Part shown: positions 1-64,000 of the stretch, in pieces
Layout: each line of letters starts with the position of its first letter
How positions within the stretch are numbered: position 1 is the first letter of the stretch
Origin: a virus
Length of the DNA stretch: 64,000 bases
IMG/VR virus record: IMGVR_UViG_3300045971_000247
Span: 1 to 64,000 of that record
Direction: 5' to 3' (one strand)
Made by a program: the position numbers and the translations under genes
The notes under the pieces: generated by a model
The model's input: the letters and a program-made list of their open reading frames with translations, nothing else
What the model was told of the DNA's origin: nothing
Database searches by the model: none

Positions 1-104
1 AGGATCGTGTTGGCTGCGACGACGATGCCGACACGGATCTGCAATTTGAGCGCGTCCCCGCTTGAGCTTCCCACGATGTTCATGATTTCTGCGTAAGTCG
101 CCAT
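1..104 (-). CDS. Phage structural protein, 5' part only (runs off left edge)
   Basis: Only the first ~34 codons are inside the window, beginning at the ATG complementary to 102-104 and open to base 1. The peptide starts MATYAEIMNIVGSSSGDALK and ends in an alanine/isoleucine-rich stretch. Short proteins with a MATY-E-I... start and a following V-A-A-A segment are common among phage tail and baseplate-adjacent genes, but I cannot assign a function. It follows the 217-687 gene in the same leftward direction, so it probably belongs to the late structural operon. Confidence 0.6.
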   Translation of the reverse strand, partial: MATYAEIMNIVGSSSGDALKLQIRVGIVVAANTI

Positions 105-216
105 GCTGCGTCCTTAGATGTAGGAGAAGGTGACCCTGCTCTGAGCCGCTTCAATACTCGAAGCCGAGGATGTTCACGTACCACGTCGGCGCGTTCGTGG
201 TGAACGTCGCCGCGGC

Positions 217-687
217 TTAGTTGTCGATCTGGAACGTCAGCGCGCCCGCGGCAAAGCTCGGTGCGGCGTCGCCGCTGTTCACCGTCTTGCTCGTGGTCAG
301 CGCGCTGTAGATCAGCAGGTTTCCGACGGTCAACGCGTCGAAGATGCCGACGCCCGTCACGGTCCCCCAGTTCGCCGTCGGCGCCGGGTACGTGATCGTC
401 CCGTTGTTGCTCGTGGTGCCGCCGGTGCCGCTGCTGGCGACCGTGGACGCCGCCGCCTGGGTGCCAGCCCAGTTCGCCAGCGAACTCGTCACGGCCACCC
501 GGGCGTACGAGCCACCGGTCACTTCCGTGCCGCCGCCGGTGTCCGTCGGGTTGGCGGTGAAGAGGGCGACGTACAGCGTGGCCGGGCCGGTGCCCGCTGC
601 CGCGGTCGCGCCGGTGATGCCGATGGCCTGGGCACGAAAGAGCCAGTCGATCAGCTTGTTTTCAGCAAAGTCAGTGAACGCGGCCAT
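217..687 (-). CDS. Small tail-fibre-like structural protein (156 aa)
   Basis: The N-terminus (ENKLIDWLFRAQ) followed by an ALFTANPTDTGGGTEV segment is typical of a widespread phage tail or minor structural family whose members are about 130-160 residues. The rest is Gly/Thr/Ser/Ala-rich and probably beta-structured. A TAGGAG ribosome site lies just upstream of the ATG at 687. A second protein of similar design is encoded at 60857-61285, so the phage has two members. The role as a tail or fibre-associated virion protein is inferred from family resemblance and from its position next to the adaptor gene. Confidence 0.7.
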   Translation of the reverse strand: MAAFTDFAENKLIDWLFRAQAIGITGATAAAGTGPATLYVALFTANPTDTGGGTEVTGGSYARVAVTSSLANWAGTQAAASTVASSGTGGTTSNNGTITYPAPTANWGTVTGVGIFDALTVGNLLIYSALTTSKTVNSGDAAPSFAAGALTFQIDN

Positions 688-719
688 TGCGGGCTCCTAT
701 GTGCGATCGTTGTTCGATC

Positions 720-726
720 TTCGATT
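720..726 (-). promoter_or_regulatory. AATCGAA motif, candidate late promoter element
   Basis: AATCGAA on the minus strand, 32 nt upstream of the start at 687. The same heptamer lies in the leaders of TerS, capsid and the 52725 gene. Candidate -10 element; inference only. Confidence 0.3.
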
Positions 727-1383
727 TCAAATGCCGCCGTAGGCGACGCTGCGAACCTTGAATGCCTTGCGGCGTTCCTCTTCCTTGACTTGGGCGAAAT
801 AGGTCAACGCCTTCGTCTCGAATTCCTCGGCCTTGGTGCGGTCGTAGGTTTCCGTGTCCTGCTTCAGGTAGGCCAAGTGCTTCATCCACAACAGAAGGTG
901 GCGGTGGTGCTCGGCGTCGATTTCGAAGGCCTGATCGCCGTCCGTGGTGATCGGGACCAGCGGCAGCCGCTGCACCTCAAGGCGCAGGTTCACGGTCTCG
1001 CTGGACAGCGGGAAGACACGGGCCTTGTGCGCCTCGGTGCCGATGACCAGGGCCTTGACCGTGCCCGGGACGCCGTCGAAGTACCAGCGGCGCAGCGGCA
1101 TGTCGGTGCGGTTGATGATGTCCAGGTCGCGCCCGTTGTCCAGGCGCGAGACGGCGCGGATGCGCTTGATGGACGAATGCAGCGTGATGCTGTCCGTGCC
1201 GGGCACGACGGGGACCAGCGTCACGGCGTCGGTGCTGGAGTCGAGGATGCCGTCGGTCTTCCGGCAGAACATCGTGTGCGCGTCGTCCATGTACCCGAAG
1301 ACGTCCTCGTCGTCCCAAAGGTACGGCTCGACCTTGTCGGCCATCTCCGAGCGGAACAGAACGAGGACGTCGGAAGAGGTCAT
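727..1383 (-). CDS. Head-tail adaptor-like protein (218 aa)
   Basis: This is a mostly soluble protein of mixed alpha/beta character. Its C-terminal half has an H-RHLLLWMKHLAYLKQDTETYD segment followed by an acidic AEEFE helix and a basic tail. That pattern is typical of podophage adaptor or joining proteins (DUF6682-like) that sit under the portal. It lies three bases from the 1387-1764 gene, downstream of the capsid gene in transcription order, as in many phage head-completion modules. Adaptor function is family-based inference; no catalytic motif is visible. Confidence 0.55.
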   Translation of the reverse strand: MTSSDVLVLFRSEMADKVEPYLWDDEDVFGYMDDAHTMFCRKTDGILDSSTDAVTLVPVVPGTDSITLHSSIKRIRAVSRLDNGRDLDIINRTDMPLRRWYFDGVPGTVKALVIGTEAHKARVFPLSSETVNLRLEVQRLPLVPITTDGDQAFEIDAEHHRHLLLWMKHLAYLKQDTETYDRTKAEEFETKALTYFAQVKEEERRKAFKVRSVAYGGI

Positions 1384-1386
1384 GGC

Positions 1387-1764
1387 TTAGTCGTCGACCT
1401 TGGCCAGGAACTTCACCCAGGCAGCGTCGCGCTCCTTGTTGGTCACTTCCCAGTCGACGCCCTTGGCCTTGGCCAGGACGCTGAGGTGGGGCATGCCGCC
1501 GGCCGTGAACTCGTTGCGGTGGTTGCGCTTGGCGATCGACTCGAAGGCGGCGAACAACACGGCCTCGCGTGCCGAGGCCACCTCGGGCGTGTTCGTAGGC
1601 TTCAGCGACTCGTGGTCAAAGCCTTCGTCTTCAGCGACGCCACCAGCAGCGATGACTTCGTTGTACATGGCCGGCGGGACGAAGTGGTACTCGTCTTTCT
1701 TGAATTCGATTGCGAGGCCGCACGTCGAAGCAATGGTGCGGTTGCGGGCAAGTTTGAATCGCAT
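1387..1764 (-). CDS. Unrecognised head-region protein (125 aa)
   Basis: I do not recognise a domain. The protein starts MRFKLARNRTIAS, then has an FVPPAMYNEVIAAGG segment and a charged C-terminus. Short proteins with a PP-x-M-x-x-E-V/A-I-A-x-G-G motif often sit between capsid and adaptor genes in phages. A terminator-like hairpin separates it from the decoration candidate upstream. Role in head completion is inferred from position only. Confidence 0.6.
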   Translation of the reverse strand: MRFKLARNRTIASTCGLAIEFKKDEYHFVPPAMYNEVIAAGGVAEDEGFDHESLKPTNTPEVASAREAVLFAAFESIAKRNHRNEFTAGGMPHLSVLAKAKGVDWEVTNKERDAAWVKFLAKVDD

Positions 1765-1795
1765 CGTGGTGTCCTTAGTCAGAGCGGAAGAAAGA

Positions 1796-1817
1796 ACGGG
1801 GCCGTGATTGGCCCCGT
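1796..1817 (-). terminator. Terminator-like hairpin after the decoration gene
   Basis: A perfect 8-bp stem (1796-1803 with 1810-1817) and 6-nt loop GTGATT. On the minus strand it is followed by a T-rich run, TTCTTTCTTCC. It lies in the 80-nt gap between 1845-2339 and 1387-1764 and probably reduces transcription leaving the capsid/decoration genes. Confidence 0.55.
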
Positions 1818-1844
1818 CCTTGGTTGCGAGCCCTCAGCCGCCGA

Positions 1845-2339
1845 TCAGGTGGCTTGGTTCTCGTTCATGCGGCCGTCGACCGTGTACTGGAGGCGAATGC
1901 GGAACTTGCCCGCAGTCGCGTTGGCCACGGTGTAGGCCAGGGTCACGCGGGCATCGACGCCCGTGTTCTCCAGCATCGGGCTGGTCAGCGTCACCGCGGT
2001 GCGGCCCACCGCCAGCAGGGACGCGGCGTTGAGGTACGCCGTCGTGTTGCCGGCGATGCCGAACGACACGGTGGCAGCGGTCGGGCCGACGTAGGCCGTC
2101 TCGACGATCAGTTCGCCGCCGGTGATGACCGCGCCGGGCGGCATCTTGATGCCGTCGAACACGATCGTGTTGGCGGCCGGGCCGGTCAGGCCCGCCTGGG
2201 CCGGGTCGGTCGACAGAGCGACCGTCGAGCCCAAGGTCTTCGAGGCGCCGTCCACCGAGTCGACGACCCAGTTGTTGAAGTTGGCGACGAACTCGACGAA
2301 CAGCGGGTATTGCGCAGTGCGCGTGGCAAGGAGCTTCAT
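1845..2339 (-). CDS. Candidate capsid decoration or stabilisation protein (164 aa)
   Basis: The protein is Thr/Ala/Val-rich with alternating hydrophobic residues, suggesting a beta-sandwich, and has no catalytic motif. It lies immediately downstream (24 nt) of the major capsid gene, the usual place for a decoration or head-stabilising protein. It is about the right size for such a protein. Assignment is positional; a minor tail protein is also possible. Confidence 0.55.
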   Translation of the reverse strand: MKLLATRTAQYPLFVEFVANFNNWVVDSVDGASKTLGSTVALSTDPAQAGLTGPAANTIVFDGIKMPPGAVITGGELIVETAYVGPTAATVSFGIAGNTTAYLNAASLLAVGRTAVTLTSPMLENTGVDARVTLAYTVANATAGKFRIRLQYTVDGRMNENQAT

Positions 2340-2363
2340 GGTGGGTTCTTTCCTGTGCTCAGA

Positions 2364-3509
2364 TCACTGGGCCACGTAGCAGGACAGCACGCCGAAGTCT
2401 TCGACGGTGTTCGCTTCGTAGATGGTCCCGAACTTCGGCTTCAAGAACCCGAGAATCTTGCCGATGGCGATGCCCTGGCTGTTCTCGTAGTCGAAGCCCT
2501 TCTCGTTCCAGTCCGGGGCGCCGATGTCGGCCATGCCGAGCGCCTGGGCGCCGCAGAACAGGATCTGCGAACCGGGCAAGTTGAAGCCAGCGCCGTACAT
2601 GCTCGTGCCGCTGATACCGGCCGACACGTTCGGCACGTGCCGGAACTCGTGCAGGTAGATGCCGTCGATCTTGACGCTCGACCCGGTGAACAAGGCGTCG
2701 TTCTTGTTCGTCTGCTGCGAGTGCCGCAGGTTCAGGTTGTAGTCGTTGTCGGCCTTCAGCTTGGCGAACGCCTGCGGGGTCAGGAACGCGTGGTACGTCT
2801 CTTCGCCGCCTTCACCGGTGACGCCGCGGATGTAGCGGTCCTTGGCATAGGCCTTCAGCTGCACGAAGGTCTGCCACGCCGGGAAGTCGCTGGTGGCAGC
2901 GGCGCCGGTGTTGACGATGGAGGTCTGGGTGTTGCTGCCCGAGGCCGAGTCCTTCAGCACCTTGTTGACGTTGTCCCAGCGCAGCATGCGCTTGGTGGAC
3001 GGGGCCGTCACGTCGTTGGCGAACTCCAGGTTGGCCAGATCGCTGCCCACCCGGGTCGAGCCGTTGGGGCGCGTACCGAAGGCCCGGCCGCCGAGGGCGC
3101 TGAAGGCCATCTGGTCGATGCGGTCGGCCAGCCAGTAGGCCAGCACGTCGCGGGAGTTGCCGCGGAATTCGACCACCGACTTCTGGTCGGCCATCTTGCC
3201 TTCGTGGCGGTTGGCGTGGCGCAGCTGGTCGATGCGGATGACCTGATCGAAGGTCTGCATCGCTTCTTCGTTGCCCTCCAGGGTCCGGTCGCCTGCGACA
3301 CCGTCACCGGTCAGGTCGGCCAGCAGCGTGATGACAGCGCGGGCGCCCTTCTCGGACTTCTTCAGTTCGGTGATGTGCTGGATCAGCGAGTTCGGGCCTT
3401 TGCCCAGGAACTTGTTGACGAAGGACATGTTGCGGGCCTGCTTCCACAGGTCCATCGACCAGACGGTCTTTTGCTCGGACGTGAGCAGCGAGAAATTGGT
3501 AACAGCCAT
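2364..3509 (-). CDS. Major capsid protein, N4-gp56/DUF4043-like (381 aa)
   Basis: This should be the shell subunit of the phage head. An N-terminal KFLGKGPNSLIQ segment, a central VVEFRGNSRDVLAYWLADRIDQ region with an arginine/histidine-rich R-H-A-N-R-H-E patch before it, and a G-A-Q-A-L-G-x-A C-terminal stretch are typical of the DUF4043/N4-gp56 capsid family with an HK97-type fold. The length fits that family. The ATG at 3509 has an AGGAG site upstream. It is preceded by its own leader with a candidate promoter, and the upstream sigma gene is cut off by a strong terminator, so capsid is probably transcribed separately at high level. Confidence 0.85.
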   Translation of the reverse strand: MAVTNFSLLTSEQKTVWSMDLWKQARNMSFVNKFLGKGPNSLIQHITELKKSEKGARAVITLLADLTGDGVAGDRTLEGNEEAMQTFDQVIRIDQLRHANRHEGKMADQKSVVEFRGNSRDVLAYWLADRIDQMAFSALGGRAFGTRPNGSTRVGSDLANLEFANDVTAPSTKRMLRWDNVNKVLKDSASGSNTQTSIVNTGAAATSDFPAWQTFVQLKAYAKDRYIRGVTGEGGEETYHAFLTPQAFAKLKADNDYNLNLRHSQQTNKNDALFTGSSVKIDGIYLHEFRHVPNVSAGISGTSMYGAGFNLPGSQILFCGAQALGMADIGAPDWNEKGFDYENSQGIAIGKILGFLKPKFGTIYEANTVEDFGVLSCYVAQ

Positions 3510-3540
3510 TGCGGCGCTCCTGCGTAGTCGAAGATAGACG

Positions 3541-3547
3541 TTCGATT
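3541..3547 (-). promoter_or_regulatory. AATCGAA motif in the capsid leader
   Basis: AATCGAA on the minus strand, 31 nt upstream of the capsid ATG and downstream of the terminator at 3671-3698. It lies within the only gap that could hold a capsid promoter (3510-3670). Confidence 0.4.
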
Positions 3548-3670
3548 TCCGAATGTCGCTTCGGCTACGCGAGGGAGGCTTGACCGTGCCTCTGACGGGC
3601 GCACCGTGTCGTGGTGCCTACGAGTACCATGCTATCGAAAACGACTGCGTGATAGCCGCAGTGTATCGAC

Positions 3671-3698
3671 AAAAAAGAGCCGGCGCAAGGCCGGCTCT
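3671..3698 (-). terminator. Rho-independent terminator after the sigma gene
   Basis: A perfect 9-bp GC-rich stem (3676-3684 with 3690-3698), 5-nt loop, then six T on the minus strand. It ends the transcript carrying the lysis and sigma genes before the capsid gene starts. The gap 3510-3735 otherwise holds only the capsid leader. Confidence 0.85.
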
Positions 3699-3735
3699 AA
3701 AAAGACTGAGTACAGTCTTGTGAGGAGCTTAGATG

Positions 3736-4590
3736 TCAACCCCAACGAACGCCTGCGAAGGCCAACACATCCGCCGACGGTGAGGGCGTAGTCAGTTCTG
3801 GTGCTGGTTCCGGTCGGCGTTTCCCTGGTCGTGTTTGCGCCTGGACGTACTCGACGATTCGCCTTTCGGCCTGTCCGAGCAGCTGACTGATTCGGGCGCC
3901 GCTCACGCCGTGGATCTGGGCGATTTCGTTCTGCGTCAGGTCGTCGTCGTAGGTCAAACTCCAGACGCTGCGCTCACGTTCAGAGAGGGCTTCGAGCGCC
4001 TGCTCGATCCATACGACGAGGTATGCAAGATCCAGCCGTTCAGCCGGCGGGTCGCCGCGTGTACCGGCACCATGCCGGTCGAGGTAGTCCTCGACGTCCT
4101 CGCCCTCGTAATCCTCCATGTCGACCAAGCTCGCCGCTTGCGCCTTCAGCGCCAAGGCGTGGTAGTCCGGCAGCGGCAACCCCATCTCAGCTGCGACCTC
4201 GCTGTCGCTGGCCGATCTGCCCAGGCGTTGTTCTGCGGCCCGCATGGCCGCCTCGATCCGACGGCCGTCACGCCGGTCTCCGCGGCTCATCCAGTCGTTG
4301 CCCCGCAACTCGTCGAGCATGGCGCCGCGGATGCGCTGGGTGGCGAAGGTCTCGAACTGCACCCCCTGGGCCGCATCGAAGCGCGACAACGCGTCGCTCA
4401 GGCCGATCATGCCCACCTGGATGAGGTCGTCGAGTTCGACGTTGGCGGGCAGTTTGGCAATCATCTGGTTGGCTAGGCGCCGGACCAGCGGTCGGTGCTG
4501 TTTCAGCAGAGCGCCCAGCTGGTCACGGCCAAGAACAGCGCCGTCGCCGCCGCCATCAGTTCTGGCAACAGCGGCAGGCGCCCGGTCCAT
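3736..4590 (-). CDS. FliA-like (sigma-28 type) RNA polymerase sigma factor (284 aa)
   Basis: This would bind host RNA polymerase core and direct it to specific promoters. Region 2 is clear: HRPLVRRLANQMIAKLPANV, then DDLIQVGMIGLSDAL, a FETFATQRIRGAMLDE segment and a following basic stretch, very close to FliA order. Region 3 (GRSASDSEVAAEMGLPLPDY) and region 4 (ALSERERSVWSL, then LTQNEIAQIHGVSGARISQL, a helix-turn-helix) follow. It is ~45 residues longer than typical FliA because of an Ala/Gly-rich N-terminus and a Pro-rich C-terminus. It sits at the end of the lysis genes and is followed by a strong terminator. Late-gene control is the natural inference; a host-derived cargo gene cannot be excluded. 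Confidence 0.88.
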   Translation of the reverse strand: MDRAPAAVARTDGGGDGAVLGRDQLGALLKQHRPLVRRLANQMIAKLPANVELDDLIQVGMIGLSDALSRFDAAQGVQFETFATQRIRGAMLDELRGNDWMSRGDRRDGRRIEAAMRAAEQRLGRSASDSEVAAEMGLPLPDYHALALKAQAASLVDMEDYEGEDVEDYLDRHGAGTRGDPPAERLDLAYLVVWIEQALEALSERERSVWSLTYDDDLTQNEIAQIHGVSGARISQLLGQAERRIVEYVQAQTRPGKRRPEPAPELTTPSPSADVLAFAGVRWG

Positions 4591-4594
4591 CGTG

Positions 4595-4861
4595 TCACCG
4601 CAGCACGGGCTGGAATGGCAGCATGTCTGGCGCGGTGATCTGCCGGTGCACTGCGGCTGCCGCAGCGGCCACGGTCGTCACGGCGTCGACCAGAGCCTGA
4701 CTGTAGGCCCCGACCGGGATGGCTGCGATCTGCGCTTCCAGGGCGGCCACGGCTGTTTGCAGTGTGTCGATCGTGGATTGCAGGCCGGCGATCAGCGGGA
4801 TGTCGGCGTTGAGGGTCGTGGTGGCAACGCTCAGGGCAGCGATCATTTCGGCTTCGGTCAT
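4595..4861 (-). CDS. Small coiled-coil protein of unknown function (88 aa)
   Basis: An alanine/threonine-rich, probably fully helical protein with heptad-like spacing (DTLQTAVAALEAQIAAI) and no membrane segment. It lies 4 nt before the sigma gene and 10 nt after the secreted-protein gene, so it is co-transcribed with both. A partner of the sigma factor or of the lysis proteins is possible, but nothing in the sequence decides this. Confidence 0.55.
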   Translation of the reverse strand: MTEAEMIAALSVATTTLNADIPLIAGLQSTIDTLQTAVAALEAQIAAIPVGAYSQALVDAVTTVAAAAAAVHRQITAPDMLPFQPVLR

Positions 4862-4871
4862 GGTCCGTCCT

Positions 4872-5540
4872 TTATTGAGTGCAGACGGTCATCGTCTGCG
4901 GGGTGGCAGCACCGGTGAAAGTGCAATAGGTGCGCGATCCGATCACCGTCTTGGCCGTGCAGTCGCACGCCACGCCGAGGCGAACGGTGCCGGCCAGCCC
5001 ACCGAGGGCGCCGGCGCGGACAGTGAATGCAAGCGTGCTGGCCGTCTTCCAAGCTGGCGCTGCGGGCGGCTGCGGCCGACCGGCCCAAATAGTCGGCCAC
5101 GCTGGGCACCACACGGGGGTCATGCTCGGGTCAGCCAGAGGCTTGGTGACGTATAGGGCGGACAGCCGCGCGATGTCGACAGCGCTGGGCTGCGGGCCGG
5201 CTTTCAGGAAGTCCAGCAGCATGGACGGCGTGGCCGCCGATGCGGCGAGAGCGCCCCACTGCGGCAGCCACGTCTGGTCTGCTTGCTGGCAGTAGCGCCA
5301 GGACGTGATCCCTGCGGAGTTGGCGCTGTACTGAACCGGTGTCGCAGCGGCGCACGTTGGTGCGATGGGGGCCACGTAGTCCCGGTAGACGTAGTAGCCA
5401 TTGGTCGGCTGGACGTTGCAGGGGTTTGACAGCGCGGGCGCGCTCGCTGCCTGGGCCATGACCGACAGCGGCAGCGCCACCAGCAGCAGGACGATGAGGA
5501 TCACCAGCAGGATCGGCAGGTAGGTGTGCTTGCGGTACAT
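4872..5540 (-). CDS. Secreted Cys-containing protein in the lysis cassette (222 aa)
   Basis: The chosen start (ATG at 5540) gives MYRKHTYLPILLVILIVLLL, a basic N-region with a long hydrophobic core and a probable cleavage site near AQA-A at about residues 31-34. The mature part has several cysteines and many Pro/Trp/Tyr residues, consistent with a disulfide-bonded periplasmic or envelope protein. An open frame continues upstream of this start, but that extension overlaps the holin gene and lacks a signal sequence. It lies 2 nt after the holin gene. It could be a spanin-like or envelope-acting factor; the family is not recognised. Confidence 0.65.
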   Translation of the reverse strand: MYRKHTYLPILLVILIVLLLVALPLSVMAQAASAPALSNPCNVQPTNGYYVYRDYVAPIAPTCAAATPVQYSANSAGITSWRYCQQADQTWLPQWGALAASAATPSMLLDFLKAGPQPSAVDIARLSALYVTKPLADPSMTPVWCPAWPTIWAGRPQPPAAPAWKTASTLAFTVRAGALGGLAGTVRLGVACDCTAKTVIGSRTYCTFTGAATPQTMTVCTQ

Positions 5541-5542
5541 GG

Positions 5543-6064
5543 TCAAGCCTTCGGGCGCGTGGTGAAACTGTCGATGCCCTTGCCGATCTGCCGCAGGCCC
5601 GAATAGGCCCATGGGAGCGCCAGCAAGATGCCAAGAATCGTGATGTCGGGTACCGGTCGCGTGAACACGTAGGCGATGCCAGCGGCCAGCCCGACCCAAG
5701 CCTGCAATGGCCGCGTCCAGCGCACCAGTCGGTCTTCAGCGTTGTCACCAGAGCGGACGGTCTTGCCGGTCTCCTCCTGCTCGGCCTGCAGATCCTTGAG
5801 CCGCAGTTCTTCCATCGCGCGGATGTGCTCGCGGATGCTGGCGTCGTTCTGCACCGCGAGTTCGCGCAGCTTCAGCATGGTCCCCGGGTCGGTCTGTAGG
5901 GCCGATAGGGCTTTGTCGGGGAGCCCTTCGCCGGTGGCCCCGGTAACGAGGGAGACCCCCGCAGCGACAGCGCCGGGGATGTTGCCGGTCAGCAGCGAGC
6001 CGACCAGCGCTGCGCCGGTGCCGGCGTTGTTTGAGAGCCAGTCGCCTACTGTCTTCCAGTCCAT
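5543..6064 (-). CDS. Holin, GTA-type three-transmembrane family (173 aa)
   Basis: It should form the membrane lesion that releases or activates the endolysin. The sequence has a Gly/Ala-rich N-terminal segment (TGAALVGSLLTGNIPGAVAA), a charged helical middle (~residues 70-110), then RWTRPLQAWVGLAAGIAYVF and a last hydrophobic segment (ITILGILLALPWAY). The W-x-RP motif before the membrane segments is characteristic of the 3TM holin family (GTA_holin_3TM). It sits directly beside the endolysin, with 1 nt between them. Confidence 0.75.
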   Translation of the reverse strand: MDWKTVGDWLSNNAGTGAALVGSLLTGNIPGAVAAGVSLVTGATGEGLPDKALSALQTDPGTMLKLRELAVQNDASIREHIRAMEELRLKDLQAEQEETGKTVRSGDNAEDRLVRWTRPLQAWVGLAAGIAYVFTRPVPDITILGILLALPWAYSGLRQIGKGIDSFTTRPKA

Positions 6065-6065
6065 G

Positions 6066-6539
6066 TCACACCTCCGTTAGCGTCTGCGCGGCCCGTCGAA
6101 TCCACCCCCGGCCGAAGCGCGCCCAGCGGGCGTCGTCGATGTCGGTGTAGTCGCACAGGCGCGCCGCGGTGAACCGGAAAAGCACGCGCTGCCACGGAGC
6201 AGACTGCAGGGCTTGCAGCGTGAGCGGCCCGAGGATGCCGTCCTCTGTCTCGCCGACGCCGTGCTGCAGCGCCTTGATCGCGGCCGTCACGCCCTGGTTC
6301 ACGCTCATGTCAAACAGCGGGTATTTGAGCTGCTCCGGCGCCGCATCACAGCCGGCCGGGCCCCAGTAGTCGCGGCGGTAAATCTCCTTTGCGCGATCCA
6401 GCGTGAGAGAGGGGATGTCCTCCCCTGGATGGGCGCGCTTGGAGATTCCAAAACGGGTGGCGCCTCCGGGATCAAGGGGATCGTTCGTGTACGAACCCTC
6501 GCTGCCGACGACGCGCCTGAAAGCTTCGTCGAAGTTCAT
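6066..6539 (-). CDS. Endolysin, glycoside hydrolase family 108-like muramidase (157 aa)
   Basis: It should cleave the glycan chain of peptidoglycan at lysis. Residues ~11-34 contain VGSEGSYTNDPLDPGGAT followed by RFGIS, the family hallmark, with Glu14 the likely catalytic acid. The middle DMSVNQG segment and C-terminal FGRGWIRRA fit the GH108/PG-binding layout. The start at 6539 overlaps the stop of the upstream membrane-protein gene as ATGA, which favours it over the in-frame upstream extension. No signal peptide is visible, so export would need the holin. Confidence 0.85.
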   Translation of the reverse strand: MNFDEAFRRVVGSEGSYTNDPLDPGGATRFGISKRAHPGEDIPSLTLDRAKEIYRRDYWGPAGCDAAPEQLKYPLFDMSVNQGVTAAIKALQHGVGETEDGILGPLTLQALQSAPWQRVLFRFTAARLCDYTDIDDARWARFGRGWIRRAAQTLTEV

Positions 6540-6823
6540 GGCAGCGCCCCGGCGTACATCACGACCGACATCACGACGCCCGGCGCTGTCGTAGCGGCTG
6601 CGTCCCACACGTCGACCGTGTGCATCCCAGGAGACTGCTGGTTGTCACGCCAGTCGCAGAATTCTTTCGTGATGCCGGCGACGAGCCCGCACAGTGCCGG
6701 CGTTGCGACGATGCCGGCGAACGGCACGACGCCGAACACGACGAGGACGAGATAGACAGCGCACCCGCACAGCGCGGCGCAGAGGCCGGCGACGAAGTGC
6801 TGGAGTTTGTCGGTGATGGTCAT
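6536..6823 (-). CDS. Small membrane protein of the lysis cassette (95 aa)
   Basis: It begins DKLQHFVAGL followed by a long hydrophobic run (CAALCGCAVYLVLVVFGVV) and a second hydrophobic segment (residues ~38-52). It then has KEFCDWRDNQQSPGMHTVDV, resembling the KE-x-x-D...PGHT-x-D-x-x-D-A motif of small VanZ-like phage/bacterial membrane proteins, and a last hydrophobic stretch. Its stop overlaps the endolysin start. A second holin or a lysis regulator is plausible. Confidence 0.6.
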   Translation of the reverse strand: MTITDKLQHFVAGLCAALCGCAVYLVLVVFGVVPFAGIVATPALCGLVAGITKEFCDWRDNQQSPGMHTVDVWDAAATTAPGVVMSVVMYAGALP

Positions 6824-6837
6824 GGCGTTCCTTTCGG

Positions 6838-7833
6838 TTAAATCACATCGCCGCGCATCCGCGCCAGCTGGTCTTCGCTCAGCGCACTGAAGTCCTTGTA
6901 GGACATCTTCAGCACGTCCTTGGCGCTGATGACGCCGCCATCCTTGTCGCTGTCCATGCCGACGCGGGACACCGACGGCGGGGTCTTCTTCGAAGCGTCC
7001 AGTGCCTTCTCGACAGCGCCCTTCTTCCGCTCGGCGGCCACGTCCTTCGCATCCACCTTCGGCGTGACGGTCGTGGCGACCTCCTGCTTCGTCGTCTCGG
7101 CGCCCAGCAGCTTCTTGACGGCCTTCTGGAGCGCGTCGGTGGGCGTCATGCCCTTGCGCTCGTACGTCACCTTCAGGTCGGCCACGTCGGTCAGCATCTC
7201 GCTGTCGAAGTCGCCGTGGTCCGGGTTCAGCACCGGGTACGCCTGCTCGACGCGCTCCAGGCTGATGTTGTAGCGGGCGCGCTCGGTGGCGCGGGCTTCG
7301 GCTTCGGCGATCTTGAAGTCGCTGCGCTGCTCGTTCATCTGCCGCTCGGCCCGGCGGATGTCGCGCATCAGATCCGTGGCCTTGTCGACCTCGCCGTCGG
7401 CCAGGAGCTTCGTGTACTCCTTCTCCATGCCCAAGACCTTCGCCTCCAGCGCGGTCAGGTCGGCGTTGATGTCGGCCACCTGTTTGCCGGACTGGAACTT
7501 GGCAAGCTCGCGCTCGGCCTCCTTGCGGGCCTCGCGCTCCTTGTTCAGGAGGGCTTCGTGGCGGTCCAGAGGGATGCGCTTGGGCGACTTCTTCTTGTCG
7601 TCCTTGGCCTCGTCCTTCTCTTCCTTCTCTTCGTCGGCGTCGTCAGTTTTGTCCTCGACCTTCTCTTCGGCCTTGTCCTCGACCTTCTCGTCGGCCTTGT
7701 CCTCGACCTTCTCGTCGGCGTCGTCCGTCGGCGTGAAGTCGTCGCCGCGGTCGACAGCACCGCCGCCCGTGTTCTCGACGATGCCGGGGCTCAGCGCCCA
7801 GGGGAAGGCCTTCAGCAGCCAGTGGAGTTTCAT
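6838..7833 (-). CDS. Scaffolding protein (331 aa)
   Basis: It should guide capsid shell assembly. After a short N-terminus there is an extremely acidic/basic low-complexity region with tandem EKVEDKA-type hexa/heptads (~residues 40-85). A long coiled-coil rich in E/K/R/A follows (~95-190), then a C-terminal charged domain ending in DVLKMSYKDFSALSEDQLA. The gene overlaps the portal stop by 4 nt. Position after portal and helical composition fit phage scaffolds; the lysis cassette and sigma gene, rather than capsid, follow it. Confidence 0.78.
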   Translation of the reverse strand: MKLHWLLKAFPWALSPGIVENTGGGAVDRGDDFTPTDDADEKVEDKADEKVEDKAEEKVEDKTDDADEEKEEKDEAKDDKKKSPKRIPLDRHEALLNKEREARKEAERELAKFQSGKQVADINADLTALEAKVLGMEKEYTKLLADGEVDKATDLMRDIRRAERQMNEQRSDFKIAEAEARATERARYNISLERVEQAYPVLNPDHGDFDSEMLTDVADLKVTYERKGMTPTDALQKAVKKLLGAETTKQEVATTVTPKVDAKDVAAERKKGAVEKALDASKKTPPSVSRVGMDSDKDGGVISAKDVLKMSYKDFSALSEDQLARMRGDVI

Positions 7834-9986
7834 CGCAGTCCTTGTCGTTGGGGTTGAGGTTTCTGTGCGGCCGCAGCCATCTGGGCCTCGCGCTGAGCGC
7901 GCTGGTCGGCGCGCTTGATGGCCATGTCCTGTGCCTGAAGCCTGAGCTTGCCGTCTTCACGCTCGCGCTCCAGGCCGAGCTTCATGAAGTCCATCTGCTG
8001 CTCGTGCTTGAACTTCTCTTCGTCCAGGCCGGCCTCGTGCTGGGCCTTGGCCATCTCAAGCTCGGGGTTCCCACCCTTGCCTGCGTTCGGGTCTTCGATG
8101 GGCGTGTGGGCCAGCACCTGGGTCTTGACCTGGGTCTCCTGGGTCTTGGCGGTGCGCAGGCCGGCGTCGGCGTGCTTCGCAGCGGCCTCACCCTCGACCT
8201 TGGATACCTCGGCCTGCTGGGCGCGCTGTTGCAGCTGCTGCTGGGCCTGGGCCTCGGGCGAGTTCTTGTCGCCCTCCATCTGCTTGATGATTTCCGTCTT
8301 GTTGATGAGCCGGCTCGAATTGATGATGACGCTGTCGGGGATCATCACGCCCATCTCCTTCATGGCGACGGCCTGATCGAACTGGCTGTCTTCCATCGTC
8401 TCGCGGTGCGGCACAGACGTGACGACCACGTCGTACTCACCAAGGGTGAGGTCGTTGACGATCGTGCCCTCGGGACTCGCCTGATTCACAGCAAACGTCT
8501 GGGTCTCACCGGTGGCGCTGTTGTGCGTGATCGTCATCAGGCGTTCTTCGGTGTAGAACTCCTGGATCAGGTCGACGATGTTGCGCGCCAAGAGGTAGTC
8601 CGACCGCGTCAGGCTGTCCATCGGCTTGGCCAGACCCGTCGCGCCGCTCTGCTTGTTCTTGTCGATGGCCTTGGCGGCGACGTCCTCGCGCGCCTGCCCG
8701 GTCATGTAGTCCGAGACGCCCGAAATTGTCTTGATGTGTTCCTCGGCCTTGTAGGACACGCGGTCCAAGCCAGAGGGCACGGAATTCGGCTGGATCTTGA
8801 CCAGATCCTCATCAGGGTTCCCGTTCGTTTCGACCACGAGGCCGGTCTCCGCGCCGCGCTGTTCGAGTTCTTCGGGCGTCATGTTCGTCAGCGAGCCGGC
8901 CTTCACCTTCCAGCCGCTGTTGGCGGTGGTGTTGACGACGTGAAGCTCCTGGCTGCTGACCTTGTTGAGCAACTCCTGCGAGCCCAGCAGGTTCTCGACA
9001 AGACCGATCGTCTGGCCGCGACGGAAATAGGGGAAGTACGGGACGATCGTGAAGTGCTTGTACGGGCTCCAGTCGTCGTGCAACTCGACGTTGTCGGCGA
9101 TCACGGTCCAGCGGATGCGGTGGACGAGTTTCGTGGTGACCTGGAAGCCGAACTTCTCGACAAACCAGTTGATCCGGTTCTTGTCGAACTCCGCAGGGAT
9201 GGCGCGCATGTCGCCGGTCTCTGGGCTGACGAAGTGTTTCTGCCGATCCAGCACCCGGTGCTGGCGCTCGATGACGCGGATGTTGCGCAGCACGCTGCTC
9301 TGGTCGTAGTCACCCGCGTACATGGGGTTCAGCCGGTCGCCGAAGCGGTCGCGGAACGCCGAAATTGAGTCGTAGCCGTACGGGAAGTAACTCTGCTCGC
9401 GGTTGCGCAGCAATTCACCGTCGGCCTTGTTGTAGAGGATGCAGATGTCGTCGGCGGTGACCCATTTCGTGACGAAAAGGTCGTTCCACGTGTCCGGGTC
9501 GTATTCCTCACCGTCCGGGTCGACGATGACGTTCTTCGGGTTGATGTTGTCGATGGAAACTTCGCCCTGCATGCTGTCGGTGTAGTCGATGCGGACGTCG
9601 AGATAGCCCCGACTGGTGATAATCCCGTCGGCGAACATGTCGCTGCGCTTCCAGTCCAGCTGGTTGTTGTCGCTGATCTGCTTGTAGACCTTCGTCAGCG
9701 CTTCAGCGACCTCAGCCGGCGAGCCCGAGCGCGGCCGGAAGCTCGTTTCGGCCCGGTTGTAAATCTGCTCGCCCATCACGTTGCTGACCGTGCTGATGAT
9801 CTTGTTGATCGTCAGCGCCGGGCGGCGGGCCAGCTTGAGGCGGGCCACGTCGGCGGGGTCCCACTGGTCGCCGCGGAAGAATCGCTCGCAAACGTCGGCC
9901 TTCTCGATGTAGCGCTGGTGGCCGTTGTCCCGCGCCCAGCAGTAGCGGTTCCAGGTCTTCGAGCAGAGGGCGGTGTTCAGCGGCAT
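7830..9986 (-). CDS. Portal protein, P22-type (718 aa)
   Basis: This forms the dodecameric portal ring through which DNA is packaged and ejected. The N-terminal EKADVCERFFRGDQWDPAD, then RPALTINKIISTVSNVMGEQ, then the INPKNVIVDPDGEEYDPDTW segment match the P22-like portal family. The C-terminal ~180 residues are a Gln/Ala/Glu-rich helical region (QAQQQLQQRAQQAEVSKVEG) forming the barrel and tail. Length is close to P22 gp1 (about 725). It lies downstream of terminase and upstream of scaffold. Confidence 0.9.
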   Translation of the reverse strand: MPLNTALCSKTWNRYCWARDNGHQRYIEKADVCERFFRGDQWDPADVARLKLARRPALTINKIISTVSNVMGEQIYNRAETSFRPRSGSPAEVAEALTKVYKQISDNNQLDWKRSDMFADGIITSRGYLDVRIDYTDSMQGEVSIDNINPKNVIVDPDGEEYDPDTWNDLFVTKWVTADDICILYNKADGELLRNREQSYFPYGYDSISAFRDRFGDRLNPMYAGDYDQSSVLRNIRVIERQHRVLDRQKHFVSPETGDMRAIPAEFDKNRINWFVEKFGFQVTTKLVHRIRWTVIADNVELHDDWSPYKHFTIVPYFPYFRRGQTIGLVENLLGSQELLNKVSSQELHVVNTTANSGWKVKAGSLTNMTPEELEQRGAETGLVVETNGNPDEDLVKIQPNSVPSGLDRVSYKAEEHIKTISGVSDYMTGQAREDVAAKAIDKNKQSGATGLAKPMDSLTRSDYLLARNIVDLIQEFYTEERLMTITHNSATGETQTFAVNQASPEGTIVNDLTLGEYDVVVTSVPHRETMEDSQFDQAVAMKEMGVMIPDSVIINSSRLINKTEIIKQMEGDKNSPEAQAQQQLQQRAQQAEVSKVEGEAAAKHADAGLRTAKTQETQVKTQVLAHTPIEDPNAGKGGNPELEMAKAQHEAGLDEEKFKHEQQMDFMKLGLEREREDGKLRLQAQDMAIKRADQRAQREAQMAAAAQKPQPQRQGLR

Positions 9987-9993
9987 GGTGCGC

Positions 9994-10407
9994 TCATTTC
10001 AAGAACTTCAGCTTGTAAAGAGCCCTGTCGATGACGGCCAGGATGTTGTCGATGAGGTTCGACAACTCTGTGCAGTCAACGTCGTTGCTCTCGGCTTGTT
10101 CACCGTCCTTGTCGTCACCCGCCTCGCTGCACTCTTCGCGGTTCTCCGCGATCCAGGTGCGCAGGGCGGTCAGTTGCTGAATTGGGGCGCCTGTGCTCGG
10201 GCGTACGGTCGGAAAGTCCTCGGCGCTCAGCTGGCCGAAGATCCCCATGTAGCACTCCAGATATTCGTCGGCGGACGTGGCGATGGCGTCATAGAAGTCC
10301 CCCAGCGCCATGTGTTGGGCGTAGCTCTTCGTGACGAGGTGCGCGATGTGCGTGCTGGTGCGGGCTGCGAAGCAGCGGGCGACGAGTTCGGCGCAGGGGT
10401 AAGTCAC
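9994..10407 (-). CDS. DUF5856-like phage protein (137 aa)
   Basis: The GTG start at 10407 is chosen because it overlaps the stop of the preceding mini-gene (GTGA) and follows GGAGAAG; the longer in-frame extension is antisense-like. The segment THIAHLVTKSYAQHMALGDF followed by YDAIATSADEYLE matches the H-x3-T-K-S-Y-x-x-H-x-A-L-x-x-F/L-Y pattern of DUF5856 proteins, a ferritin-like helical family common in phages with unknown role. It lies between TerL-side genes and portal. Confidence 0.65.
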   Translation of the reverse strand: MTYPCAELVARCFAARTSTHIAHLVTKSYAQHMALGDFYDAIATSADEYLECYMGIFGQLSAEDFPTVRPSTGAPIQQLTALRTWIAENREECSEAGDDKDGEQAESNDVDCTELSNLIDNILAVIDRALYKLKFLK

Positions 10408-10481
10408 CGCTGCTTCTCCAGCGCGTAGACGCACTCGAAGATGTACTGGCGCACGGCCTGGGCGATGGGTGTGGGCTTCAT
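10404..10481 (-). CDS. Mini-protein (25 aa), translationally coupled
   Basis: ATG at 10481 encodes MKPTPIAQAVRQYIFECVYA plus five residues. The start overlaps the previous gene's stop (ATGA) and the stop overlaps the next gene's GTG start (GTGA). This exact chaining argues that it is translated, at least as a coupling peptide. Function unknown. Confidence 0.45.
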   Translation of the reverse strand: MKPTPIAQAVRQYIFECVYALEKQR

Positions 10482-10687
10482 GTCTTGGCCTTACGCGGCA
10501 CGCCGCTCGGGTTGTCCTCACTCACCAGCACGCACAGGTGGCGTGCCCGGCGGTCCTGGAGATAGAAACCCAACGCGGCGGCGCTTCTCTCAATGTCGAT
10601 CGGCTCACCTGGGGCCGTGCTGCACGAGTGGTGTAGTTCGCAGCCGCAGGGCAGCGCCACGTGGAGTTCGAGCCGGTCGAGTCCCAT
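10478..10687 (-). CDS. Small cysteine-containing protein (69 aa)
   Basis: The ATG at 10687 overlaps the TerL stop (TGATG), so this start is preferred over longer in-frame extensions. The protein has CGCELHHSC near residues 14-22, a possible metal site, followed by a helix and LHVLVSEDN-like end. Family not recognised. It is one of three short coupled genes between TerL and portal. Confidence 0.55.
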   Translation of the reverse strand: MGLDRLELHVALPCGCELHHSCSTAPGEPIDIERSAAALGFYLQDRRARHLCVLVSEDNPSGVPRKAKT

Positions 10688-12468
10688 CACGCCCCCATGT
10701 GGCCGGCAGCCCCGCCGAGGCCGAGCTTGAGCTTGTCGCGCCAGGACTTCAGCTGCTGAGCCTTCGGCTTGCGCGGGGCGCCCTTGCCGACGGCCATCTT
10801 CGTCATCCAGGCCATCGCGTCCACCTGATCGTCGTGCACGCCGGCTGGGAACCTCAGCATCTCGTTGCGCGCGTCCTCGTACCACTCGGCTTTGTGGCTG
10901 AAGCTCACCATACCCTGCTGCATCCGGCCCTGGAGCGGTCGAGCGCGGGCCATCTTGTCCGTGATCGGCTTGAGCACTTCGATGGCGGGGTACATGCGAC
11001 GCTCTCTCATCCGTTTCTTAAGTAGAGATTCGATTGCACGGTAAATCTGACCGTCCTCAAAGCCGAGAGCCAGGGAGGCGCTGGGCCATCTCGAACATAG
11101 ATTCAGGATAGATTCTACGATGAAGAAGGAGTCGCCGGACTTGAAGCGCACGATTTCAGCGATGTGCAGCATGTCGTCGTCGTCCTGAAGCCCGACGCAG
11201 CCCACCGTGTAGTCGTTCTGCTTCTTCTCGCTGATGGCGAAGTCCCAGGCGATGAACACGTTGGCCCGGGACACGTGCGGCACCGGTGCGCGCTTGAATT
11301 GGCTCTTCGTGAAGTACCCGCCGTCGTCAGGGACCGGGTTCTGCTGGTACAGAGCCGACCACCACCGGCCGTCCGAGCCGTCGTCCTTGCGGTTCAGCGC
11401 CCTGATCTTGTTGAGCTTCTTCAGGTCGTAGCGCGCCGGGTGCAGCGCCTCGCCCTTCTTGCGCAGCGGGACGTACGCGGCGTCGTTGGCGGCGTCGGGG
11501 ACCGGAACGATCGTGCCGTCAGGGGCCAGCCATTCGTCGTCGATGGCCAGGGCCGGGTACTTGACGACCTCGAACTGGTCGATGTCCTCGTCGACCTCGC
11601 CGCCCTTCATGGCCTGGGCCATCATCTGCTGGAGCCGGCCAGCCAAGTCGTCGTCGTGCCACCACGTCTGGATCACCAGCACGCCGCCGCCGGGCGCCAG
11701 CCGGGTGTAGGCGGTGGACAGGTACCACTCCCACACCTTCTCGCGGCCGTCGGCGCTGTCGGCCTCCTCGGCGTTCTTCACCGGGTCGTCGATGACCAGG
11801 ACGTGCGCGCCCTTGCCGGTGATCGGGCCGCCGATGCCCGCTGCGACGTAGCCGCCGCGCTGCCCGGCGATGCCCCACTCTTCCGTCGACTGGTTGTTCG
11901 GGTCGAGCTTCGTGCCGAACACGCCCTCGTAGACCGGGTCGTCGATGATCTGCTTGACCTTCCGGCTGAAGCCCATCGCCAGGGACAGGTTGTACGAGCA
12001 GGCGATGAACTCGTGCTCCGGGTGCCGGCCCAGGTGCCAGGGCGGAAACATGCGGGAGGCAAGCTCTGACTTTCCGTGCCGGGGCGGCATCAGGATCATC
12101 AGCCGGGGGCTCAGGCCCGCGGCCACGTCGTCGCTGAACTTCTCCAGGCGTCGGCAGATGTCCTGGTGGACCCAGCCGGCGTCGTAGCGCTCGTTCATCC
12201 GCTGCACGAACGGCAGCAGCCGGCGGCGGGAGAGGACGCGGCTGGCCATCTCCTTCTGCGCCGACAGGTGCGCAGGAGTCAGCGGAGGTAGCGGAGCAGT
12301 AGCCTCAGCAGTAGATGCGGCGTAGGAGACCTGGGCGTCGCGGTCCGGGTCGAAGCGATCGGGAGCATCGACCGGGGGCGTAGCTCGCGCGGGGGCGGTG
12401 GCACGGGCTTTGGTCTTAGGCGGAGCTTTGGCTTTGGGAGCGGGTTTCTTGGTGGCCGCGCGGGTCAC
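10687..12468 (-). CDS. terL: Terminase large subunit (593 aa)
   Basis: The motor and nuclease that packages DNA into proheads. After an Ala/Lys/Pro-rich N-terminus (~60 residues), Walker A is MPPRHGKSE (residues 127-135, Lys133) and Walker B is HVLVIDDP (~222-229). A TWWHDDDLAGRL segment follows. The RNase H-like nuclease shows NVFIAWDFA (Asp409) and a C-terminal HDDQVDAMAW. The start is a GTG at 12468, overlapping the upstream stop as GTGA. The 5' end is lower-complexity and could be trimmed. Confidence 0.93.
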   Translation of the reverse strand: MTRAATKKPAPKAKAPPKTKARATAPARATPPVDAPDRFDPDRDAQVSYAASTAEATAPLPPLTPAHLSAQKEMASRVLSRRRLLPFVQRMNERYDAGWVHQDICRRLEKFSDDVAAGLSPRLMILMPPRHGKSELASRMFPPWHLGRHPEHEFIACSYNLSLAMGFSRKVKQIIDDPVYEGVFGTKLDPNNQSTEEWGIAGQRGGYVAAGIGGPITGKGAHVLVIDDPVKNAEEADSADGREKVWEWYLSTAYTRLAPGGGVLVIQTWWHDDDLAGRLQQMMAQAMKGGEVDEDIDQFEVVKYPALAIDDEWLAPDGTIVPVPDAANDAAYVPLRKKGEALHPARYDLKKLNKIRALNRKDDGSDGRWWSALYQQNPVPDDGGYFTKSQFKRAPVPHVSRANVFIAWDFAISEKKQNDYTVGCVGLQDDDDMLHIAEIVRFKSGDSFFIVESILNLCSRWPSASLALGFEDGQIYRAIESLLKKRMRERRMYPAIEVLKPITDKMARARPLQGRMQQGMVSFSHKAEWYEDARNEMLRFPAGVHDDQVDAMAWMTKMAVGKGAPRKPKAQQLKSWRDKLKLGLGGAAGHMGA

Positions 12469-12797
12469 GGACCGAGGTCATCCAACACGATGGCCGAGGC
12501 GCGCTTTCCGCTCAGCTGCGAGACGCCGCAGAAGTCGAGCATGATTTTTTCCATCCGGGCAGACAACGCTTCGGCCCGCTGGGCTTTGGTGGCGTTCGAG
12601 GCGTAGGAGAAGGCCTTGAGGCCGCGCTCGTCGGCCATCTTGCTGGGCTGGCGGGTCAGGGCGGCGGTGACACGGGCCACGGCCTCCTGTTGCCGCACGT
12701 GCTCCAACATGCGGGCGCGCTCGGTGTTGTCTCGCTTGAGGCGGGCGGCGGTGATGTCGTCCAGCTGGCGCTGGCGGCGGGAGCGTTTGGTGTTCAT
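12465..12797 (-). CDS. Unrecognised basic helical protein (110 aa)
   Basis: An Arg/Lys/Ala-rich protein with a predicted helical N-terminal half (RRQRQLDDITAARLKRDN) and no known motif. It overlaps TerL by 4 nt and its upstream neighbour by 4 nt. Sitting between the two terminase genes, it may bind DNA or help packaging, but that is only position. Confidence 0.55.
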   Translation of the reverse strand: MNTKRSRRQRQLDDITAARLKRDNTERARMLEHVRQQEAVARVTAALTRQPSKMADERGLKAFSYASNATKAQRAEALSARMEKIMLDFCGVSQLSGKRASAIVLDDLGP

Positions 12798-13159
12798 CGG
12801 CGCGGTTGTTGGCGGGTGAGTTTCGCGGTGATGCGCTTGACGAGTTCGTCGCGCTCGTGCGTGGCGCAGTCATGCTTCTTCTCGGCGTGGCGCAGGCGGG
12901 AGGTGAGTTCGTCTTCGACGTAGCGGGACTCGCTGCGGTCGGTCCAGCGGTCGAGCTTCAGCTTGACCTGGTACATGTGGCCGCAGGCCAGCCGGATCTT
13001 GCCGATGCGGTGGCGGTCGCCCGAGTAGGGGTCGAAGTCGTCTTCAAACCTGATGGGCGCCGGCTCTTTGAACTGTTGCGGCGCGGGTTGTTGCAGGTAC
13101 TGCCGCTCGAACCACTCCCTCGCAGTCTCACCGGTGGCGGGGTGCAAGCGCCTATCCAT
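12794..13159 (-). CDS. Unrecognised protein with single CGH motif (121 aa)
   Basis: Contains RLACGHMYQVKLKLD and a charged helical C-terminus (EDELTSRLRHAEKKHDC). The C-G-H and later C/H residues could bind a metal but do not form a standard zinc finger. It overlaps both neighbours by a few bases inside the terminase cluster. No function assigned. Confidence 0.55.
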   Translation of the reverse strand: MDRRLHPATGETAREWFERQYLQQPAPQQFKEPAPIRFEDDFDPYSGDRHRIGKIRLACGHMYQVKLKLDRWTDRSESRYVEDELTSRLRHAEKKHDCATHERDELVKRITAKLTRQQPRR

Positions 13160-13745
13160 TCGCGTCTTCCGCGGGCGCTGGCAGCACTGCCTGGGTGCCG
13201 CCGGTGATGAGCTTCAGCAGTTCGCCGTCCGTCATGGCGTTCAGCTGGCGCACGGCCACCTCGCCGTTGACGGTCATGTCCATCTTCACGCGCACGGGCT
13301 CGTAGTAGCCGCACATCTTCCCGATTTCACGGGCCGCGGACACCATGGACGCGGGCTCGGCCATCAGCTTGGCCATGTCGAACGACTCGATCAGCATGTC
13401 CATGACCCGCTTGCGGGACATCTGGCAGGCCTCTTCGAACTTGATCTTCTCCGCTTCGTAGGCCCGGCGCACGTTGGGCATGCGGATGAGGCGGTAGCCG
13501 ATGGAGTCCTGGGAGTACCCGGCGCGGATGGCGGCGGACGAGACGGATTCGCCCGTGGCCCAGGCTTTTGCGAAGGCCAGCTGCTGGGAGGTCAGCGGCT
13601 TGTTCGGGTCGACGAGTTCCGCGGTCTCGTAGGTGCTGGTGTCGAGATGTTTGCGGACGTTTTTTGCAGTTGGTGGCGCGACAGCAGCCCCACGCTTGGT
13701 GAGCTTGTGCTGGGGCGGACGATCTAATGTCTGAGTGCGAGCCAT
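13152..13745 (-). CDS. terS: Terminase small subunit (197 aa)
   Basis: It recognises phage DNA for packaging. PLTSQQLAFAKAWATGESVS followed by SAAIRAGYSQDSIGYRL is the Terminase_2 helix-turn-helix signature (L-T-x-x-Q-x-x-F...A-A-x-x-A-G-Y). The C-terminal part is helical and acidic. It is the first gene of the leftward packaging/head operon and faces the rightward early genes across a ~245-nt divergent region. The ATG is only 16 nt from a candidate promoter element, so the mRNA may be almost leaderless. Confidence 0.85.
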   Translation of the reverse strand: MARTQTLDRPPQHKLTKRGAAVAPPTAKNVRKHLDTSTYETAELVDPNKPLTSQQLAFAKAWATGESVSSAAIRAGYSQDSIGYRLIRMPNVRRAYEAEKIKFEEACQMSRKRVMDMLIESFDMAKLMAEPASMVSAAREIGKMCGYYEPVRVKMDMTVNGEVAVRQLNAMTDGELLKLITGGTQAVLPAPAEDANG

Positions 13746-13992
13746 CTTAGATCGAAGTGTATTCGATTAGAAATTCTGTGCAAAATTTTGCTGCAAAAAA
13801 TTGGGAAACACGAGTCTTGGAGCCTCGTATGTACCCTCTCCTCAGCCGGTACCCGGCTTCGGGTTCGGGTCTGGGACACGCGAAAAGGAGTCTCTTCGTG
13901 GTCGCGTGACAAGAACACGAACAGCCAGGACGCGTGGCCGCGCCCTTCACCCTTGGCTCGGTGAGCAATCACGCTCGTCAAGGAGATCACAC
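13746..13992. promoter_or_regulatory. Divergent regulatory region between late and early genes
   Basis: This 247-nt gap has an AT-rich stretch at 13746-13805. On the minus strand TTGCAC, a 16-nt spacer and TACACT form a fair sigma-70-like promoter for terS. AATCGAA (13762-13768) and TCTAAGAT (13744-13751) overlap it. The plus side has no convincing -35/-10, but an AAGGAG ribosome site serves the gene at 13993. No ORF with a ribosome site is seen in the gap. Confidence 0.5.
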
Positions 13993-14316
13993 ATGGCTAC
14001 CAAGGCTGAACTCGAAGTCACCGTCGCTGCCCTCACTGCGGACATGGCCGCGATGGAGAAGCGCATGGACCGCAGCGTGCTGCTCATCACGCGCTTGCTG
14101 CGCCGCTCCAGCGTGGTGGCCCCCACCACCGTGCCACGTGACGAGTACGACGCAGCGCTGCTCGAACTGCGTGGCAACAACGCAGAGTCCACGGAGCGCT
14201 TCCCTGTGGACACGATCGTGCGCAAGGCACTGGACCGTCGCGTCGGCGTCGCCTTCGAGAGCGTGCGTCAGGTGCTGGCCCGCATCGACCAGGCCGAGGC
14301 GAGCAAGGCGGGCTGA
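13993..14316 (+). CDS. Early coiled-coil protein of unknown function (107 aa)
   Basis: ATG at 13993 follows CAAGGAG. The first ~50 residues look helical and heptad-like (ELEVTVAALTADMAAMEKRM). The rest is mixed with an LDRRVGVAFESVRQ segment. A small dimeric early protein, perhaps a regulator or host-takeover factor; no family recognised. It ends just before a terminator. Confidence 0.6.
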   Translation: MATKAELEVTVAALTADMAAMEKRMDRSVLLITRLLRRSSVVAPTTVPRDEYDAALLELRGNNAESTERFPVDTIVRKALDRRVGVAFESVRQVLARIDQAEASKAG

Positions 14317-14323
14317 GGTAGGG

Positions 14324-14343
14324 AGGACCGCTGGCGCGGTCCT
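14324..14343 (+). terminator. Terminator-like hairpin with conserved trailer
   Basis: Perfect 8-bp stem (14324-14331 with 14336-14343), 4-nt loop, then a pyrimidine-rich trailer TCCTTCTCGTCTTTGTGCAGC. Almost the same trailer follows the terminator at 15676-15695. Confidence 0.6.
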
Positions 14344-14398
14344 TCCTTCTCGTCTTTGTGCAGCGGCTTTCGCTGTCTTTCATCTGTGGAGAACGAAC

Positions 14399-14665
14399 AT
14401 GTCTATCGGTATCAAGCTGGGTCGCGGTGTTGGCGCTTTGGGCGCGTTGGCTGTTCACGGCGCTGTGCGCTCCGTCGAAGGCCTGGGCACGTTCGGCTCA
14501 GACATCGTCACTGGTGTCGAGCAGGGCTACGAGTCGAAGAGCGCATACCTCGCGATGCCCGTCGAGGTGCGCAAGGCACAGCGCGACGCGGCGCGTGCGG
14601 AACTCGCGCAACGGCGTGCGCCCATCGCAGCCGCGCCGGCCAAGGCCAAGCGCGCGACGGCGTAA
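14399..14665 (+). CDS. Small basic early protein (88 aa)
   Basis: ATG at 14399 after GTGGAGAACGAAC. Gly/Ala-rich N-terminus (GRGVGALGALAVHGAVRSVE), then a charged region and an Ala/Lys-rich C-terminal tail. The N-terminal 30 residues could be a weak membrane segment. No recognised family. Confidence 0.55.
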   Translation: MSIGIKLGRGVGALGALAVHGAVRSVEGLGTFGSDIVTGVEQGYESKSAYLAMPVEVRKAQRDAARAELAQRRAPIAAAPAKAKRATA

Positions 14666-14861
14666 CACGCGGGACCAGGCCGACATCACGTCGGGCCTGG
14701 TCCCAACACGAAGAGGGCCTGGGCTGGCATGGGGACCAACGGAGTGTTGAGGTTTGGCGGAGCCAAACCGAGACCACGGGACTGTGCACTCAGCCGCAGC
14801 GTTAGCACAAAACACCGAGCACCCGGTATGGGGTGCGACGTAATTGAATTAGGAGAATTAA
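14666..14861 (+). other. Structured intergenic region, possible noncoding RNA
   Basis: Three hairpins in 196 nt without a credible ORF: a long one at 14671-14703 (14 bp with one bulge), a perfect 8-bp stem at 14751-14769, and a 6-bp stem at 14819-14836. None is followed by a proper T-run, so they are not standard terminators. Composition becomes AT-rich at the right end near the next ribosome site. Confidence 0.35.
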
Positions 14862-15176
14862 ATGATCGAAGCAGTGTTGATCTTCGGAATTCTATTAGCG
14901 GTATTTGAATTCGCGGTGCTATCGATGGTGCCGCCGCGTTACCGATTGCGGCTGCTCGGAAATAAGGCCGCGGCGTCATCATGCCACGTCATCATGCTGG
15001 TTTTGAATTTGTGGATTCACTGGGGCACTGTAACCGGAACGATGGCCGCGACTGGGGCTTTCATCACGTCGATGGTGACCATCGAAATAGCAAAGATCGT
15101 CTACGGAACAGTGGTCGACGATGTCCGCGTACGTCGGGGGTTAGTGGGCTACAAGACTGAGGAGTTGATGCTGTGA
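14862..15176 (+). CDS. Small integral membrane protein (104 aa)
   Basis: ATG follows a clear AGGAG. Three hydrophobic segments are visible: residues ~3-22 (AVLIFGILLAVFEFAVL), ~42-56 and ~60-80, ending in a basic/acidic tail. Codon use is notably richer in A/T than neighbouring genes, especially in the first 60 codons, suggesting recent acquisition. A membrane-acting early protein (for example superinfection exclusion) is conceivable but unproven. Confidence 0.6.
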   Translation: MIEAVLIFGILLAVFEFAVLSMVPPRYRLRLLGNKAAASSCHVIMLVLNLWIHWGTVTGTMAATGAFITSMVTIEIAKIVYGTVVDDVRVRRGLVGYKTEELML

Positions 15177-15442
15177 ACAACAACCCACACGACCTGTGCG
15201 ACACCACCGCACGCAATCTGCTGCTCGCAAACGGCATGAGCGCAAGCGACGCGCCCGCACTCATCCGCGGCACGCTGACCTCAGCCGTACTCGACATCTA
15301 TTGGGCAGCAATGCTCGCACACTTCGACTGCGACGATCGGCACGCCGCCCTCAACTCCATCCTCGCGCTCAACGAGGCCATGAACCAAGCCGTCGAGCAC
15401 GCGCAGAACATCAAGGGAAGCCTCAATGGATGTGAAGACTAA
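15173..15442 (+). CDS. Unrecognised early protein (89 aa)
   Basis: GTG start overlapping the previous stop (GTGA). Acidic, helical protein with an NLLLANGMSASDAPALIRGT segment and a C-terminal EHAQNIKG helix. No known motif. Overlaps the following gene by 17 nt. Confidence 0.55.
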   Translation: MNNNPHDLCDTTARNLLLANGMSASDAPALIRGTLTSAVLDIYWAAMLAHFDCDDRHAALNSILALNEAMNQAVEHAQNIKGSLNGCED

Positions 15443-15671
15443 GCCCCGCAACCTGGCCGAAGTGAATCTTTGGCTCACAGCGCTCAACGACATGGCCAAC
15501 ACATCGCCTGCCGAAGCACGCAGTGTGCAGCGCGATCTGGCTGATCCGATCAACCAGATCAGTGAGTACATCGACTCTGTCGAACACTCGCCGCAACACT
15601 GCTGCACGCGCTTCGAAATCATGTGGCGTCAACGCTACCGCACGTTGCTGCGTGTGCGCGGCTTGTTGTGA
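15426..15671 (+). CDS. Unrecognised early protein (81 aa)
   Basis: Helical protein with LAEVNLWLTALNDMAN and a CC pair near residue 60 in a basic C-terminus. ATG at 15426 lies inside the end of the previous gene, AAGGGAAG upstream. Ends 5 nt before a terminator hairpin. Confidence 0.5.
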   Translation: MDVKTKPRNLAEVNLWLTALNDMANTSPAEARSVQRDLADPINQISEYIDSVEHSPQHCCTRFEIMWRQRYRTLLRVRGLL

Positions 15672-15675
15672 TGAG

Positions 15676-15695
15676 AGGCCCGGTTGCCCGGGCCT
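15676..15695 (+). terminator. Terminator hairpin with conserved trailer
   Basis: Perfect 8-bp stem AGGCCCGG/CCGGGCCT (15676-15683 with 15688-15695), 4-nt loop, then TTCCTTCTGTCTTTGTGCAGC, nearly identical to the trailer at 14344-14364. Confidence 0.65.
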
Positions 15696-15739
15696 TTCCT
15701 TCTGTCTTTGTGCAGCATGTGCTGTGCCAGGAGCTTCTC

Positions 15740-15949
15740 ATGTCTCGTCTCGCATCACTGCGCATGAAGCGCGAACCCATCAGCGTCGTCCCATTCAGCG
15801 ACCTGTCCCTCAAGGACATGGAGACTGTCGAGTGGTTCGAAGCCGCTGAATCCCCCAGCGACATCTTCGACCACAAAGTCGAGCACCTCGCCGACTTGTT
15901 GGACTGCACCGAAGCCGAAGCCACTCGGATCATCTTGCGGAACTTGTGA
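15740..15949 (+). CDS. Unrecognised early protein (69 aa)
   Basis: ATG preceded by AGGAG. Acidic helical protein (DLSLKDMETVEWFEAAESPS) ending in a DCTEAEATRIIL helix. It forms a one-gene unit between a terminator and an intergenic region. Function unknown. Confidence 0.5.
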   Translation: MSRLASLRMKREPISVVPFSDLSLKDMETVEWFEAAESPSDIFDHKVEHLADLLDCTEAEATRIILRNL

Positions 15950-16327
15950 CCAACGTACTGCGCATCCACACGTGCGCAGTGCGGCGTTCACCAACCATAT
16001 ACACGGTATCCGAACGTCGACAACAGGAGAACATCATGTATCGCAGGTGGTAAAGCCCAGCCGGATGCTGCAAAGCATCCGATTGTGTTTTCGATCAGCA
16101 AAGCATGCGGACAACACCCTCCGCACGCGACTGAAACTCGCACGCCTGAGCGAGTGATAAACGAACCCAGGACGTTTACCCACAGCACAACGCACAGGGG
16201 CTGTGAGCTACGAAACGCTCACGCATCAAGGTTGGGTCTTAATGCAGAACATAACGCGATGCACCCACTGCATGCTGGACACCGTAACCAGCACCTCAAG
16301 CCAACTCTCAACTCTCAAGGAAACGAA
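15950..16327 (+). other. Intergenic region with mini-ORF and hairpin
   Basis: No credible gene in 378 nt. An AGGAG-preceded ATG at 16036 opens only a five-codon ORF (MYRRW), a possible leader or gene remnant. A hairpin at 16063-16080 follows. The last 20 nt hold the AAGGAA ribosome site of the 16328 gene. The rest shows nothing I recognise. Confidence 0.4.
16063..16080 (+). terminator. Small GNRA-loop hairpin, weak terminator
   Basis: 7-bp stem GGATGCT/AGCATCC with a GCAA tetraloop, followed by GATTGTGTTTT. T-run is interrupted, so termination would be partial. It lies directly after the five-codon ORF, an attenuator-like arrangement. Confidence 0.4.
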
Positions 16328-17401
16328 ATGACTGTTCATCAAGTCTCTCGCGGCACCATCAGCAACCCCATCACCATCCCCGTCCCCGATCTGCTCGACC
16401 TAGTCAAGACCTACCTGCCGGGCGACACCGGCATCCCCGTGATGTACTCGATCACCGGTGGACTGGCATTCCGCGCCGCACGCTTGGCCGGCATGATCGC
16501 CAACGCGCTGGCCTCGGACATCCGCAACGACACGTCGGGCCGGACGTCCATCGACTCGTACAACGACGCAATGAGCCACCTCGACGCGTTGGAGTCCGCA
16601 GCCATCTCCTTCGAGGAAGCCGGCAGCACGCGGCGCAACATGTGCGACGACCTGACCAAGCTGCTGCACTACAAGCGCGCGGCCGATGACTACACAGTCA
16701 CCATCATGGGCGAGTCCAAGGCACCGGTGACGGATTGGCACAGCACGCTCGATGTCGCCAGCAAGCCCGCACCGATCGACATGTGGAAGCTCGACCACCT
16801 GTGGGCGCTGTACCTCGACCAGTGCAAGGGCTACCCGCTGATGAACCGTGCCGAGTACGACATGCTCAACACGCGTGAACTGTCTGGCCAGGACGCTACG
16901 TGGCGCAACCACAAGCAAGCAGTGATGAACATCATCGACATCGCCGACCGCGGTGACAGCATCGACTTCTACCAGCTGGACCTCCAAACCCAGCTGAGCC
17001 TGCTGAACAGCTACGCCACACCGGAACGCTTGGCCAAGTTCCGTGCAGCGGCCATGCGTCGTGCTCGCAACCCGTTCGAGTTCGACGCATCCTTGCGCCT
17101 GCACACGGCGTTCGTGAAAGCCTGCGAACGCGCCACGCACCATCACCGGTACGCCAACATCGGTGACAAGACCATCGTAGCCAAGCGCGAGCCCATGCCC
17201 ATCAAGGTGCCGGCCTTGCGCAAAGACAACAGCCCGGTCGGGAAGTACATCGACCGGGTCAACGAATCGCTGGACAAGGAAGCCGAACTCGACGCCAAGG
17301 CCAGCAAGCGCAAGCCCGCCAAGCCTCGCGGCAAGATCGTCGCTCAAGAGCACCTAGCTGAAGTGATGACCACGATCGCTGACACCCCGAACGACCTGTA
17401 A
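16328..17401 (+). CDS. Large early protein of unknown function (357 aa)
   Basis: ATG at 16328 after CAAGGAAACG. The first 60 residues have a PVPDLLDLVKTYLPGDTGIP segment and a Gly/Ala helix. The middle is helical and acidic. The C-terminal ~80 residues are very Lys/Pro/Ala-rich (ASKRKPAKPRGKI), suggesting DNA or RNA binding. No catalytic motif found. It is the last and largest gene of the first early block and ends at a strong terminator. Confidence 0.65.
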   Translation: MTVHQVSRGTISNPITIPVPDLLDLVKTYLPGDTGIPVMYSITGGLAFRAARLAGMIANALASDIRNDTSGRTSIDSYNDAMSHLDALESAAISFEEAGSTRRNMCDDLTKLLHYKRAADDYTVTIMGESKAPVTDWHSTLDVASKPAPIDMWKLDHLWALYLDQCKGYPLMNRAEYDMLNTRELSGQDATWRNHKQAVMNIIDIADRGDSIDFYQLDLQTQLSLLNSYATPERLAKFRAAAMRRARNPFEFDASLRLHTAFVKACERATHHHRYANIGDKTIVAKREPMPIKVPALRKDNSPVGKYIDRVNESLDKEAELDAKASKRKPAKPRGKIVAQEHLAEVMTTIADTPNDL

Positions 17402-17408
17402 AACGGTC

Positions 17409-17438
17409 GAAGCACCTGCCCTCAAGGGCGGGTGCTTC
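17409..17438 (+). terminator. Strong terminator closing the first early block
   Basis: 13-bp stem (17409-17421 with 17426-17438, one G-T pair), TCAA loop, then TTCTATG. It lies 8 nt after the stop of the 357-aa gene. Confidence 0.75.
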
Positions 17439-17475
17439 TTCTATGCCTAACGCCGAAAGGAATGGGTACGCTTAC

Positions 17476-17642
17476 GCGGCGCCGCCAACCTTTTCTATAG
17501 GAAAACACCTCTTCTCTTTCTACCCTCTCTTCTACTCTTCTTCTTTTCTCTAGAAGAAGTTTAGATAGTAAGATAGTAAGATAGTAAGAGAAGAGGTGGA
17601 TTTACCTATGAAAACGGCCTCTTACGCTTGCCCCACGAACAC
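17476..17642 (+). repeat. Intergenic repeat copy 1 (R1), candidate origin or regulatory locus
   Basis: In order: GCGGCGCCGCC, CTATAGGAAAACACC, a long pyrimidine tract, three 8-bp iterons (17563-17586), TACCTATG and CACGAACAC. The same order of elements occurs on the opposite strand at 42985-43121. Inside R1, CACCTCTTCTCT (17506-17517) and AGAGAAGAGGTG (17587-17598) are a perfect 12-bp inverted pair that extends imperfectly to ~30-bp arms. Such AT-rich, iteron-bearing palindromes suit a replication origin or a regulatory hub in front of the primase gene. No ORF lies in 17402-17705. Confidence 0.6.
17563..17586 (+). repeat. Three tandem 8-bp iterons (AGATAGTA)
   Basis: AGATAGTA repeated exactly three times at 17563, 17571 and 17579. 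Too short for a CRISPR or microsatellite gene region; placed in the loop of the R1 palindrome, compatible with initiator-protein binding sites. Confidence 0.7.
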
Positions 17643-17658
17643 ATCACGTTGTCGTGGG

Positions 17659-17669
17659 TCTAAGATAGA
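17659..17669 (+). promoter_or_regulatory. TCTAAGATAGA motif before the primase gene
   Basis: An 11-mer identical to that at 33821-33831, 36 nt upstream of the primase/helicase ATG. Candidate promoter -10 or operator. Confidence 0.35.
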
Positions 17670-17705
17670 GCTACACTGCCTTCCCACCTTTGCTGTTAGA
17701 CAAAA

Positions 17706-20120
17706 ATGCGCGTCTTCTTTTTGCAAACGGCCCAGCCCCTGACCAAGACCTTTTCCAAGCTCCCAGACGGCTCCGTCGAAAAAACCCCTTACCCCAACAT
17801 TTTCAACGTCACGAGCGTCGAAGAGGTCGTCAAAAACACCGCTGACCTCGCCCTCGTACTTGACCGCCACGCGACCGCTGGCGACTGTCTCGTCAAGGGT
17901 CTTCTGCATCGCAAGCTCGTCAACGAGTCCCGTGCCGGCAGCACCAACACCGCCGACACGACCGACTGGATCTGTCTGGACATCGACGGATTGCCTGACA
18001 CCTACATGGACATGGGGACCACGCCCCCAACCCCCATCAAAGTGACACCCGACACGATCCTCGACGCACTCGGGATGGGGAACGTCTCCTACGTGCTCCA
18101 GTGGTCTGCATCCCACAACATCGGCGCCCCGGGCTACCTGCGCTGCCACCTGTTCGTCCGGCTCACCTCCCCGATCGCAGCCCCTGTCATCAAGCAGTGG
18201 CTCATTCAGATCAACCACACCACGCCTCTCCTGGCCGAGTCCATCAGGCTGACCAAGACGGGCAACGCGCTCAGCTGGCCACTCGACGTGACCGCTTGCC
18301 AGAACGACAAGCTCATCTACATCACGCCGCCCATCCTCAAGGGTATCAAGTACCCACTGGGCCGCACCCCCCGCATCTCCTACGTGGCCAAGAGCGACGA
18401 GACCTTCTCGTTTCCCAGCGCACCCAACGCCGTCGCAGCCAACAAGGCACTCACCGACAAGCGCATCGCTGATCTACGCAACGCAGCCGGCCTGCCCGCA
18501 CGCAAGCTCATCACCAAGATGTCGGGCACACATGAAATTCTGCCCAAGCCCGATGCCTGCGAAGTCACCGAGACGCGCACCGAACGTGGCTTCACGTACT
18601 TCAACCTAAACGGTGGCGACTCCTGGGCCTACTTCCACCCCGAAGACAACCCAGACTACATCCACAACTTCAAGGGTGAGCCCATCTACCTCACCAAAGA
18701 GTTGCTGCCAGCCTACTGGGCCACGCTGACCTCCAAGGCCAGCCGCACAACCTCCACGGGCCTGACCTATCTCGCATTCCTCGACCGCCGCACCGGCACG
18801 TACTTCCGCGGCACCTACGACCAGGGCACTGACACCCTGGACCTGAACCCCGCGAAGAACGAGACCCAGATCCGTCATTTCGCTGAACAGTTCGGCGTGC
18901 CGCTGGGCTCCTACATCGCTGAATGGGACATGACGTTCGACCCCAAGGACTCAGTGCGCGTCGACTTCGACAACAAAACGATCAACACCTTCCAGCTGAC
19001 CGAATACATGCGCGCCACCGTCAAGCGCGTGCCCAAGTGCCCGCCGACGATCTTCAAGATCATCCACCACGTGCTGGGCTCTGACACCGACTGCACCGTT
19101 CACTTCATCAACTGGCTGGCGTTCATCCTGCAAGAGCGCACGCGCACCCTGACTGCCTGGGTGCTGCATGGGACGGAAGGCACAGGCAAGGGCGTGCTGA
19201 TGAACCGCATCCTGCGCCCTCTGCTCGGCCGCAACCAGACCACCATGCGCCGCATGGAAGAGTTCAACGAGCCCTACAACGCCTTCATGAAGCAGTGCTT
19301 CCTGGTATTCGTCGATGAAGTCGAGGCCAAAGCCTTCACCAATGAGAAGGGCGTGATGGCCAAGCTGCGCAACTTCATCGTCGAGCCCACCATCCAGATC
19401 CGTCAGATGTACTCCAACGCAACGGAATGGGAAAACTTCACCAACTGGCTCTTCGCCAGCAACCGCCCCGAGCCCGTCGTCATCCCTGCTGACGACCGCC
19501 GCTTCAACGTCGGCAAGTACCAGCCCAAGAAGCTCGGCATGACTGACAAGGAACTCGACCTGATCCCTGGCGAGCTTCAGAACTTCCACGACTTCCTGAT
19601 CGGCTACCCAGTGGACCGCAACGCTGTGGCCACGCCACTGGAGAACGAAGACCGTGACGCCATGATCGCCGTGTCTCAGTCCTCTGTCGACACAGTCGTA
19701 AATGCTCTGCTCGACGGCGACATGAAGTTCCTGCTCGACCAGCTGCCCAGCACCATGGCCTACAGCGGCAACGCACACAAGGCCAGCAAGATCGCCGACT
19801 ACAAGCACGCAGTGCAGACGATCCTGGTGCGTGCAGACGCAAAGACAGGCGACTGCACGATCAGCCGCGATGAGCTTCACGTCATCTTCGAGTACGTGGT
19901 GGGCAATATGCCCGAGAGCCCAAACAAGTTCACGTCCCTCTTGAAACACCACCGCATCCGCACGGGTTACGTGTGGGTGGACGGCAGGACAGTCCACGGC
20001 ATCAAGACGAAGTTCAAGGACGTGGCGAGTTTCGGTAGCTACGCCGGCATGCACTTCCCTGCCCCACCGAAGCCGACAGCGCCCAGCAAGCCAAAGCCCA
20101 CCAAGAAAGCCAAACCCTGA
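17706..20120 (+). CDS. Replicative primase/helicase, D5/DUF5906-like (804 aa)
   Basis: It should prime and unwind DNA at the phage replication fork. The N-terminal part has a DWICLDIDGL motif (~residues 95-105), as in archaeo-eukaryotic-type primase cores. The C-terminal half is an SF3/D5-type ATPase: WVLHGTEGTGKGVLMNR (Walker A, ~residues 482-498), then CFLVFVDEVEAK (Walker B, ~530) and LFASNRPEPVVIP (sensor-like). This is the first gene after R1 and overlaps the next start (TGATG). Confidence 0.85.
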   Translation: MRVFFLQTAQPLTKTFSKLPDGSVEKTPYPNIFNVTSVEEVVKNTADLALVLDRHATAGDCLVKGLLHRKLVNESRAGSTNTADTTDWICLDIDGLPDTYMDMGTTPPTPIKVTPDTILDALGMGNVSYVLQWSASHNIGAPGYLRCHLFVRLTSPIAAPVIKQWLIQINHTTPLLAESIRLTKTGNALSWPLDVTACQNDKLIYITPPILKGIKYPLGRTPRISYVAKSDETFSFPSAPNAVAANKALTDKRIADLRNAAGLPARKLITKMSGTHEILPKPDACEVTETRTERGFTYFNLNGGDSWAYFHPEDNPDYIHNFKGEPIYLTKELLPAYWATLTSKASRTTSTGLTYLAFLDRRTGTYFRGTYDQGTDTLDLNPAKNETQIRHFAEQFGVPLGSYIAEWDMTFDPKDSVRVDFDNKTINTFQLTEYMRATVKRVPKCPPTIFKIIHHVLGSDTDCTVHFINWLAFILQERTRTLTAWVLHGTEGTGKGVLMNRILRPLLGRNQTTMRRMEEFNEPYNAFMKQCFLVFVDEVEAKAFTNEKGVMAKLRNFIVEPTIQIRQMYSNATEWENFTNWLFASNRPEPVVIPADDRRFNVGKYQPKKLGMTDKELDLIPGELQNFHDFLIGYPVDRNAVATPLENEDRDAMIAVSQSSVDTVVNALLDGDMKFLLDQLPSTMAYSGNAHKASKIADYKHAVQTILVRADAKTGDCTISRDELHVIFEYVVGNMPESPNKFTSLLKHHRIRTGYVWVDGRTVHGIKTKFKDVASFGSYAGMHFPAPPKPTAPSKPKPTKKAKP

Positions 20121-20464
20121 TGGCCCTCAACCGCAACCTCTGCTACGCCGCCGCCTACGCAGCATTCTTCGAGATCCTAGTCAACGACGGCGGCTCCGTC
20201 TTCGACTTCATGGAAGAGACTGGCCTTCACAGGAACACTGTGCGCAAGCTGCTCATGGTCATGCGCAACCGCAAGCTGATCCACATCGCCAGCTGGACGC
20301 AGGACTCAGCAGGCCGGTGGGTGCTCCCAGTCTATGCACTGGGCAACAAGCCTGACAAGAAACGACCAGCACCTTTGACAGGCCAGCAACGCAGCGCCAG
20401 AGCCGAAGCTCGACGCATCGCGCGACTCATCGGCTTCAATGCAGGAGCAGGAGCACAAACGTGA
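20120..20464 (+). CDS. Winged-helix type DNA-binding protein (114 aa)
   Basis: Residues ~30-58 (VFDFMEETGLHRNTVRKLLM) form a helix-turn-helix and are followed by an RNRKLIHIASW wing. The C-terminus is basic (RSARAEARRIARL). A small regulator or replication accessory factor; its ATG overlaps the primase stop. It is a possible candidate for lysis-lysogeny control, but no repressor family is recognised. Confidence 0.6.
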   Translation: MALNRNLCYAAAYAAFFEILVNDGGSVFDFMEETGLHRNTVRKLLMVMRNRKLIHIASWTQDSAGRWVLPVYALGNKPDKKRPAPLTGQQRSARAEARRIARLIGFNAGAGAQT

Positions 20465-20901
20465 CCACACCGCAACTCAAACTCTGGACCCTACAAGCGA
20501 TCGCAAAGCACCTGGGCATTCCCGCGGGCTCGGCCCACCACCTCGGGAAGCAGATGACCGCAGCCTACAAGCCCGTCTTCTCCTCACCTTCAGGCAGGGG
20601 CGTTCAAAAATATTACAGCGACGAAGACGCCCAGGCCTTCATGGCGAAGTGGCGAGCAGAGCACCTGCCCAAGCCCACTGAGGTCAAGCCCGTCGCCGTA
20701 TCCACCGGTGCCGAGGCCCAGATCAAGATCCTGGCCAATCACATCAAGGAACTCGACTACCGGCTGGAAGAACAACAGCAGCAGACGCACCAGCTGATGA
20801 CGGTGCAGAACCGCGCACTGCTCGAAACGCTGAATAAGCACAACGCGCTGCTGATGCAGATCGCCAAGGAACTCGGTGTTGAGCCGACGGTGATGACATG
20901 A
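20461..20901 (+). CDS. HTH plus coiled-coil protein (146 aa)
   Basis: GTG start overlapping the previous stop. Residues ~10-60 look like a MerR-like helix-turn-helix (TLQAIAKHLGIPAGSAHHLG) with YYSDEDAQAFMAKW after it. The C-terminal half is a Gln-rich coiled coil (YRLEEQQQQTHQLM). Likely DNA-binding oligomer; target unknown. Confidence 0.6.
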   Translation: MTTPQLKLWTLQAIAKHLGIPAGSAHHLGKQMTAAYKPVFSSPSGRGVQKYYSDEDAQAFMAKWRAEHLPKPTEVKPVAVSTGAEAQIKILANHIKELDYRLEEQQQQTHQLMTVQNRALLETLNKHNALLMQIAKELGVEPTVMT

Positions 20902-21287
20902 AGACCAGCGAACTCACCGGAGCCGCCCTGGACTGGGCGGTAGCGACGTGCCTCGGGTACACAAACCTGCGCCAGCACAGATACACGACTGAATCCTTCC
21001 TGGAGTGGGTCATGGACCCGCCGCCCCGTGTGGAATACGGGCCAGTCGAACTCGGTAACTTGGCTTTCTCGTTCGACTGGTCCCAAGGCGGGCCGATCAT
21101 CGAGCGGGAAAACATCGGCACGTATCGTAGCCCCAAAGCAGGCGGCGGAAGTAACTGGGTTGGAGCGCTGGAACAAGACTATCCATATTTCTTCAGAAGC
21201 GGCCCCACTCCCCTGATCGCCGCCATGCGCTGCTTCGTCGCCAGCAAGCTGGGCGATGACGTTGACGTCCCGAAGGAATTGACATGA
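20898..21287 (+). CDS. NinX-like DUF2591 protein (129 aa)
   Basis: The start (MKTSELTGAALDWAVA), middle (FDWSQGGPIIERENIG) and end (GPTPLIAAMRCFVASKLGDD) match the DUF2591 family found next to replication genes of many temperate phages, including ninX. Role unknown. Its ATG overlaps the previous stop. Confidence 0.8.
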   Translation: MKTSELTGAALDWAVATCLGYTNLRQHRYTTESFLEWVMDPPPRVEYGPVELGNLAFSFDWSQGGPIIERENIGTYRSPKAGGGSNWVGALEQDYPYFFRSGPTPLIAAMRCFVASKLGDDVDVPKELT

Positions 21288-21502
21288 GCATTTTCGACGC
21301 ATGGCGAGCCAACGAGGAGCGCGCCAACCCCGTGGAGGCCGCCAAGCACGGCATCAGCGACAACCACCTCATGCAGGACTTGGACAGCGGCCTGAGCAAA
21401 GCACTGGCCGCAGATCCGAACGCACGCCAACACGCCCGAGAGGCAGCAGCGACGATTACAGCCACTCGGCATGCGCGGGCGCAACCCCAGGAGCCGACAT
21501 GA
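21284..21502 (+). CDS. Unrecognised small protein (72 aa)
   Basis: Starts MSIFDAWRANEERANPVEAA; acidic/Ala-rich helical protein with HLMQDLDSGLSKALAADP. No motif. Chained by 4-nt overlaps on both sides in the accessory part of the replication operon. Confidence 0.5.
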   Translation: MSIFDAWRANEERANPVEAAKHGISDNHLMQDLDSGLSKALAADPNARQHAREAAATITATRHARAQPQEPT

Positions 21503-22335
21503 GCGACATCATCAGCCCCGCACGATGCCCCGGGTGCAATGCCGCCAATGGCGAGCTGCACGCCCTCATGTGCGTGTTCAGGGCCGCAGAGCCCGCCCCG
21601 GCGCAACCCCAGGCCGAGCGCATGGAGTGCCTGCTATCCGCGCAAATTGATCTGCTGCGCGCCGAGCTTGCGGACTTAAAGGCACACACCGCAACGTCGG
21701 TTGCGAGGGAGATTCATGCTTATCTTGAGAAGGTACGGAAGCAGAAACCTATCGGCTACATCGCAACAAGTGCGGCCACCTGGCTGCATGAGAGAGAAGG
21801 CCAACCGCACACGTGGAAGGAGATTCGCATTTACGTGTCGCCGCCAGACATGTTCGAGAATGAGCCCCTCTACGCCGCCCCCATGTCGCAGCCCGCCCCG
21901 GCTCAGTCCCAGGCCGAGAGCGCACCCACTGCGCAGCCGGTGCAGGCCGCGCCCGTGAGCGCGTCGCAGCATCAGGCTCGCGCTGGGGGTGACATGACCG
22001 ACGACCCGAAGCCCGTGGCGTGGATTCACCAATGGGCGCCACACTCTCCCGTGATCGGAAAATCGCTGCACTGGACTGCTCACACCCCCCACGCCAATGC
22101 ACAAGTCATCCGCACCCCCCTATTCGACCGCCCCACCCTGGACGCAGCCATTGCCCAGGCCGTGGCTGCGGAGCGGGAGCGCATGAATCAGCATGCGGGC
22201 GCGTTGGCTGAAACGGCGCGACTGGTGGAGAAGGAGCGGTGCCTGGACATCTGCGAGCAGCACTACAGCATCGAGGGCATCGCGCACGACATCGCCGCCG
22301 CAATCCGCGCCCTCACCCCGACGGCGCCGCCATAG
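21499..22335 (+). CDS. Ead/Ea22-like accessory protein with internal duplication (278 aa)
   Basis: Start ATG at 21499 (AGGAG upstream) encodes a short CPGCNAANGELHALMC segment, a potential zinc site. Then come two copies of a KP-I/V-G/A-Y/W-I module: KPIGYIATSA...PLYAAP and KPVAWIHQWAPHSP...PLFDRP. These are linked by Pro/Ala/Gln repeats (PAPAQPQAER, PAPAQSQAES). Such modules are typical of mosaic Ead/Ea22-like phage proteins of unknown function. It ends the transcription unit, followed by a terminator. Confidence 0.6.
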   Translation: MSDIISPARCPGCNAANGELHALMCVFRAAEPAPAQPQAERMECLLSAQIDLLRAELADLKAHTATSVAREIHAYLEKVRKQKPIGYIATSAATWLHEREGQPHTWKEIRIYVSPPDMFENEPLYAAPMSQPAPAQSQAESAPTAQPVQAAPVSASQHQARAGGDMTDDPKPVAWIHQWAPHSPVIGKSLHWTAHTPHANAQVIRTPLFDRPTLDAAIAQAVAAERERMNQHAGALAETARLVEKERCLDICEQHYSIEGIAHDIAAAIRALTPTAPP

Positions 22336-22356
22336 CCTATCCCCACGCACTCCCTC

Positions 22357-22383
22357 ATAGCCAGAACCTACTGGCTATTTTTT
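22357..22383 (+). terminator. Strong rho-independent terminator
   Basis: Perfect 8-bp stem (22357-22364 with 22371-22378), 6-nt loop, six T at 22378-22383. It is followed by an AT-rich leader with ATTCGATCTAA before the gene at 22423. Confidence 0.85.
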
Positions 22384-22422
22384 CGCCTTCCGTTCTATTC
22401 TCGATATTCGATCTAACAAGCC

Positions 22423-22578
22423 ATGAACGAATTCAATCGCCCCATCTTTTTGCGCCGCGCTGATCCAAGCCCGCTGACTCTCTTCCTGTTGTGCGCCGCC
22501 GCGCTCGTGGCCGTGTGCGCAATGTTCGTCGTGCTCGGCTACCTCATCTCTCCGTCCTCCATCAACCTCTGCAAGTGA
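22423..22578 (+). CDS. Single-pass membrane mini-protein (51 aa)
   Basis: ATG at 22423, stop at 22576. After a basic N-terminus (MNEFNRPIFLRRAD) comes one hydrophobic segment at about residues 17-41 (LTLFLLCAAALVAVCAMFVV). First gene after a terminator and 4 nt before the MoxR gene, so probably expressed with it. No clear ribosome site; function unknown. Confidence 0.5.
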   Translation: MNEFNRPIFLRRADPSPLTLFLLCAAALVAVCAMFVVLGYLISPSSINLCK

Positions 22579-22582
22579 CTCG

Positions 22583-23587
22583 ATGAAACCCTCCACCATT
22601 GCCAACGTCCTGCCCGAACTCATCAACGACGGCATCAGCGTCCTCGTCCACGGCAAAGCCGGCATCGGCAAGTCGTCGGTCGTCAAGCAGGTCACCAAGA
22701 CCATGAAGCGCGACCTCTACGACTTGCGGCTCAGCCAGCTGAGCGAAGTCGACCTCCGCGGCCTGCCGATGCACGACCCGAAGACCAAGCAGGCCGTCTG
22801 GTACCCGCCGAACTTCCTGCCCAAGCCTGACGCCAAGCCCTCTGTCCTGTTCCTGGACGAAATCAATAAGGCCCACCCTGCCGTCCTGTCTGCGGCCTAC
22901 CAGCTGATCCTGGACCGCCGGCTGGGCGACTACCGCCTCCCCGACAACTGCGGCCTCATCGCCGCCGGCAACACGGTCAGCGACCGCGGCGACATCCACA
23001 CCATCCCCGCACCGCTGAACAACCGCTTCATCCACATCGACTTCGAACTCGACCCCGAGGACTGGCAGCGCCAAGCCAGCGCAGACGACGTGACCCCCGC
23101 CATCCGTGCCTACCACCGGCTCAAAGGCGGCGCCGCGCTGCACGTGTTCGACGCGGCTATCAACCCGCGCGCATTCCCAACGCCGCGCAGCTGGTACACG
23201 GTCGACAAGATTCACAAGAACAAGAAGTACACCGCCAGCGAGCGCGTGCAGCTGGTCGCCGGCACGATCGGCGAGGGCGAGTCGGCCGCGTTCCACACGT
23301 TCCTCAACGAACTGACGAACATGCCCGACATCGACAGCATCCTGCTGAACCCGAAAGAGGCCAAGCTGCCGGGCTCCCAGTCGGTGATGCACACCGTCGT
23401 GACGACGCTGGTCGACAAGTGCCGCGCTGCGAACTACGCCAAGCTGATGGTCTACATCGAGCGGCTTCAAACCGAGATGCAGGTCGTCTTCAACCGGCAC
23501 GTGGTCATCAAGGACCACAACATCACCTCACGCAAGGAGTACATAGATTGGTGCCTGAAGAACCAAGCGGTGTTCGGTGTGATCTGA
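22583..23587 (+). CDS. MoxR/AAA_5-type ATPase (334 aa)
   Basis: An AAA+ chaperone-like ATPase. Walker A is HGKAGIGKSS (Lys30), Walker B is SVLFLDEINKA (~residues 87-97), with a sensor LIAAGN and a later NPRAFPTPRSW segment. MoxR proteins usually act with a VWA-domain partner; here a metallopeptidase/VWA protein is encoded at 24882 and DUF3150 at 23847. The set probably remodels a protein complex during replication or host takeover. Confidence 0.8.
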   Translation: MKPSTIANVLPELINDGISVLVHGKAGIGKSSVVKQVTKTMKRDLYDLRLSQLSEVDLRGLPMHDPKTKQAVWYPPNFLPKPDAKPSVLFLDEINKAHPAVLSAAYQLILDRRLGDYRLPDNCGLIAAGNTVSDRGDIHTIPAPLNNRFIHIDFELDPEDWQRQASADDVTPAIRAYHRLKGGAALHVFDAAINPRAFPTPRSWYTVDKIHKNKKYTASERVQLVAGTIGEGESAAFHTFLNELTNMPDIDSILLNPKEAKLPGSQSVMHTVVTTLVDKCRAANYAKLMVYIERLQTEMQVVFNRHVVIKDHNITSRKEYIDWCLKNQAVFGVI

Positions 23588-23829
23588 AGCTGCCTGAGTG
23601 GCTGGGGCGGACGCCGTTCAACGACATGATGAGCTACGCCCCAGGACTCAGCAAAGGCCACCCTACCTGGAGCACAACGGCCCACTGGGCCTGCTGGGCC
23701 GGAGCCGCCTACGGCTGGTACCACTCGCCCTTCGACACCCACACCATGGCCCTCGCCGGCAACAGACGAGCCCTCGTAATCATGCGGCGGTTCTACACCG
23801 AACTCATGACCGCGAGACTTACCAAGTAG
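23551..23829 (+). CDS. Unrecognised small protein (92 aa), non-ATG start
   Basis: The frame overlaps the end of the MoxR gene. AAGGAG at 23533-23538 places the start at TTG 23548 or GTG 23551; the GTG is used here. The protein has LPEWLGRTPFNDMMSYAPGL, a Trp/Ala-rich middle and a hydrophobic/basic end. Lies within the MoxR-VWA operon; role unknown. Confidence 0.5.
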   Translation: MPEEPSGVRCDLKLPEWLGRTPFNDMMSYAPGLSKGHPTWSTTAHWACWAGAAYGWYHSPFDTHTMALAGNRRALVIMRRFYTELMTARLTK

Positions 23830-23846
23830 CTCGACAAGGACTCACC

Positions 23847-24689
23847 ATGCTCCACGAAAAAGCCCTCCTCGTGAATCTCTCCATCTCCCGATGGGGCGCA
23901 CAGAAGACCGACAAGAAGGTCACCAAGGAAGTAACCCGCAGTCATGGGGCAACCGACGACTCCGGCGACTTCCGCAAGTCCCTCGTCGACAAGACCCACC
24001 TCAAGGCCCTGACCGCGTCGTCCAGCGCTCTGCGCGCGTTCAACTACAAGCTCACCCTGCCGTGGGACGACGACGGCCGGCGCATCCTGCCCTCCAAGGC
24101 CTTCGCCGCCTACACCGACGGCTACCGCGAACTGCGGTTGGCCGACGAGAAGCTCGTGCGCGACTTCATCTCTCTCTACCCGAACCTCGTGGCCACAGCC
24201 CGGAACCGGCTCGGCTCTCTGTACGACCCGGCCGACTTCCCTGATCCGAAAACGATCAAAGACAAGTTCGGCCTGAAGCTGAGCATGGAGAACATCCCCA
24301 ACGCCGACGACTTCCGCGTGAACGTCGGCGACGAAGCCGCGGCCATGATCCGCGAACAGATCACGGCCGAGAACGACGCGAAATTCCAGTCGGCGATGAA
24401 GCACTGCTACGAGCGCGTGCAGAAGATGGTCAGCCACATCAGCACGACGCTGCACCAAGAAGACCCGCGCATCTTCGACAGTCTGGTCAACAACGCCCTC
24501 GATCTGGTCGACTGCCTGCCGATGCTCAACCTCGCCGACGACCCGCTGCTCGAAGACTTGCGGACAGATCTGAAGGCCATGCTGCCGCACCCCGACGCGC
24601 TGCGCACCAGTGAGCACACGCGGGCCAAGACCGCCGACGCGGCCGACGCGATCATCGCCAAGATGGCTGCCTATGGTCGCGTGGTCTAA
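23847..24689 (+). CDS. DUF3150-like protein of the MoxR-VWA module (280 aa)
   Basis: The N-terminus (LLVNLSISRWGAQKTDKKVT) followed by a short DFRKSLVDKTHLKAL stretch and the YKLTLPWDDDGRRILPSKAF segment fit DUF3150, a family often encoded between MoxR and VWA genes in phages. The rest is helical and charged. ATG at 23847 is chosen as it starts at the conserved N-terminus. Role as an adaptor between ATPase and VWA partner is inference. Confidence 0.7.
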   Translation: MLHEKALLVNLSISRWGAQKTDKKVTKEVTRSHGATDDSGDFRKSLVDKTHLKALTASSSALRAFNYKLTLPWDDDGRRILPSKAFAAYTDGYRELRLADEKLVRDFISLYPNLVATARNRLGSLYDPADFPDPKTIKDKFGLKLSMENIPNADDFRVNVGDEAAAMIREQITAENDAKFQSAMKHCYERVQKMVSHISTTLHQEDPRIFDSLVNNALDLVDCLPMLNLADDPLLEDLRTDLKAMLPHPDALRTSEHTRAKTADAADAIIAKMAAYGRVV

Positions 24690-24885
24690 GCAACTCGACG
24701 CCGCCATCCAGCGCGCCCTGTGGGATCTGGGCCGCAGCAACTGGGCCTGGGACGCCACCTCGAAGCGCTACGAGTCACGCACCCCCGAAGAACGCGAACG
24801 CTGGTGGACTCACGTCGCCAGCGCCAACACAACAAGCTGGCGCGAACTCCGCGTCAAGGTCGTCACCATGAGCCTCACCAAATGA
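24673..24885 (+). CDS. Small protein in the MoxR-VWA module (70 aa)
   Basis: ATG at 24673 lies inside the end of the DUF3150 gene. Trp-rich sequence (QRALWDLGRSNWAWDATSKR) and a WREL segment near the end. Its stop overlaps the next start (ATGA). No family recognised. Confidence 0.5.
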   Translation: MVAWSKQLDAAIQRALWDLGRSNWAWDATSKRYESRTPEERERWWTHVASANTTSWRELRVKVVTMSLTK

Positions 24886-25991
24886 ACAAAGAAGCACACG
24901 ACAAGATGGTCCGCGGCCGCGTCGCCCTCTACATCAAGGACGGCTTCTACGGCCCGCTCTCGATGCGCTTCCTGATGAAGGAGCGCAAGTCCTGCAAGAC
25001 CGCGCGCATCAGCCACACGACGATCTTCTACAACCCGGACTTCATCGACAAGCTGGAAGAGCACCTGATGCCAAGCCTGTTCGCCCACGAAGTGCAGCAC
25101 TGCATGCTCAACCACATCGACCGGTGCGGTGGCCGGAATCCAAGGAAGTGGAACCAAGCCGGCGATTACGTCATCAACGCCAACCTGAAGCGCGACGGCT
25201 ACGAAATCGGCGAGTCGTGGCTGTTCAACCAAGCCTACAGCGGCATGTCCACCGACGAGATTTACAACCTGCTGCCCGACCAGGACGACGGCGATGAATC
25301 CGGCGATGGTGATGGCGCCGGCGACCCGCTCGACGAGATGGAGCCCGGCGACCCGAAGGACATCGAGGAGAAGGAACTGGAGTGGAAGATCGCCACGATC
25401 CAGGCCGCCGAAGCTGCCAAGCTCGCCGGCTGCATGCCAGCCTCCATGGAGCGGCTCGTCGAAAAGCTCACAACAAACCAAGTGTCTTGGCGCGAACGCC
25501 TGCGCCGGTTCGCCACCGAGCACGCCAAGGACGACTCCTGCTGGTCACGGCCTGACCGCCGCATGCTGTCGCTCGGGTACATCTTCCCGAGCCTCTACAG
25601 CGAGAATGTCGGGCTCATCGTCAACGACATCGACACCAGCGGCTCGATCAATCAGGCCACGCTCGACACCTTCGGCGCTGAAATCACGGCCATCAAGCAT
25701 CAGGTGCGGCCGCAGAAGATGGTGAACATCTACTGCGACTCGGCCATCAACAAGGTCGATGAGTTCGGCGAGTTCGATGAGCCGGACTACATCATGTGCG
25801 GCGGTGGCGGCACAGACTTCCGGCCACCGTTTGCGTACGTGGCCGAGAAGGGGCTGAAACCGACGTGCATGATCTACCTCACCGACGGCTACGGCCCATT
25901 CCCGACTGAGCCGCCGCCCTACCCTGTCATGTGGGTGATGACGACGGACGTCGTTGCCCCGTTTGGCGAAACGATCAGGATCAACACATGA
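24882..25991 (+). CDS. DUF2201-type putative metallopeptidase with VWA-like domain (369 aa)
   Basis: N-terminal metallopeptidase-like domain with LFAHEVQHCMLNH (His69-Glu70, His73 and a later His), a zinc-binding HExxH. An acidic linker (~residues 125-160) follows, then a VWA-like domain with a DTSGS metal-site motif (IVNDIDTSGSINQ) and GGGGTDFRPPF. This pairing with a MoxR ATPase is a known two-component arrangement (ATPase plus VWA). The zinc site looks intact, so real protease activity is possible. Confidence 0.8.
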   Translation: MNKEAHDKMVRGRVALYIKDGFYGPLSMRFLMKERKSCKTARISHTTIFYNPDFIDKLEEHLMPSLFAHEVQHCMLNHIDRCGGRNPRKWNQAGDYVINANLKRDGYEIGESWLFNQAYSGMSTDEIYNLLPDQDDGDESGDGDGAGDPLDEMEPGDPKDIEEKELEWKIATIQAAEAAKLAGCMPASMERLVEKLTTNQVSWRERLRRFATEHAKDDSCWSRPDRRMLSLGYIFPSLYSENVGLIVNDIDTSGSINQATLDTFGAEITAIKHQVRPQKMVNIYCDSAINKVDEFGEFDEPDYIMCGGGGTDFRPPFAYVAEKGLKPTCMIYLTDGYGPFPTEPPPYPVMWVMTTDVVAPFGETIRINT

Positions 25992-26215
25992 GCAACAAAC
26001 TGACGAGAGACGCCATCGCCCAGTTATACAGAGACGAGGCCAAGATCAAGGAGATGGAAGGAAAACTCGCCGACTACCCATTCATGCTCAAGGTCGTGCT
26101 GGCAGGCTGGGACGTGATCGAACACCGAGAAGAAAATCATCTGGACAACAGCGTCCACCCCTATGCAGACCTCAAGCAAGCCTTGGTGAAACTCGCAGAC
26201 CGAGGAATGAAGTGA
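25988..26215 (+). CDS. Unrecognised small protein (75 aa)
   Basis: ATGA overlap with the previous stop. Charged helical N-terminus (LYRDEAKIKEMEGKLADYPF) and a following hydrophobic helix. Similar short C-terminal 'AL.KLADRG' style ends occur in other small genes here (27749, 33242), possibly a related set. Confidence 0.5.
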   Translation: MSNKLTRDAIAQLYRDEAKIKEMEGKLADYPFMLKVVLAGWDVIEHREENHLDNSVHPYADLKQALVKLADRGMK

Positions 26216-26430
26216 CCCCAGACCAGATCACCGAGGTCATGCGCTTGGCCTCCATGCTCGCAACCGCCCGCTGCCGGCGGCTCGTTGCCAACAGCCGCAA
26301 CGGCGGCGCCACAGAAGTCGATCAAGCCGAGCAGCTGGTGCAGCGGCGCACCATCGAGTTGCGCACCTACCTGGAGACATTCCAATGCCCCGAACCGTCG
26401 AGCGCACCGTCTACAAATTCGACGAACTGA
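26212..26430 (+). CDS. Unrecognised small protein (72 aa)
   Basis: GTG start overlapping the previous stop (GTGA). Helical and Arg-rich (EVMRLASMLATARCRRLVAN). Its end overlaps the 26385 gene by ~46 nt. Function unknown. Confidence 0.45.
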   Translation: MTPDQITEVMRLASMLATARCRRLVANSRNGGATEVDQAEQLVQRRTIELRTYLETFQCPEPSSAPSTNSTN

Positions 26431-26990
26431 GCCCTCGTGCCCAGGAGAAAGCACTCGACGACGCTCGATACTGGAACGTCTATCACGGCTGGTGGGAGTG
26501 CACCTATGAAGACGCTGTGCTTTGTGCAGAATGCCTCGGCATCACGATCGACACGGAAAACCGCAGGCCGCAAATCTTCTTCAGCATCAACGGCAGTCAA
26601 GGCGATGGGGCAGCGTTCACCGGTAGGGTGCAATACAAGCCAGACGCCATCGACACGATCAAAGCGCATGCTCCCAGGGACGAAGAACTGCTCGCGATCG
26701 CGCAGGCTCTAACCACGACTCAACTCACTTGCCGGATGACAACCAGCGAGTACCTCTGGGCCTCCATCTCCTTATCAGGAAGAAGCACAAGCATCGACAT
26801 GAACTGCATGCTTAATCCAGGCGATGAAGTGCCGTATCACCTTGATGTCTTGATTCGACGCACCGTCGAGCGCTTCGCTCAGTGGATCTTCACGCAGCTT
26901 CACAACGAACACGAGTACCTCACTTCCGACGAGTGCATCAAGGAGGCCCTGGCTGAACACGAGTTCGACGAAGACGGCACCATGATCTAA
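26385..26990 (+). CDS. Phage accessory protein annotated elsewhere as TA-system antitoxin-like (201 aa)
   Basis: The start (VERTVYKFDELSPRAQEKAL) and the FFSINGSQGDGAAFTGRVQY segment are typical of a phage family usually described as 'antitoxin of toxin-antitoxin stability system'. The functional basis of that label is weak and no toxin gene is visible beside it. Acidic C-terminus. The stop codon lies inside a TCTAAGATCG motif, so the unit probably ends here and a new one begins. Confidence 0.6.
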   Translation: MPRTVERTVYKFDELSPRAQEKALDDARYWNVYHGWWECTYEDAVLCAECLGITIDTENRRPQIFFSINGSQGDGAAFTGRVQYKPDAIDTIKAHAPRDEELLAIAQALTTTQLTCRMTTSEYLWASISLSGRSTSIDMNCMLNPGDEVPYHLDVLIRRTVERFAQWIFTQLHNEHEYLTSDECIKEALAEHEFDEDGTMI

Positions 26991-26995
26991 GATCG
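26986..26995 (+). promoter_or_regulatory. TCTAAGAT motif overlapping a stop codon
   Basis: TCTAAGATCG at the junction between the 26385 and 27024 genes, 29 nt upstream of the nuclease ATG. One of five copies of the octamer. Confidence 0.3.
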
Positions 26996-27023
26996 CACTT
27001 CGATCAACACATTCCGAAGGTAG

Positions 27024-27752
27024 ATGATGGCCACCAAGCCCTTTCCTGTTCGCATCACCAGCTGGTCCCACAGCAAGGTCGGTGACTTCGAGAAGTGCCG
27101 CTTCATGGCTAAGCTCAAGCACATCGACCGCATCCCTGAACCCGAGCGGCCGTTGCCTCCAGGCAAGACCGAGCACGCCAACGACCGCGGCTCGCGCGTT
27201 CACCTCCACGCCGAGAACTTCGTCACAGGTAAGGAGCCCGCCCAGATCAACGAGATGCGCGCGTTCCACGGTGAGTTCGAGCACCTGCGTCACCTCCACT
27301 CTCTGGGCATGGTGTCCCTCGAAGGTGAATGGGCCGTCGACCAAGGATGGAATCCGACCGACTGGCGCACCGGCTGGCACCGCAGCAAAGTCGACGCGAT
27401 CGTCCAGCCGAACAAGTATCAGGCGATCGTCATCGACTACAAGACCGGCAAGAAGTTCGGCAACGAAATCAAGCACGGGGAACAGACCCAGCTGTACGCC
27501 CTCAACGCCGTGCTGCGCTACCCCGACCTGGAAGAAGTCACCACCGAACTCTGGTACCTCGACCAGGACGAACTGACAACCGCCCGGTTCACCCGCGCCC
27601 AGATCCTGCGCTTCAAGGCCAACTGGGATCGCCGCGGCCACGCAGTCACCGAATGCACGGACTTCCCACCCAACCCGTCAGTCTGGACCTGTCAATGGTG
27701 TCAATATGGGCCTTGGAACGGCAACCAATGCACGGTCGGAGTGCAGCGGTGA
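27024..27752 (+). CDS. RecB/Cas4-like PD-(D/E)XK nuclease (242 aa)
   Basis: A DNA exonuclease-type fold. VIDYKTGKKFG carries the D...(E/D)xK active-site lysine, EQTQLYAL is the following QxxxY-like motif, and SWSHSKVGDFEKC at the start resembles the RecB-type S-x-S...F-x-x-C segment. The C-terminal CQWCQYGPWNGNQC gives three Cys that, with the N-terminal Cys, could hold an Fe-S cluster as in Cas4/AddB. Likely recombination or end processing. Confidence 0.75.
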   Translation: MMATKPFPVRITSWSHSKVGDFEKCRFMAKLKHIDRIPEPERPLPPGKTEHANDRGSRVHLHAENFVTGKEPAQINEMRAFHGEFEHLRHLHSLGMVSLEGEWAVDQGWNPTDWRTGWHRSKVDAIVQPNKYQAIVIDYKTGKKFGNEIKHGEQTQLYALNAVLRYPDLEEVTTELWYLDQDELTTARFTRAQILRFKANWDRRGHAVTECTDFPPNPSVWTCQWCQYGPWNGNQCTVGVQR

Positions 27753-27976
27753 AGACGGCATACACGATGGAAGAAATTGCTGAAGACCACCCGCAGTGGA
27801 AAGCGTACGCCGCCGGCTACGCCACGACGGTCCTGAATGTTCTGGATGACACAGGTCTTCTAGACGAAACACAACTGCGTTGGCTCTCTCAGTTCGAAGG
27901 CTCTGCACGCGAAATCTGCAATCGCCTGATCGACGCCTACACCGTAGACGAAATCACCAAGAAACTCACCGCATGA
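27749..27976 (+). CDS. Unrecognised small protein (75 aa)
   Basis: GTG start overlapping the nuclease stop. Acidic helical protein with YTMEEIAEDHPQWKAYAAGY; no motif. Stop overlaps the helicase ATG (ATGA), so it is part of a chain nuclease - small protein - helicase - polymerase. Confidence 0.5.
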   Translation: MKTAYTMEEIAEDHPQWKAYAAGYATTVLNVLDDTGLLDETQLRWLSQFEGSAREICNRLIDAYTVDEITKKLTA

Positions 27977-29364
27977 AACCCTTCGCCCATCAACTCGTCA
28001 GCCTTAAGCACAACGAGACGACGGACATCGTCTTCGACTGCTCCGACGCTGGCACCGGCAAGACAGGCGTGCGGGTTTTTCGCTACGCCAAGCGCAAGAA
28101 GAAGAAAGCCGGCTGCATGCTCGTGCTCGGCCTGCGCTCTACGCTGCGCTCCGTGTGGGAATCCGACTTCAAGAAGTTCGCACCCGAAATCACGACCTCT
28201 GTAGCCACAGCCGCTAACCGCGAAGCCGCATTCGCCAAGGACGTCGATGTCTACATCACGAACCACGACGCAGTGAAGTGGCTGGCTAAGCAAAAGCCAG
28301 CGTTCTGGAAGAAGTTCGACGAAATCGTCGTCGACGAGTCGGAGTTCTTCAAGCACTACACCAGCCAGCGCAGCAAGGCCCTGCTGAAGCTCGTCAAGCA
28401 CTTCAAGTACCGCACGTGCATGACCGCCACGCCCAACGACAACACCATCGTGGACGTGTGGCATCAGGTGCTGCTGCTTGATAACGGTGCGCGACTGGGC
28501 CGGCTGTACTTCCCGTTCCGCAACTCCGTGTCCACGCCCGTCCAGGTCGGCCACAGTGCCAACATGGTTGAGTGGCGTGACAAGGAAGGCGCTGAAGACG
28601 CTGTGTTCGGTCTCCTGTCCGACATCGTGGTCCGCCACCGCCTGGACGACTGCGCCGACATCCCAGAGAACCACCAGTACCCGCTGATGTACGAGATGTC
28701 CACGCCACAGAAGAAGGCCTACATGCAGATGGAGGCCAGCAAGATGCTCGACCTGGGCAAGCTCGGCGGCGTCACAGCCATCAACGCGGCTGCGGTCGCC
28801 ACCAAGCTCCTTCAAGTCGCTTCAGGCGCGGTCTATGACGGTACAGGCAAATACGCCGTCATCGACACCAGCCGCTATGAACTCATCCTGGACCTCTGTG
28901 AACAACGCAAACACCCGCTCGTCCTCTTCCAGTGGAAACACCAGCGCGACCTGTTGGTTGCTGAAGCCGAAAAGCGAGGCAAGACCTTCGCGGTCTTCGA
29001 CGGCGACACCACCGACGAAGAGCGCTTCAACATCGTGCAGCGCTACCAGCGCGGCCAGTACGACGTGCTCTTTGCTCACCCCAAGACCGTCGGCCACGGC
29101 CAGACCCTGACCCGCGGCACCTCGACGATCTGGGCCTCACCCACCCACCTCGCTGCTCAATTCCTCCAGGCCTCGTCCCGCCAGCGCCGCATTGGCCAGA
29201 CGGAGAAGACCGAGACCGTGGTCATCATCGCCGAGGGCACGACTGATGAGTGGGTCTACGAGAACTGCATGCGCAAAGACGGGCGCATGAAGAGCCTGCT
29301 GGAGTTGTTTGCCGGGAACACGCCGGTGCCGACAAAGTCAACCAAGACGAAAGCCATGGCATGA
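27973..29364 (+). CDS. SNF2-type superfamily 2 helicase (463 aa)
   Basis: An ATP-dependent DNA translocase/helicase. Motif I is CSDAGTGKTG (Lys30), motif II reads VVDESEFF (DESE, a variant of DEAH/DEAD), motif III is MTATPNDN, motif V-VI is ...QASSRQRRIGQTE. Start ATG at 27973 is set by the ATGA overlap. It ends 4 nt into the polymerase start. Likely branch migration or replication-fork role. Confidence 0.85.
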   Translation: MKPFAHQLVSLKHNETTDIVFDCSDAGTGKTGVRVFRYAKRKKKKAGCMLVLGLRSTLRSVWESDFKKFAPEITTSVATAANREAAFAKDVDVYITNHDAVKWLAKQKPAFWKKFDEIVVDESEFFKHYTSQRSKALLKLVKHFKYRTCMTATPNDNTIVDVWHQVLLLDNGARLGRLYFPFRNSVSTPVQVGHSANMVEWRDKEGAEDAVFGLLSDIVVRHRLDDCADIPENHQYPLMYEMSTPQKKAYMQMEASKMLDLGKLGGVTAINAAAVATKLLQVASGAVYDGTGKYAVIDTSRYELILDLCEQRKHPLVLFQWKHQRDLLVAEAEKRGKTFAVFDGDTTDEERFNIVQRYQRGQYDVLFAHPKTVGHGQTLTRGTSTIWASPTHLAAQFLQASSRQRRIGQTEKTETVVIIAEGTTDEWVYENCMRKDGRMKSLLELFAGNTPVPTKSTKTKAMA

Positions 29365-32300
29365 ACTGGAAAACAGCCATCCGCAAGGCCACGCAATACA
29401 TCGTTCCCGAATTCGCTCGGCCGATCTTTCGCTCCAAAGACGTCGACTGGGACCGCCTCGTCTCCATCGACTTCGAGACGTTCTACGACGATGACTACAC
29501 GTTGTTGAAGCTCTCCACGTCGGAGTACGTGCGCGACCCGCGCTTCAAGGCGCAGATGCTGTACCTCAAGGTCGGCCGCAAGCCTGCCCGCATCATCCCG
29601 CCGAACAGAATTGCCACCGAACTGCGCAAGATCAACTGGGCCACACATGCGCTCCTCTGCCACCACACTCAGTTTGACGGTCTCATTCTTAGCCATCATT
29701 ACGGCGTCGTACCTTCTTTTTACTACGACACCCTCTCTATGGCCCGTGGTCTGCACAGCAACGAAATCGGTGCTGGGCTGGACGAAGTGTCCATGTACTA
29801 CGGCGGCGCCGGCAAAGTCCAGGGCGTCCTGGAGACGACAAAAGGCGTACTCAACTGGAGCCCTGAACTGTTCAAGCGGGTGACACCGTATTGCCAGAAC
29901 GACGGCGACGAAATGCTGCGGGTCTTCGAAGAGATGATCTACGCGCTGCCTGAAGAAGAAGTCGACCTCATCAACGTCATCGTCCGCATGTTCTGCGACC
30001 CAGTGCTGGAGATTGATCGGCCACGGGTCGAAGCCGAACTGGCGCGAGAGGTCAAGGAACGGGACGAACTGCTCACCGGCATAGTCAACACAGCCGCTTA
30101 CTACGAAGACAAGACCGTGCTGAAGACGAAGGCCGAACGCGCACTGGTCGGCAAAGAGCGCGACCTTCTGATCGCCAAGCGCATCCTGGGCAGCAACGAG
30201 AAGTTCGCCGGGCTGCTGCTGGACGAAAGCGTCGACCCACCTGTCAAGCTCAGCCCGGCCTGGATGAAGAAGGACAAAGCCGCGCGTGAAGCCGACCCTG
30301 AAGGCAAGTGGACCTACGCGTTTGCCAAGGACGACATCGAGTTCCAGAACCTGCCTGACGTTCAAGAACGGTGGCAGAGCATCTTCGACCTGAATGACAC
30401 CAAGCAGGTCAAGCTGGCCGCTGAGAAATCCATCCGCCTGCGCGCCCTGGTCGACGCCCGCATCGCTGTCAAGTCGACGACAAACATCACCCGGGCCGAG
30501 CGGCTGCTGACCGCCAGCACCAACGGCATGCGGCTGCCGGCCTACTACGCCTACAGCCGCGCCCACACCCACCGGCTGGGCGGCGGCGACAAGCGCAACC
30601 TTCAGAACCTGAAGCGCGGCGGTGAGCTTCGCCGCTCAATTCGCGCCCAGAAGGGCCATGTCCTGGTCGTCGGTGACTCTGGTCAGATCGAGGCCCGCAC
30701 AAACGCATGGCTGTGGCGCCAGGACGACCTCCTGACGATCTTCCGCAACAAGGGCGATCCGTACTGCGACATGGCCTCAGTCGTCTACGGCCGCATCATC
30801 ACCAAGGCCGACGCCACCGAGCGCTTCGTTGGCAAAGTTTGCGTCGCTGGAGACACCCTCGTATTGACAAACCATGGTGTTAAGTCTATCGTCGATGTAC
30901 GATCTAATGATATGCTATGGGACGGTACAGCATGGGTGCTCCACGACGGACTTGTCCGCCAAGGAACGAAACAAGTATTCAGAAGGCACGGCTTCGCCGC
31001 CACACGGGACCACGAAATCCTGACGGAACGTGGGTGGCAGGAGTGGTCCGCGGTCCTTACCGACCCTTCCCTTTTTCAGTCGGCGCTCAATTCGGCGACC
31101 TCACCGTTGTACGTTGGGAACACTACGTTTCCAGAGACGGGAAACCTTGGGGTTACCGGCCTGTATGCAGATGCACCTGCGGTGCTGAAAACATGGTCTA
31201 TGTCAGCAGCCTCAAAGCTGGCCGCAGCACTCGGTGCAATTCATGCGCCAAAGTCGCCGCCGCCACTAAACGCTACTGGGCCTACAAACACGCAATGGCC
31301 AGCGACGAGCACCGTACTCGGTTGCTCAATCGACTATCGTCAGCAATCGCTCGTTGTGCAAACCCCAACAACGCTTCGTACAAACATTACGGACTGCGGG
31401 GCATTTCAGTGGCTGCTGAATGGCGTGCAGATCGCGCAGCGTTTCTTATCCATGTTCAAACTTTGCCTGGATGGGACGATCCGACGCTTGAACTCGACAG
31501 AATCAACAACAGCGGCAATTACGAACCGAACAATATCCGATTTCGCTCGAAGGGCGCCAACATGCGCAACCGCCGTAAAGTCGAAGACTTGGAACAGCGC
31601 ATCCGCGACCTTGAGCGAGACAACGCAGACCTACGATCTCGCAAACGCAGGACCTAACTGTCGATTTACTGTCCTGACAGAAGCAGGTCCGCTGATAATT
31701 CACAACTGTGTTCTTGGTCTGGGCTTCCAGATGGGCGCCAAGAAGCTCCAGATGACCCTAGCCAAGGGCGCGCTCGGTGGCCCGCCGGTGTTCATCACCT
31801 TGGCTGAAGCCGAGCGCTGGGTCAAGCTGTACCGCAACAAGAACCGCAAGATCGAAGCCGGCTGGCGCATCTGCACCGGCATCATCGAAGACATGGCCGC
31901 GGGACGTACCGGCGCGCACGGGCCGATCAACTGGGAAGCCAACAAGGTCTGGCTGCCCAACGGGATGTGCCTGCACTACCCCGACCTGAAGAAGGCCGTG
32001 GGCGACCAGGGCTTCGAAGAGTGGACCTACGGATCGACCCTCAAGGGCACACCGATCCGCAAGAAGCTCTACGGCGGCCTGCTGTGTCTCGGAGCAGGCA
32101 CACAAGTCCTGACCGACAACGGCTGGAAATCTATCGTCGAAGTGCGATCTGATGATAAAGTATGGGATGGTACTAACTGGGTGGAGCATTCAGGTGTCAT
32201 CTACAAAGGCAAAAAGCAAACCATCGACTTCGGCGGTGTGCGCATCACCGCCAACCATGAAGTCCTCGTCGAGGAAACGTGGCTCCCCGCTGGATGCACA

Positions 32301-33245
32301 TCCCACAGTGCCGCTACATCATCGTGCGAAAGACATTACGGGGCTGCGACACGGTGCGCTGATAGCAGTGTCCCCGTGGGGCAGCAACGGAAGAAGAACA
32401 CTGTGGACACTCCAGTGCAATTGCGGAATGCGCATTACCCGTTCAGCAACCGAGTTTCAGAAAGGCCGCACAAAAAGTTGCGGATGCCAAACCTCTTCGC
32501 TCATCTCCTTCAGCATATCAACCCATGGCATGTCCAAACATCCGACGTTTCACGTATGGCGGGGCATGCTGGACCGGTGTCAACTGCCTACACATCAATC
32601 ATGGGCGCGATACGGAGGGCGGGGCATCACAGTATGCGCGGCGTGGAGTTCGTTCGCCGCGTTCTGGGCAGACATGGGCTCGACCTACAAACCCGGTCTC
32701 TGTCTGGATCGCAAAGACAACATGGCGGGCTATTCACCCAGCAATTGTCACTGGGTCACGTACAAACAGAACAGCCGCAACACTCGTGCTCAAGCACTTA
32801 TCAATACACCTATCGGGCTGATTCCGTTGTGGCAGGCGTCGGAAATTTCGGGAATCAACAGCTCCACTCTCTCCTACAGGCGGGACGCAGGATGGTCAGC
32901 CGAACAGATGTTTCTCCCCCCGAAGACGTCTACGACCTAGTTGACGCGGGACCGCTACGCCGATTTACTGTTCGTGGCGACGACGGCAGACCTTTCATCG
33001 TCCACAACTGCGAGAACATCGTTCAGGCCCTGGCCCGCATCATCGTGCTCTACCAGCTGCTCGAACTGAGCAAGACGTACCGTGTGGTCATGACGACGCA
33101 CGACGAAGGCGTGCTGCACGTGCCGAAGCGCCAAGCCGAGTTCGCCTTCCAACGCATGATGAAGGCGATGACGACGCCGCTGCCCTGGTGCGAGGATCTT
33201 CCGCTGTCCGCCGAAGGTGGGTACGCGGAGGACTACAGCAAGTGA
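29361..33245 (+). CDS. Family A DNA polymerase with 3'-5' exonuclease and two inteins (1294 aa precursor, 697 aa spliced)
   Basis: The replicative polymerase. ATG at 29361 overlaps the helicase stop. Exonuclease motifs: VSIDFETFY (Asp37, Glu39), CHHTQFDGL and YCQNDGDE. Polymerase: motif A VVGDSGQIEAR (Asp439), motif B RFVGKV then CVLGLGFQMG split by intein 1, YGGLL then CENIVQALAR split by intein 2, motif C TTHDEGVLHV (Asp1248). Intein 1 covers residues 494-782 and intein 2 residues 909-1216, so activity requires both to splice. Removing them restores normal family A spacing. Two HNH endonuclease genes overlap the inteins in other frames. Confidence 0.92.
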   Translation: MNWKTAIRKATQYIVPEFARPIFRSKDVDWDRLVSIDFETFYDDDYTLLKLSTSEYVRDPRFKAQMLYLKVGRKPARIIPPNRIATELRKINWATHALLCHHTQFDGLILSHHYGVVPSFYYDTLSMARGLHSNEIGAGLDEVSMYYGGAGKVQGVLETTKGVLNWSPELFKRVTPYCQNDGDEMLRVFEEMIYALPEEEVDLINVIVRMFCDPVLEIDRPRVEAELAREVKERDELLTGIVNTAAYYEDKTVLKTKAERALVGKERDLLIAKRILGSNEKFAGLLLDESVDPPVKLSPAWMKKDKAAREADPEGKWTYAFAKDDIEFQNLPDVQERWQSIFDLNDTKQVKLAAEKSIRLRALVDARIAVKSTTNITRAERLLTASTNGMRLPAYYAYSRAHTHRLGGGDKRNLQNLKRGGELRRSIRAQKGHVLVVGDSGQIEARTNAWLWRQDDLLTIFRNKGDPYCDMASVVYGRIITKADATERFVGKVCVAGDTLVLTNHGVKSIVDVRSNDMLWDGTAWVLHDGLVRQGTKQVFRRHGFAATRDHEILTERGWQEWSAVLTDPSLFQSALNSATSPLYVGNTTFPETGNLGVTGLYADAPAVLKTWSMSAASKLAAALGAIHAPKSPPPLNATGPTNTQWPATSTVLGCSIDYRQQSLVVQTPTTLRTNITDCGAFQWLLNGVQIAQRFLSMFKLCLDGTIRRLNSTESTTAAITNRTISDFARRAPTCATAVKSKTWNSASATLSETTQTYDLANAGPNCRFTVLTEAGPLIIHNCVLGLGFQMGAKKLQMTLAKGALGGPPVFITLAEAERWVKLYRNKNRKIEAGWRICTGIIEDMAAGRTGAHGPINWEANKVWLPNGMCLHYPDLKKAVGDQGFEEWTYGSTLKGTPIRKKLYGGLLCLGAGTQVLTDNGWKSIVEVRSDDKVWDGTNWVEHSGVIYKGKKQTIDFGGVRITANHEVLVEETWLPAGCTSHSAATSSCERHYGAATRCADSSVPVGQQRKKNTVDTPVQLRNAHYPFSNRVSERPHKKLRMPNLFAHLLQHINPWHVQTSDVSRMAGHAGPVSTAYTSIMGAIRRAGHHSMRGVEFVRRVLGRHGLDLQTRSLSGSQRQHGGLFTQQLSLGHVQTEQPQHSCSSTYQYTYRADSVVAGVGNFGNQQLHSLLQAGRRMVSRTDVSPPEDVYDLVDAGPLRRFTVRGDDGRPFIVHNCENIVQALARIIVLYQLLELSKTYRVVMTTHDEGVLHVPKRQAEFAFQRMMKAMTTPLPWCEDLPLSAEGGYAEDYSK
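30840..31706 (+). mobile_element. Intein 1 in polymerase motif B (289 aa)
   Basis: Starts with Cys1 (CVAGDTLVLTNHG, block A), block B is TRDHEILTERGW with Thr-x-x-His, block F is QTYDLANAGPNCRF and block G is GPLIIHN followed by extein Cys+1. All blocks are in the polymerase frame without interruption. Between about residues 68 and 255 of the intein the frame is open but shows no recognised domain, because that DNA also encodes an HNH endonuclease in frame +2. Confidence 0.93.
30917..31657 (+). CDS. HNH homing endonuclease nested out of frame inside intein 1 (up to 246 aa)
   Basis: Frame +2 relative to the intein. From residue 59 the protein has the layout of phage zinc-finger HNH homing enzymes: FGDLTVVRWEHY, a CRCTCG ... 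RCNSC zinc site, then SAIARCANPNN, YKHYGLRGISVAAEW and LELDRINNSGNYEPNN (Asp194) with IRFRSKGANMRNRR. The coding region begins 77 nt into the intein and stops 49 nt before its end, so it lies completely within it. The first ~58 residues overlap blocks A-B and may not all be translated; the ATGs at 30917 and 30932 lack good ribosome sites and GTGs at 31034/31043 are alternatives. It would drive spread of the intein at motif B. Confidence 0.88.
   Translation: MGRYSMGAPRRTCPPRNETSIQKARLRRHTGPRNPDGTWVAGVVRGPYRPFPFSVGAQFGDLTVVRWEHYVSRDGKPWGYRPVCRCTCGAENMVYVSSLKAGRSTRCNSCAKVAAATKRYWAYKHAMASDEHRTRLLNRLSSAIARCANPNNASYKHYGLRGISVAAEWRADRAAFLIHVQTLPGWDDPTLELDRINNSGNYEPNNIRFRSKGANMRNRRKVEDLEQRIRDLERDNADLRSRKRRT
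32085..33008 (+). mobile_element. Intein 2 in a conserved polymerase helix (308 aa)
   Basis: Cys1 (CLGAGTQVLTDNGWKSIVEV, block A), block B TANHEVLVEETW with Thr-x-x-His, block F VYDLVDAGPLRRFTV, block G GRPFIVHN then extein Cys+1 (CENIVQALAR). Flanking regions closely resemble intein 1: both contain near-identical DNA around ...TCTATCGTCGA.GT.CGATCT.ATGAT. The interior polymerase frame has no recognisable domain and overlaps an HNH gene in frame +1. Confidence 0.93.
32152..32940 (+). CDS. HNH homing endonuclease nested out of frame inside intein 2 (up to 262 aa)
   Basis: Frame +1 relative to the intein. From about residue 62: ITGLRHGALIAVSPW, a CNCG ... KSCGC zinc site, FHVWRGMLDRCQLPTHQSW, then RYGGRGITVCAAW and LCLDRKDNMAGYSPSNCHWV (Asp186). 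A C-terminal helix-turn-helix-like segment (PLWQASEISGINSSTLSYRR then GWSAEQM) resembles NUMOD-type DNA-binding repeats. It begins 67 nt into the intein and ends 68 nt before its end. Start uncertain: ATG 32152, 32167, 32257 or GTG ~32308. Confidence 0.88.
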   Translation: MIKYGMVLTGWSIQVSSTKAKSKPSTSAVCASPPTMKSSSRKRGSPLDAHPTVPLHHRAKDITGLRHGALIAVSPWGSNGRRTLWTLQCNCGMRITRSATEFQKGRTKSCGCQTSSLISFSISTHGMSKHPTFHVWRGMLDRCQLPTHQSWARYGGRGITVCAAWSSFAAFWADMGSTYKPGLCLDRKDNMAGYSPSNCHWVTYKQNSRNTRAQALINTPIGLIPLWQASEISGINSSTLSYRRDAGWSAEQMFLPPKTSTT

Positions 33246-33484
33246 GCGTCGCCGCGGGTGCATGGCCTGCGTGGGTCGAGATTTGGCAAGACATACACGA
33301 ATGCAAGACCCGCGTCATCGTCCACCACAAAACTCTGGAATACAGGTTCGTGGTCGACACCCACGCTTATCCATACAAGGAACTGCGCGACCACATCTAC
33401 GCGATCAAAGGCTCTCTCGTGCGTCAGCAAGGGATCATTGACGCAGTCACCAAGAAACTCACCTCCAACTCTGAACGACCATGA
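33242..33484 (+). CDS. Unrecognised small protein (80 aa)
   Basis: GTG start overlapping the polymerase stop. Sequence has AWPAWVEIWQDIHECKTRV and an LEYRFVVDTHAYPYKELR segment with a KKL end. No motif. Position suggests a polymerase-associated factor, unproven. Confidence 0.5.
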   Translation: MSVAAGAWPAWVEIWQDIHECKTRVIVHHKTLEYRFVVDTHAYPYKELRDHIYAIKGSLVRQQGIIDAVTKKLTSNSERP

Positions 33485-33795
33485 CCCTCAAGATCGAATG
33501 CCCTGAATACTTCGCCGACGTGGAGATGTTCGCGCACGACAACGAATGCTCCGAAGCCCTGCTCACCGGCTTTCAACGGTTGCGGAACATGTGCAAGGAG
33601 GATGAGGTCGTCTACCTGCACAAGGACTTCGCGCCGCTGAGCTTCGCCTTCCTCCTGACCGACGGCAAGCGCAACCGGCTCGTCGGCGGCCTGATCTACA
33701 GCGGCCCCGGTCAAGTCCTGAACGGCGGCGCACCGACCTTCACGGTCAGCGTCGAGCCACACACCGGTGAGCACAAGTGGTCGGTCCACACCTGA
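33481..33795 (+). CDS. DUF4120-like protein (104 aa)
   Basis: The C-terminal part (VGGLIYSGPGQ ... TFTVSVEPHTG then WSVHT) resembles the GGLIYHG...SV-x-L/I-x-P...W-x-I-H-T pattern of DUF4120, a phage/plasmid family of unknown role. Middle segment VVYLHKDFAPLSFAFLL. Moderately uncertain. Ends the polymerase operon. Confidence 0.5.
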   Translation: MTLKIECPEYFADVEMFAHDNECSEALLTGFQRLRNMCKEDEVVYLHKDFAPLSFAFLLTDGKRNRLVGGLIYSGPGQVLNGGAPTFTVSVEPHTGEHKWSVHT

Positions 33796-33820
33796 AATTT
33801 TTCTTCCCAACCGTCTGTCA

Positions 33821-33831
33821 TCTAAGATAGA
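33821..33831 (+). promoter_or_regulatory. TCTAAGATAGA motif, candidate promoter of the 33859 gene
   Basis: Identical 11-mer to 17659-17669, 28 nt upstream of the next ATG and 26 nt after the previous stop. The AAGGAAAC ribosome site follows. Confidence 0.4.
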
Positions 33832-33858
33832 CTAACGCTCATACAAGGAAACAAAACG

Positions 33859-34290
33859 ATGGTCGCTGTCACCTCCCCCACCGCCAAGGCCCGCGTCAAG
33901 GCCGCCCCTGTCACCGTCGGTTCGCTGATCGACGCCCTCTGGACCCAGCGTGAAGCCAAGCGCGAACTCGAAGCCAAGATCAAGGAAATCGAGACCCTCA
34001 TGGCGCAGTACGAGGAACAACTCGACATCCAGATGGCCAAGGACGGCGTAATCAAGGCCAACGGGGCGCACGCCTCGGCCTCGTTCTCCAGCACCGTCAG
34101 CGCCAGCGTCGAAGGCGAAGGCGGCTGGGATCTGGCCTTCCCCTGGATCGCCAAGCACAAGTATTGGTCCCTGCTGCGCAAGCAGCTGAACGACGCCGCC
34201 TACCGCGAAATCCTGGAAGCCGGCAAGAAGGTGCCCGGCATTCAGCCCTTCACCAAAAAGCGCCTCACCCTCCGCTCCCTGTCGTCCTGA
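33859..34290 (+). CDS. Putative recombination/replication accessory protein (143 aa)
   Basis: N-terminal coiled coil (QREAKRELEAKIKEIETLMA), a Gly/Ser-rich strand region, then GGWDLAFPWIAKHKYWSLLR and IPG-like FTKKRLTL at the end. Phage proteins of this design are often found just before ssDNA-binding or exonuclease genes. No activity motif; function unknown. Strong ribosome site AAGGAAAC. Confidence 0.55.
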   Translation: MVAVTSPTAKARVKAAPVTVGSLIDALWTQREAKRELEAKIKEIETLMAQYEEQLDIQMAKDGVIKANGAHASASFSSTVSASVEGEGGWDLAFPWIAKHKYWSLLRKQLNDAAYREILEAGKKVPGIQPFTKKRLTLRSLSS

Positions 34291-34320
34291 CATCTCACAT
34301 CGAAGAAAGACACCCAGCCC

Positions 34321-35091
34321 ATGGCCACCTCCAAACCTCTCAAGTCTGCTGGCCCCGCCAGCACCAGCGTCGTGCCCCGCAAGGCCAGCGCTGGCGCCAT
34401 CGTCTCCATCAAGGAGGCGATCGCCGCCCAGGTCGCCACCCTCGGTGACCGCATCGCCCCGCCGGGCGGCAGCAAGATCAAGCTGTCCGCCGGCAAGATG
34501 ACCCTGCCCGACGGCACCACCACCCCCGGCCCCCTGGAGGTCGTGGTCGTCGACTTCGTGGCCCGCAACATGTTCTACGAAGGCGACTACGACGCGAACA
34601 ACATCCAGCCGCCCGTGTGCTTCGCCATCGGCACGAACCCGCTCAAGATGGTGCCGTCGGCCAACAGCCCGCTGCCCCAGGCCGAGTCGTGCAGCGCCTG
34701 CCCCATGAACCAGTTCGGCAGCAAGGGCAAGGGCAAGGCGTGCAAGAACGAGCGCTCGCTGGCCGTCCTGCCCCCGGGCTCGGACAAAGACACGCCGCTG
34801 TGGCAGCTGAACGTGTCGCCGACGGGCGTCAAGTCCTTCGACGGCTACGTGGCCGGTATCGCACGCACGTTCCAGACGATCCCGGCCGGCGTCGTGACCA
34901 CGGTGGAACTCGACCCCAACGAGAGCTACCCACGCCTGATCTTCAACAACCCGGTGCCGAACCCGGATCTGGCCGGCGACTTCGCCCGCCAGGAAGAAGC
35001 CCGCGCGATGCTGGCCGTCGAGCCCGACGTGTCGGGCTACGAGGCCGCCAAGCCGAAGGCTGCACCGAAGCGCCCGGCCGTTCGTCGGTAG
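34321..35091 (+). CDS. Putative ssDNA-binding protein (256 aa)
   Basis: Ala/Pro-rich N-terminus, central region with VVVVDFVARNMFYEGDYDAN, then a Cys cluster (SCSACPMNQFGSKGKGKACK) probably binding zinc, an aromatic-rich FDGYVAGIARTF region and a basic C-terminus. The C-x-x-C-P-x-N-x-F-G-S...G-K-A-C-K-N-x-R pattern is common in phage proteins beside exonuclease and polymerase genes. ssDNA binding is inferred from context and composition; not certain. Confidence 0.6.
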   Translation: MATSKPLKSAGPASTSVVPRKASAGAIVSIKEAIAAQVATLGDRIAPPGGSKIKLSAGKMTLPDGTTTPGPLEVVVVDFVARNMFYEGDYDANNIQPPVCFAIGTNPLKMVPSANSPLPQAESCSACPMNQFGSKGKGKACKNERSLAVLPPGSDKDTPLWQLNVSPTGVKSFDGYVAGIARTFQTIPAGVVTTVELDPNESYPRLIFNNPVPNPDLAGDFARQEEARAMLAVEPDVSGYEAAKPKAAPKRPAVRR

Positions 35092-35101
35092 TTTTGTGGA
35101 C

Positions 35102-35127
35102 GTCCTACCCCTACTTGAGGGGAGGAC
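35102..35127 (+). other. Stable hairpin in the 35092-35151 gap
   Basis: Two 5-bp stems joined by one bulged A (35102-35112 with 35118-35127), 5-nt loop, no T-run. Could be an mRNA processing or regulatory element between the ssDNA-binding gene and the next. Confidence 0.35.
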
Positions 35128-35151
35128 ATTCCCACCTCGAACAACAGAATC

Positions 35152-35400
35152 ATGGCAACCCGTAAGCACTACATCCAACAGGCTTTGGAGTCCTTCTCCA
35201 GTCTGTCGAAAACGCTCGACGAGTTGACTGAAGAAGAAGTGTTGGCGTGCCTCGAACTTGAGGCATCCAGCCGCCGCAGGCAGTCCATCCTGGACCGCCT
35301 GATTTCCAGGGCCGTTCGCCTCAACGAACTGCTCTACAACCGCCAACTCAAGGATAAATTCCATGGCACGCGCTCCCTCGAAGATCATGTCCGTCGCTGA
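35152..35400 (+). CDS. Unrecognised helical protein (82 aa)
   Basis: All-helical with a LDELTEEEVLACLELEASSR segment and a basic C-terminus. Overlaps the next gene by 38 nt in another frame. No family recognised. Confidence 0.5.
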   Translation: MATRKHYIQQALESFSSLSKTLDELTEEEVLACLELEASSRRRQSILDRLISRAVRLNELLYNRQLKDKFHGTRSLEDHVRR

Positions 35401-35749
35401 AAAGAAAGCGGCCGAGACGAACCTGAAGTCCGCACTGAAGATCGTCAACACCGGCATCAAGGCCAGTGAAGCCGACGTGGCCGTCGCCAACAAGGCGCTG
35501 GTCGACGCCAAGAAACAGGCCGACACCCTGGTCGCCGTTGCCAACAAGGCCCACGACAAGGCCCTGAAGGAAGGCGGCAAGCTCATCGCCACCGCCCAGA
35601 AGGCTGTCGACGCCGCGGCGAAGAAGCACACCAAGGCCTTTGACGCCGCCGCCAAGGGCCGCGAAAAGCTCAACAACCAGCTGACCGCCCTGGCCGAAAC
35701 GCCGGCCGAACCCGCCAAGCGCGGCCCCAAGCCGAAGGTCGCCGCCTGA
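35363..35749 (+). CDS. Lys/Ala-rich histone-like protein (128 aa)
   Basis: Almost entirely Lys/Ala with repeated KK-A-x-x and ANKA motifs (VANKALVDAKKQADTLVAVA), ending PAKRGPKPKVAA. Predicted long coiled coil with a disordered AT-hook-like tail, as in H1-type nucleoid proteins. Probably binds DNA non-specifically. Overlaps the previous gene. Confidence 0.6.
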   Translation: MARAPSKIMSVAEKKAAETNLKSALKIVNTGIKASEADVAVANKALVDAKKQADTLVAVANKAHDKALKEGGKLIATAQKAVDAAAKKHTKAFDAAAKGREKLNNQLTALAETPAEPAKRGPKPKVAA

Positions 35750-35814
35750 GTCTGGGCGTGTTCTGTTTTACCCGCACCTCGGTGAGGCGTGGTGACGTAG
35801 TTTGATGAGGGACC

Positions 35815-36369
35815 ATGCAAAAATTCGGCCATGTCATGATTGACCTGGAGACCCTCGGCACCGCTGCCGATTCGGTCATTCTCTCCATCGGAGCCGTGCG
35901 CTTCGACCTCGACTCGGACAACATCGACGACGCGGGTTTCTACCGCAGCATCTCGATCGACTCCAATCTCGATTACAAGCGCCGCATCCAGGAAGACACC
36001 CTCATCTGGTGGCTCAAGCAGAGCCCTGAAGCGCAGAAGGTGTTTACCGAACCCAAGGAAACCCTCCTGACTGCGCTCACCGAGTTCTCCGACTGGTTGG
36101 ACGACGGCTCCGCAATGATGTGGAGCAACGGCGCCGACTTCGACCTACCGACGGTGGCCCACGCCTACCATCAAGTCGTGATGGACGTGCCCTGGAAGTT
36201 CTGGAACAGCCGGTGCTACCGGACCTTCAAGGGTCTGCCGGGCATGAAGAACGTGAACGTACCGCGCATGGGGACGCACCACAACGCCCTTCAGGACGCG
36301 GTGTTCCAGGCACAGCACCTCCAGGCCATGCACAAGGCGCTGTTCGGTAAGAAGGCGGTGAAAGCATGA
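35815..36369 (+). CDS. DEDD-type 3'-5' exonuclease (184 aa)
   Basis: Motif I VMIDLETLGT (Asp10, Glu12), motif II SNGADFDLP, motif III HHNALQDA (His, Asp). This is the DnaQ/Rv2179c-like exonuclease family found in phages. It could proofread, degrade primers or trim ends. Start ATG preceded by GAGGGACC. Confidence 0.85.
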   Translation: MQKFGHVMIDLETLGTAADSVILSIGAVRFDLDSDNIDDAGFYRSISIDSNLDYKRRIQEDTLIWWLKQSPEAQKVFTEPKETLLTALTEFSDWLDDGSAMMWSNGADFDLPTVAHAYHQVVMDVPWKFWNSRCYRTFKGLPGMKNVNVPRMGTHHNALQDAVFQAQHLQAMHKALFGKKAVKA

Positions 36370-36665
36370 ACATCGACGCCACCCTGGCTGAGCGCGGGAC
36401 GCGCTACGGTCAGTACACGAGCCACGCGCGCATCACCCAGGACTTGAAGAAGGTGATGCACGCCGAGCCGAAGTGGGCGCAGCTGGACGCCCACCAGAAG
36501 GAGACCTTGGAGATGATCGCCCACAAGATCGGACGCATCCTCAACGGCGACCCGAACTACCATGACAGCTGGCACGACATCGTGGGCTACGCCAAGCTGA
36601 CGGCGGACGAACTGCTGCCCAAGGAAGTCAAGCCGGCTGGGAAGCCCGCCCGTGGCCGGGCTTGA
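36366..36665 (+). CDS. DUF6378-like phage protein (99 aa)
   Basis: Pattern TLAERGTRYGQY ... KETLEMIAHKIGRILNGDPN then YHDSWHDIVGYAKL is typical of the DUF6378 family common in phages. Role unknown. Overlaps the exonuclease stop (ATGA). Confidence 0.7.
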   Translation: MNIDATLAERGTRYGQYTSHARITQDLKKVMHAEPKWAQLDAHQKETLEMIAHKIGRILNGDPNYHDSWHDIVGYAKLTADELLPKEVKPAGKPARGRA

Positions 36666-37098
36666 GAACACGTTCATCCAGAGCGTGCATCGGCATCTCC
36701 CGCCGAGTCCGCCGCCCGTCGCCACCATGGCGACGTGGCCCGCGGAAGTGCTCTACCGGATGAAGAACCACAACCAGTACAACAGCGGCATCGCTGATGT
36801 CTGGTACGACTGTGATCCGCGGCGACAAGGACAAGACCTCTGGGTCGAGTACAAGTACGTCGTGATCCCGAAGAGAGACGAGACGTTGATCGTTCCTGGA
36901 CTCAGCCCTCTTCAATTCGATTGGCTGACGGCGCGCTTACGAGCGGGCAGGAACGTGACCGTCATCGTCGGGTGCAAAGAAGGCGGCGTCTGTCTTCTCA
37001 CGGATCAGTGGGAAGGGTTGCCCACCAAGGTCTTTCGAAAACAACTTCAAACTCGGCAAGACCTCGCCAGATATATCAAGACGCTCGTAAACTCTTAA
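36652..37098 (+). CDS. VRR-NUC/Holliday-resolvase-like nuclease (148 aa)
   Basis: GTG start at 36652. ENTFIQSVHRHLP, then YNSGIADVWYDC and LWVEYKYVVIP form the D...E-x-K active site of PD-(D/E)XK VRR-type nucleases; LSPLQFDWL and VIVGCKEGG follow. Likely processes branched DNA. Overlaps DUF6378 by 14 nt. Confidence 0.75.
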   Translation: MAGLENTFIQSVHRHLPPSPPPVATMATWPAEVLYRMKNHNQYNSGIADVWYDCDPRRQGQDLWVEYKYVVIPKRDETLIVPGLSPLQFDWLTARLRAGRNVTVIVGCKEGGVCLLTDQWEGLPTKVFRKQLQTRQDLARYIKTLVNS

Positions 37099-37122
37099 AC
37101 CCCGAGCGTTCCAGGAGGATTG

Positions 37123-37512
37123 ATGAGGATCAACGAAGACGGGCTGTTCCCGGCGCTAGAAGCCGTGCTGAAAAAAGCCAGCGAGCCCCTCGACTGCCAG
37201 ACCCTGTACGACATGCCCGCCATCCGCGAACACGCCGCCTCTGTCAACCGGGTATCCGATTACCTTGGCGGACTCTGGCGCAAGGGCAAGGTGGTCCGTC
37301 ACGCAGCCTCCCGTGCTGACGGCACACGCGGCCCACGGTGGGCCTACAGCTGGAAAGGCGACCGCGGCACCAAGCTGCACGCCAAACTGAACGAAGGCCT
37401 GGAGTACACACCAAAGATCCTGGCTGACCGCCCATCGCTGCTCATCACCGAAGAGGGCAGCAAGGTCACGATCGAACTACCCAACCTCATCCTGGTCATC
37501 ATGACGAAGTAG
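37123..37512 (+). CDS. Winged-helix-like protein (129 aa)
   Basis: AGGAGG precedes the ATG at 37123. N-terminal helices (LFPALEAVLKKASEPLDCQT), a VNRVSDYLGGLWRKGKVVRH segment that looks like a winged-helix recognition helix and wing, and a basic middle. Small DNA-binding protein is the best guess. Ends at a terminator. Confidence 0.55.
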   Translation: MRINEDGLFPALEAVLKKASEPLDCQTLYDMPAIREHAASVNRVSDYLGGLWRKGKVVRHAASRADGTRGPRWAYSWKGDRGTKLHAKLNEGLEYTPKILADRPSLLITEEGSKVTIELPNLILVIMTK

Positions 37513-37529
37513 CCACACGCTGCTCCTTG

Positions 37530-37549
37530 AACCGGCTCAGGCCGGTTTT
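37530..37549 (+). terminator. Rho-independent terminator
   Basis: 7-bp stem AACCGGC/GCCGGTT (37530-37536 with 37541-37547), TCAG loop, then TTTTC. Closes the exonuclease/nuclease unit. Confidence 0.75.
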
Positions 37550-37583
37550 CTTTGCCCTTCAATCTTTAATCTGTGTTCGATCT

Positions 37584-37808
37584 ATGCTGACTGTCGAAGA
37601 AAACGCTTCCGCTCGTCGCCAAGGCTGGATGTTGGTCGAAGTCTTCGATCTGCGCACTGGTCGCGCTCGTCCTGAAATTCTCCCAATCGCTTTCACCGCT
37701 CCCTTCAACACCGCGCGCGCCACCACCGGCTGGGTCATTGCCCGAGCCAAGGCCGGTGACGCGCTCGCACAGAAGGCCCTTCAACTCGTCATGCAAGGAC
37801 TCAAATGA
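37584..37808 (+). CDS. Unrecognised small protein (74 aa), possibly leaderless
   Basis: The ATG directly follows TTCGATCT with no Shine-Dalgarno sequence, and the gap from the terminator is ~34 nt, so the transcript may start at or next to the ATG. Basic and Ala-rich; no motif. Confidence 0.5.
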   Translation: MLTVEENASARRQGWMLVEVFDLRTGRARPEILPIAFTAPFNTARATTGWVIARAKAGDALAQKALQLVMQGLK

Positions 37809-38254
37809 GTACCCGCTCCCGCATCGGCTATCAACTCGACGACGGCACCGTCCGTTCGATCTATTGCCACAACGATGGCTACATCGACGCACCCCACGGC
37901 GTCGGCTACAAGCTGCTCACGTACTTCAACAACTTGGCGTCCGCCCAGGCCATCGTGTCACTCGGCAACCTGAGTTCGCTGTACCCCAAGCTGGCACCGC
38001 CGAAGAACAAGAAACACTCCATCGACGACCCGATCAAGGGCGTCACGGTGGCCTACACGCGTGACCGCGGTGAACCCGACTGCAAGGGCGTCACCGACCG
38101 CGATGACGCTCGCTTCTTCGCTGGGGGCGAGGAGTACAACTATCTGTTCCGCCATGGCATGTGGCTGGTGCAGTCGGATCACGGCGCCGACGAGCGATTC
38201 AAGTTGCCGACCGACCTAACCGTCGCCGTCACCACCCAGAGACTGACGGCATGA
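37805..38254 (+). CDS. Conserved phage accessory protein (149 aa)
   Basis: STRSRIGYQLDDGTVRSIYC then HNDGYID and GVGYKLLTYFN fit a conserved phage family of unknown role (the 'SRIGI...DG...SIYCHWDGY' type). ATGA overlap with the previous stop. Confidence 0.65.
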   Translation: MSTRSRIGYQLDDGTVRSIYCHNDGYIDAPHGVGYKLLTYFNNLASAQAIVSLGNLSSLYPKLAPPKNKKHSIDDPIKGVTVAYTRDRGEPDCKGVTDRDDARFFAGGEEYNYLFRHGMWLVQSDHGADERFKLPTDLTVAVTTQRLTA

Positions 38255-38442
38255 CCAACTCCCGAACCGTCCTCCGCGCCCACCTTGCCGTTTGGTACAT
38301 GGTGGAAGTCGGCGAAGCCTCTCACCCAACCGTCATCGACACCGACGGCCACCGCAAGCAATGGGTGGGCATCGGTTGGATCGACGAAGGCCCCGCAACC
38401 GCCGAAGACAAGGCGACCCTCCCCTACGTCAAGGAGGACTGA
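38251..38442 (+). CDS. Unrecognised small protein (63 aa)
   Basis: ATGA overlap. VLRAHLAVWYMVEVGEASHP and an acidic C-terminus. No family recognised. Confidence 0.5.
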   Translation: MTNSRTVLRAHLAVWYMVEVGEASHPTVIDTDGHRKQWVGIGWIDEGPATAEDKATLPYVKED

Positions 38443-38570
38443 TGACTTTCGCCCACATCTGCGCCATCTTGGCCGCCAAGCGCTGTGCCGCAAACGGCAT
38501 GACGGTCAAGAACATCGCCCTTCAGGCCAAACGTCACCCCTCAACCATTCGCCGCTGGATCAACACATGA
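38442..38570 (+). CDS. HTH mini-protein (42 aa)
   Basis: AAGGAGGACTG precedes the ATG. MTVKNIALQAKRHPSTIRRW at residues ~20-39 is a compact helix-turn-helix of the resolvase/HTH_23 style. Too short for a full repressor; may act as a small regulator. Confidence 0.5.
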   Translation: MTFAHICAILAAKRCAANGMTVKNIALQAKRHPSTIRRWINT

Positions 38571-38938
38571 GCACCCCCTCCCCCACCGCCCTGGTCATCG
38601 CCTCTCTCATCGAGAGCCTGCTGGCCCCCGTGTTCACCGCCATGTCGGCGCCGCTGCTGGAGCGCATCAAGGCGCTCGAAGACGTGGCGCACACGCCCGA
38701 CGAGAAGAGCTTGTCCGAGCGTATGGACGCGCTGGAGACCAAGACCGCCATTGCCATCGGCGAGAAGTTCGACGAGGCCGTCTTGGAGTGCATCAGGGAA
38801 TGCCCCACCGAAGTCCTCGACGCGATCGAAGACGAGTTGACCGAGAAGATCAAGACGGCCCGCGAAGACAGCCTGGAAGAGTCCGTGGCCTCGGTCATCC
38901 GCAACGGCTCGTTCAACATCGAGTTCAGCCGGTACTGA
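38567..38938 (+). CDS. Acidic helical protein (123 aa)
   Basis: ATGA overlap. Very acidic (EKFDEAVLECIRECPTEVLD) and probably coiled coil; Asp/Glu-rich surfaces could mimic DNA, but nothing proves it. Immediately upstream of the ligase. Confidence 0.5.
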   Translation: MSTPSPTALVIASLIESLLAPVFTAMSAPLLERIKALEDVAHTPDEKSLSERMDALETKTAIAIGEKFDEAVLECIRECPTEVLDAIEDELTEKIKTAREDSLEESVASVIRNGSFNIEFSRY

Positions 38939-38939
38939 G

Positions 38940-39815
38940 ATGGCCACCTTCAAGCCCATGCTGGCCTCGCCAGCCGACCTCGACAACGTCCGCTACCCGG
39001 CGTTCGCGTCACCGAAGCTCGACGGCATCCGCTGCTCGATTGTCGGTGGCAAGGCGCTCAGCCGCACGCTCAAGGAGATCCCGAGCCGACACGTGTTCAA
39101 CATGCTGAGCAAGCCAGAGTTCGAAGGCTTCGACGGTGAACTCATCGTCGGCGCCCCAACCTCACCAAACTGCTACCGCGACACCGTCAGCATGGTGATG
39201 GCCGACAACAAAGTGTTCCTCTTCACGTACTACGTGTTCGACCTTTGGAACCACTCGGGCCACTTCTACTTGCGCCGCCTGGACCTGGAACAGCGCATGC
39301 ACAAGATGAAGTCCGGCTACATCGAGTTCGTGCAGCACTCTCAGATCGAACATCGAGAGCAACTCGATGCCTACGAAGCCGAGCAAGTTGGCCTGGGCCA
39401 CGAAGGCATCATGCTGGCCGACCCGAAGGCGGCCTACAAGTTCGGCCGGGCCACGACCAAGGGCGGTGAACTGCTGAAGGTCAAGCGCTTCGTCGACGCC
39501 GAGGCCATCGTCATCGGTATCGAAGAAGAGATGTTCAACGGCAACGAGGCGCAGACCAACGAACTCGGCCGCACGAAGCGCAGCACGGCCAAGGCCGGTC
39601 TGGTCGGCAAGGGCACGATGGGCGCGCTGGTCGTACGCGACGTGAAGACCGGCGTCGAGTTCAACATCGGTACAGGGTTCACGGCGGCGGACCGCCAACG
39701 CTTTGCACTTGGCGGCATCCTCGGTGAGACCGTCAAATACAAGTCCTTCCCCGTCGGCGTCAAGGACAAACCCCGCCACCCCGTTTACCTGGGCCTGCGG
39801 CCCGCAGGAGCATGA
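38940..39815 (+). CDS. ATP-dependent DNA ligase, T7-like (291 aa)
   Basis: Nick-sealing ligase. Adenylation motif I SPKLDGIRCS (Lys26), motif III FDGELIVG, motif IV GHEGIMLADP, motif V LLKVKRF. Short length fits minimal phage ligases. Supports replication and recombination. Confidence 0.9.
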   Translation: MATFKPMLASPADLDNVRYPAFASPKLDGIRCSIVGGKALSRTLKEIPSRHVFNMLSKPEFEGFDGELIVGAPTSPNCYRDTVSMVMADNKVFLFTYYVFDLWNHSGHFYLRRLDLEQRMHKMKSGYIEFVQHSQIEHREQLDAYEAEQVGLGHEGIMLADPKAAYKFGRATTKGGELLKVKRFVDAEAIVIGIEEEMFNGNEAQTNELGRTKRSTAKAGLVGKGTMGALVVRDVKTGVEFNIGTGFTAADRQRFALGGILGETVKYKSFPVGVKDKPRHPVYLGLRPAGA

Positions 39816-39816
39816 C

Positions 39817-40047
39817 GTGATCCCTCCCTTCACCCGCAAAACTTGGCACGGCTTTCAGATCGAAGACCGCCACGGCGACCTTGTCTGCGACGCAGCCGGC
39901 GAAGCCGAGATGCAGCGCCTCTTGAAGGCGCTGAACCCTCCACCCGCCGTCTACATCGACGCGCTAGACGACCACGACATCTGCGACGCCATGATGGGCC
40001 TGCCGGTGGAGTTCTTCAACCCGAACCCGCTCTTTGGGCATCCATGA
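39817..40047 (+). CDS. Unrecognised small protein (76 aa)
   Basis: GTG start after CAGGAGCATGAC. Has DLVCDAAGEAEMQRLL and YIDALDDHDICDAM segments. No family. Confidence 0.5.
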   Translation: MIPPFTRKTWHGFQIEDRHGDLVCDAAGEAEMQRLLKALNPPPAVYIDALDDHDICDAMMGLPVEFFNPNPLFGHP

Positions 40048-40226
40048 AGTGCCCAACCTGCCGCAGAACGGCCAAGGTGACCCGCACCTCAGTCCTCGCC
40101 TCGGGCCAGATCAAACGTCAGCGCACGTGTAGCAAGCTCCACGTCTTCGAGACAGTGGAGGTCTTGTTCAAGGAGCCGGCTACGACCCCATGGCAAAGCA
40201 CCGAGCCAGAGCATGAACCTGCCTGA
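40044..40226 (+). CDS. Ogr/NrdR-type zinc-ribbon protein (60 aa)
   Basis: MKCPTCRRTAKVTRTSVLAS then IKRQRTCSKLHVFETVE gives the C-P-x-C...R-x-R-x-C...F-x-T-x-E pattern of small phage zinc ribbons. The second metal pair is incomplete. Possible transcription activator; uncertain. Confidence 0.55.
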   Translation: MKCPTCRRTAKVTRTSVLASGQIKRQRTCSKLHVFETVEVLFKEPATTPWQSTEPEHEPA

Positions 40227-40530
40227 GACCCTCGACCTCCCCGCGGCCGCGGCCTTCTGCGGCCTGCACCCCAACACCTTGCGCGAGATGGCAGCACGGG
40301 GTGATGCCCCGGGCGCCAAGCCGGCTCGCGCCTGGATCTTCATCAAGGACGACCTGCTCGCGTGGATGCGTGGGCAGTACGTGGAGAAAGCGCCATGCCA
40401 CTCTACAAGCAAGCGGGCAGCGAAGTCTGGTGGGTCTCGATCAGCGAGCCCGGTCAGCCTCGGCTACGTCGGTCTACTGGAACAGCAGATCGCGCTGCGG
40501 CGGAAAAGCGCGCACGCGAAATCCAGATAG
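40213..40530 (+). CDS. Excisionase-type HTH protein (105 aa)
   Basis: LDLPAAAAFCGLHPNTLREM and ARAWIFIKDDLLAWMRGQ form the HTH_17/MerR-like excisionase motif at residues ~7-55. The C-terminal half overlaps the integrase gene by 136 nt, a usual xis-int arrangement. Should direct excision by binding near attP/attL. Confidence 0.7.
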   Translation: MNLPETLDLPAAAAFCGLHPNTLREMAARGDAPGAKPARAWIFIKDDLLAWMRGQYVEKAPCHSTSKRAAKSGGSRSASPVSLGYVGLLEQQIALRRKSAHAKSR

Positions 40531-41435
40531 AGGTCTGGACCCGGCGGCCTGACCCCGCTGCCGGCCACAGCTGGGGTCAGGCCGTCATGGCGTGGCTCGA
40601 GGTCGAGACCCGCAGTGACAGCGAACTGCTGTCGCTGGCCAAGTTCGGCAAGGTCTTCCCCGACCGGCCGCTGAGCGAGGTCACCCGGGACGACGTGGAC
40701 AAGGCGCTGTCCTTCTGCAAGACGGCCGGCACCTACATGCGCTACCGCACCATGATCGCTGCCATCCTGAACCTCGCCAAGACCGCCGGCTGGCTGCCCA
40801 GCCCGCCGCTGCTGGCCGTCAGGCGGGACAAGAAGCGCAAGAAAAGGGACTGGCTGACCCATGAGCAGTGGGACGCCCTTTTGACCCAGCTGCCGGCCCA
40901 CCTAAAGGCTCCAGCGACCTTCGCCGTGGAGACCGGCCTGCGGCAGGCGAACGTCCTGGGGCTGAGATGGGAGCGCGTCGACCTAGACCGAAGGATGGTA
41001 TGGGTGGAGGGCGAAGACGCCAAGGCCGGCGACGCCATCCCGGTGCCCCTGAACGACGCCGCGCTGGCTGTGCTGGTGGCCCAGAAGACGCTGCCGCCCT
41101 ACAAGCCCAAGCGCGGGGTCCAGCGCCCCACCAGCGCGTTCGTTTTCACCTTCCGGGGCTCACCCATCGCCGACATCAAAACGGCTTTCATGGCGGCCTG
41201 TGTGAGGGCTGAGGTGGGCGCCTACGTCAGCGAGGACGGGCAGAGCCACTACGAGGGCTTCACGTGGCACGGACTGCGTCACACGTGGGCCACTTGGCAT
41301 GCCCGAAACGGCACGCCCATGGAGGTGCTGCAAAAGCTGGGTGGGTGGAGCGACCCGCGGATGGTGGCGAACTACGCCCATCACGCCCCTGGTTTCATCG
41401 CTGGCTACGCCGGCAACACAAGGAAGAAAGAATGA
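40395..41435 (+). CDS. int: Tyrosine site-specific recombinase, integrase (346 aa)
   Basis: Integrates the phage at attB. Start ATG 40395 after GGAGAAAG. Catalytic residues: Arg183 (ETGLRQANVLGLRW), His292-x-x-Arg295 (WHGLRHTWATW), Trp318 (LGGWSDP) and Tyr327 (NYAHH). N-terminal arm-binding part ~1-150. It lies ~0.9 kb from the tRNA-derived attP candidate. Confidence 0.92.
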   Translation: MPLYKQAGSEVWWVSISEPGQPRLRRSTGTADRAAAEKRAREIQIEVWTRRPDPAAGHSWGQAVMAWLEVETRSDSELLSLAKFGKVFPDRPLSEVTRDDVDKALSFCKTAGTYMRYRTMIAAILNLAKTAGWLPSPPLLAVRRDKKRKKRDWLTHEQWDALLTQLPAHLKAPATFAVETGLRQANVLGLRWERVDLDRRMVWVEGEDAKAGDAIPVPLNDAALAVLVAQKTLPPYKPKRGVQRPTSAFVFTFRGSPIADIKTAFMAACVRAEVGAYVSEDGQSHYEGFTWHGLRHTWATWHARNGTPMEVLQKLGGWSDPRMVANYAHHAPGFIAGYAGNTRKKE

Positions 41436-41737
41436 AACTCGTCATCGAGATCCCCGACGAAGCACTGCGCAACGCAGTGCAGGCCCAGATCGGCATCGCG
41501 CTCTCTACAATGACCCGCGAGCACATCGAAGCCGAGGCCAAGACGATCATCAGCACGGCCATGCAGCGCGTTGACTGGACGCGCACGGCAGAACGCGAAG
41601 CCCGCTCACTGCTCAAGGACAAGATCGAAAACGCCATCAGCGAAGTGCTGGGCAACCAGTCCTACCAGCGCCGCGAAGCCGTCCGCAAGATCATCAACGA
41701 AGTGGCGCTGCAAGCGCTGAAGGACGGGGCCAAGTGA
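41432..41737 (+). CDS. Unrecognised helical protein (101 aa)
   Basis: ATGA overlap with integrase stop. Ile/Ala/Glu-rich (KLVIEIPDEALRNAVQAQIG) with a charged C-terminus. Placed after integrase; may regulate integration, unproven. Confidence 0.5.
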   Translation: MKLVIEIPDEALRNAVQAQIGIALSTMTREHIEAEAKTIISTAMQRVDWTRTAEREARSLLKDKIENAISEVLGNQSYQRREAVRKIINEVALQALKDGAK

Positions 41738-42051
41738 ACATCGACTACGCCGCCATCATCGCCAAAGCCAACGAGCGCAAGGACGCGCTTATAAAGTTCG
41801 AACTTGCTATGCAAGAACTTTTTGGCGAAATCAACGAATCGCTCGAACCCGACCTGATCATCGCCGCACGCCACTGGGTCACCGCCTGGAACAAGTTGGA
41901 CGCCGAAGCAAAGGAAATGGTAAGCGCTTCCGACGGCCACCAAGTCCACAAGTTCTTGCTGACGCTTCTTCAAAGCTGGCGCCTGCTCGACACAGGAGAC
42001 ACCTGGAACCAAAAGCCGCGCGACGCCCTTTACAAGATGGACAGCAAATGA
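41734..42051 (+). CDS. Unrecognised acidic protein (105 aa)
   Basis: GTG start overlapping the previous stop. NIDYAAIIAKANERKDALIK and a helical body; no motif. Confidence 0.5.
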   Translation: MNIDYAAIIAKANERKDALIKFELAMQELFGEINESLEPDLIIAARHWVTAWNKLDAEAKEMVSASDGHQVHKFLLTLLQSWRLLDTGDTWNQKPRDALYKMDSK

Positions 42052-42275
42052 CCACCGGCCCCTACCGCGTCGTCGAAGTCTGGGCCGAAGACGATGTGCT
42101 GGTCACGTGCGGCAACTGCGAATGGATCGGCACAGCCGGCGGTACGACAGACATCGAAGTCTGCTCGCTGACCGCCGGCGACCCGTCGCCCGTCGGCCGC
42201 TGCCCTGAATGCGAATGCCTGTGCTACGTCGAAGAGCAGCCGGCTATGACAGCGACTATGACCGAGCCGCCTTAA
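42048..42275 (+). CDS. Cysteine-rich small protein (75 aa)
   Basis: TCGNCEWIG and RCPECECLC give several Cys pairs, a likely zinc ribbon. ATGA overlap. Last gene before attP. Function unknown. Confidence 0.5.
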   Translation: MTTGPYRVVEVWAEDDVLVTCGNCEWIGTAGGTTDIEVCSLTAGDPSPVGRCPECECLCYVEEQPAMTATMTEPP

Positions 42276-42285
42276 TCTAAGATGC
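42276..42285 (+). promoter_or_regulatory. TCTAAGAT motif next to attP
   Basis: TCTAAGATGC directly after the 42048 gene stop, ~60 nt before attP. One of five octamer copies. Confidence 0.3.
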
Positions 42286-42345
42286 TTCAGGCTGTTCTAA
42301 ACCAGATCCCACTTCGAACAAGTTGCCCTGTTCACCTATGAGAAC

Positions 42346-42394
42346 TGGTAGGCGCGAATGGACTCGAACCATCGACCCCCACCATGTCAAGGTG
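42346..42394 (-). other. attP: Candidate attP: 3' half of a tRNA-Val(GAC) gene
   Basis: On the minus strand the 49 nt read CACC, TTGACAT anticodon loop (GAC), GGTG, variable loop, GGTTCGAGTCC T-arm, CGCGCCT acceptor strand, A discriminator and CCA. The 5' half (D-arm and acceptor 5' strand) is missing: the DNA upstream cannot make a D-arm. A phage carrying exactly the anticodon-to-CCA part of a tRNA is the classic attP signature for tRNA-integrating phages. Integrase and excisionase lie close by. The gap 42286-42441 holds nothing else I recognise except a GC hairpin at ~42421-42440. Confidence 0.8.
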
Positions 42395-42441
42395 TCGGGG
42401 TAGCTCCAAACGCAAGGACTGGCGCGGGTTTCTCCGCGCCT

Positions 42442-42735
42442 ATGACCAAAACTATGACACGAACCCCAGCCATGCTCCGCGCCGTCCTGGACGACGCGGG
42501 CGTCTCGCTTGCCGACTGCCTGGAGGCCTTCACCCTCAACATGCCGCCCGAAGACCTCATGCTCGCCGAAGCCGCCCGGGTCATCCACAGCGACGAGACC
42601 TTCGACTTCGACGACTTCCCCATCGTCTCGCGCGGCGACGCCAACGGCGCCTACGTCATGTGCTGGGCTTGGATCGACAACCCTGAGACCGTCACCACCG
42701 AGACGTTGAGCATGCCGCTCGACGCTACCGTCTAA
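42442..42735 (+). CDS. Unrecognised small protein (97 aa)
   Basis: ATG at 42442 just after the GC hairpin that follows attP. Helical N-terminus (PAMLRAVLDDAGVSLADCLE) and an acidic FDFDDFPIVSRGD segment. On integration it would lie on the other side of the att site from integrase. Confidence 0.5.
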   Translation: MTKTMTRTPAMLRAVLDDAGVSLADCLEAFTLNMPPEDLMLAEAARVIHSDETFDFDDFPIVSRGDANGAYVMCWAWIDNPETVTTETLSMPLDATV

Positions 42736-42757
42736 CCCAACCGCCCGAAAGGCAACC

Positions 42758-42964
42758 ATGAAACTCTACAAGACGACCTATTTCAAATCCGACGACGGCG
42801 AGGCTCAGACCGGCCGCTTCTTCGACGGCACGGCCGCCGAAGCAAGCAAAAGGCGGACGTCTCTGAAGGCTGCCGACAAGGAGTCGAAACCCGTCACAAC
42901 GACCGTGGACGTGTTTGCAAAAAAGACCGAACTTTTGCAGTTCCTGAACGAGTTGGTGGCCTGA
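42758..42964 (+). CDS. Unrecognised small protein (68 aa)
   Basis: KLYKTTYFKSDDGEAQTGRF, then Lys-rich, ending in a LLQFLNELV helix. Good context (GAAAGGCAACC ribosome site). Function unknown. Confidence 0.5.
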   Translation: MKLYKTTYFKSDDGEAQTGRFFDGTAAEASKRRTSLKAADKESKPVTTTVDVFAKKTELLQFLNELVA

Positions 42965-42984
42965 GCTAGACTGCGCATTCCGTA

Positions 42985-43121
42985 GGGTGTTCGTGTGGCA
43001 CTTCTCCATAGGTATTCTTACTATCTTACTTTCTTACAATCTTTCTTTTATTTCAAAATAAAAAGAAGAGAAGAAGAGGGAAAAGAGAAGAAGTGTTTCC
43101 TATAGAGATAGGCGCCGCCGG
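42985..43121 (-). repeat. Intergenic repeat copy 2 (R2), inverted relative to R1
   Basis: Read on the minus strand: GGCGGCGCC, CTATAGGAAACACTTCTTCTC, a pyrimidine tract, GTAAGATAGTAAG, TACCTATG and CACACGAACAC, the same order as R1 at 17476-17642. The palindrome is less perfect than in R1. It sits between the 42758 and 43137 genes with no ORF. Confidence 0.6.
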
Positions 43122-43136
43122 AATGTGTGAAAAGCT

Positions 43137-43406
43137 ATGCACTCAAACTTCCTGTTAGGCTCCCTCCAGATGACCGCCGAGGCGCGCATGATCCTCAAGC
43201 GCGTGCCCTACGACCTTGTCTGCCGACACGCGATCAACGAGCACGGCCACATCTCTGAGCGCCAGCGCAAGATCAATGCGCTGAGCATGAAGACGATCGG
43301 GCCGATCAAGTCGCGCTACAGGGCTGACCCCACCAACCCCCACTCCAAGTTCGTCGTCATCAAAACCGACGAGACCTGGAGCACAACGCTCATCGACGTT
43401 GAATGA
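43137..43406 (+). CDS. Unrecognised basic protein (89 aa)
   Basis: Basic protein with RHAINEHGHISERQRKINAL; an alternative start is the ATG at 43170. It is the last rightward gene and faces the leftward late genes. May bind the adjacent R2 element, but that is speculation. Confidence 0.5.
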   Translation: MHSNFLLGSLQMTAEARMILKRVPYDLVCRHAINEHGHISERQRKINALSMKTIGPIKSRYRADPTNPHSKFVVIKTDETWSTTLIDVE

Positions 43407-43410
43407 ACCC

Positions 43411-43430
43411 GCCCGGCCTGAGCGCCGGGC
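43411..43430 (+). terminator. Hairpin at the convergent early/late junction
   Basis: 7-bp GC stem (43411-43417 with 43424-43430) followed by TCTCCCTCTACA. It separates the last rightward gene from the end of the 2401-aa leftward gene; strength moderate because the T-run is poor. Confidence 0.5.
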
Positions 43431-43489
43431 TCTCCCTCTACACCTCGTACTCCTTGGGAATGGGGCTTGGGGAAAGGACAGAGGAAGGG

Positions 43490-46400
43490 TCAGTCAGCGA
43501 CTTCCCGGATGTGGCTGGCCGTGCCGCCCAGCATCCGCAGCCCAGGCACAGCGTCGATCACGTTCTTGCCCAGGTCAGCCGGGTGCGTCACCAAGTTGAT
43601 CGCCTGCTCGACCGTCGGCCCGAACAGGCTGAACGGGTCGCGCATCGCATCAGCGCCCAGCTGGAACTTGCCGGCCAGCCCGCCGCGGCTCGCACCGTGC
43701 TCGATCCAGTCGGCTGCGTTCCAGGTCTTCATGTAGTCAGGCAGCGAGCCGGCGTTCGTCGCCATGCCCTTGACCACGTCGCTGACGATCATGATCGGGA
43801 TGACGCTGGACAGCGCGCCGATCGGGTTCATGTTGCCCTGCCGCGCCTCGTTCCACGCCCGCTTCAGGATGACGTGGTGCATCGCGTACGTGAACTGCTT
43901 CAGGTGGTAGAAGACGGCGTAGTGTGGGTCACTGGCCCGGCTCGGGCGCAGGCCGGCGTTGGGCGACAGCACCGCGCCCTCGACCCAGCGCACGACGGCG
44001 TTGTGGATGCGCTCGGCGTCCTTCGTGGCCTTCGCCATGACCTGAGCCCGCGCCGCCTCGTCCATGCCCTCTGTCGTCCGTATCTGGGCCAGGACGTTCC
44101 GGTCCCAGACCAGCTTGCCGTCGTTGTCCAGTGTGATGTCCGCCGGCTTCAGGCCAAGCTCGGCCAGCCAGCGGGCGCTGTGCTCCTTGTCGGGCAGCGC
44201 CTTGTGCCGCTCCAGGAACTGCGTGGCGAACTTCGTGGCCGTCACCCGCATGCTGCGGTCCCAGGCTGTCAGGCCGTTGACCATGAACAGCTTGCGGCCG
44301 ATGTTGCGCGCCGCGTCGGTCATGAACTCGCTGGTGTGGGCCTTGCCTACCTGCTCCAGGAACATGTGGCTGTCGACGACGCCCATGGCTTCAGCCATGT
44401 TCTCCAGCGGTGAGACCTGACGCGGGCCGGGCATGTCGCTGGCGTTGCGCTTCCAGTTGGCGAACACGTCCCTGAGACCGTTGACGAAGCCCTCGTAGGC
44501 TGCGCCCAGGCCGCCCTCGTCCGTGCGCGCGGCAAGGCCAGCGACGTCACCGAAGGCAGCGAACAGGCTCAGCGGCAGCAGGCGCAGGTTCTGGTAGGCG
44601 ATCAGGGCGCTGGACAGCTTGCGCGCGCCGTCGCTGATGTCGCCGCCCAGCGAGCCCTCCATGGCCGCCACGGCGTTGCGCGCGTTCCCCATGTGCCGGT
44701 CGACGACGACCTTGGCCTCGTCGCCCTTGACGCCCTTCTCGGCCAGATGGTCGTACATCTCCTGCTCGGCCGGGCCATAGGTCGTGCGGGGTTCGAGCTT
44801 GCCGGTGCTGGGGTCGAGTTCGAGGTTGCCCTTCATGACCAGGGCCTTCTTCAGGCCCTGCCCGCCTTCACCGAACTTGTTCGTGAACTCGGCCGCGCGC
44901 ACGCCCTGCTGGAAGTAGCGGGACAGAGCGCCCACCAGATCCTTCTCCAGGAAGCCCTTGATGTCGCCGCTCTCCAGCCACTTGAAGCTGCGCTCTTTGC
45001 TCGACGCAAAGAACGGCTTGAAGATCACGTCGCCCATGTCGGACTCGGCGTCCAGGGCGTTGTCGTCTACGCCGCCGCGATCGACCAGCGACCGGTGCAT
45101 GGCGTCGATCAGATCCTCTTTGCTCTTGCGATCAGCGGCCGGCAGTTTGACGTTGATCGCCGTGAGCATGTTGCCCAGCACCTTGTCGTACTTCGACTGG
45201 TTCAGCATGGCGACGAACTTCGCCTTGCCGTCGCCTTCGATCAGCTTGGACACGTCCCAGATCCGAGGGAAATAGTTGGAGATGTACTCCAGCTTCATGC
45301 CGCGGCCCGTGGCGTACTGGTGGTAGCGCTCCAGCAGGTTGTGGACGTCGTCGTAGGCTTTGCGCTGGAGGTCGAGCTTCAGCGTGTCGCGTGCCTTCGG
45401 GTCTTCGGCCTGGAGCGCTTCGATGACCGCCAGCCGGTCCTTGTCGTTGAGCTTGGAGCGCGTACCGATGACGCGGTCCATCTGGTTCGAGAACTTGCGC
45501 ATCATCGTCGTGCGCGCGTTGATGAAGCCCGGCTCGTGCTGGCCCGCGGCCGCGTCGCCCGGGTTTGAGAAGAACTTCGCGCCCAGGCTGCGGATCGTCG
45601 CGCTCATCGCCTCCTTGTCGAGCACGTCGTGCGCCGGGCTGAGTTCGTAGTGGAGCCGCTGGGTCAGCTTGTCCCACTTCAGCTTCACGTCCTCGTTCCA
45701 GGACTCGCGGTCGGTGGTCTTCTTGATCGCCTTCGACGCCGCGTCGGGCTCGGCCAGCTTGCCCTCGTGGAACGCCGTCATGATGTCCAGGGCGATTTCG
45801 CTCTCGCGCACCATGCCCAGCACCGTGCGCAGCGCCCGGCGGAACTTGTCGAACAGAGTAGTGGCCGGCTTGTCCACGTCGAGTGCGCCAGCGGCCCAGA
45901 ACTGGAAAGCGTAGGCGACGCGCTCTTCGGGGTCACGGGCCATGGCTTCGAGGGCGGCCGCCTCGTCGCGCAACAGGCCCTTCACGCGCTCGTAGATTTC
46001 GCCGCTGCCTAGCACGTTCTTGAGCTTGGCCGCGGCCTCGGGGTTGTGCTCGACGAGGCGGCTGAAGAAGGCGTGCAGCGCCTCGTGGTGGGCGACGGTC
46101 TCCAGACCCGGGCCTTTGCCCAGCGCGAGCTTGATGAGGTTCTCAGCACTGACCCACTCTCCGGCTGCGTCGAAGTCCTTGAGGAACTGAACCTTGACCT
46201 TCGGTCCGAGCACCTTGGCGATGTAGGCCTTGGCCTTGGCCATGGCCTCGTCGCTCGGCGCGGCGTTGGCCTGGGCCTGGATGCCGGCGGGCGTGGCCTG
46301 CTCGTTGAGCTTGCGGCCCTCGGTGGCGGGTGCCGGTGCAGGCGCACCCGCGGGCTCAGCCTTCGGCTTCACCTCTGGTGCCGGCAGCAGCTTCGTCAGC

Positions 46401-49400
46401 GCCTCCTTCAAGCCCGGCGATGTCAGCTTCTCGTCGCCCGTCAGCAGGCGGGCCAGCGCCACCCTGTTGTGCTGGGCGATCTCGCTCGGGTCGGCCGACA
46501 GGATCGCGTCAGCCACCTTGCCGCGCCACTCGCGCAATGTGACCTTGGCCTTCGCCTTGTCGCGCGCCAGGGCGACGATGGCGTTCGAGTTCTTCGGGGT
46601 CAGGATGTGGGCCAGCGGGGCAGCGTAGAACTTGCCGCCGGCCAGCTGATCCTTGCCTTCAGCACGTGGGTTCGCCTTCGGTTCGACCGGGCGGCTCAGG
46701 CTGTCGATCATCTGCTGAGTGCGCGTGAACGCTCCGCGCGGATCACCGTCGCTGTGGAACTGCCCGAGTACCTGACCGGCAATCGCCGCAGCGCGGCTCA
46801 TGGCGTTCGTCGGCGTCAGGGTCTGGATCTTGTCGAGGCCCTGGTTCAGCGCCGACGTGAGGTTGCGCTGGTCGGTGCGGTCGGTGGGCACGCCGTCGGT
46901 CTGCTCGGGCTCGGCGTCCAGCTGAGTGCGGCCGGTGTCCTCGCTGCGGCGGCTCATCGTTTCGGGGGCAGCGACGGTGCCAGACACGCGCCGTACCTTC
47001 GGGTCTTTGTTCTTGCCGGTGAACGGATCGGTGTCAGGGTTCTGGACGGCGTCGGCATTGGCGTTGATCGCCGACCGCAGCGCGGTATCAGACGACGGGG
47101 CTGCGGGCTCATCCCAGTAGCGGGCACCCAGCGCAGGCTTGGCCGCGGGGACGCCCGGCAGATCAGGCTGACCGTTCTCAGGCATCAGCCGGTAGTTTGG
47201 GATGCCGAACGGGTACTCCGCTTTGTTGAGCGGGTCGCGCTTCGCTTCCTTGCCCTGGTCGAGCAGTTCCTCAGCGTCCGTGTTGTTGACCGGCTTGTCT
47301 TCAGCCCTCAGCTGGTCGATCGCCACAGCCTTGTGCTGGCGCTCGGCCGCGAGCTTGGCTTGCTTTGCACGGTCGTGGTCGCTTAACGTGGCTTCGGTCG
47401 CCGCGTCGCGCTTGCTCTTCACGACCCCAGCCTCGGCCTTGGCCTTCGTCTGAGCGTCGATGTCCGCCTGCGTCTTGCGGCCCAGCTTCAGCGACGGCGG
47501 GAACCCGTTCTCGAATGACTCCTTCTCGCCCTTGGCGTTCAGCATGTAGGGCGCGCCCTCCATGTGCCCGTCGGCCAGCAGCGCGCCGATGCCCTCCATG
47601 AGCTTGTCGCGGTAGGTGTGGGCGCCGTCTGCTTCGCCGTTGTTCCGTCCGGGCTGGTTCTCTGTCACCCAGGCCACGAGGTCGCTCGCCGCGATGGCAG
47701 CGACGCCGTCCTTTGCGGTGGCCTGCGGCGACTTGAAGCGGATCAGGTTCATGTCCGCCTGCGTCGCCTTCGGGTCGTCGCTCACCTTCGGGTCCGTGCT
47801 CTTGTTGAGCAGCGCCGCGCCGTGGCGGATCATCTTCACGACCTCGGCCACGTTCAGGCGCAGCTGATCCTTCTCGGCCATCTGCTCGGCGCTGACCAGG
47901 AAGCGCGTAGAGAAATAGGCGTCGGCCAGCTTGCCGAGGTCGTCCGCGCCGCTGACATCGACGCCCATTCTTTCTGCGAGCTTCGACACGACCTCACGGC
48001 GTTCTTCGGTGAGGCGCTCCAGAGCGGCAGAGCGCAGGCCTGCCTTCGGCACAGCCTGGGGCTGACCCTTCACCGGCTGCGGTGCGGCCTCGTCCTTCAG
48101 GGCGCGGATCTTCCGGTCGAGCGTGCTGATCTGTTGGAGGGTGTCGTCACCTTCGCCCAGAACCTTGTCCTTGCGCAGGTACTGGCGCAGCAGCGTGACG
48201 CGGCGCGACGACGCGACGCTGCGGTCGTCCATCACCTCCTTGGCCGACATGGTGCGGATGCGGTAGCTGCCCGTGCCCAGCATGCCTTTGTGCTGGTCCG
48301 CGCTCTCAAGCTCATTGGGCAGCAGACTTTCCTTGATGGTGCGGCCGTCGGCGGGCCGCTTGGTCTCCGTCTCGACGCCTTCCTCGTCGCCGCCCAGCAC
48401 CTTGTAGACCCGCTCCTGCATCCGTGCCAACGAGTTCGTTCCGTCCTGGTCCTTCTTGTCCGCACTGATGAGTGTCGGCAAATTACCGGCGTCGTTCTTC
48501 GTGAATGGGTGCGGGCCACTCAGGCTATCGCGGGCGTTCGTCTCGTGCCGGAACATGTAGAGCTTGGCGCCGGGCGCCTTCTCGATGTTCTTCTTCGCGC
48601 CGTCGAGTTCCCAGTTGTCGGGCTCACTCAGATCGTCGCTCTCGCCCGGCGTCGTGGTCTCCGCGCCGTCCTTCTCGTCCGTGTCCGCGGGCTTGTGCTC
48701 GACGGGCTTACGCGGCTCGACCTTGCCCTCCATCTTGGCGTAGGCCTTGGTCATCGCCTCGAACGCAGGGGCGCCCAGCAGCGACTTGAACTCGATGGCC
48801 TTGCGCGCATCGTCGGCCCTGCCCAGGTGCTGCTCGAAGTGGTGGAGCAGCGACTCGGCCACATGGTCGTCCGTGATGTCCAGGCCTGCCTTGTAGAGCT
48901 TGGCCTTCGCCTCGACCGGGATCGCAGCCACCAGCTTGTGCGCAGCCTCAGTGCGCGGCACCGCGTTGCTGGTGCTCCAGGCCTTGCGGTCTTCGGAGCC
49001 CTTCAGCATCTGCTGGAAGCGCTGCATGACGGGCGTCTTCTCGGCGCCCAGCGCCGTCGCCACCTTGGCAATCGCGGCCTGGGCCTGAGCGCCACCGTAG
49101 AGGTCGACCGCTTGGCCGGCCAGATCGCGCATCTGACCAGCAGTGCGGACGCCTGTGCCCGTGTCCTTCGACTGAGCCAGGGTCGCCAGTTGAGCGCCGA
49201 TGTCGCGAGCCCGTGCGCGCAGGTTCGTGAAGTAACCCTTGTCGTTCGACTCGTACTTTGCCTTCTCGGGGACAGCGTCTTCGAGGATGCCGCCGGCCAG
49301 CGAGGCGCGCGGGTCTTCACCCTGCTCGTTGAGCTTTCGGTCCTTGTAGGCGTCCACCAGCTTCTGGCGCTGGGCCGGCGAGCCGTCGCCCGTGATGTAG

Positions 49401-50695
49401 TCCGCAGCTTCGGCAACGGCCCCGCCCACGGTCGGGTCGGCCGGGTCGCCCTGGATGGCGCTGAGGTGCTTGGCCGCTTCGGCGTCGCCCCGGTCGGCAC
49501 GAGCCGCGAGTTCTTTCGTGACGGCCTCGTGCTGCGCCGACAGTGACTCGGGCGAGAACGCCCCGTCAGCGCCGACGCCCTGCATGGCGTCGTACCACTT
49601 GTCCACCGAGCCGTCGTCCGCCTTGCGCTCAGTCGCACGCTTCAGGATCGCGCCCTTCAGGCTCTTGTCTTCGGCCAGCGCGGCGGGCGCGGCCGGCGCA
49701 GCGCCCAGCTTGCTCAGGTCGTTGTTCGGGTCGTCGGGCGTGCCCACCCGGGCGTGGCCCGCACCGGCGAGGTGGGACAGGCCGCTGACCGGTCCGGCGC
49801 CCGCGATGCCGCCGGCAAACGAGTCCACGAGGTTGCCCAGGTCGCCGCTCTTGTCCCGGTTCGGGTTCAGGTAGCTCAGGGCGCCCTGTTTGATGCCCTC
49901 CTGGCCCGTTTCCGTCACGCCCTCCCCCAGGAGGTCCAGACCGAACGCTGCGGGCCTGCTGAGGCCCCCCAGGGCCTTCAGGCCGGGCTTCCCGAGCACC
50001 CGCCCCGCCACCATGTGCGGCAGGGCCGTATCGAGGCTTCCAGCCAGCGCCCCGTGCACCATGGCGGCGTTCTCAAGCTCCTGCGGCGTCTTGCCGGCCA
50101 TGATCGCCGGGTCTTTCCAGGCGTCCCGGACGAACTCGCCCTTGTTCTGGCGGTAGTTCAGGGCGCCCGCTGCCAGCGGGGCGCCGTACTGGAGCCCCTT
50201 GCCCAGCGCCTGGACCGGTGCCCACGGCAGCGCGCCCAGCACCTTACCGGCGCCCGCCAGACCCACCTCAGCGCCCACGGGCTCGACCATGCTGGCCGTG
50301 CCCTGCCCCACGGCCCCCAGCGCCCAGTTGCCGACCCGGCCCGGGTCGCGCAGGGCGCCGTTCAGGCCGATGTCGTACAGGCTCGGCTCGGTGGGCGCGA
50401 ACGTGGCGGCCTTCTGGTTCGCCAGTTCGATCTGCGGCATCAGGGCGTCGGCCTCAGCGTTGCGGCCGCCCGCGCGCAGGGACGAGACCTGACCCGCCAG
50501 GGCGTTGGCGTCGCCGCCGTACAGGCCCGAGGCGAAGCCCTTGCGGAGTTCGCCCATGGAGTTAGCCGCAGCGGTGTCCATGAACTGCTGGGCTTCGGCG
50601 TCCTGGGGCGCGGCCGGCGTGATGCCCATGCCGCGCAGGGTCGCCGGCCCTTGGGGGCCAGCCGGGGTAACGCCGAGTTCGCGCAGGGTGGCCAT
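43490..50695 (-). CDS. Giant virion-associated polyvalent protein with metallopeptidase motif (2401 aa)
   Basis: Probably carried in the head and ejected with DNA. N-terminal ~300 residues are Gly/Ala-rich with membrane-like helices (LGLAGAGKVLGALPWAPVQA). Long charged, low-complexity and coiled-coil regions follow. Around residues 1535-1542 VAHHEALHAFF carries HExxH, a zinc-protease motif. The C-terminal part (~2000-2401) is helical with hydrophobic patches and an IEHGASRGGLAGKFQLGADA end typical of large phage internal proteins. Domains are fused in one chain as in polyvalent injected proteins. Its ATG overlaps the upstream stop (TAATG). Confidence 0.75.
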   Translation of the reverse strand: MATLRELGVTPAGPQGPATLRGMGITPAAPQDAEAQQFMDTAAANSMGELRKGFASGLYGGDANALAGQVSSLRAGGRNAEADALMPQIELANQKAATFAPTEPSLYDIGLNGALRDPGRVGNWALGAVGQGTASMVEPVGAEVGLAGAGKVLGALPWAPVQALGKGLQYGAPLAAGALNYRQNKGEFVRDAWKDPAIMAGKTPQELENAAMVHGALAGSLDTALPHMVAGRVLGKPGLKALGGLSRPAAFGLDLLGEGVTETGQEGIKQGALSYLNPNRDKSGDLGNLVDSFAGGIAGAGPVSGLSHLAGAGHARVGTPDDPNNDLSKLGAAPAAPAALAEDKSLKGAILKRATERKADDGSVDKWYDAMQGVGADGAFSPESLSAQHEAVTKELAARADRGDAEAAKHLSAIQGDPADPTVGGAVAEAADYITGDGSPAQRQKLVDAYKDRKLNEQGEDPRASLAGGILEDAVPEKAKYESNDKGYFTNLRARARDIGAQLATLAQSKDTGTGVRTAGQMRDLAGQAVDLYGGAQAQAAIAKVATALGAEKTPVMQRFQQMLKGSEDRKAWSTSNAVPRTEAAHKLVAAIPVEAKAKLYKAGLDITDDHVAESLLHHFEQHLGRADDARKAIEFKSLLGAPAFEAMTKAYAKMEGKVEPRKPVEHKPADTDEKDGAETTTPGESDDLSEPDNWELDGAKKNIEKAPGAKLYMFRHETNARDSLSGPHPFTKNDAGNLPTLISADKKDQDGTNSLARMQERVYKVLGGDEEGVETETKRPADGRTIKESLLPNELESADQHKGMLGTGSYRIRTMSAKEVMDDRSVASSRRVTLLRQYLRKDKVLGEGDDTLQQISTLDRKIRALKDEAAPQPVKGQPQAVPKAGLRSAALERLTEERREVVSKLAERMGVDVSGADDLGKLADAYFSTRFLVSAEQMAEKDQLRLNVAEVVKMIRHGAALLNKSTDPKVSDDPKATQADMNLIRFKSPQATAKDGVAAIAASDLVAWVTENQPGRNNGEADGAHTYRDKLMEGIGALLADGHMEGAPYMLNAKGEKESFENGFPPSLKLGRKTQADIDAQTKAKAEAGVVKSKRDAATEATLSDHDRAKQAKLAAERQHKAVAIDQLRAEDKPVNNTDAEELLDQGKEAKRDPLNKAEYPFGIPNYRLMPENGQPDLPGVPAAKPALGARYWDEPAAPSSDTALRSAINANADAVQNPDTDPFTGKNKDPKVRRVSGTVAAPETMSRRSEDTGRTQLDAEPEQTDGVPTDRTDQRNLTSALNQGLDKIQTLTPTNAMSRAAAIAGQVLGQFHSDGDPRGAFTRTQQMIDSLSRPVEPKANPRAEGKDQLAGGKFYAAPLAHILTPKNSNAIVALARDKAKAKVTLREWRGKVADAILSADPSEIAQHNRVALARLLTGDEKLTSPGLKEALTKLLPAPEVKPKAEPAGAPAPAPATEGRKLNEQATPAGIQAQANAAPSDEAMAKAKAYIAKVLGPKVKVQFLKDFDAAGEWVSAENLIKLALGKGPGLETVAHHEALHAFFSRLVEHNPEAAAKLKNVLGSGEIYERVKGLLRDEAAALEAMARDPEERVAYAFQFWAAGALDVDKPATTLFDKFRRALRTVLGMVRESEIALDIMTAFHEGKLAEPDAASKAIKKTTDRESWNEDVKLKWDKLTQRLHYELSPAHDVLDKEAMSATIRSLGAKFFSNPGDAAAGQHEPGFINARTTMMRKFSNQMDRVIGTRSKLNDKDRLAVIEALQAEDPKARDTLKLDLQRKAYDDVHNLLERYHQYATGRGMKLEYISNYFPRIWDVSKLIEGDGKAKFVAMLNQSKYDKVLGNMLTAINVKLPAADRKSKEDLIDAMHRSLVDRGGVDDNALDAESDMGDVIFKPFFASSKERSFKWLESGDIKGFLEKDLVGALSRYFQQGVRAAEFTNKFGEGGQGLKKALVMKGNLELDPSTGKLEPRTTYGPAEQEMYDHLAEKGVKGDEAKVVVDRHMGNARNAVAAMEGSLGGDISDGARKLSSALIAYQNLRLLPLSLFAAFGDVAGLAARTDEGGLGAAYEGFVNGLRDVFANWKRNASDMPGPRQVSPLENMAEAMGVVDSHMFLEQVGKAHTSEFMTDAARNIGRKLFMVNGLTAWDRSMRVTATKFATQFLERHKALPDKEHSARWLAELGLKPADITLDNDGKLVWDRNVLAQIRTTEGMDEAARAQVMAKATKDAERIHNAVVRWVEGAVLSPNAGLRPSRASDPHYAVFYHLKQFTYAMHHVILKRAWNEARQGNMNPIGALSSVIPIMIVSDVVKGMATNAGSLPDYMKTWNAADWIEHGASRGGLAGKFQLGADAMRDPFSLFGPTVEQAINLVTHPADLGKNVIDAVPGLRMLGGTASHIREVAD

Positions 50696-52725
50696 TACCG
50701 CAGGCCTTTGGTGTTCACGCCGCGCTCGTTCAGAGCCTTGACCATGGCGTCGGTCTGCTCACCGGCGTTGTAGGTCTTGTCGCCCTGGCGAAGCAGGATG
50801 TCGTTCGGACTGTGGCCCGGCCACACCGTGAAGCCGCGGCGCTCTGGCTTCGCGTTCCGTAGATTGGGAACAGCGGTGTTGTCGGCAGGCTTGCGGTACT
50901 GGCCGACCACGTTGGCGACATGATCCATGACGCTCATCTCGGGCTGCACCAGACGGGATTGCAACGTCGACTGCGCGATGGCGTCGGGCGTCGCGGCACG
51001 CTTCTGGTCCTGAGTCATGTTGGCGAGCTTCGAGCCGTACATGTTCTGCAAGGCCGTGGCCGCCTGCTTGGCGCCGTTCTCGTCGAACACAGTCTCGCCG
51101 GACTTCGACGGGTGCGGCGAGTTGTAGCGCGGGTCGCCCTTGAACAGATCGACGAGGTCGCCGAAGTCGTCACGCGATTGTTTCGACTCGCTGCCCTTCC
51201 TGGCCTGCCCCGTAGTGGCAGCGGCGTAGGCGTCGTTCGACTGCTCATGCAGACCCTGCCCGCGCATCATGTCCCCGACGACTGCGTGCTGCTCCGGGGT
51301 GATGGGCGCCTTCCCGTCTTTGCCGCCGGCCCCGATGCTCTGGTACGCCTTTGCAAGCGCGGCGCGCTGCTGTGCGGCCAACATCATTGGCGCCATCGCC
51401 TGCTGGAAATGGATGTCCTGACCGCGCAGCGCGGTGTTGTTGTTCGTGGAGTTCAGATCACGTTGGGTGTTGTCGTGCATCTGGGCGATGCGCAGCGCTT
51501 GGTTGTTCTGGTTGTTGCTCAGCGTCAAATGGGCGGTGTCCGACTTGTCGCGCTGCGCGAGTTCGGCCTGACTCGTCGCCCACTGCACCGCCTGCTGACT
51601 CGACAGGCCGGGCGGCGGCTTTTTCGCCATGTCGGCCAAGAATTTGTCGTGAGACGAGGAACTCAGGGTGTCGCCGCCGATGCCGCCGATGCCGCCGGGC
51701 GTGGGCTCACCAAGAGCGCGCAGGTTCGCCAGTTGGTGGTTGTAGCCGTCGACGCCGATCGAGCCCACGGTCGATACCCCATAGCCGGCGCGTGCCCCGC
51801 TCTTCACGCCTGAAGCGTCATCGAGAGCCTTCATGCCGGGCGCGTCGATGTTTGCGCCGAACTTGACATCGCCGCCGCTGTAGTCGTTGCCCGTACGCAG
51901 GATGGTGCCGGGGCCGGCGGCGGCAGAGAGTTCGACCGGCGTCATGCCCGGCTGCTTGTCAGGGAACGAGCGCGTGTCAGTGGGGCCGGGGGTGATGGGC
52001 GGCGGGGTGTTGCCGGCGGCCGGGGCCGAGCCGACCTCTTCTCCGGGAGACCCAATCTCTCCAACTTGGTTGCCAGCGCTGCGCTTGAATCCGTTGCCCG
52101 CGATCAGGTTGCCGACGCGGTCGGCAACGCCCATGGTCAACGTGTTGCCCAGGTCTTGCATCGTGCCCAGGCCGCGGATGCCGGCATCCTTGACAGCGTC
52201 GAACCGCAGCCGTGCGCCAGCGTCGGTGCCCTTCCCGGTCCAGTCGCTTGCGCCGCGGTCGATGCCGGTTCGCTGCGCGTAGGTGTCGGTGTCGGTGCCG
52301 TAGCTGCCCGCCGCCGACATCCCTGCCGTGAGCGGGAGCGTCGCTCGACCCACACCCGCGGACAGGGAGTTCCCCACCCCCGCAGCAGCGCGCCCCGCAG
52401 TCCGCAGCCCGCTCGCGGTCGCGCCGACGACATCTGCGTCGAGCACGCCGCTGGCAGCGCCGGGAACTTTGGCCGCCCCGCCGCGCAGTGCATCGGCCGT
52501 GCGGCGGAACCAGCCCGACGACGGGCTTGCCGGGGCTTCCCCGACTGGCGCGGCCGTCGCCGCAGCAGCAGGCGCGGGCGTAGCCACGGGCGGCGCACGA
52601 TAGCTGCCAACCCCGGGCGCTTCGCCGACGCCGGTCGCGCGCAGGGCATCCCGCGCAGCGCGAGCGTCACGGGCTGCCCTGACCTCTGGCCCCAGTTCAG
52701 TGACTTCGGGTTCGGGGAGTGCCAT
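50695..52725 (-). CDS. Virion protein of unknown role (676 aa)
   Basis: N-terminal Ala/Arg/Pro-rich helix, Gly-rich middle with GIGGIGGDTLSSSSHDKFLA, a Gln/Asn-rich helical stretch (HLTLSNNQNNQALRIAQMHD), and a C-terminal domain ending KALNERGVNTKGLR. Lies directly upstream of and overlapping the giant virion gene, so probably an internal or ejection protein partner. No enzymatic motif recognised. Leader has AATCGAA and TACAAT. Confidence 0.6.
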   Translation of the reverse strand: MALPEPEVTELGPEVRAARDARAARDALRATGVGEAPGVGSYRAPPVATPAPAAAATAAPVGEAPASPSSGWFRRTADALRGGAAKVPGAASGVLDADVVGATASGLRTAGRAAAGVGNSLSAGVGRATLPLTAGMSAAGSYGTDTDTYAQRTGIDRGASDWTGKGTDAGARLRFDAVKDAGIRGLGTMQDLGNTLTMGVADRVGNLIAGNGFKRSAGNQVGEIGSPGEEVGSAPAAGNTPPPITPGPTDTRSFPDKQPGMTPVELSAAAGPGTILRTGNDYSGGDVKFGANIDAPGMKALDDASGVKSGARAGYGVSTVGSIGVDGYNHQLANLRALGEPTPGGIGGIGGDTLSSSSHDKFLADMAKKPPPGLSSQQAVQWATSQAELAQRDKSDTAHLTLSNNQNNQALRIAQMHDNTQRDLNSTNNNTALRGQDIHFQQAMAPMMLAAQQRAALAKAYQSIGAGGKDGKAPITPEQHAVVGDMMRGQGLHEQSNDAYAAATTGQARKGSESKQSRDDFGDLVDLFKGDPRYNSPHPSKSGETVFDENGAKQAATALQNMYGSKLANMTQDQKRAATPDAIAQSTLQSRLVQPEMSVMDHVANVVGQYRKPADNTAVPNLRNAKPERRGFTVWPGHSPNDILLRQGDKTYNAGEQTDAMVKALNERGVNTKGLR

Positions 52726-52750
52726 ATCTACGTCCGATCTGTGTTAGAGC

Positions 52751-52757
52751 TTCGATT
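52751..52757 (-). promoter_or_regulatory. AATCGAA motif upstream of the internal virion genes
   Basis: Read as GTTGCCACGGCCTACAATCGAA on the minus strand, 25 nt before the ATG at 52725. TACAAT is a good -10; the GTTGNCNC...CTACAAT layout recurs at 61308-61330. Confidence 0.45.
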
Positions 52758-52797
52758 GTAGGCCGTGGCAACCGCCGCCACCCGGGCGGCAAGAAGC

Positions 52798-53016
52798 CTA
52801 GAGCGTCTGAACTTCGGACACCTGTGCCGCCTTGGCGTTGAGATACGCCCCCCAGAGGCCAGCCAAGAAGGCTAGGGCCTGCAACGGCATGGCCGTGGGC
52901 CGCACCTCGACGTAGGTGCTGCCGAAGAGGCCGGCGACGAAGCCTACGACCAGAGACACCGCGTAGGCGAAGCCCGGCGCATAGATCGCCGCCCGCCACA
53001 AGAAAGACCAGACCAT
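52798..53016 (-). CDS. Small membrane protein among structural genes (72 aa)
   Basis: AAGGAGAG precedes the ATG at 53016. Two hydrophobic segments (AAIYAPGFAYAVSLVVGFVA and LQALAFLAGLWGAYL) suggest a holin-like or membrane-anchored protein. No known family. 52726-52797 is a promoter-bearing gap. Confidence 0.6.
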   Translation of the reverse strand: MVWSFLWRAAIYAPGFAYAVSLVVGFVAGLFGSTYVEVRPTAMPLQALAFLAGLWGAYLNAKAAQVSEVQTL

Positions 53017-53052
53017 TTGTTCTCTCCTTTTTGCGGCGACCAGTATGCCGGA

Positions 53053-54894
53053 TCAGATGCTCGTTGTGGTGGGTGCCGCGCTCATCGTGCCGTTGCTGTA
53101 CTGGTAGCCCACGGTCATGCCGCTGGTCTGCGATACCTGGGCCTGGGCGTGGATGATCCCGTACGCGCTCGACGCCAGCTGGGCGTAGACCTGAGCGCCC
53201 ACCTTGGCTGCGTCCAGGTTGGCAGCGCGGTTGGCCAGCGTGGCGTCGTTGTTGATCTTCGCCACCTGGATCGAGAGCGACTGGCTGGCCTCGTAGTCCT
53301 TGATCTGCGTCTCCCACAGCCGCGACTGCATGTTCGCTGTGGCCTCGATCGCCGCGGCGCCGGCCTTGTACCCATCCAGCAGCGTGGACGACTGCGCGGT
53401 CAGCGCGCCGAGCCGCGCCCGCTCCGCATCGACCTGGGCGCGGTAGCCGTCCCACTCCAGGGTCTTGCTCCGCGTCAGGCTCTCGTAATACCCCAGCTGG
53501 GTCCGCAGCTGCTCGGCCTTGGCGCCGACGGTCGTGGCGAACGCTGCGGCCTTCGTCTTGTAGACCTCGACCTTCGTGTTCTCGGCCTCGACGCCCGCCT
53601 TGTACGCTTCGATCTTGGCGGTCTCCGCGTTGATCTGGGCGACGTAGGCTCTAACCTGTTCGGCGCCCGCGTTGACTTTGGCCTGCTCGATTTCGACGAG
53701 CACCTTGGCGCCCTCGACCTGGGCTTTGAAAATCTCCACGCCCGACATGACGGCGTCGATGCTGGCCTTGTACTGCTCGACCAGGGAGCGGTTGACGTCG
53801 GCCTTCGCCTGTTCGCCATCGACCTGGGCCTTGTAGATGTCGACCTTGGCGAGTTCGCCCTTGATGATCGTGTCGTAGGCAGCGGCGTAGGTCTGGTACC
53901 CGGTCATCAGCGCCTTGTAGCCGTCGACCTGGGCGTTGTACGCAGCGATGGCGTTCTCGGCGTACGCCTTCGCGCCTTCGAAGGTCAGCTGCTCCAACTT
54001 GTAGCTGTAGTCGATCAGCTGGCCCTCCAGCTGCATCCCCGCAGCGATGGCGTCCTTCAGGTTGCTCTGCTCCAGTTCGGCCTGCTTGACGCTGATGTCG
54101 CGGGACAGTTCGGAAATCTTGTCGTAGTAGTTCTGCTCAGCCTCACGGGTCTGGGCTGCGATCACGCCGGCCGGCAGCTGAAAGCCCAGCGCTTCGCTGC
54201 TCCGCATGATCTGGTCGATGTTCGCCTGGGCGGCGTTCGTCTCGCGGTCGCGCAGCCGGTCCCACAGCGCCTGCTCGACGGCCGGCGTCAGTCCGCTGCC
54301 GCCAGCGATGCGGCTCAGCAGCTTGGACGTCAGCGCGCTCAGCAGCGACGAACTGTAGTCAGGACCGGGGCTGTAGCTGTAGGGCGTCGGCTCGACCAGG
54401 GCGAGCGTCGGAATCGTCGTCAGGTTGTCGAGGTACGCCGTGTGAAGGTCGACGCTGGCCAGCGTCGGCGTGATGAGCGACAGGTAGGACGGCGCATCGG
54501 GCAGCGTGATCGTCGGCGCGCTGGGCACGCTGATGGCCGCGACTGAGTGGATCGCGGGCGTGGTCCCATAGTTCAGCGTGGGCGCGGTCGGGAACGACGT
54601 GATGGGCGCGGTCTCGCTGAACGTGTCCAGGGTCAGCGTCGGGGCGGTGATGGCCAGCGACGACGGCGTGCTGCTCGGTCCGCTGTAGGCGATCGTCGGC
54701 ATCGACGGTACCGACGGCAACGTCGGCAACGTCGGCGGCGTGATCGTGCGCCACGTCATGCTGATGGTCGGCGGTGCGTAGACGGACGCATTCAGCGCTG
54801 TCGTGAAAGTCGACAGCGCGATCTGCGCGCTTGAGGCGTAGCCCGACGCTGCGGAGAATGCGTTGGCGACTTGGTCTGATGCGCTGGTGGCCAT
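53053..54894 (-). CDS. Long coiled-coil structural protein (613 aa)
   Basis: N-terminal ~150 residues are Ser/Thr/Pro-rich and probably beta-structured. From ~200 onward it is a very long helical region with recurring ~24-residue units such as KVDIYKAQVDGEQAKADVNR and KIEAYKAGVEAENTKVEVYK. Likely a tail or internal rod-like virion protein. Length and repeat pattern could set a physical dimension, but no tape-measure proof is available. Confidence 0.6.
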   Translation of the reverse strand: MATSASDQVANAFSAASGYASSAQIALSTFTTALNASVYAPPTISMTWRTITPPTLPTLPSVPSMPTIAYSGPSSTPSSLAITAPTLTLDTFSETAPITSFPTAPTLNYGTTPAIHSVAAISVPSAPTITLPDAPSYLSLITPTLASVDLHTAYLDNLTTIPTLALVEPTPYSYSPGPDYSSSLLSALTSKLLSRIAGGSGLTPAVEQALWDRLRDRETNAAQANIDQIMRSSEALGFQLPAGVIAAQTREAEQNYYDKISELSRDISVKQAELEQSNLKDAIAAGMQLEGQLIDYSYKLEQLTFEGAKAYAENAIAAYNAQVDGYKALMTGYQTYAAAYDTIIKGELAKVDIYKAQVDGEQAKADVNRSLVEQYKASIDAVMSGVEIFKAQVEGAKVLVEIEQAKVNAGAEQVRAYVAQINAETAKIEAYKAGVEAENTKVEVYKTKAAAFATTVGAKAEQLRTQLGYYESLTRSKTLEWDGYRAQVDAERARLGALTAQSSTLLDGYKAGAAAIEATANMQSRLWETQIKDYEASQSLSIQVAKINNDATLANRAANLDAAKVGAQVYAQLASSAYGIIHAQAQVSQTSGMTVGYQYSNGTMSAAPTTTSI

Positions 54895-54896
54895 GA

Positions 54897-55337
54897 TTAA
54901 ACCCTCCGGGTTTTCGACTTCGCCGTGGCGACCTCGATGCTGTCAAGTTGGAAGTCTTGGCCGGACGGGTTCGTGAACCCGAACGCCAGATAGTTCTCTC
55001 GGATGCCCTTGCCCGGCTGCGCGCGGGATTCGCCCGAGGCCGCGGCTGTGAACGCGTAGCTGTACTCCGTCGCTTCCCCGGCGACGATGGCGTTGAAGCT
55101 GCCAACGCCCTTGAGCCCGAAGAACATTTTGTCCATCAGCATTTTAAGCGACCCGCCCCACTCAGGCTTGCCGGTCAGCACACGGCTGGCGATCGGTAGA
55201 CCGCCGTCGGTCTCACCGACGAGTTCGAACAGCCCGGTGGCTGAACCGGCGTGTGTCGGCGTAGCGCTCTGGAACATGAAGGTGTACTCAGAGACCGCGC
55301 CGCTGAGTGTGTTGACGACGATGGCGTTCATGGTCAT
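54897..55337 (-). CDS. Structural protein of unknown function (146 aa)
   Basis: Beta-rich with TLSGAVSEYTFMFQSATPTH and a KGIRENYLAFGFTNPSG segment. Gene overlaps the 828-aa gene by 4 nt. No family recognised; small tail/virion protein by position. Confidence 0.55.
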   Translation of the reverse strand: MTMNAIVVNTLSGAVSEYTFMFQSATPTHAGSATGLFELVGETDGGLPIASRVLTGKPEWGGSLKMLMDKMFFGLKGVGSFNAIVAGEATEYSYAFTAAASGESRAQPGKGIRENYLAFGFTNPSGQDFQLDSIEVATAKSKTRRV

Positions 55338-57820
55338 ACCCTGAAAAGTTTGACGTCGGGCGTTGCGATGCCGCTCTGCGGGAATAGCTCAGTCGTCCAG
55401 TCGACGAACTCGCCGTCCCTCATTTCGATGTGGTACGTGTGGTTCTTCAGGTTGTCGCCCAGCTGAGACATGTAATACCACTCAGTCGCGCCTACGCTCT
55501 GCGGGGCGTCGTTTTTGGTCGCGTTGCACTTCGTCGCTATCAACAACCACAGAGCGTCGTAGAAGTCGTAGAGTTTGAACGTGCGCGCATACAGCATGCC
55601 CGACGCGTGCTTGTAGGGCGCCGGGCCGTCCGGCAGCCTCGAAAACTCGATCCCCGAATCACTGACGCTGCTCGACGGACTGCCGATGTCTTCGCCGACG
55701 TAGGCCGTGCCTAAGCCCTGCGGCCGCAGCAGGTTCTTCATCTGAGAGATTGCCTCGGCCGGCACACCGAGTTCCGGCGGCGGGTAAATAACGATGTCCC
55801 ACTGGCTCAGCGCGCTCGGGTAAACAAACGGGTTGGCTAGGCGAGTGGCGGGGCACTCGAACAGGGGGCGCGAGTCGAAGGCCGAAGTCAAGAGCTTCGA
55901 CGTGGTGGTGCCCTTCCAGGTCGTCTCAAAGAATATCTCGACTTGGTGCCGCGGTGTGCCCCCAGCGACCAGCATACCGATGAAGTACCCCGGCGTCCCC
56001 ACAGCGGCTTGCGACCAAGACGCTCCTGAACACGCGACGCGGATTTTCAAGTACGCGCAGAAGTCGCTCCGGTGGTCGTAGTCGATGATGTACCTGGACG
56101 TGAAGTCGTACTCCATGTTGCAGATGGACGGCACCAAGGACGAAGTGCTTGTATTGCCTTCGGCGAGTGCCGCAGCTACACCCCCCACGACCTGGGTGTG
56201 GATGCCGTACCCCGACATAAAAGCCGAGGCGTTGTTCGGAGTGACCGCCACGTACCTACCCACGTAGAACGGAGTGCGCCAGTCCGCGGGCAAGTCTGAC
56301 CCCTGGGGGCGCGTCGGCTCAGACGCCGAAGAAAAAAGATAGCCGGGGTCTGGACCTCTCCCGGACGTCGATTTTGAAAGCGTAGACCGACCCCCGGTCA
56401 GCTTCAAGGACGACGAACCGCTCAGAAGAAAGAACTGCTTGCCACCGATTTCGAGGTAACACGAGGCGACACCTGACCTCGTATCCTTGATTTCCATTTC
56501 CCCTGCGGTCGCGCTGTAAGTGCCCCACCAATAGGTTGAAGAATTCGGGTGTTGAATCCCGCAGCTAACTGTGCCCGCGCGGAACAGAGACTCCCGGCTG
56601 TACCTGTGGGCGGTCACGAAATTAACCCAGTCGACGCCGTTCGCAGTCGGGAGAGCGGCGATTCTGTCGGCTCTTACTGGGGGGCCAGGGTCGACCCTGA
56701 CTGTCGTCACGATGGTGTTGTTAGTGGGGTTAAGTCCTGGCTTCCAGGAAATGACGCTGAGGTTATAAATAAAAAAATTACCGACCATGAAAAACACCGT
56801 CGACCAGCCCCCAGACGTGGCGAGATACCCCAGAGAAATCGGTTGGTAGATGTTGTTAAAACCGATGACCAGGGACATCTTGCACGCGTCTTCGGCGCCC
56901 GTAGTTGGGCCTTTCCCGGAAGTGCCGGACACGATCGGCGCGACGAACGCCGGTGTCACGAAGGAGGTAATCGACTGGTCTTCGAACTGAACCCGCTGAT
57001 CGTTGTCGTACTTCACCACTTCGGTGACGACGTTGTAGTACGTCGGCCCACCCGCGGTAAGCGTCGAACTCTGCCAAGCAGTGAGGATGGTGTAAGCGCC
57101 ATCGCCGGAAGTGTTGGGCGACAGGTATTGAACGCTTCTCGCGTCCTGGCCGACCGCCACGGTGTTCGGTGAAGTCATCACGTACTTCGGCGTTGTAGCG
57201 TCGGAGCCGAATATCTGCCCGTCCCGCAGCGTCACCGTCGCGTATTCGCTGCTCGACCCAATGCGGATCATGGCGGGAAGTGCCGTGGTATTAGGAGGCA
57301 CCTGTAGCTGCTTGTACGTCCACAGAAGACCCGTCCCGCCTTTCAGTACCAGTGGCGTGAACACGTAGTCGCCGCCCGCGTCGACCGAAGTCATCTGGTT
57401 GTGTGCGGTGATCGCCCCTGACTGCAAGACGGTGAACGGTTTCAACGTCCAGGCGCCGTTCGTGGAAATTCCTTTCCCGTAAATGAACGGAGAAGCCAGA
57501 TCCGACTGAACGAGGAACCCGTGGGGCAGGAACGAGAGAACCGACGTCGTCGGTGCGGGGGCTATGACGACTTTATGCTTTCCCCCGATTGCGGTGATCC
57601 AGATCATCGAGCCGTCGGCGAGCGCTTGCGTGTGGGTGTGGTAGCCAAAGGCCAGTGCTGAGTTTGCGACGCGGTCGCAGAAGCGCGAGTAGACGCGCTC
57701 AGCAGCGCTGAACTGCGCCGGGGAGGGAGCGACGTTGCCGATGATGACGACCCCGGTCGGGGTCTTGCCGCCGTCCGCTGTGCCGTCCAGGCCGATCCAG
57801 CGGTGGTTGACGAAGCTCAT
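55334..57820 (-). CDS. Large tail/virion protein (828 aa)
   Basis: Extended Ser/Thr/Gly/Pro-rich beta-structured protein starting MSFVNHRWIGLDGTADGGKT. Segment MIWITAIGGKHKVVIAP and many aromatic residues occur along the chain. No enzymatic motif. Codon use is less GC-biased in the middle (56.2-57.3 kb) than in neighbours, suggesting mosaic origin. Probably a tail spike or hub protein. Confidence 0.6.
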   Translation of the reverse strand: MSFVNHRWIGLDGTADGGKTPTGVVIIGNVAPSPAQFSAAERVYSRFCDRVANSALAFGYHTHTQALADGSMIWITAIGGKHKVVIAPAPTTSVLSFLPHGFLVQSDLASPFIYGKGISTNGAWTLKPFTVLQSGAITAHNQMTSVDAGGDYVFTPLVLKGGTGLLWTYKQLQVPPNTTALPAMIRIGSSSEYATVTLRDGQIFGSDATTPKYVMTSPNTVAVGQDARSVQYLSPNTSGDGAYTILTAWQSSTLTAGGPTYYNVVTEVVKYDNDQRVQFEDQSITSFVTPAFVAPIVSGTSGKGPTTGAEDACKMSLVIGFNNIYQPISLGYLATSGGWSTVFFMVGNFFIYNLSVISWKPGLNPTNNTIVTTVRVDPGPPVRADRIAALPTANGVDWVNFVTAHRYSRESLFRAGTVSCGIQHPNSSTYWWGTYSATAGEMEIKDTRSGVASCYLEIGGKQFFLLSGSSSLKLTGGRSTLSKSTSGRGPDPGYLFSSASEPTRPQGSDLPADWRTPFYVGRYVAVTPNNASAFMSGYGIHTQVVGGVAAALAEGNTSTSSLVPSICNMEYDFTSRYIIDYDHRSDFCAYLKIRVACSGASWSQAAVGTPGYFIGMLVAGGTPRHQVEIFFETTWKGTTTSKLLTSAFDSRPLFECPATRLANPFVYPSALSQWDIVIYPPPELGVPAEAISQMKNLLRPQGLGTAYVGEDIGSPSSSVSDSGIEFSRLPDGPAPYKHASGMLYARTFKLYDFYDALWLLIATKCNATKNDAPQSVGATEWYYMSQLGDNLKNHTYHIEMRDGEFVDWTTELFPQSGIATPDVKLFRV

Positions 57821-58983
57821 TGCGGCAGCGCGATGTACTGCGGCGTGCGGCCGCTCATGCGGAACGTCGCGGCCACTTCGGTCACCGCGGTCTTGTAGCG
57901 GCCTTCGGTCAGCCGCTCGATTCCGCCGTCACTGAAGCCCGCCACCACCACGCCGTCGGCGATGCACACCATCGCGCCGCCAAGGCCTGCGCCCTCGCCC
58001 TGCTTGATGAGTTCGCCGCGGACCGCGACGCCGCTGCCCAGCACGGTCGCGCCATCGACCTTGCGCACGTAGGTGAGTTTGTCGAACTCGTTGCCCGCCA
58101 GGAAGCAGAGTTCCTTCGTTGTGCCCACGAACACGCCACCGTCGACGGGCTGGATCAGGGTGATGGGCGCCGAGAATTGCTTGAAGTCGCGGCGCATGTC
58201 GCAGAGTTCCCACTGCGGTGGCTTCGACGCATACATCACGGAGCCGACAGCGACCAGCGCACGGCCACGCCAGAATGCACTCACTGTGCCGACCGGCATC
58301 GGGTTCAGGAACTCGGTGCGGCAAGGCAGCACGAGTTGCGAGACCGCGCCGGTGAATGCGAACAGCCCGTTCGTCGTCGAGCCGGCGAGATAGGCTGTGC
58401 CCCCGTTCGTGCCGGTCAGGTACACGTTGATTTTGTAGCCGGCCAGGACCGGCAGGCCTGTGAGCATCACCCCGCCCGCTGCAATTGGGAGCGGGTTCGA
58501 GTAGAGCGGCGAGCCCTCGACATTGTCTGCCAGCCGCACGTAGGTCAGCTGGTACTGGTAATCGCCCGAGAACAGCGAGCCCGCAACGTCGGTGAGAGCG
58601 CCCAGGCTCGTCGGAATCGGCACGCCCCAGCCTGTGATGGTGGTGCCGTCGGTGATGCCGGCAATCAAGCCGTTGCTGAAGGCGACGCGCCCGTCAGGCA
58701 GGTTGAGGTACCAGACCCGGGACACGCCGAGCGACGGGTAGAGCACCGTCTGTGTACCGCCGTCGGTACGCACGAGGTCGCTGTTGCACGTGGCCAGCAT
58801 GAAGCCGTCGGCCTGCCAGAGGTTCTTGTGGCACAGGGCCGAGCGCTGGGTGTAGCCGACGCGGCGGCGAATTTCGCCCGACAGCCCGATGTCCACGTCG
58901 GTCGCAGTGGTGAGGTCGCTCTGCTTGAGCCGGTGAGCGGGCAGGACGTTGTTGATGCCGGCGAACTTCTCGAACTTCAGCAT
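57817..58983 (-). CDS. Tail-associated beta-rich protein (388 aa)
   Basis: The start at 58983 gives MLKFEKFAGINNVLPAHRLK; a longer frame upstream is rejected because it runs through the next gene. LTTATDVDIGLSGEIRRRVG and repeated short beta motifs with Gly turns suggest a propeller-like fold, as in tail-needle or hub partners. Overlaps neighbours on both sides. Confidence 0.65.
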   Translation of the reverse strand: MLKFEKFAGINNVLPAHRLKQSDLTTATDVDIGLSGEIRRRVGYTQRSALCHKNLWQADGFMLATCNSDLVRTDGGTQTVLYPSLGVSRVWYLNLPDGRVAFSNGLIAGITDGTTITGWGVPIPTSLGALTDVAGSLFSGDYQYQLTYVRLADNVEGSPLYSNPLPIAAGGVMLTGLPVLAGYKINVYLTGTNGGTAYLAGSTTNGLFAFTGAVSQLVLPCRTEFLNPMPVGTVSAFWRGRALVAVGSVMYASKPPQWELCDMRRDFKQFSAPITLIQPVDGGVFVGTTKELCFLAGNEFDKLTYVRKVDGATVLGSGVAVRGELIKQGEGAGLGGAMVCIADGVVVAGFSDGGIERLTEGRYKTAVTEVAATFRMSGRTPQYIALPQ

Positions 58984-60074
58984 AGCGGAGCCCTGACGAG
59001 AGTGCCCGTGCCGAAGAGCGCAGTCGGCGGCACGGAGGTGGCGCGGTGCCCGATGGCGCTGCTGGCAGTGCCGAAGGCGCCGCTGGCGAACCCGGTGGCC
59101 GGGTAGTTGAAGCGGTTGGAGGCCGACGGCCGACCGAAGCGGCGGCCCGGGGGAATGGCTGAGGCCTTGTACCCTTTGATGTGGGCGATCGGCCGACCGA
59201 AGTGAGTGGAGGCGACAGCCGTCTGGCTGTACGGCCCAAGGGCGACAGGCAGGCCGAACGTGGTCGAGGGGCTCGACGCCTGGACGATGCACGGGGAGAA
59301 CAGGGTGCCGAACACCGTGCTGGTGAAGCCGGTGGCGATGCAGGGGACGGACACCGTCGGCGTACCGAACACAGTCGACGGACCGGTGAAGAATGAGATT
59401 GGGTCGCTGAAGAACGTCGAGCTAATTCCGGTCGCGTCCGCGGTGAGGGTGGACGGCGAATTCGCGGTGCCGAGTGCTGTACCAGAAAACCCCTCGGCTA
59501 TGGCAAGGCCGTCCCGAAGAACCACGGGCTGAACGACGCTGTACGGCGAGCCGACCGAAGTCGAAGCGATGCCGGTCCCGGAGCAAAACTGTGCGTAGAG
59601 GGCGTTCGGTGCCGAGACCGCGGTGCTGCTGAAGCCGCTCGGAGAGACCAGCTGCCCGAAGGAAGGGGTGCCGAAGACCGTGCCGGTGAAGCCGGCCCCT
59701 ACGGTCGTCGTCGGTACCGGAGTGCTCGGCGTGCCGAAGACGGTGGAGTAGATCCCCTTGGCGTACAGCGGCACGACGGCGAGCCCGATCGCGCTCGACG
59801 TGAACCCGCTGGCGACGGCGACACGCGGGGTGGCTGTCGCTGCGCCACCGACGTCGCCGAAGGCGTTCGCCCCGATGACCTCGCCTCGGAAAACGAGTAC
59901 GGGAGCCGTTGTGTTTGGCGTGCCGAGGACGGTCGAGTAGATTGACGCGCTGCCCGAAACGGGGGTGCCGGCCGCTCCCGACACGAACCCGCTGGCAGCG
60001 AAAGATGCAAACTTCAGCGCGCCGTCAGCGTCTCCGAAGGCCCCCGCACCGAGTGCGGAGTTGAGTCCGCTCAT
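58977..60074 (-). CDS. Tandem-repeat protein with FGxP motifs (365 aa)
   Basis: About 13-15 degenerate repeats of ~20-25 residues with core G-F-x-S-T-x-F-G-T-P, for example GIYSTVFGTPS, GFTGTVFGTPS, GFTSTVFGTL, AVASTHFGRPI. Similar repeat proteins occur in several phages near tail genes. Probably a surface or fibre-associated protein. Repeat number could vary between relatives. Confidence 0.7.
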   Translation of the reverse strand: MSGLNSALGAGAFGDADGALKFASFAASGFVSGAAGTPVSGSASIYSTVLGTPNTTAPVLVFRGEVIGANAFGDVGGAATATPRVAVASGFTSSAIGLAVVPLYAKGIYSTVFGTPSTPVPTTTVGAGFTGTVFGTPSFGQLVSPSGFSSTAVSAPNALYAQFCSGTGIASTSVGSPYSVVQPVVLRDGLAIAEGFSGTALGTANSPSTLTADATGISSTFFSDPISFFTGPSTVFGTPTVSVPCIATGFTSTVFGTLFSPCIVQASSPSTTFGLPVALGPYSQTAVASTHFGRPIAHIKGYKASAIPPGRRFGRPSASNRFNYPATGFASGAFGTASSAIGHRATSVPPTALFGTGTLVRAPLC

Positions 60075-60847
60075 AGCGGGCCGTAGACAGCGAAGTTACA
60101 ACGACCCCCTGAGTTGTTCAGCGTCGCCGACAGTAGCGAGTTATCGAGAAACATAACAGGCTGGATGAAGTCTGTAGTCCCGTTGCAGTAAAGGACAGCT
60201 ACGGAGTTGCCTGCGTAGCGGTCGATGCCGTAGGTAGAGACTGGGCTCATGCAGCTGTGGTTGTAATACAGCACACTGGGGGTGCCTGCATGGTAGGGCG
60301 AGCCGCCCTGACTCATGCCGACCCCCAGAGGGAGGGCGGCTGTATTGCATTCTATGTTGAGCACTGCTCGGTAATAGCCGAGGGTTTTCGGGACGACGCG
60401 AAAATTGGCGTAGTCCCAAATCGCTGCTAAATCCGTAACTATGGAATCGAACGGGATCACGGGATGTATGTAGGTCAGGTTGGTGCTGCTCAAAGTGCAG
60501 GGGAGCGTCAGTTGGGCGTACACGAGAGTTTCCTGCGCGTCGGCGGCGGTCCCGACGTTGTAGACGTTCAGCACCTTCGTAAAAGCGACCAGCGTACCTC
60601 CGTTGCTCGACGCGAACACCTTGGCCCGTGTCAGCGTCATGCCCGTCACGGTCCAGATCCCTTCCCCCACCTCCCACTCTAAAAAATCAGCTGAGATGGC
60701 GCAATAGCGAACTGTCGAGCCTGTAGGGAACGCCGCGGCGATAAACGGGCGGAACCCGGTAACGGCCAACCCAGTGAGTGTTAGCGTTCCCGTCCCCGGC
60801 ACTGTCGCTACGGTGTCGCCGACACGGTCTCTGAATACGAGGGCCAT
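60071..60847 (-). CDS. Putative tail/fibre-associated protein (258 aa)
   Basis: MALVFRDRVGDTVATVPGTG then a beta-rich body with ANFRVVPKTLGYYRAVLNIE. The start resembles the N-terminal domain of phage proteins that attach fibres (ALVFRDRV...T-x-T-G-T-G). Less GC-rich in its 3' half, a sign of host-range swapping. Confidence 0.6.
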   Translation of the reverse strand: MALVFRDRVGDTVATVPGTGTLTLTGLAVTGFRPFIAAAFPTGSTVRYCAISADFLEWEVGEGIWTVTGMTLTRAKVFASSNGGTLVAFTKVLNVYNVGTAADAQETLVYAQLTLPCTLSSTNLTYIHPVIPFDSIVTDLAAIWDYANFRVVPKTLGYYRAVLNIECNTAALPLGVGMSQGGSPYHAGTPSVLYYNHSCMSPVSTYGIDRYAGNSVAVLYCNGTTDFIQPVMFLDNSLLSATLNNSGGRCNFAVYGPL

Positions 60848-60856
60848 ACCGGCTCC

Positions 60857-61285
60857 TTACAGGCTGAAAATCTTGTAGGCGCCGTTGTCCCACTGCACCG
60901 TGATGTCGCCGCCGTTCGTCGTCAGCGGGAACCCGGTGATCGTGTCCAGGCACGCGATCAGCGGCGAGGTGCCAGCGACGCCGGAGTCCTTCCAGAGGAC
61001 AACGTACTTGGCCGACTGCCCAGTCGTGACAGCAGGGAACAGGATGTCGAGCGCATCGAACACGCCCAGAGTGATCGTCTTGGTGATTAGCGTCTGCGTG
61101 TTCATCGTCGCGCTGGTCGTGCCCGTCAGGAACGACGCGATCGCCGAGTAGAACTCGTCGGTCGCAAGGTTCGGGGTGTACGCCGAAGTGACGAGGCACG
61201 CCTTGATCGTGTCCGTGTCCAGGCTGATCGGGTTGACGCTGCTCAGCAGCTTCTGTTTGCCGAGACCGTAGAGAGCGTTGGCCAT
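60857..61285 (-). CDS. Small tail-fibre-like protein, second copy of family (142 aa)
   Basis: MANALYGLGKQKLLSSVNPI then TIKACLVTSAYTPN; same layout as the 217-687 protein (short N-terminal helix, 'ACLVTSA/ALFTANP' strand, Thr/Ser-rich body). Has its own leader with TACAAT and AATAGA. Confidence 0.65.
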   Translation of the reverse strand: MANALYGLGKQKLLSSVNPISLDTDTIKACLVTSAYTPNLATDEFYSAIASFLTGTTSATMNTQTLITKTITLGVFDALDILFPAVTTGQSAKYVVLWKDSGVAGTSPLIACLDTITGFPLTTNGGDITVQWDNGAYKIFSL

Positions 61286-61414
61286 GATGGTGTCCTTCTA
61301 AAGTAGATCTATTGTAGAGGTGCGACAACGGTCCTGACCAAGGAATCAGTCCGTTGCCGCTGTAGGGGGTTGGATACGGGCGATGCTCCCGACAGCGGCG
61401 ACACCCCCTACTGG
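61286..61414 (-). promoter_or_regulatory. Late leader with TACAAT/AATAGA and inverted repeat
   Basis: On the minus strand GTTGTCGCACCTCTACAATAGATC lies 22 nt before the ATG at 61285, a twin of the 52751 element. An 8-bp inverted pair (61362-61369 with 61404-61411) follows the upstream gene and could end its transcript. No ORF in the gap. Confidence 0.45.
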
Positions 61415-61693
61415 TCAGTGCCGCGTGTTCGTGTGTTTTTCGATGATCCGGTCGAGCTTCTCGTCGATACGTTCCAGCTGGCGTTGGAGCAGCGTCATCG
61501 ACTCGACGGTCGTCTTGTCCTGGCGTTCATCGCGCTCATGCTGGTCGGTTTTCCCAACCTCAAGCGCGTAGATCCGCGAGTCGAGTTTGCTGACGTACCA
61601 GACCCCCATCGCGGACTGCACAAGGATTGCTACGATGATCCCGATCGGTACCTTCTTGTCGAGATGCCATCGTTCTTCAGGTCTGGTCACCAT
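61415..61693 (-). CDS. Membrane-anchored coiled-coil protein (92 aa)
   Basis: One hydrophobic segment (~17-34, IGIIVAILVQSAMGVWYV), then a charged coiled coil (LLQRQLERIDEKLDRIIEKH). Similar short phage proteins are spanin- or holin-accessory-like. Function uncertain. Confidence 0.55.
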   Translation of the reverse strand: MVTRPEERWHLDKKVPIGIIVAILVQSAMGVWYVSKLDSRIYALEVGKTDQHERDERQDKTTVESMTLLQRQLERIDEKLDRIIEKHTNTRH

Positions 61694-61694
61694 C

Positions 61695-62000
61695 TCAGCG
61701 CTCCTTCAGTTTGAAATAGATCGTGCGGTCGTCGGTACGGCCACCGACCGTGACGATCCGCGCTGTGCACGAACCGGTCGTGCCCGCCGCGCCGCCAGTG
61801 ACCCAGACGGCGACCTTCGTGCCGGCGACGATGCCGCTGCCGAGCACGGACACGCCGACCGTGGCAGGGAACGTCACCGAGGCGATCGTGTCGCTGACGA
61901 CGGCGAGCCAGTCAGTGAAGTCGAACGTGTAGTCGAGGGTTGCACCCGGGTCTTTGGTGATCGTCGGTTTGCCGGCGACGGTGACGAAGGTTTCGGCCAT
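61695..62000 (-). CDS. Small beta-rich virion protein (101 aa)
   Basis: Ig-like composition: TLDYTFDFTDWLAVVSDTIA then VSVLGSGIVAGTKVAVWVTG. Proteins of this type attach fibres or decorate tails. 1 nt from the next gene. Confidence 0.6.
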   Translation of the reverse strand: MAETFVTVAGKPTITKDPGATLDYTFDFTDWLAVVSDTIASVTFPATVGVSVLGSGIVAGTKVAVWVTGGAAGTTGSCTARIVTVGGRTDDRTIYFKLKER

Positions 62001-62023
62001 GGTGGTTCCTATGCAGTGGTCGA

Positions 62024-62404
62024 TCAGTTTTCGGCGGGTACCAAGAGGTTGCGCACCTCAGCGGCGACTAGGTAGTCGCGCAATTCAGAATCCAGGAGGT
62101 AGGCGCGCAATTCGGGGATCACGCTGTACACGCGATCTGTCTGGTTTGCGCTGCCTGTGCCAAGATAGCCGTAGACATTCGCGCTCAGAGTGGCTGCGGC
62201 CCGGAGTTGGGCCTGGCTCAGGGCCAGCGTTGCCGTAAGCGCCGCGCGCGCAGAAGAACCTGCTGCCAGCGCGGCGCTGATCCCCGTCAAAAGCGCGTTG
62301 AGTGCGGCGCTCGCGGACGGTGTTGCCGCAAGCGCCGCTTGTGAAGTGGTCGCCCCTGAGCCCGCCGAAATCGGCGTTGCAGAGATAGGGGCGAAGCCCA
62401 GCAC
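62024..62404 (-). CDS. Ala-rich structural protein (126 aa)
   Basis: Very Ala/Ser-rich helical body (AALAATPSASAALNALLTGI), then a RAYLLDSELRDYLVAAEVRN end with repeated RDYL/RAYL and VPAEN motif. Tail-associated by context; no known family. Confidence 0.55.
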   Translation of the reverse strand: MLGFAPISATPISAGSGATTSQAALAATPSASAALNALLTGISAALAAGSSARAALTATLALSQAQLRAAATLSANVYGYLGTGSANQTDRVYSVIPELRAYLLDSELRDYLVAAEVRNLLVPAEN

Positions 62405-62407
62405 GGA

Positions 62408-62710
62408 TTACCCCTGGTCAAACTGCTTGATGATCGCAAGCACGCTGGCGCTATTCGTGCCGGCCAGCAGCGTGACGACGGCGTTGTACATGATTGCGCC
62501 CTGTCCGGCAGCCAGTGGAACAGCGTTGGCACCTGACCCGATGATCTCGGTGGAGGTTTCGAGCGCCGTCAGGACGGTTCCGCCCGTCGTGATCTCGTCC
62601 ATGATGTTCTTGGTCCGCGTCAGTTGATCCCGCAGGCTGATGACCTGTTGAATCTCGGAGATAAACTGCCGGGATACCAGCTGAGCTACATTGAGTGCGA
62701 TGCGTGCCAT
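62408..62710 (-). CDS. Small helical structural protein (100 aa)
   Basis: IALNVAQLVSRQFISEIQQV and a hydrophobic, Val/Ala-rich body. Located between the 126-aa gene and the fibre gene; probable fibre or tail accessory. Confidence 0.55.
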   Translation of the reverse strand: MARIALNVAQLVSRQFISEIQQVISLRDQLTRTKNIMDEITTGGTVLTALETSTEIIGSGANAVPLAAGQGAIMYNAVVTLLAGTNSASVLAIIKQFDQG

Positions 62711-62720
62711 GTTTGATCCT

Positions 62721-64000
62721 TTAAGTTGCGTTGAGCCCGACGCCCATCGTCGTGGACGAGTCGTTGATGAGGGAAACGATTAGCTGCTTGAGAATCAGGT
62801 TATCTGCAGCAAGCTGATTAACCTTGGTTGCGATAGCATCAGCTTGCGCCTGAGTAGTAAACCCGTAAGGCGCAATGTTTGTCGCTGCCGTAGTGACAAG
62901 ATTTGTAAATGCGGCATTTGGAACTGTGCGCGACGCCGTGCTGTAGGTCTTGGTGTAGGCGGAAAGCTGCTTTATGGGTGCCGCACCAAAGAAACTGAGT
63001 GCTGGTAATCCGCTGACCGAGCTTACGACAACGACATCGTTACCGGCAGCGTCTTGCAAACGTATTGCACCGTCGGCTACTGAACCAGCGCCGAATGCAA
63101 GAACAAGTTCTCCGCCAGTGCCTGATGAAGAGCCGCCCGAAGAAAAATAGAAACCGCCCCCGGTAGCGCCAGCACCAGTTCCAGAATCTCCGGCTTGAAA
63201 ACTTACAGAGCCACCACTGGCGCCTACCCCTGATGCGGAACCTGCGTTAAAATTTAAGTCTCCGCCAGCCGTAGCTCCGTTACCCGCAATAAAAAGCGCG
63301 GAAGAACCAACACCAGAGTAAGATTGACCTAGCAGCACAGTAAAAGCACCACCTACACCCAATGCGCCGCCATCGCCTGTTCTGAAAAGTAATCCGCCGC
63401 CAGCGCCTGTTCCCAATCCATTCCCCACGGAAAATATTATTGATCCTGCTGGTGTGTTTGCCTTCGCTGCGGTCGGAGTGCTTAGGGTTAGTAGGCCGCC
63501 AGTCTCTAAAGCAGTCGGCACCTTCGGCTGAATCGTCATCGCTAGCGCAGAGCCGGTGATATTTCCCACGCTCAGCGTATTCGTGCCGCTGGCGTAGCTG
63601 AAGAGGGATGAGGCTGCGTAGACCCCCGCCCCGCCGTTGTACGGGATCTCGGTGGTGGAGCCGACCGGCGCGACGCTGCTGATGTAGCCTGCCGGGTTGG
63701 CTGATGAGTACGGGGTAAAGCCAAGCGCAGTGGTGACCTGGCCGCTGGTGATGCCTGTCAGGTAGCCGGCCGGGTTTGCGGCGCTGTAGGGCGTGAATGC
63801 CAGCGCGCTCGTCACGTCCGCAGAGGTCAGCGTGACCGCTCCGCTGCGGGTGTTGAATGTTGTGACGCCGCCCGTCGCAGCCCATGCCCCATCGGCCCGC
63901 AGGAAGTTGGCCGTGCCTCCACCAGACGCCGGCACAGTGCCCTGCTGAGTCGCCGTGAACGGCTGGAGCATTGCAGCCGGCACTGTGCAGAAAACGTCCT
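62721..64000 (-). CDS. Tail fibre protein, runs off right edge (3' part, ~426 aa)
   Basis: The frame is open to base 64000; a GTG at 63983 is not necessarily the start since upstream codons (DVFCT) are also open. Repeats of the type SAVTLTSADVTSALAFTPYS and GITSGQVTTALGFTPY are typical of tail-fibre collar repeats, followed by a Gly-rich region and a C-terminal helical segment (TQAQADAIATKVNQLAADNL). The middle is AT-richer than neighbours, consistent with exchange of host-range sequences. Confidence 0.75.
   Translation of the reverse strand, partial: DVFCTVPAAMLQPFTATQQGTVPASGGGTANFLRADGAWAATGGVTTFNTRSGAVTLTSADVTSALAFTPYSAANPAGYLTGITSGQVTTALGFTPYSSANPAGYISSVAPVGSTTEIPYNGGAGVYAASSLFSYASGTNTLSVGNITGSALAMTIQPKVPTALETGGLLTLSTPTAAKANTPAGSIIFSVGNGLGTGAGGGLLFRTGDGGALGVGGAFTVLLGQSYSGVGSSALFIAGNGATAGGDLNFNAGSASGVGASGGSVSFQAGDSGTGAGATGGGFYFSSGGSSSGTGGELVLAFGAGSVADGAIRLQDAAGNDVVVVSSVSGLPALSFFGAAPIKQLSAYTKTYSTASRTVPNAAFTNLVTTAATNIAPYGFTTQAQADAIATKVNQLAADNLILKQLIVSLINDSSTTMGVGLNAT

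Follow-up and report, generated by a model that had tools for sequence, protein, structure and literature searches.

An intact FliA-class sigma factor gene in the lysis cassette of a probably temperate, KPP25-like phage

Positions 3736-4590, on the minus strand of a 64,000-nucleotide stretch of phage DNA (the window, which is bases 1-64000 of a 66,312-base IMG/VR record), encode an intact sigma factor of the FliA (sigma-28) class. The gene is the last one in a lysis cassette that lies between the scaffold and major capsid protein (MCP) genes. Our tentative reading, held at slightly less than even confidence, is that the product is a captured and remodelled host sigma-28 that is made with the late lysis genes and acts on the host rather than on phage late promoters.

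The class assignment made in a preliminary description of this DNA was borne out by curated family models and by structure. The 284-residue protein, read from an ATG start, matches Pfam Sigma70_r2 (6.7e-18), r3 (2.4e-10) and r4 (3e-12), laid out as region 2 at residues 28-100, region 3 at residues 110-167 and region 4 at residues 198-245. Region 1.1 is absent, and helices are predicted in all three domains. Both curated cut-offs are passed, with 218.4 bits for NCBIfam FliA PRK06986 (cut-off 201) and 214.6 bits for FliA_WhiG TIGR02479 (cut-off 189.6); the nearest solved structures are FliA/sigma-28 (9wsm, 6pmi), with which fold comparison agrees, and the gene holds the sole sigma-70 region 4 match in the whole 66.3-kb record. 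Core-binding residues, which were checked for decay, are intact: within a host-identical block at residues 42-108 (nt 4267-4467, minus strand), there are zero deviations at host-conserved columns. Residues D93 and R103 are invariant and align with D81 and R91 of Escherichia coli FliA, which we take to be core-binding/-10-reading residues of region 2; the E. coli reference sequence used in some of the alignments agrees with the 6pmi PDB alignment over the aligned part. In the predicted model, regions 2, 3 and 4 are well folded (pLDDT about 90), and the linker and tails, including a new C-terminal tail at residues 246-284, are disordered. Given the confidence of its predicted fold, region 4 looks remodelled rather than decayed. 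Flagellar and chemotaxis genes, a context that is usual but not defining for FliA proteins, are absent from the phage locus.

The genes around the sigma factor lie on the minus strand, in the order portal, scaffold-position gene, holin candidate, endolysin, ORFs of 173, 222 and 88 residues, sigma gene, terminator and MCP leader. The scaffold-position protein (6838-7833) has no family match and is named by its place between portal and MCP. The holin candidate (6536-6823), with a weak match to Phage_holin_3_1, begins 14 nt beyond the scaffold stop, and is followed by an endolysin with Glyco_hydro_108 (GH108) and PG-binding domains (6066-6608, with a likelier start at 6539). Next come a 173-residue ORF (5543-6064; PHROG 1544, weak similarity to GTA holin 3TM), a 222-residue ORF (4872-5540, its start picked because it lies next to the stop of the ORF before it), whose product has a hydrophobic N-terminus, is predicted to be exported or membrane-anchored and lacks a family match, and an 88-residue ORF (4595-4861). 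Since only 4 nt separate the TGA of this last ORF from the sigma ATG, the two genes are probably translationally coupled. No separate promoter was found for the sigma gene. Directly after it stands an intrinsic terminator (3676-3698, minus strand), then a candidate sigma70-like -10 hexamer of the MCP leader, TACACT (3660-3665, minus strand), which was read from an alignment, and the MCP gene itself (2364-3509; PHROG 334, 4.3e-73). The location between lysis genes and capsid that had been described is therefore correct, with the holin candidate and GH108 endolysin on one side and the MCP on the other. The codon usage score of the sigma gene is lower than that of the phage structural genes, the gene being left uncalled, and its GC3 is 0.76 vs 0.88-0.93; these values are as expected of recent cargo, and the gene could also be dispensable.

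The empty form of the site is seen in a sibling, L009, with 82-86% nucleotide identity. There, the same terminator, conserved in position, stands about 20 bp past the scaffold stop, and after it come a -10-like hexamer (TATACT) and the MCP leader; the 3.14-kb lysis and sigma cassette (3697-6837, minus strand) is thus a clean insertion relative to L009, and the sigma gene is an accessory gene present here and absent at a clean site in a close sibling. Among about 160 related loci, no FliA gene turned up, nor did a Sigma70_r2 search of the records of 49 relatives, many of them fragments, give one, and this contig is the only FliA carrier that was found among the relatives. Across the phage family, the scaffold-MCP slot is hypervariable, ranging from 139 to 4537 bp, and is a modular hot spot. 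Siblings have lysis genes in it, namely a lysozyme in L053-L059, L055 and L135 and an M15 peptidase in L132. Viewed over loci such as L059, L055, L135, L132 and L020, the slot swaps lysozyme, M15 and GH108 cassettes as well as HNH-like and other cargo. What had been called an unusual location is, then, unusual for the sigma gene; finding lysis genes between scaffold and MCP is not out of the ordinary in the family. Two siblings have small ECF-like sigma candidates directly before the MCP gene (L017:6621-7115 and, for L011/L090, L090:16651-17160), in the same slot as the FliA gene of the window; they are 49% identical to each other, and their matches to TIGR02937 (E 4.6e-9 for L017 and 2.6e-5 for L011/L090) are both below the curated cut-off. 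In another relative (G034), a sigma-like ORF (L162:1207-1737, minus strand) immediately precedes an M15 peptidase endolysin gene and an Rz-like ORF.

Judged by its proteins, the phage is a KPP25-like podophage, with an MCP (56%), a TerL (46%) and a portal that are related to those of Pseudomonas phage KPP25. A tyrosine recombinase gene with a Phage_integrase match (40587-41435, plus strand) lies 0.9 kb from a 50-bp sequence match to the 3' end of tRNA-Val(GAC) (42345-42394, no strand assigned), which is a putative core and probable attP site. This copy has 96% identity to the tRNA-Val(GAC) 3' end of Burkholderiales, which was found in 135 of 150 sampled genomes of the order, the tRNA having been identified by ARAGORN. 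The integrase gene and the attP-like copy together point to a phage that is probably temperate and has its host in the Burkholderiales. Cultured KPP25-type phages, e.g. CRPAP1904, are described as lytic (PMC13340246). An Rfam search across the window gave no match. Among the other genes, a 2401-residue ORF (43490-50695, minus strand) without a Pfam match adjoins the tail-side genes and could encode a large virion protein. The early region at 22583-25991 (plus strand) holds a MoxR-like AAA ATPase followed by a DUF2201 metallopeptidase/VWA protein, which is unusual for a podophage, and the relative L165 also has an ORF similar to this ATPase.

The best 80 genome matches to the sigma factor are all Burkholderiales FliA-like genes, mostly from relatives of Rubrivivax, with identities up to 62%, and each of six host genomes checked has one FliA copy. 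No close homologue was found by a single-protein scan of IMG/VR, and no close FliA relative was found in cultured phages. The divergence from host FliA is distributed by domain. Based on a comparison with 80 host FliA proteins, region 2 is 94% identical to the hosts (host-host 92%), whereas region 3 is 47% (host-host 80%) and region 4 is 39% identical (host-host 95%). Within region 4, the -35 reading helix (residues 228-241) has 42% identity to hosts vs 96% between hosts, i.e., the helix of the lineage is not conserved, and the recognition helix residues R233, Q236, L237 and Q240 are retained. By its sequence, the altered helix makes the same specificity less probable and leaves membership of the FliA class, a matter of the whole-protein cut-offs, as it was. 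The phage protein departs from the hosts at 64 of the 177 columns that at least 90% of them conserve, with 0 of these departures falling within residues 42-108, and the phage tip branch is 0.015 in region 2 vs 1.55 in regions 3-4. A region 4 acquired from another, non-Burkholderiales sigma factor was considered and rejected, because a search with just regions 3-4 again puts Rubrivivax FliA at the top, at only 42%; the simplest reading is that the whole gene came from one source and that one half was remodelled. Codon identity at identical residues (0.67 vs 0.50, a difference that 2% of matched host pairs also show) and GC3 (0.91 vs 0.80, P=0.03) are only suggestive of a region 2 refreshed by recombination with host fliA. 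As for the prospect, also raised at the outset, that the gene was taken recently from a host and occurs in this isolate alone, the host FliA lineage and the sole carrier found among relatives fit it, but regions 3-4 have diverged far beyond any host FliA.

Promoter scans of the window covered sigma-28-type sites and the leader motifs AATCGAA and TACAAT. With the E. coli sigma-28 consensus, there were 0 sites at 11 or more of 12 positions and 2 sites at 10 (3.1 expected); with the host-lineage consensus, the best site scored 13/18, which is shuffle level, and no perfect GCCGATAA occurred. The host-lineage consensus gave 24 sites at 14/18 or better in host loci vs 0 in the reversed control, a result which, as the consensus was read from the same host loci, shows that the scan detects sites and is not an independent rate. 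AATCGAA and TACAAT, which had been proposed as promoter leaders, occur at chance frequency in the phage, and L009, which has no sigma gene, retains the terminator, the MCP promoter and the leader, AATCGAA included. A late sigma factor would be expected to have its own promoters ahead of the late genes of the phage, and these should be missing where the sigma gene is missing. This pattern was not found, and the earlier suggestion that host polymerase is redirected to phage late promoters is thus disfavoured, although the phage may have promoters of a class that such scans would miss.

An IMG/VR alignment scan gave 42 FliA-class loci. Hits of the FliA-alignment scan that proved to be chromosome were discarded, namely L298, an enterobacterial fliA-fliZ region, and L299-L303, with fliA at a provirus edge. 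FliA-class sigma genes sit beside endolysin genes in the otherwise unrelated phages L306, L309, L311, L305, L326 and L331. In a count that excluded the window, was confined to records in which one of three endolysin families was found (about 25 records gave no endolysin), used hand-made groups, and shares part of its data with the hypothesis (L306, L309 and L311 were seen first), the sigma gene was within 3 kb of an endolysin in 7 of 10 groups, where 2.3 were expected from the lengths of the contigs (P=0.0014). The near groups are L306, L309, L305, L311, L326/L327, L330 (on the opposite strand) and L331/L332/L335, and the far ones are L307, L308 and L356. When contigs over 40 kb were taken, the sigma gene was near an endolysin in three of five (P=0.02). 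In L309 and L311, most of region 3 is missing or shortened and the region 2 core is kept, and L306 is full-length. These data suggest that the sigma-lysis association is recurrent and apparently undescribed; within the open part of the literature, no paper describing FliA-type sigma factors in lysis cassettes was found. A broader proposition, to which we would assign a rather low probability, is that FliA-class sigmas are recurrent, independently acquired parts of Gram-negative lysis cassettes, with a host-type region 2, a rebuilt or deleted region 3 and an altered region 4, and that they would act independently of FlgM, resetting the transcription of flagellar or other host genes at about the time of lysis.

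Several other explanations of the gene can be weighed. A late-gene sigma factor, which would define a new phage-specific promoter class and switch on late genes in the way of lambda Q or T4 gp55, would accord with the changes in regions 3-4, which make a new -35 element possible, with a lysis-side location that is the position of a regulator, and with the closeness of FliA-class sigmas to endolysins in 7 of 10 other phage groups, including L309, where the sigma gene is directly before the holin and endolysin, the place that Q occupies in lambda. However, an unchanged region 2 should leave the -10 element GCCGATAA-like, and besides the lack of a perfect copy in the window and the chance frequency of the leader motifs, there is the absence of the gene from the related loci and the matching MCP terminator, promoter and leader of L009 (a fragment) with no sigma gene in the slot; we consider this explanation unlikely. 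Morons often adjoin lysis genes, and a plain extra FliA moron, boosting the flagellar regulon of the host, and with it motility and flagellar receptors, in the lysogen or in late infection with unaltered specificity, would suit both the host-identical region 2 and a temperate phage. Yet, with region 4 at 39% identity where hosts share 95%, the same -35 element or FlgM response is unlikely, and this explanation, too, is improbable.

The perfectly kept core-binding region, the diverged promoter-reading region 4 and a phage without target promoters might instead indicate a core-polymerase competitor or anti-sigma sponge, a protein that binds core or FlgM without productive use of promoters and, ahead of lysis, reduces the sigma70-dependent transcription of the host. 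But the helix-turn-helix of region 4 is predicted to be well folded and keeps R233, Q236, L237 and Q240, which suggests that DNA reading has been kept, and little weight is given to this option. Least probable is that the gene is decaying cargo or a metagenome-assembly chimera with host fliA reads. The sequence does come from a single metagenomic contig, and region 2 alone is host-like at the DNA level (80-92%, with the best hosts at 87-92%); nevertheless, the reading frame is open at both junctions, the flanking parts are about 55-60% identical in nucleotides and so offer little common sequence for an assembler to switch on, and regions 3-4 have the predicted form of a diverged but foldable sigma rather than of random drift.

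The favoured explanation, a remodelled host sigma-28 acting on the host, can be drawn as follows. A probably temperate KPP25-like podophage captured the flagellar sigma-28 gene (fliA) of a Rubrivivax-like Burkholderiales bacterium and carries it as the final gene of a mobile lysis cassette. Since the 14-nt gap between scaffold and holin genes is too small for a promoter and a terminator follows the sigma gene, the factor is probably made late, via read-through of the packaging/scaffold operon. Region 2, which would serve binding to core polymerase and the sigma-28 -10 element, may owe its identity with the hosts to purifying selection or to a recombination with host fliA after the capture, and regions 3 and 4, which would carry -35 recognition, the beta-flap contact and much of the FlgM-bound surface, have been remodelled. 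The product would form a holoenzyme with host RNA polymerase and would have lost normal FlgM control. FlgM contacts several regions of sigma-28 (reviewed in PMC3861889), and, in view of the heavy change in regions 3-4, escape from FlgM is plausible from where the changes fall. Because sigma-28 sites were not found in the phage, the leader motifs are at chance and L009 keeps the same leader, host promoters, or else the sigma balance and competition for core polymerase, would be the favoured target, late in infection or on induction. An effect on host motility genes, as the preliminary description had proposed, is possible.

The mosaic divergence and the lysis link appear to be the interesting parts of a phage-borne host sigma factor whose origin is, by sequence, clear. 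A frozen RNA polymerase/-10 half joined to a rebuilt -35/FlgM half amounts to a natural experiment on sigma retargeting or anti-sigma release, and, if the link to lysis cassettes holds across unrelated phages, it would be a so far unnamed tie between lysis and host transcription or motility. Lambda Q is a phage late regulator encoded beside the lysis genes, and the present case is similar in that a transcription factor gene adjoins a lysis cassette, but here the factor is a sigma factor, its gene comes last (3') in the cassette, and no matching late promoter was found. With the KPP25-like podophages (Kochitakasuvirus; KPP25, phiR18), the phage shares a related capsid, portal and terminase as well as gene order, whereas KPP25 has no annotated gene in the scaffold-MCP gap and has its endolysin elsewhere. 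Relative to FliA/sigma-28 itself (PRK06986, TIGR02479; PDB 6pmi, 9wsm, 1rp3), the protein has the three sigma domains in order and above cut-offs, with a region 2 that is indistinguishable from that of Burkholderiales FliA; it differs in regions 3-4, which are 39-47% identical to hosts that are mutually 80-95% identical, in its extra N- and C-terminal tails, and in its gene being in a lysis cassette and not a flagellar operon. Phage capture of host sigmas has so far been known mainly for sporulation sigmas, and the SigF/SigG-like factors of Bacillota phages are reported to be non-essential for lytic growth and able to change host expression (PMC9429907). As in those phages, a host developmental sigma appears to have been captured, but the one described here is of the flagellar class, comes with a probable Gram-negative host, is linked to lysis, and has diverged as a mosaic of domains.

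Follow-up and report, generated by a model that had tools for sequence, protein, structure and literature searches.

Nested HNH endonuclease genes in a shifted reading frame within predicted inteins of a phage DNA polymerase gene

Known endonuclease-bearing elements and the polymerase locus

Bifunctional inteins such as PI-SceI and the Mtu RecA intein carry their endonuclease in frame. In the composite model of their origin, endonuclease genes invaded mini-inteins and were then fused to them, and the invasion step is rarely visible. Group I introns of the I-HmuI type are likewise splicing elements, with a free-standing HNH ORF. Split inteins with a free-standing endonuclease gene between their halves have reportedly been described as 'fractured genes' (Dassa et al. 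2009). The closest published precedent is the ShiLan domain or Pacc40 gp60 insertion (Arsenault, Gosselin, Gogarten 2025, PMC11855218), i.e., an out-of-frame HNH inserted in a phage methylase; its authors detected neither intein nor intron features in the ShiLan domain. A splicing intein with an out-of-frame endonuclease was not found reported in the open-access literature searched, and a prior description is not excluded.

This study concerns a phage family-A DNA polymerase gene in a 64,000-nucleotide stretch of viral DNA (the window). The gene is a single open frame of 1331 aa that spans two inteins, each of which overlaps an HNH endonuclease gene in another frame (Table 1). Hereafter, the host frame denotes the frame of the polymerase (or helicase) gene, fam1 denotes the intein-1 type, with HNH in the host -1 frame, and fam2 denotes the intein-2 type, with HNH in the host +1 frame. 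Intein 1 is inserted in polymerase motif B at RFVGKV↓C...HN↓CVLGLG (arrows mark the intein boundaries); its Cys1 codon occupies 30840-30842, its His-Asn end lies at 31706, and Cys+1 is encoded by 31707-31709. Most of HNH gene 1 lies in the linker DNA between the Hint parts. The HNH 1 domain proper begins near residue 51 (~31067), and the start codon is uncertain, with 30917, 30932, or a GTG near 31043 as candidates. Intein 2 is inserted at YGGLL↓C...HN↓CENIVQALAR, with C1 and HN↓C within 32085-33011. Its HNH protein has a conserved core from ~32314 and a likely start at GTG 32308 or earlier; it differs from HNH 1, while the intein layout is the same and the relative frame is opposite (+1 vs -1). 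A search with 12 kb of the window found no near match among phages.

Table 1. Positions of the polymerase gene, its two inteins, and the nested HNH genes in the window
Feature	Position	Strand	Support
Host gene, phage family-A DNA polymerase ORF	29250..33245	+	PF00476 E=2.6e-9; phrog_17 E=5e-48
Intein 1, host frame, 289 aa	30840..31706	+	Hint blocks, boundaries, AlphaFold, Foldseek
Intein 1 Hint N part (C1, LWDG..WV, TRDH block B)	30840..31109	+	AlphaFold pLDDT ~85-98; Hint-N profile iE 1.8e-30
Intein 1 host-frame linker, residues 91-253	31110..31598	+	pLDDT <50 nearly throughout; no conserved domain
Intein 1 Hint C part (YDL..AGP..FTV....PLIIHN)	31605..31706	+	Hint-C profile iE 4.4e-17; AlphaFold
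HNH endonuclease gene 1, -1 frame vs host, 246 aa	30917..31657	+	phrog_374 E=2.2e-36
Intein 2, host frame, 308 aa	32085..33008	+	Hint-N / Hint-C profiles iE 1.8e-28 / 2.1e-13; relatives
HNH endonuclease gene 2, +1 frame vs host	32152..32940	+	phrog_374 E=2.9e-51; phrog_3377 E=5.8e-44; 14 relatives

Between the two inteins, 30882-30928 and 32127-32173, both coding for Hint N, are 83% identical in DNA over 47 bases; common descent or gene conversion is one possible reading of this likeness.

With the ShiLan insertion, the elements described here share an HNH in another frame, a host frame open throughout, and a patchy distribution that suggests homing. However, ShiLan is without a splicing domain, whereas complete Hint halves flank the HNH gene in window-type elements, and its host gene is a methylase instead of a polymerase or helicase. 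The absence of a splicing domain from the host frame, which marks ShiLan, does not hold for the surveyed inteins, in which Hint blocks are present. When read in its alternate frames, the ShiLan gene matched neither of the HNH families studied here at a significant level. A separate observation is that ShiLan gp65 (L282, JN020143) has a Hint N match at host-frame residues 177-206 (iE 8e-7), to the Hint N part only, which is compatible with the separate intein reported for the methylase gene (PMC11855218).

The elements resemble PI-SceI and Mtu RecA in that Hint forms both ends, the endonuclease is encoded between blocks B and F, and the insertion sites are conserved motifs of essential genes. 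Unlike those inteins, their endonuclease is a separate ORF (-1 or +1) and their host-frame linker has no domain; the window inteins do not qualify as in-frame bifunctional inteins, their HNH lying in the -1 or +1 frame and their host-frame middle being unconserved and predicted disordered. They also differ from I-HmuI type introns, in that splicing is proposed at the protein level, no intron RNA is seen, and the host frame is open. Dassa-type split inteins likewise have the endonuclease as a separate gene, but the present inteins are in one piece and share their DNA with the endonuclease gene, which is read in a different frame.

A sequence-only reading of the window had described intein 1 before these analyses. 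Its boundaries for the intein held exactly, as did its placement of an HNH endonuclease in another frame at 30917-31657, now matched to phrog_374 and assigned to the -1 frame. Its statement that the middle of the host frame has no domain also held, with ~160 residues lacking structure or conservation in that frame. The spliced product of 697 aa that it gave, with intein 2 also removed, matches in size the product predicted from an alternative polymerase start at 29361 (1331 - 37 - 289 - 308), splicing itself being inferred. The single nested element it described proved wider than claimed, as intein 2 and many relatives repeat the layout. Its contrast of a nested, overlapping-gene element with known bifunctional inteins needs qualifying: out-of-frame HNH insertions have a precedent in ShiLan, and nested ORFs are annotated in APSE-1 and SO-1.

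Hint fold, frame openness, and selection

In-house Hint-N and Hint-C profiles, built from the Hint ends of 18 relatives (intein 1 being a training row and intein 2 not), matched both window inteins and nothing else in the window. The match to a curated Hint profile was weak (TIGR01445, E=0.006, below cut-off), and Pfam gave no Hint in window intein 1 and only weak Hint matches in a few relatives. The AlphaFold model of the intein 1 host frame has pLDDT values of 85-98 over residues 1-90 and of 96-97 over about 260-289, most of both Hint ends being at 96-98, while nearly all of residues 91-253 stay below 50 (pLDDT 32-43). Foldseek matches of this model are inteins or intein-like domains, with gp41-1 and Ssp DnaB at the top and Mtu RecA among the others. 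By model prediction, window intein 1 carries a Hint fold, and its splicing is inferred. For the HNH 1 frame, pLDDT is mostly 83-97 over residues 51-246.

The splicing motifs are conserved across relatives. TxxH is present in all 102 distinct inteins, and a C-terminal xN↓[CST] is present in 101 of the 102, with a Cys nucleophile in 98; for L016, the script pattern matched an SNT ahead of the real end, which is HN↓C. The intein C-terminal end is preceded in relatives by VYD(I/L)..(A/C)GPR.RF.V... In an alignment of 37 inteins, C1, the terminal Asn, T55, H58, and block F D266 are invariant and H288 is conserved in at least 90%. Invariant intein columns fall within residues 1-66 and 266-289, one glycine excepted, and invariant columns of the HNH frame occur from residue 56 onward.

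Relatives were found by HNH-based searches of IMG/VR and cultured phage records, and near-copies were removed by shared 12-mers; the resulting loci are nevertheless not phylogenetically independent. The layout recurs in more than 100 phage sequences. The host frame is stop-free through the HNH gene in 61 of 61 distinct fam1 loci (window included), where shuffling predicts 1.24, and in 41 of 45 distinct fam2-type hits, where synonymous-codon shuffling predicts 0.25. The remaining four fam2-type hits are HNH relatives that lack nesting in that frame, and all 41 fam2 intein loci are open. The third frame was never open in the tested loci, and 56 of the 57 non-nested HNH relatives carry stops in the equivalent frame. 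Given the low shuffling expectation and the stops in these non-nested relatives, openness of the host frame is selected and is not a by-product of HNH coding. Nor does it result from choosing open frames, since the loci were found via the HNH protein alone. For HNH gene 1 itself, the host frame was open in none of 400 synonymous-codon shuffles, with ~4 stops expected; together with the recurrence of the layout in 61/61 loci, this excludes a chance overlap.

Selection differs between the frames. Over 50 pairs of relatives, dN/dS was mostly 0.05-0.35 (about 0.1) in the HNH frame, mostly 1-3 for the same DNA read in the host frame, and mostly 0.05-0.3 for the Hint N part in the host frame. From the motifs, dN/dS, and AlphaFold it follows that the host-frame middle is a spacer, inferred to be spliced out, whose only evident constraint is the absence of stops. 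Dual coding is asymmetric and not full: the host-frame middle does not make up another functional protein and is an unconstrained linker that has to stay free of stops.

A search by Hint sequence alone yielded 84 Hint stretches. A shifted-frame HNH match was found in 74 (3 of these being short remnants), 6 were classed as mini-inteins, and 4 lacked the C-terminal block (contig ends). An in-frame HNH was present in none of the 84.

Two findings that the sequence-only reading had named as able to refute it were not borne out. Lack of conservation of the other frame in homologues is contradicted by the HNH-frame dN/dS of ~0.1. A sequencing frameshift is ruled out because the relative frame is constant across independent contigs (61 fam1 and 41 fam2 loci) and several cultured phages. 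Its proposed comparison of the intein frame with Hint profiles gave the weak curated match reported above, with the Hint fold predicted confidently from the ends. Its central claim, that one stretch of DNA carries both a splicing segment and a separate endonuclease, is supported, with splicing and endonuclease activity remaining inferences.

Translation of the nested gene and rival explanations

How the HNH protein is translated differs in clarity between the families. In fam2, the HNH frame is usually stopped just upstream, in the block B coding region, and opens within ~22 nt after the TxxH codon in most loci. Counted from the TxxH codon, the start (ATG/GTG) lies at +40 nt or, in other cases, at +25 or +58 nt. 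Among the 38 loci with a start, 35 show a correctly placed Shine-Dalgarno match of at least 4 nt, against a background of 27%. This excess is somewhat overstated, because the best of several starts was taken without correction. Intein 2 of the window is one of the 3 of 38 fam2 loci without a Shine-Dalgarno match at the likely HNH start. Separate internal initiation is thus well supported in fam2, with HNH translation itself being inferred. In fam1, the open HNH frame reaches upstream across much of the Hint N coding region. In a 25-locus subset, an ATG lies at -64 and is preceded, at a distance of 5-10 nt, by a Shine-Dalgarno-like site within the sequence that codes for Hint N; no start codon in window intein 1, 30917 and 30932 included, has a convincing Shine-Dalgarno site. 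Separate internal initiation is likely in fam1, although it has not been shown. A conserved -1 slippery site was considered for fam1 and rejected; slippery heptamers occur in the relevant stretch of only 12 of 57 loci, at scattered positions.

Nuclease activity of the HNH proteins cannot be assumed, because, as far as a weak alignment shows, Arg ('DRI') stands in place of the first catalytic His in all nested HNH proteins aligned. D194 and R195 (window 31496-31501 in HNH 1) are invariant in fam1 rows, and the Arg is invariant in fam2 rows. The equivalence of 'DRI' with 'DHK' of I-HmuI rests on a weak alignment (E=0.28). The HNH fold gave no significant Foldseek match in the PDB, and its structural VIA-align rows concern mostly an SH3/tudor-like N part at low Z.

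The best explanation, held with high confidence, is an intein that can splice and whose splice linker contains a separately translated gene for the homing endonuclease; splicing, HNH translation, cleavage, and homing are inferred. Ribosomes in the polymerase frame would produce a precursor with two Hint domains, each split by a long unstructured linker, and the Hint halves would fold and splice out, restoring the polymerase. Ribosomes starting at an internal ATG or GTG would read the linker in the shifted frame and make a free-standing HNH endonuclease. This enzyme would cut intein-less host alleles, repair of which would copy the element in, and deletions that keep the host frame may then remove the HNH gene and leave mini-inteins.

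The most serious rival is a Hint-HNH fusion made by programmed ribosomal frameshifting, i.e., a bifunctional intein with a built-in shift. It is consistent with the upstream-open HNH frame of fam1 and with the lack of a good Shine-Dalgarno site at the window starts. However, the scarcity and scatter of -1 slippery heptamers in fam1 speak against it, as do the late opening of most fam2 HNH frames, followed by a start codon with a Shine-Dalgarno site, and the opposite relative frames of fam1 and fam2. It is considered unlikely and is not formally excluded. An unspliced out-of-frame HNH insertion, with the Hint-like ends as relics, has a precedent in ShiLan (PMC11855218), which shows that such insertions exist. 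This is less probable still. The Hint ends are under purifying selection, and almost all of the 102 inteins retain the splice residues; moreover, the inserts interrupt conserved polymerase motifs, and 289-308 aa left unspliced at such sites would presumably destroy the enzyme.

Two further rivals can be all but set aside. The first is a self-splicing intron bearing an HNH ORF. The SO-1 record suggests it ('type I self-splicing intron', gp38/gp39), and group I introns commonly carry HNH ORFs in other frames. However, the host frame is open through the insert and conserved Hint protein motifs stand at both ends. Group I and II introns were rejected, as Rfam models matched neither window positions 29200-33300, with E values up to 1 allowed, nor any of eight relatives at the gathering threshold, one of them SO-1. 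That the HNH frame is a dead remnant, or that assembly frameshifts created the two frames, is suggested by some decayed members (L026, L022, and the mini-inteins). Against a dead remnant stands the HNH-frame conservation over 50 pairs, and against assembly errors the constant frame relation in independent contigs and cultured phages; for the family, the stop-avoidance counts and dN/dS refute this reading.

Host genes, cultured phages, and empty or decayed copies

Both intein sites are empty in Pseudomonas phages KPP25 and phiR18, as their polymerases align in one piece with the intein-free window sequence across both junctions. Intein 1 is present in L003 and L004, and intein 2 is absent from them, because the polymerase match runs unbroken over the intein-2 site (query residues 122/123-328). 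L026 and L022 are decayed members, as are the mini-inteins. For example, the intein-2 site of the close relative L262 is occupied by a mini-intein in which the HNH start survives as an out-of-frame scar, 'LHHRSRDITGHRHSH', and the Hint of L262 groups with window intein 2 in a tree (100/99). Pieces of HNH sequence in a shifted frame are also found in mini-inteins L192, L204, L249, and L263. Mini-inteins are scattered over the Hint tree, which suggests repeated loss of HNH; the tree is based on 94 columns, so that many of its forks are unresolved.

Several polymerase insertion sites are used, namely, RFVGK(V/T)↓C.LG, LG↓CGYG, YGGKL↓CEN, and AEN↓CTQ. A second host gene is the phrog_62 helicase, established by testing for L134, L137, and L139 and by similar site sequence for L132 and L145. 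A third HNH type, in the +1 frame and with a separate Hint clade, occurs in Streptococcus phage Javan107 (L271, ~2500-3460) and in L267 (861-1820). Cultured examples include Salmonella phage Ent1, Escherichia phage fPoEco01, Vibrio phage 97.13, APSE-1, Shewanella phage SFCi1, Caulobacter phage GB2A, and Sodalis phage SO-1. Cultured phages that infect Salmonella, Escherichia, Sodalis, Vibrio, Hamiltonella, Shewanella, and Caulobacter keep the relation between the two frames constant. The intein-1 HNH is covered to at least 80% by 179 phage records, several of which are annotated as inteins without an endonuclease. The fam1 intein in Ent1 gp37, for example, is annotated as 'encoding splicing domains', with no endonuclease. 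APSE-1, where P46 is annotated inside P45, has the same element (fam2), as does Sodalis phage SO-1 (fam1; gp38/gp39, L270, GQ502199.1; 1094-4282, 2578-3336), for which the record instead describes a polymerase that has a type I self-splicing intron.

A bolder reading, which is considered probable, is that these elements belong to a widespread class of mobile inteins whose homing endonuclease is not an intein domain but an independently translated overlapping gene in the splice linker; the class would span two or more phage genes and three or more HNH types. If so, it may be a stable alternative to bifunctional inteins of the textbook kind, or an intermediate toward them, and inteins that databases label 'mini' or 'domainless' may hide endonucleases. 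Reading an intein in a single frame misses the endonuclease. The family shows an endonuclease gene inside an intein and yet unfused, and its copies in related phages include empty, full, and decayed ones. It is also a large natural set of overlapping genes in which, over the middle, one frame is constrained mainly not to stop. The cultured phages of Caulobacter, Shewanella, and E. coli make the layout testable.

A helicase gene (phrog_62) at 27880-29364 adjoins the polymerase gene in the window and is without an intein; the site that is empty there is occupied by the same kind of intein in such helicases of L132, L134, L137, L139, and L145.

Follow-up and report, generated by a model that had tools for sequence, protein, structure and literature searches.

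The window, by which we mean the whole analysed stretch of 64,000 nucleotides, comes from a virus record of 66,312 bases. Its plus strand carries a family A DNA polymerase gene (29361..33245; Pfam DNA_pol_A, E = 2.4e-9) with two inteins. When both inteins were removed, the remaining extein of 697 aa could be aligned end to end with intein-free viral polymerases, which are 57-78% identical to the window polymerase over the whole 697 aa.

Intein 1 (30840..31706, plus strand, 289 aa) lies at the site GKV/CVLG (here and below the slash marks the point of insertion). An HNH gene is nested in it in frame +2 (30932..31657, plus strand; PHROG E = 2.2e-36), with a likely ATG start at intein offset 92. 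This HNH belongs to a separate clade that is common to Salmonella Jerseyvirus, E. coli and Vibrio phages. A free-standing ORF of 423 aa at 24720-25991 of the window also matches an HNH endonuclease profile (phrog_1314, E = 1e-93); its length is unrelated to that of the nested HNHs.

Intein 2 (32085..33008, plus strand, 308 aa) shows the mirror arrangement, with a different HNH in frame +1 rather than +2. It is flanked by LYGGLL and CENIVQ, has no stop in the polymerase frame and contains C1, T55xxH58, block F and H307-N308, followed by a +1 Cys. Relatives at the same site were found in viral contigs and cultured phages. Three parts, all on the plus strand, can be told apart in the intein frame: an N-terminal splicing half with blocks A and B (residues 1-71, 32085..32297), a linker that overlaps the HNH gene (residues 74-271, 32304..32897) and a C-terminal splicing half with blocks F and G (residues 280-308, 32922..33008), in which VYDLxNxGPxxRF...VHN is conserved. 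The HNH ORF in frame +1 (HNH2, 32152..32940, plus strand) is open from 32113, has a conserved core at 32314-32937 and ends at a TAG stop at 32938-32940.

The initial annotation had placed at 32085-33008 an intein with all splicing blocks in the polymerase frame, and within it a +1-frame HNH endonuclease at 32152-32940 with a C-terminal HTH-like segment; it had also pointed out that two alternative frames are used in one gene. The intein, the HNH and the use of two frames held, with the conserved part of the HNH probably limited to its core. The HTH-like tail is only weakly supported (three predicted helices; LCoR HTH profile match with E = 0.07).

Intein 2 and its nested HNH

The structure alignment of intein 2 consisted of 39 intein-frame sequences, from which rows of annotated phage records were left out. 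C1, T55, H58 and N308 are invariant in it and H307 is conserved in at least 90%. With HN at the end and C after it, the residue criteria of a class 1 intein are met. So is the criterion of an insertion that is in frame, at a conserved site and missing from some alleles, as there is no stop and more than 20 intein-free homologues were found.

When intein 2 was modelled with AlphaFold, residues 1-71 and 280-308 formed a mini-intein (pLDDT ~89-98, with 93-97 in the C-terminal half) and residues 74-271 were predicted to be disordered (pLDDT ~40). The top Foldseek matches of the model were mini-inteins (probability 0.98-1.0, E ~0.01), and model and matches together meet the Hint-fold criterion. The E-value reaches only ~0.01 because two thirds of the model are disordered. 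The N-terminal half also matches the Mtu RecA intein by profile (5.5e-6). Intein 2 stays below the curated cut-offs of Pfam and NCBIfam; its identity rests on splicing motifs, profile-to-PDB matches and the predicted fold, and protein splicing is inferred from motifs and fold.

One could take the insert for a self-splicing intron, of group I or another type, with an HNH ORF and a coincidental intein look. Phage group I introns commonly house HNH genes. However, no Rfam match at E<=1 was found in 29000-34000, the polymerase frame is open throughout, the intein catalytic residues are invariant and a Hint fold is predicted, which leaves the intron almost no room.

When PHROG HNH profiles were compared with the +1 frame, strong matches were observed (phrog_374, E = 2.9e-51; phrog_3377, E = 5.8e-44), and the intein frame of intein 2 gave no match to these profiles. 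The motifs CNCG, KSCGC, RYGGRGITVC and LCLDRKDN are all present in HNH2. The criteria of the HNH family (profile match, zinc-ribbon cysteines and LDRxDN...N) are met and the motif columns are conserved; site-specific DNA cleavage is inferred. The classical first His is replaced by Arg (LDRxDN) in HNH2 and likewise in most relatives.

The HNH2 core shares 45-52% identity with 14 same-frame relatives. The HNHs of the relatives start at MHHRAKD, which corresponds to residue 55 of the window ORF (nt 32314), and the ORF stretch ahead of the core has a pLDDT of 40-47. The conserved endonuclease thus probably does not include the initial 42-52 ORF residues. In the AlphaFold model the core is fair (pLDDT mostly 60-90) and the 38 residues ahead of it are disordered. 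Because Foldseek gave no significant match for this model in the PDB, the identity of HNH2 rests on the PHROG profiles. Only a weak profile match to I-HmuI was obtained (E = 0.25).

Coding constraint and putative start signals in the overlap

In the stop test, one protein was kept, its synonymous codons were permuted and stops were counted in the other frame. For intein 2 of the window, no intein-frame stop was observed against 5.3 expected when the HNH protein was kept (P ~0.005), and no HNH-frame stop against 3.2 expected when the intein protein was kept (P ~0.02). The corresponding counts were 0 vs 604 and 0 vs 426 for the +1 class (n = 91) and 0 vs 48 and 0 vs 85 for the +2 class (n = 14). 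The unused third frame contained 1115 stops vs 1059 expected.

There are two caveats. The openness of the intein frame helped to define the inteins in the first place, and the test left out sequences whose HNH match is interrupted by a stop (8 of 114, several with the stop at the very end of the match or in decaying copies). The codon-position test is independent of both. Difference rates at intein positions 1/2/3, taken from 37 disjoint pairs of the +1 class, were 0.24/0.18/0.49 upstream of the HNH and 0.17/0.10/0.49 downstream of it. Inside the HNH they were 0.43/0.22/0.19, that is, 0.22/0.19/0.43 at HNH positions. The overlap peaks at HNH position 3 (0.43 vs 0.17-0.23) and the flanking blocks peak at intein position 3 (0.35-0.53). 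The same switch was observed in the +2 class with the other offset. As third-position variation switches frame over the overlap, purifying selection changes frame there. The intein-frame linker is free to vary apart from avoiding stops, and in the +1 class variation in this segment follows the HNH codons.

These results bear on the possibility that the HNH frame is a fossil, in which the homing gene is no longer translated and the intein frame persists since splicing is required. Some observations agree with it. In one relative (L010:5934-6851) the site 2 intein frame is intact and the HNH is broken by a stop, with the near-relative L006 intact; a stop also lies inside the HNH of L014, nine mini-inteins have no HNH, and the start of HNH2 is unclear. 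Against it, nearly all relatives keep the HNH frame open, this frame evolves with a third-position signature, and the window alone has no HNH-frame stop where 3.2 are expected. Stops accumulating in the +1 frame of close relatives had been named at the outset as refuting evidence; the HNH frame is fully open in 91 of 98 +1 inteins, with no more than 7 interrupted within the HNH match. We regard the fossil as unlikely and a translated HNH, although inferred, as the better reading.

In the +1 class, ATG, GTG or TTG stands at the first conserved HNH residue in 60/96, and most of the others have an ATG 4-5 codons upstream. The starts at the first conserved residue are preceded by GA(A/G)GG-NTGG, which encodes the end of block B, EGW(K), and their median anti-Shine-Dalgarno energy is -7.75 vs -3.0 for background start-like codons. 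In 45/96 the HNH frame is closed by a stop 6 codons upstream of the HNH core.

In the +2 class, a start codon is found at intein offset 92 in 42/45, and the frame is open from this offset in 42/45 vs 5/71 in the +1 class, which served as control. Relatives of intein 1 have the offset-92 start codon in 16/16 and no downstream stops vs 32 expected. The signals of this class are GA-ATG-G from EW codons and TGGGAYGG from WDG codons (WDGxEW motif). Because WDGxEW forces it, the offset-92 start codon is also present by default in most +1-class inteins. Selection for the +2 start codon was considered and rejected, as A- or G-ending codons before Trp are equally common in the +1 class (p = 0.59). Only a preference for A-ending codons there differs between the classes (p = 0.006), which is weak support for start selection.

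Since the codons of EGWK and WDGxEW make a plausible Shine-Dalgarno sequence and start, separate internal initiation is the likeliest route of expression. It is therefore probable that conserved intein motifs provide the initiation signals of the HNH; initiation itself is inferred, without expression data. Alternatively, a programmed ribosomal frameshift out of the intein frame could lead into the HNH, which would yield a fusion of N-extein, intein and HNH and no free enzyme. No separate start would then be necessary, and the +2 frame is within reach of a -1 shift. However, neither an excess of -1 slippery heptamers nor a conserved slippery site was found in the +2 class (1 observed vs 0.87 expected), and the stops 6 codons ahead of the core in 45/96 +1-class inteins are accompanied by a Shine-Dalgarno-like sequence. 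Frameshifting is thus very improbable and internal initiation is preferred.

The start is least clear in the window's own copy. Intein 2 has a 27-nt insertion between block B and the HNH core, and CTA stands at the usual start position. The initial annotation had suggested internal initiation within 32152-32308, which is plausible, with translation inferred. By duplex energy alone, the candidate is a GGTGGAG ribosome-binding site with GTG 32194 (32180..32196, plus strand; -6.9), vs -3.1 and -2.9 for the rivals GTG 32308 and ATG 32152 and a background median of -3.0. None of the candidate starts of HNH2 has both a strong Shine-Dalgarno sequence and a conserved position. The start remains an inference and is the weakest point for this copy.

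Recurrence and origin

The HNH-based search gave 14 viral contigs with an intein in the same region (YGGKL/xEN), all 14 with the HNH in +1. The same region and frame were found in phages APSE-1, APSE-2 and APSE-7, Shewanella phage SFCi1 and Caulobacter phage RLK. Streptococcus phage Javan255 and Gardnerella phage AB1 belong to a second +1 group, and cultured carriers of the +2 class include Pseudomonas phage MR14, Salmonella phage Ent2, Escherichia phage Pubbukkers, EBPR siphovirus 2 and Vibrio phage 97.13.

To avoid the bias of an HNH-based search, a scan with only the first 71 splicing-domain residues was done, preceded by an intein-frame search. This splicing-block scan yielded 128 distinct inteins, of which 71 have the HNH in +1, 45 have it in +2, 9 are mini-inteins and 3 are unclassifiable (truncated or without a recognised end). 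None of its 116 HNH-bearing inteins has the HNH in frame, and none of the 128 is a long intein without HNH. As each scan kept its best 80 loci and relatives are non-independent, the 128 inteins are no random sample of inteins and describe this family only.

At least five insertion sites were observed in polymerases (GKV/CxLG, ELA/CGY, GGK/CxEN, GKL/CEN and EN/CxQ), in addition to several in proteins whose sequence, judged by eye, suggests helicases of the SNF2 and ResIII types. The +1 and +2 classes occur together in one contig in five records (the window, L010, L052, L057 and L142). In one SNF2-type helicase gene (L095:1-3092) a second intein C-terminus (YLVHN/C) lies ahead of the intein, making two inteins in one helicase. 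The mini-inteins (L200:3001-3471, L196, L248 and six others) are shorter than 200 aa and are apparent deletion products of the same family; as such they fit the prediction of a homing cycle.

When a tree of the HNHs was drawn, the +1 clade with HNH2 (100/99) was placed among free-standing phage HNHs, and the +2 clade (99/98) grouped with the second +1 group. A single clade of all +1 HNHs was rejected (AU p = 0.006) and a single clade of all intein HNHs was not (AU p = 0.30). Therefore, either the +1 arrangement arose two or more times or a change of frame took place, and a single capture followed by frame change is still allowed. The splicing-domain tree, with ~100 columns, had little resolution. 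The initial annotation had asked for inteins to be scanned for HNHs in other frames and for offsets to be compared, and had proposed that the arrangement is favoured or arose repeatedly. The scan supports the first proposal well, with 0/116 in frame; the second held only in part.

Four polymerases (L015, L016, L017 and L022) are ~71-78% identical to that of the window and lack both inteins; each of them has a native Cys at the junction of site 2. Among carriers of the same intein, the C-terminal extein segments are only 31-36% identical, vs 45-52% for the HNH cores. Intein-free close polymerases and divergent exteins of carriers match the pattern expected of a horizontally moving element; homing is inferred.

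Proposed model and known systems

We propose that intein 2 is a mini-intein whose homing endonuclease is encoded by a gene of its own that overlaps the intein, and not by an in-frame domain. Ribosomes in the polymerase frame would make the N-extein, the folded splicing halves with a long disordered linker, and the C-extein, and the intein would remove itself by splicing, as motifs and fold suggest. Other ribosomes would initiate inside the intein and read the shifted frame as far as the HNH stop shortly ahead of block F, releasing the HNH endonuclease as a free enzyme. This enzyme may cut polymerase genes that lack the intein, which would then receive a copy of it. The out-of-frame HNH would thereby keep its own start and stop without terminating the polymerase. 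What the analysis shows are the two frames and their conservation, the shift of coding constraint between them, the predicted folds, the intein-free alleles and the recurrence. The model is likely on this basis, with splicing, HNH translation, cleavage and homing inferred.

A bolder reading is that there is an entire family of polymerase and helicase inteins in phages whose endonuclease is encoded only as an overlapping out-of-frame gene, with ribosome-binding site and start built from splicing-motif codons, reached more than once and in two frames, and that this explains many phage inteins annotated as endonuclease-less. We consider this reading more likely than not.

The canonical large inteins (Mtu RecA intein and PI-SceI) also have splicing halves flanking an endonuclease between blocks B and F. 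Intein 2 meets this criterion of position and fails that of frame: its endonuclease lies in +1 and would be made as a distinct protein, from its own start to its own stop. The ShiLan domain (PMC11855218) is an out-of-frame HNH in a methylase insert which its authors could assign to neither inteins nor introns; they reported no splicing domain and no detectable ribosome-binding site and proposed that the insert stays in the protein. Like intein 2, that insert is in-frame and stop-free, hides a shifted-frame HNH and is patchily distributed. In contrast, intein 2 has a full splicing domain and profile comparison shows no relation to the ShiLan HNH (best 3.2 bits), so the ShiLan type does not apply. 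In APSE-1 (NC_000935), the P45 polymerase and P46 HNH have the same intein site and a +1 HNH whose core is 49% identical, and the overlap is annotated in GenBank, with P46 given a late start (141 aa). No statement tying the intein to the overlapping frame was found for APSE-1 in the literature searched.

In the literature searched, mostly without subscription papers, no paper was found on endonucleases that lie out of frame within true inteins. Some may be described by Gosselin et al. 2025 (bioRxiv 10.1101/2025.01.02.630785; actinobacteriophage inteins of non-canonical architecture), to which the ShiLan paper refers for the frequency of overlapping frames in actinobacteriophages. The out-of-frame HNH in a true intein is a real and widespread variant as a sequence arrangement, with its function inferred; a hidden out-of-frame HNH and the APSE-1 overlap were already known.

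Inteins are generally taught as an in-frame splicing domain plus endonuclease, and here one DNA stretch serves two proteins. As constraint passes from one frame to the other and back, homing activity would be uncoupled from splicing and from polymerase translation. The inteins are also a large natural set of overlapping genes for studies of overprinting, and since many carriers are cultured phages, the arrangement is directly testable.

Annotation has mostly overlooked the nested HNHs of these more than one hundred inteins. Inteins annotated as splicing domains only may conceal endonucleases, and all frames should be included in intein surveys. In Salmonella phage Ent2 the polymerase intein (L160:3501-4397) is annotated in this way, yet contains an unannotated HNH in +2; the HNH is likewise unannotated in the records of APSE-2, RLK and SFCi1. 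The intein 2 query matches a total of 142 Salmonella phage records, which probably have the Ent2 polymerase intein as well.
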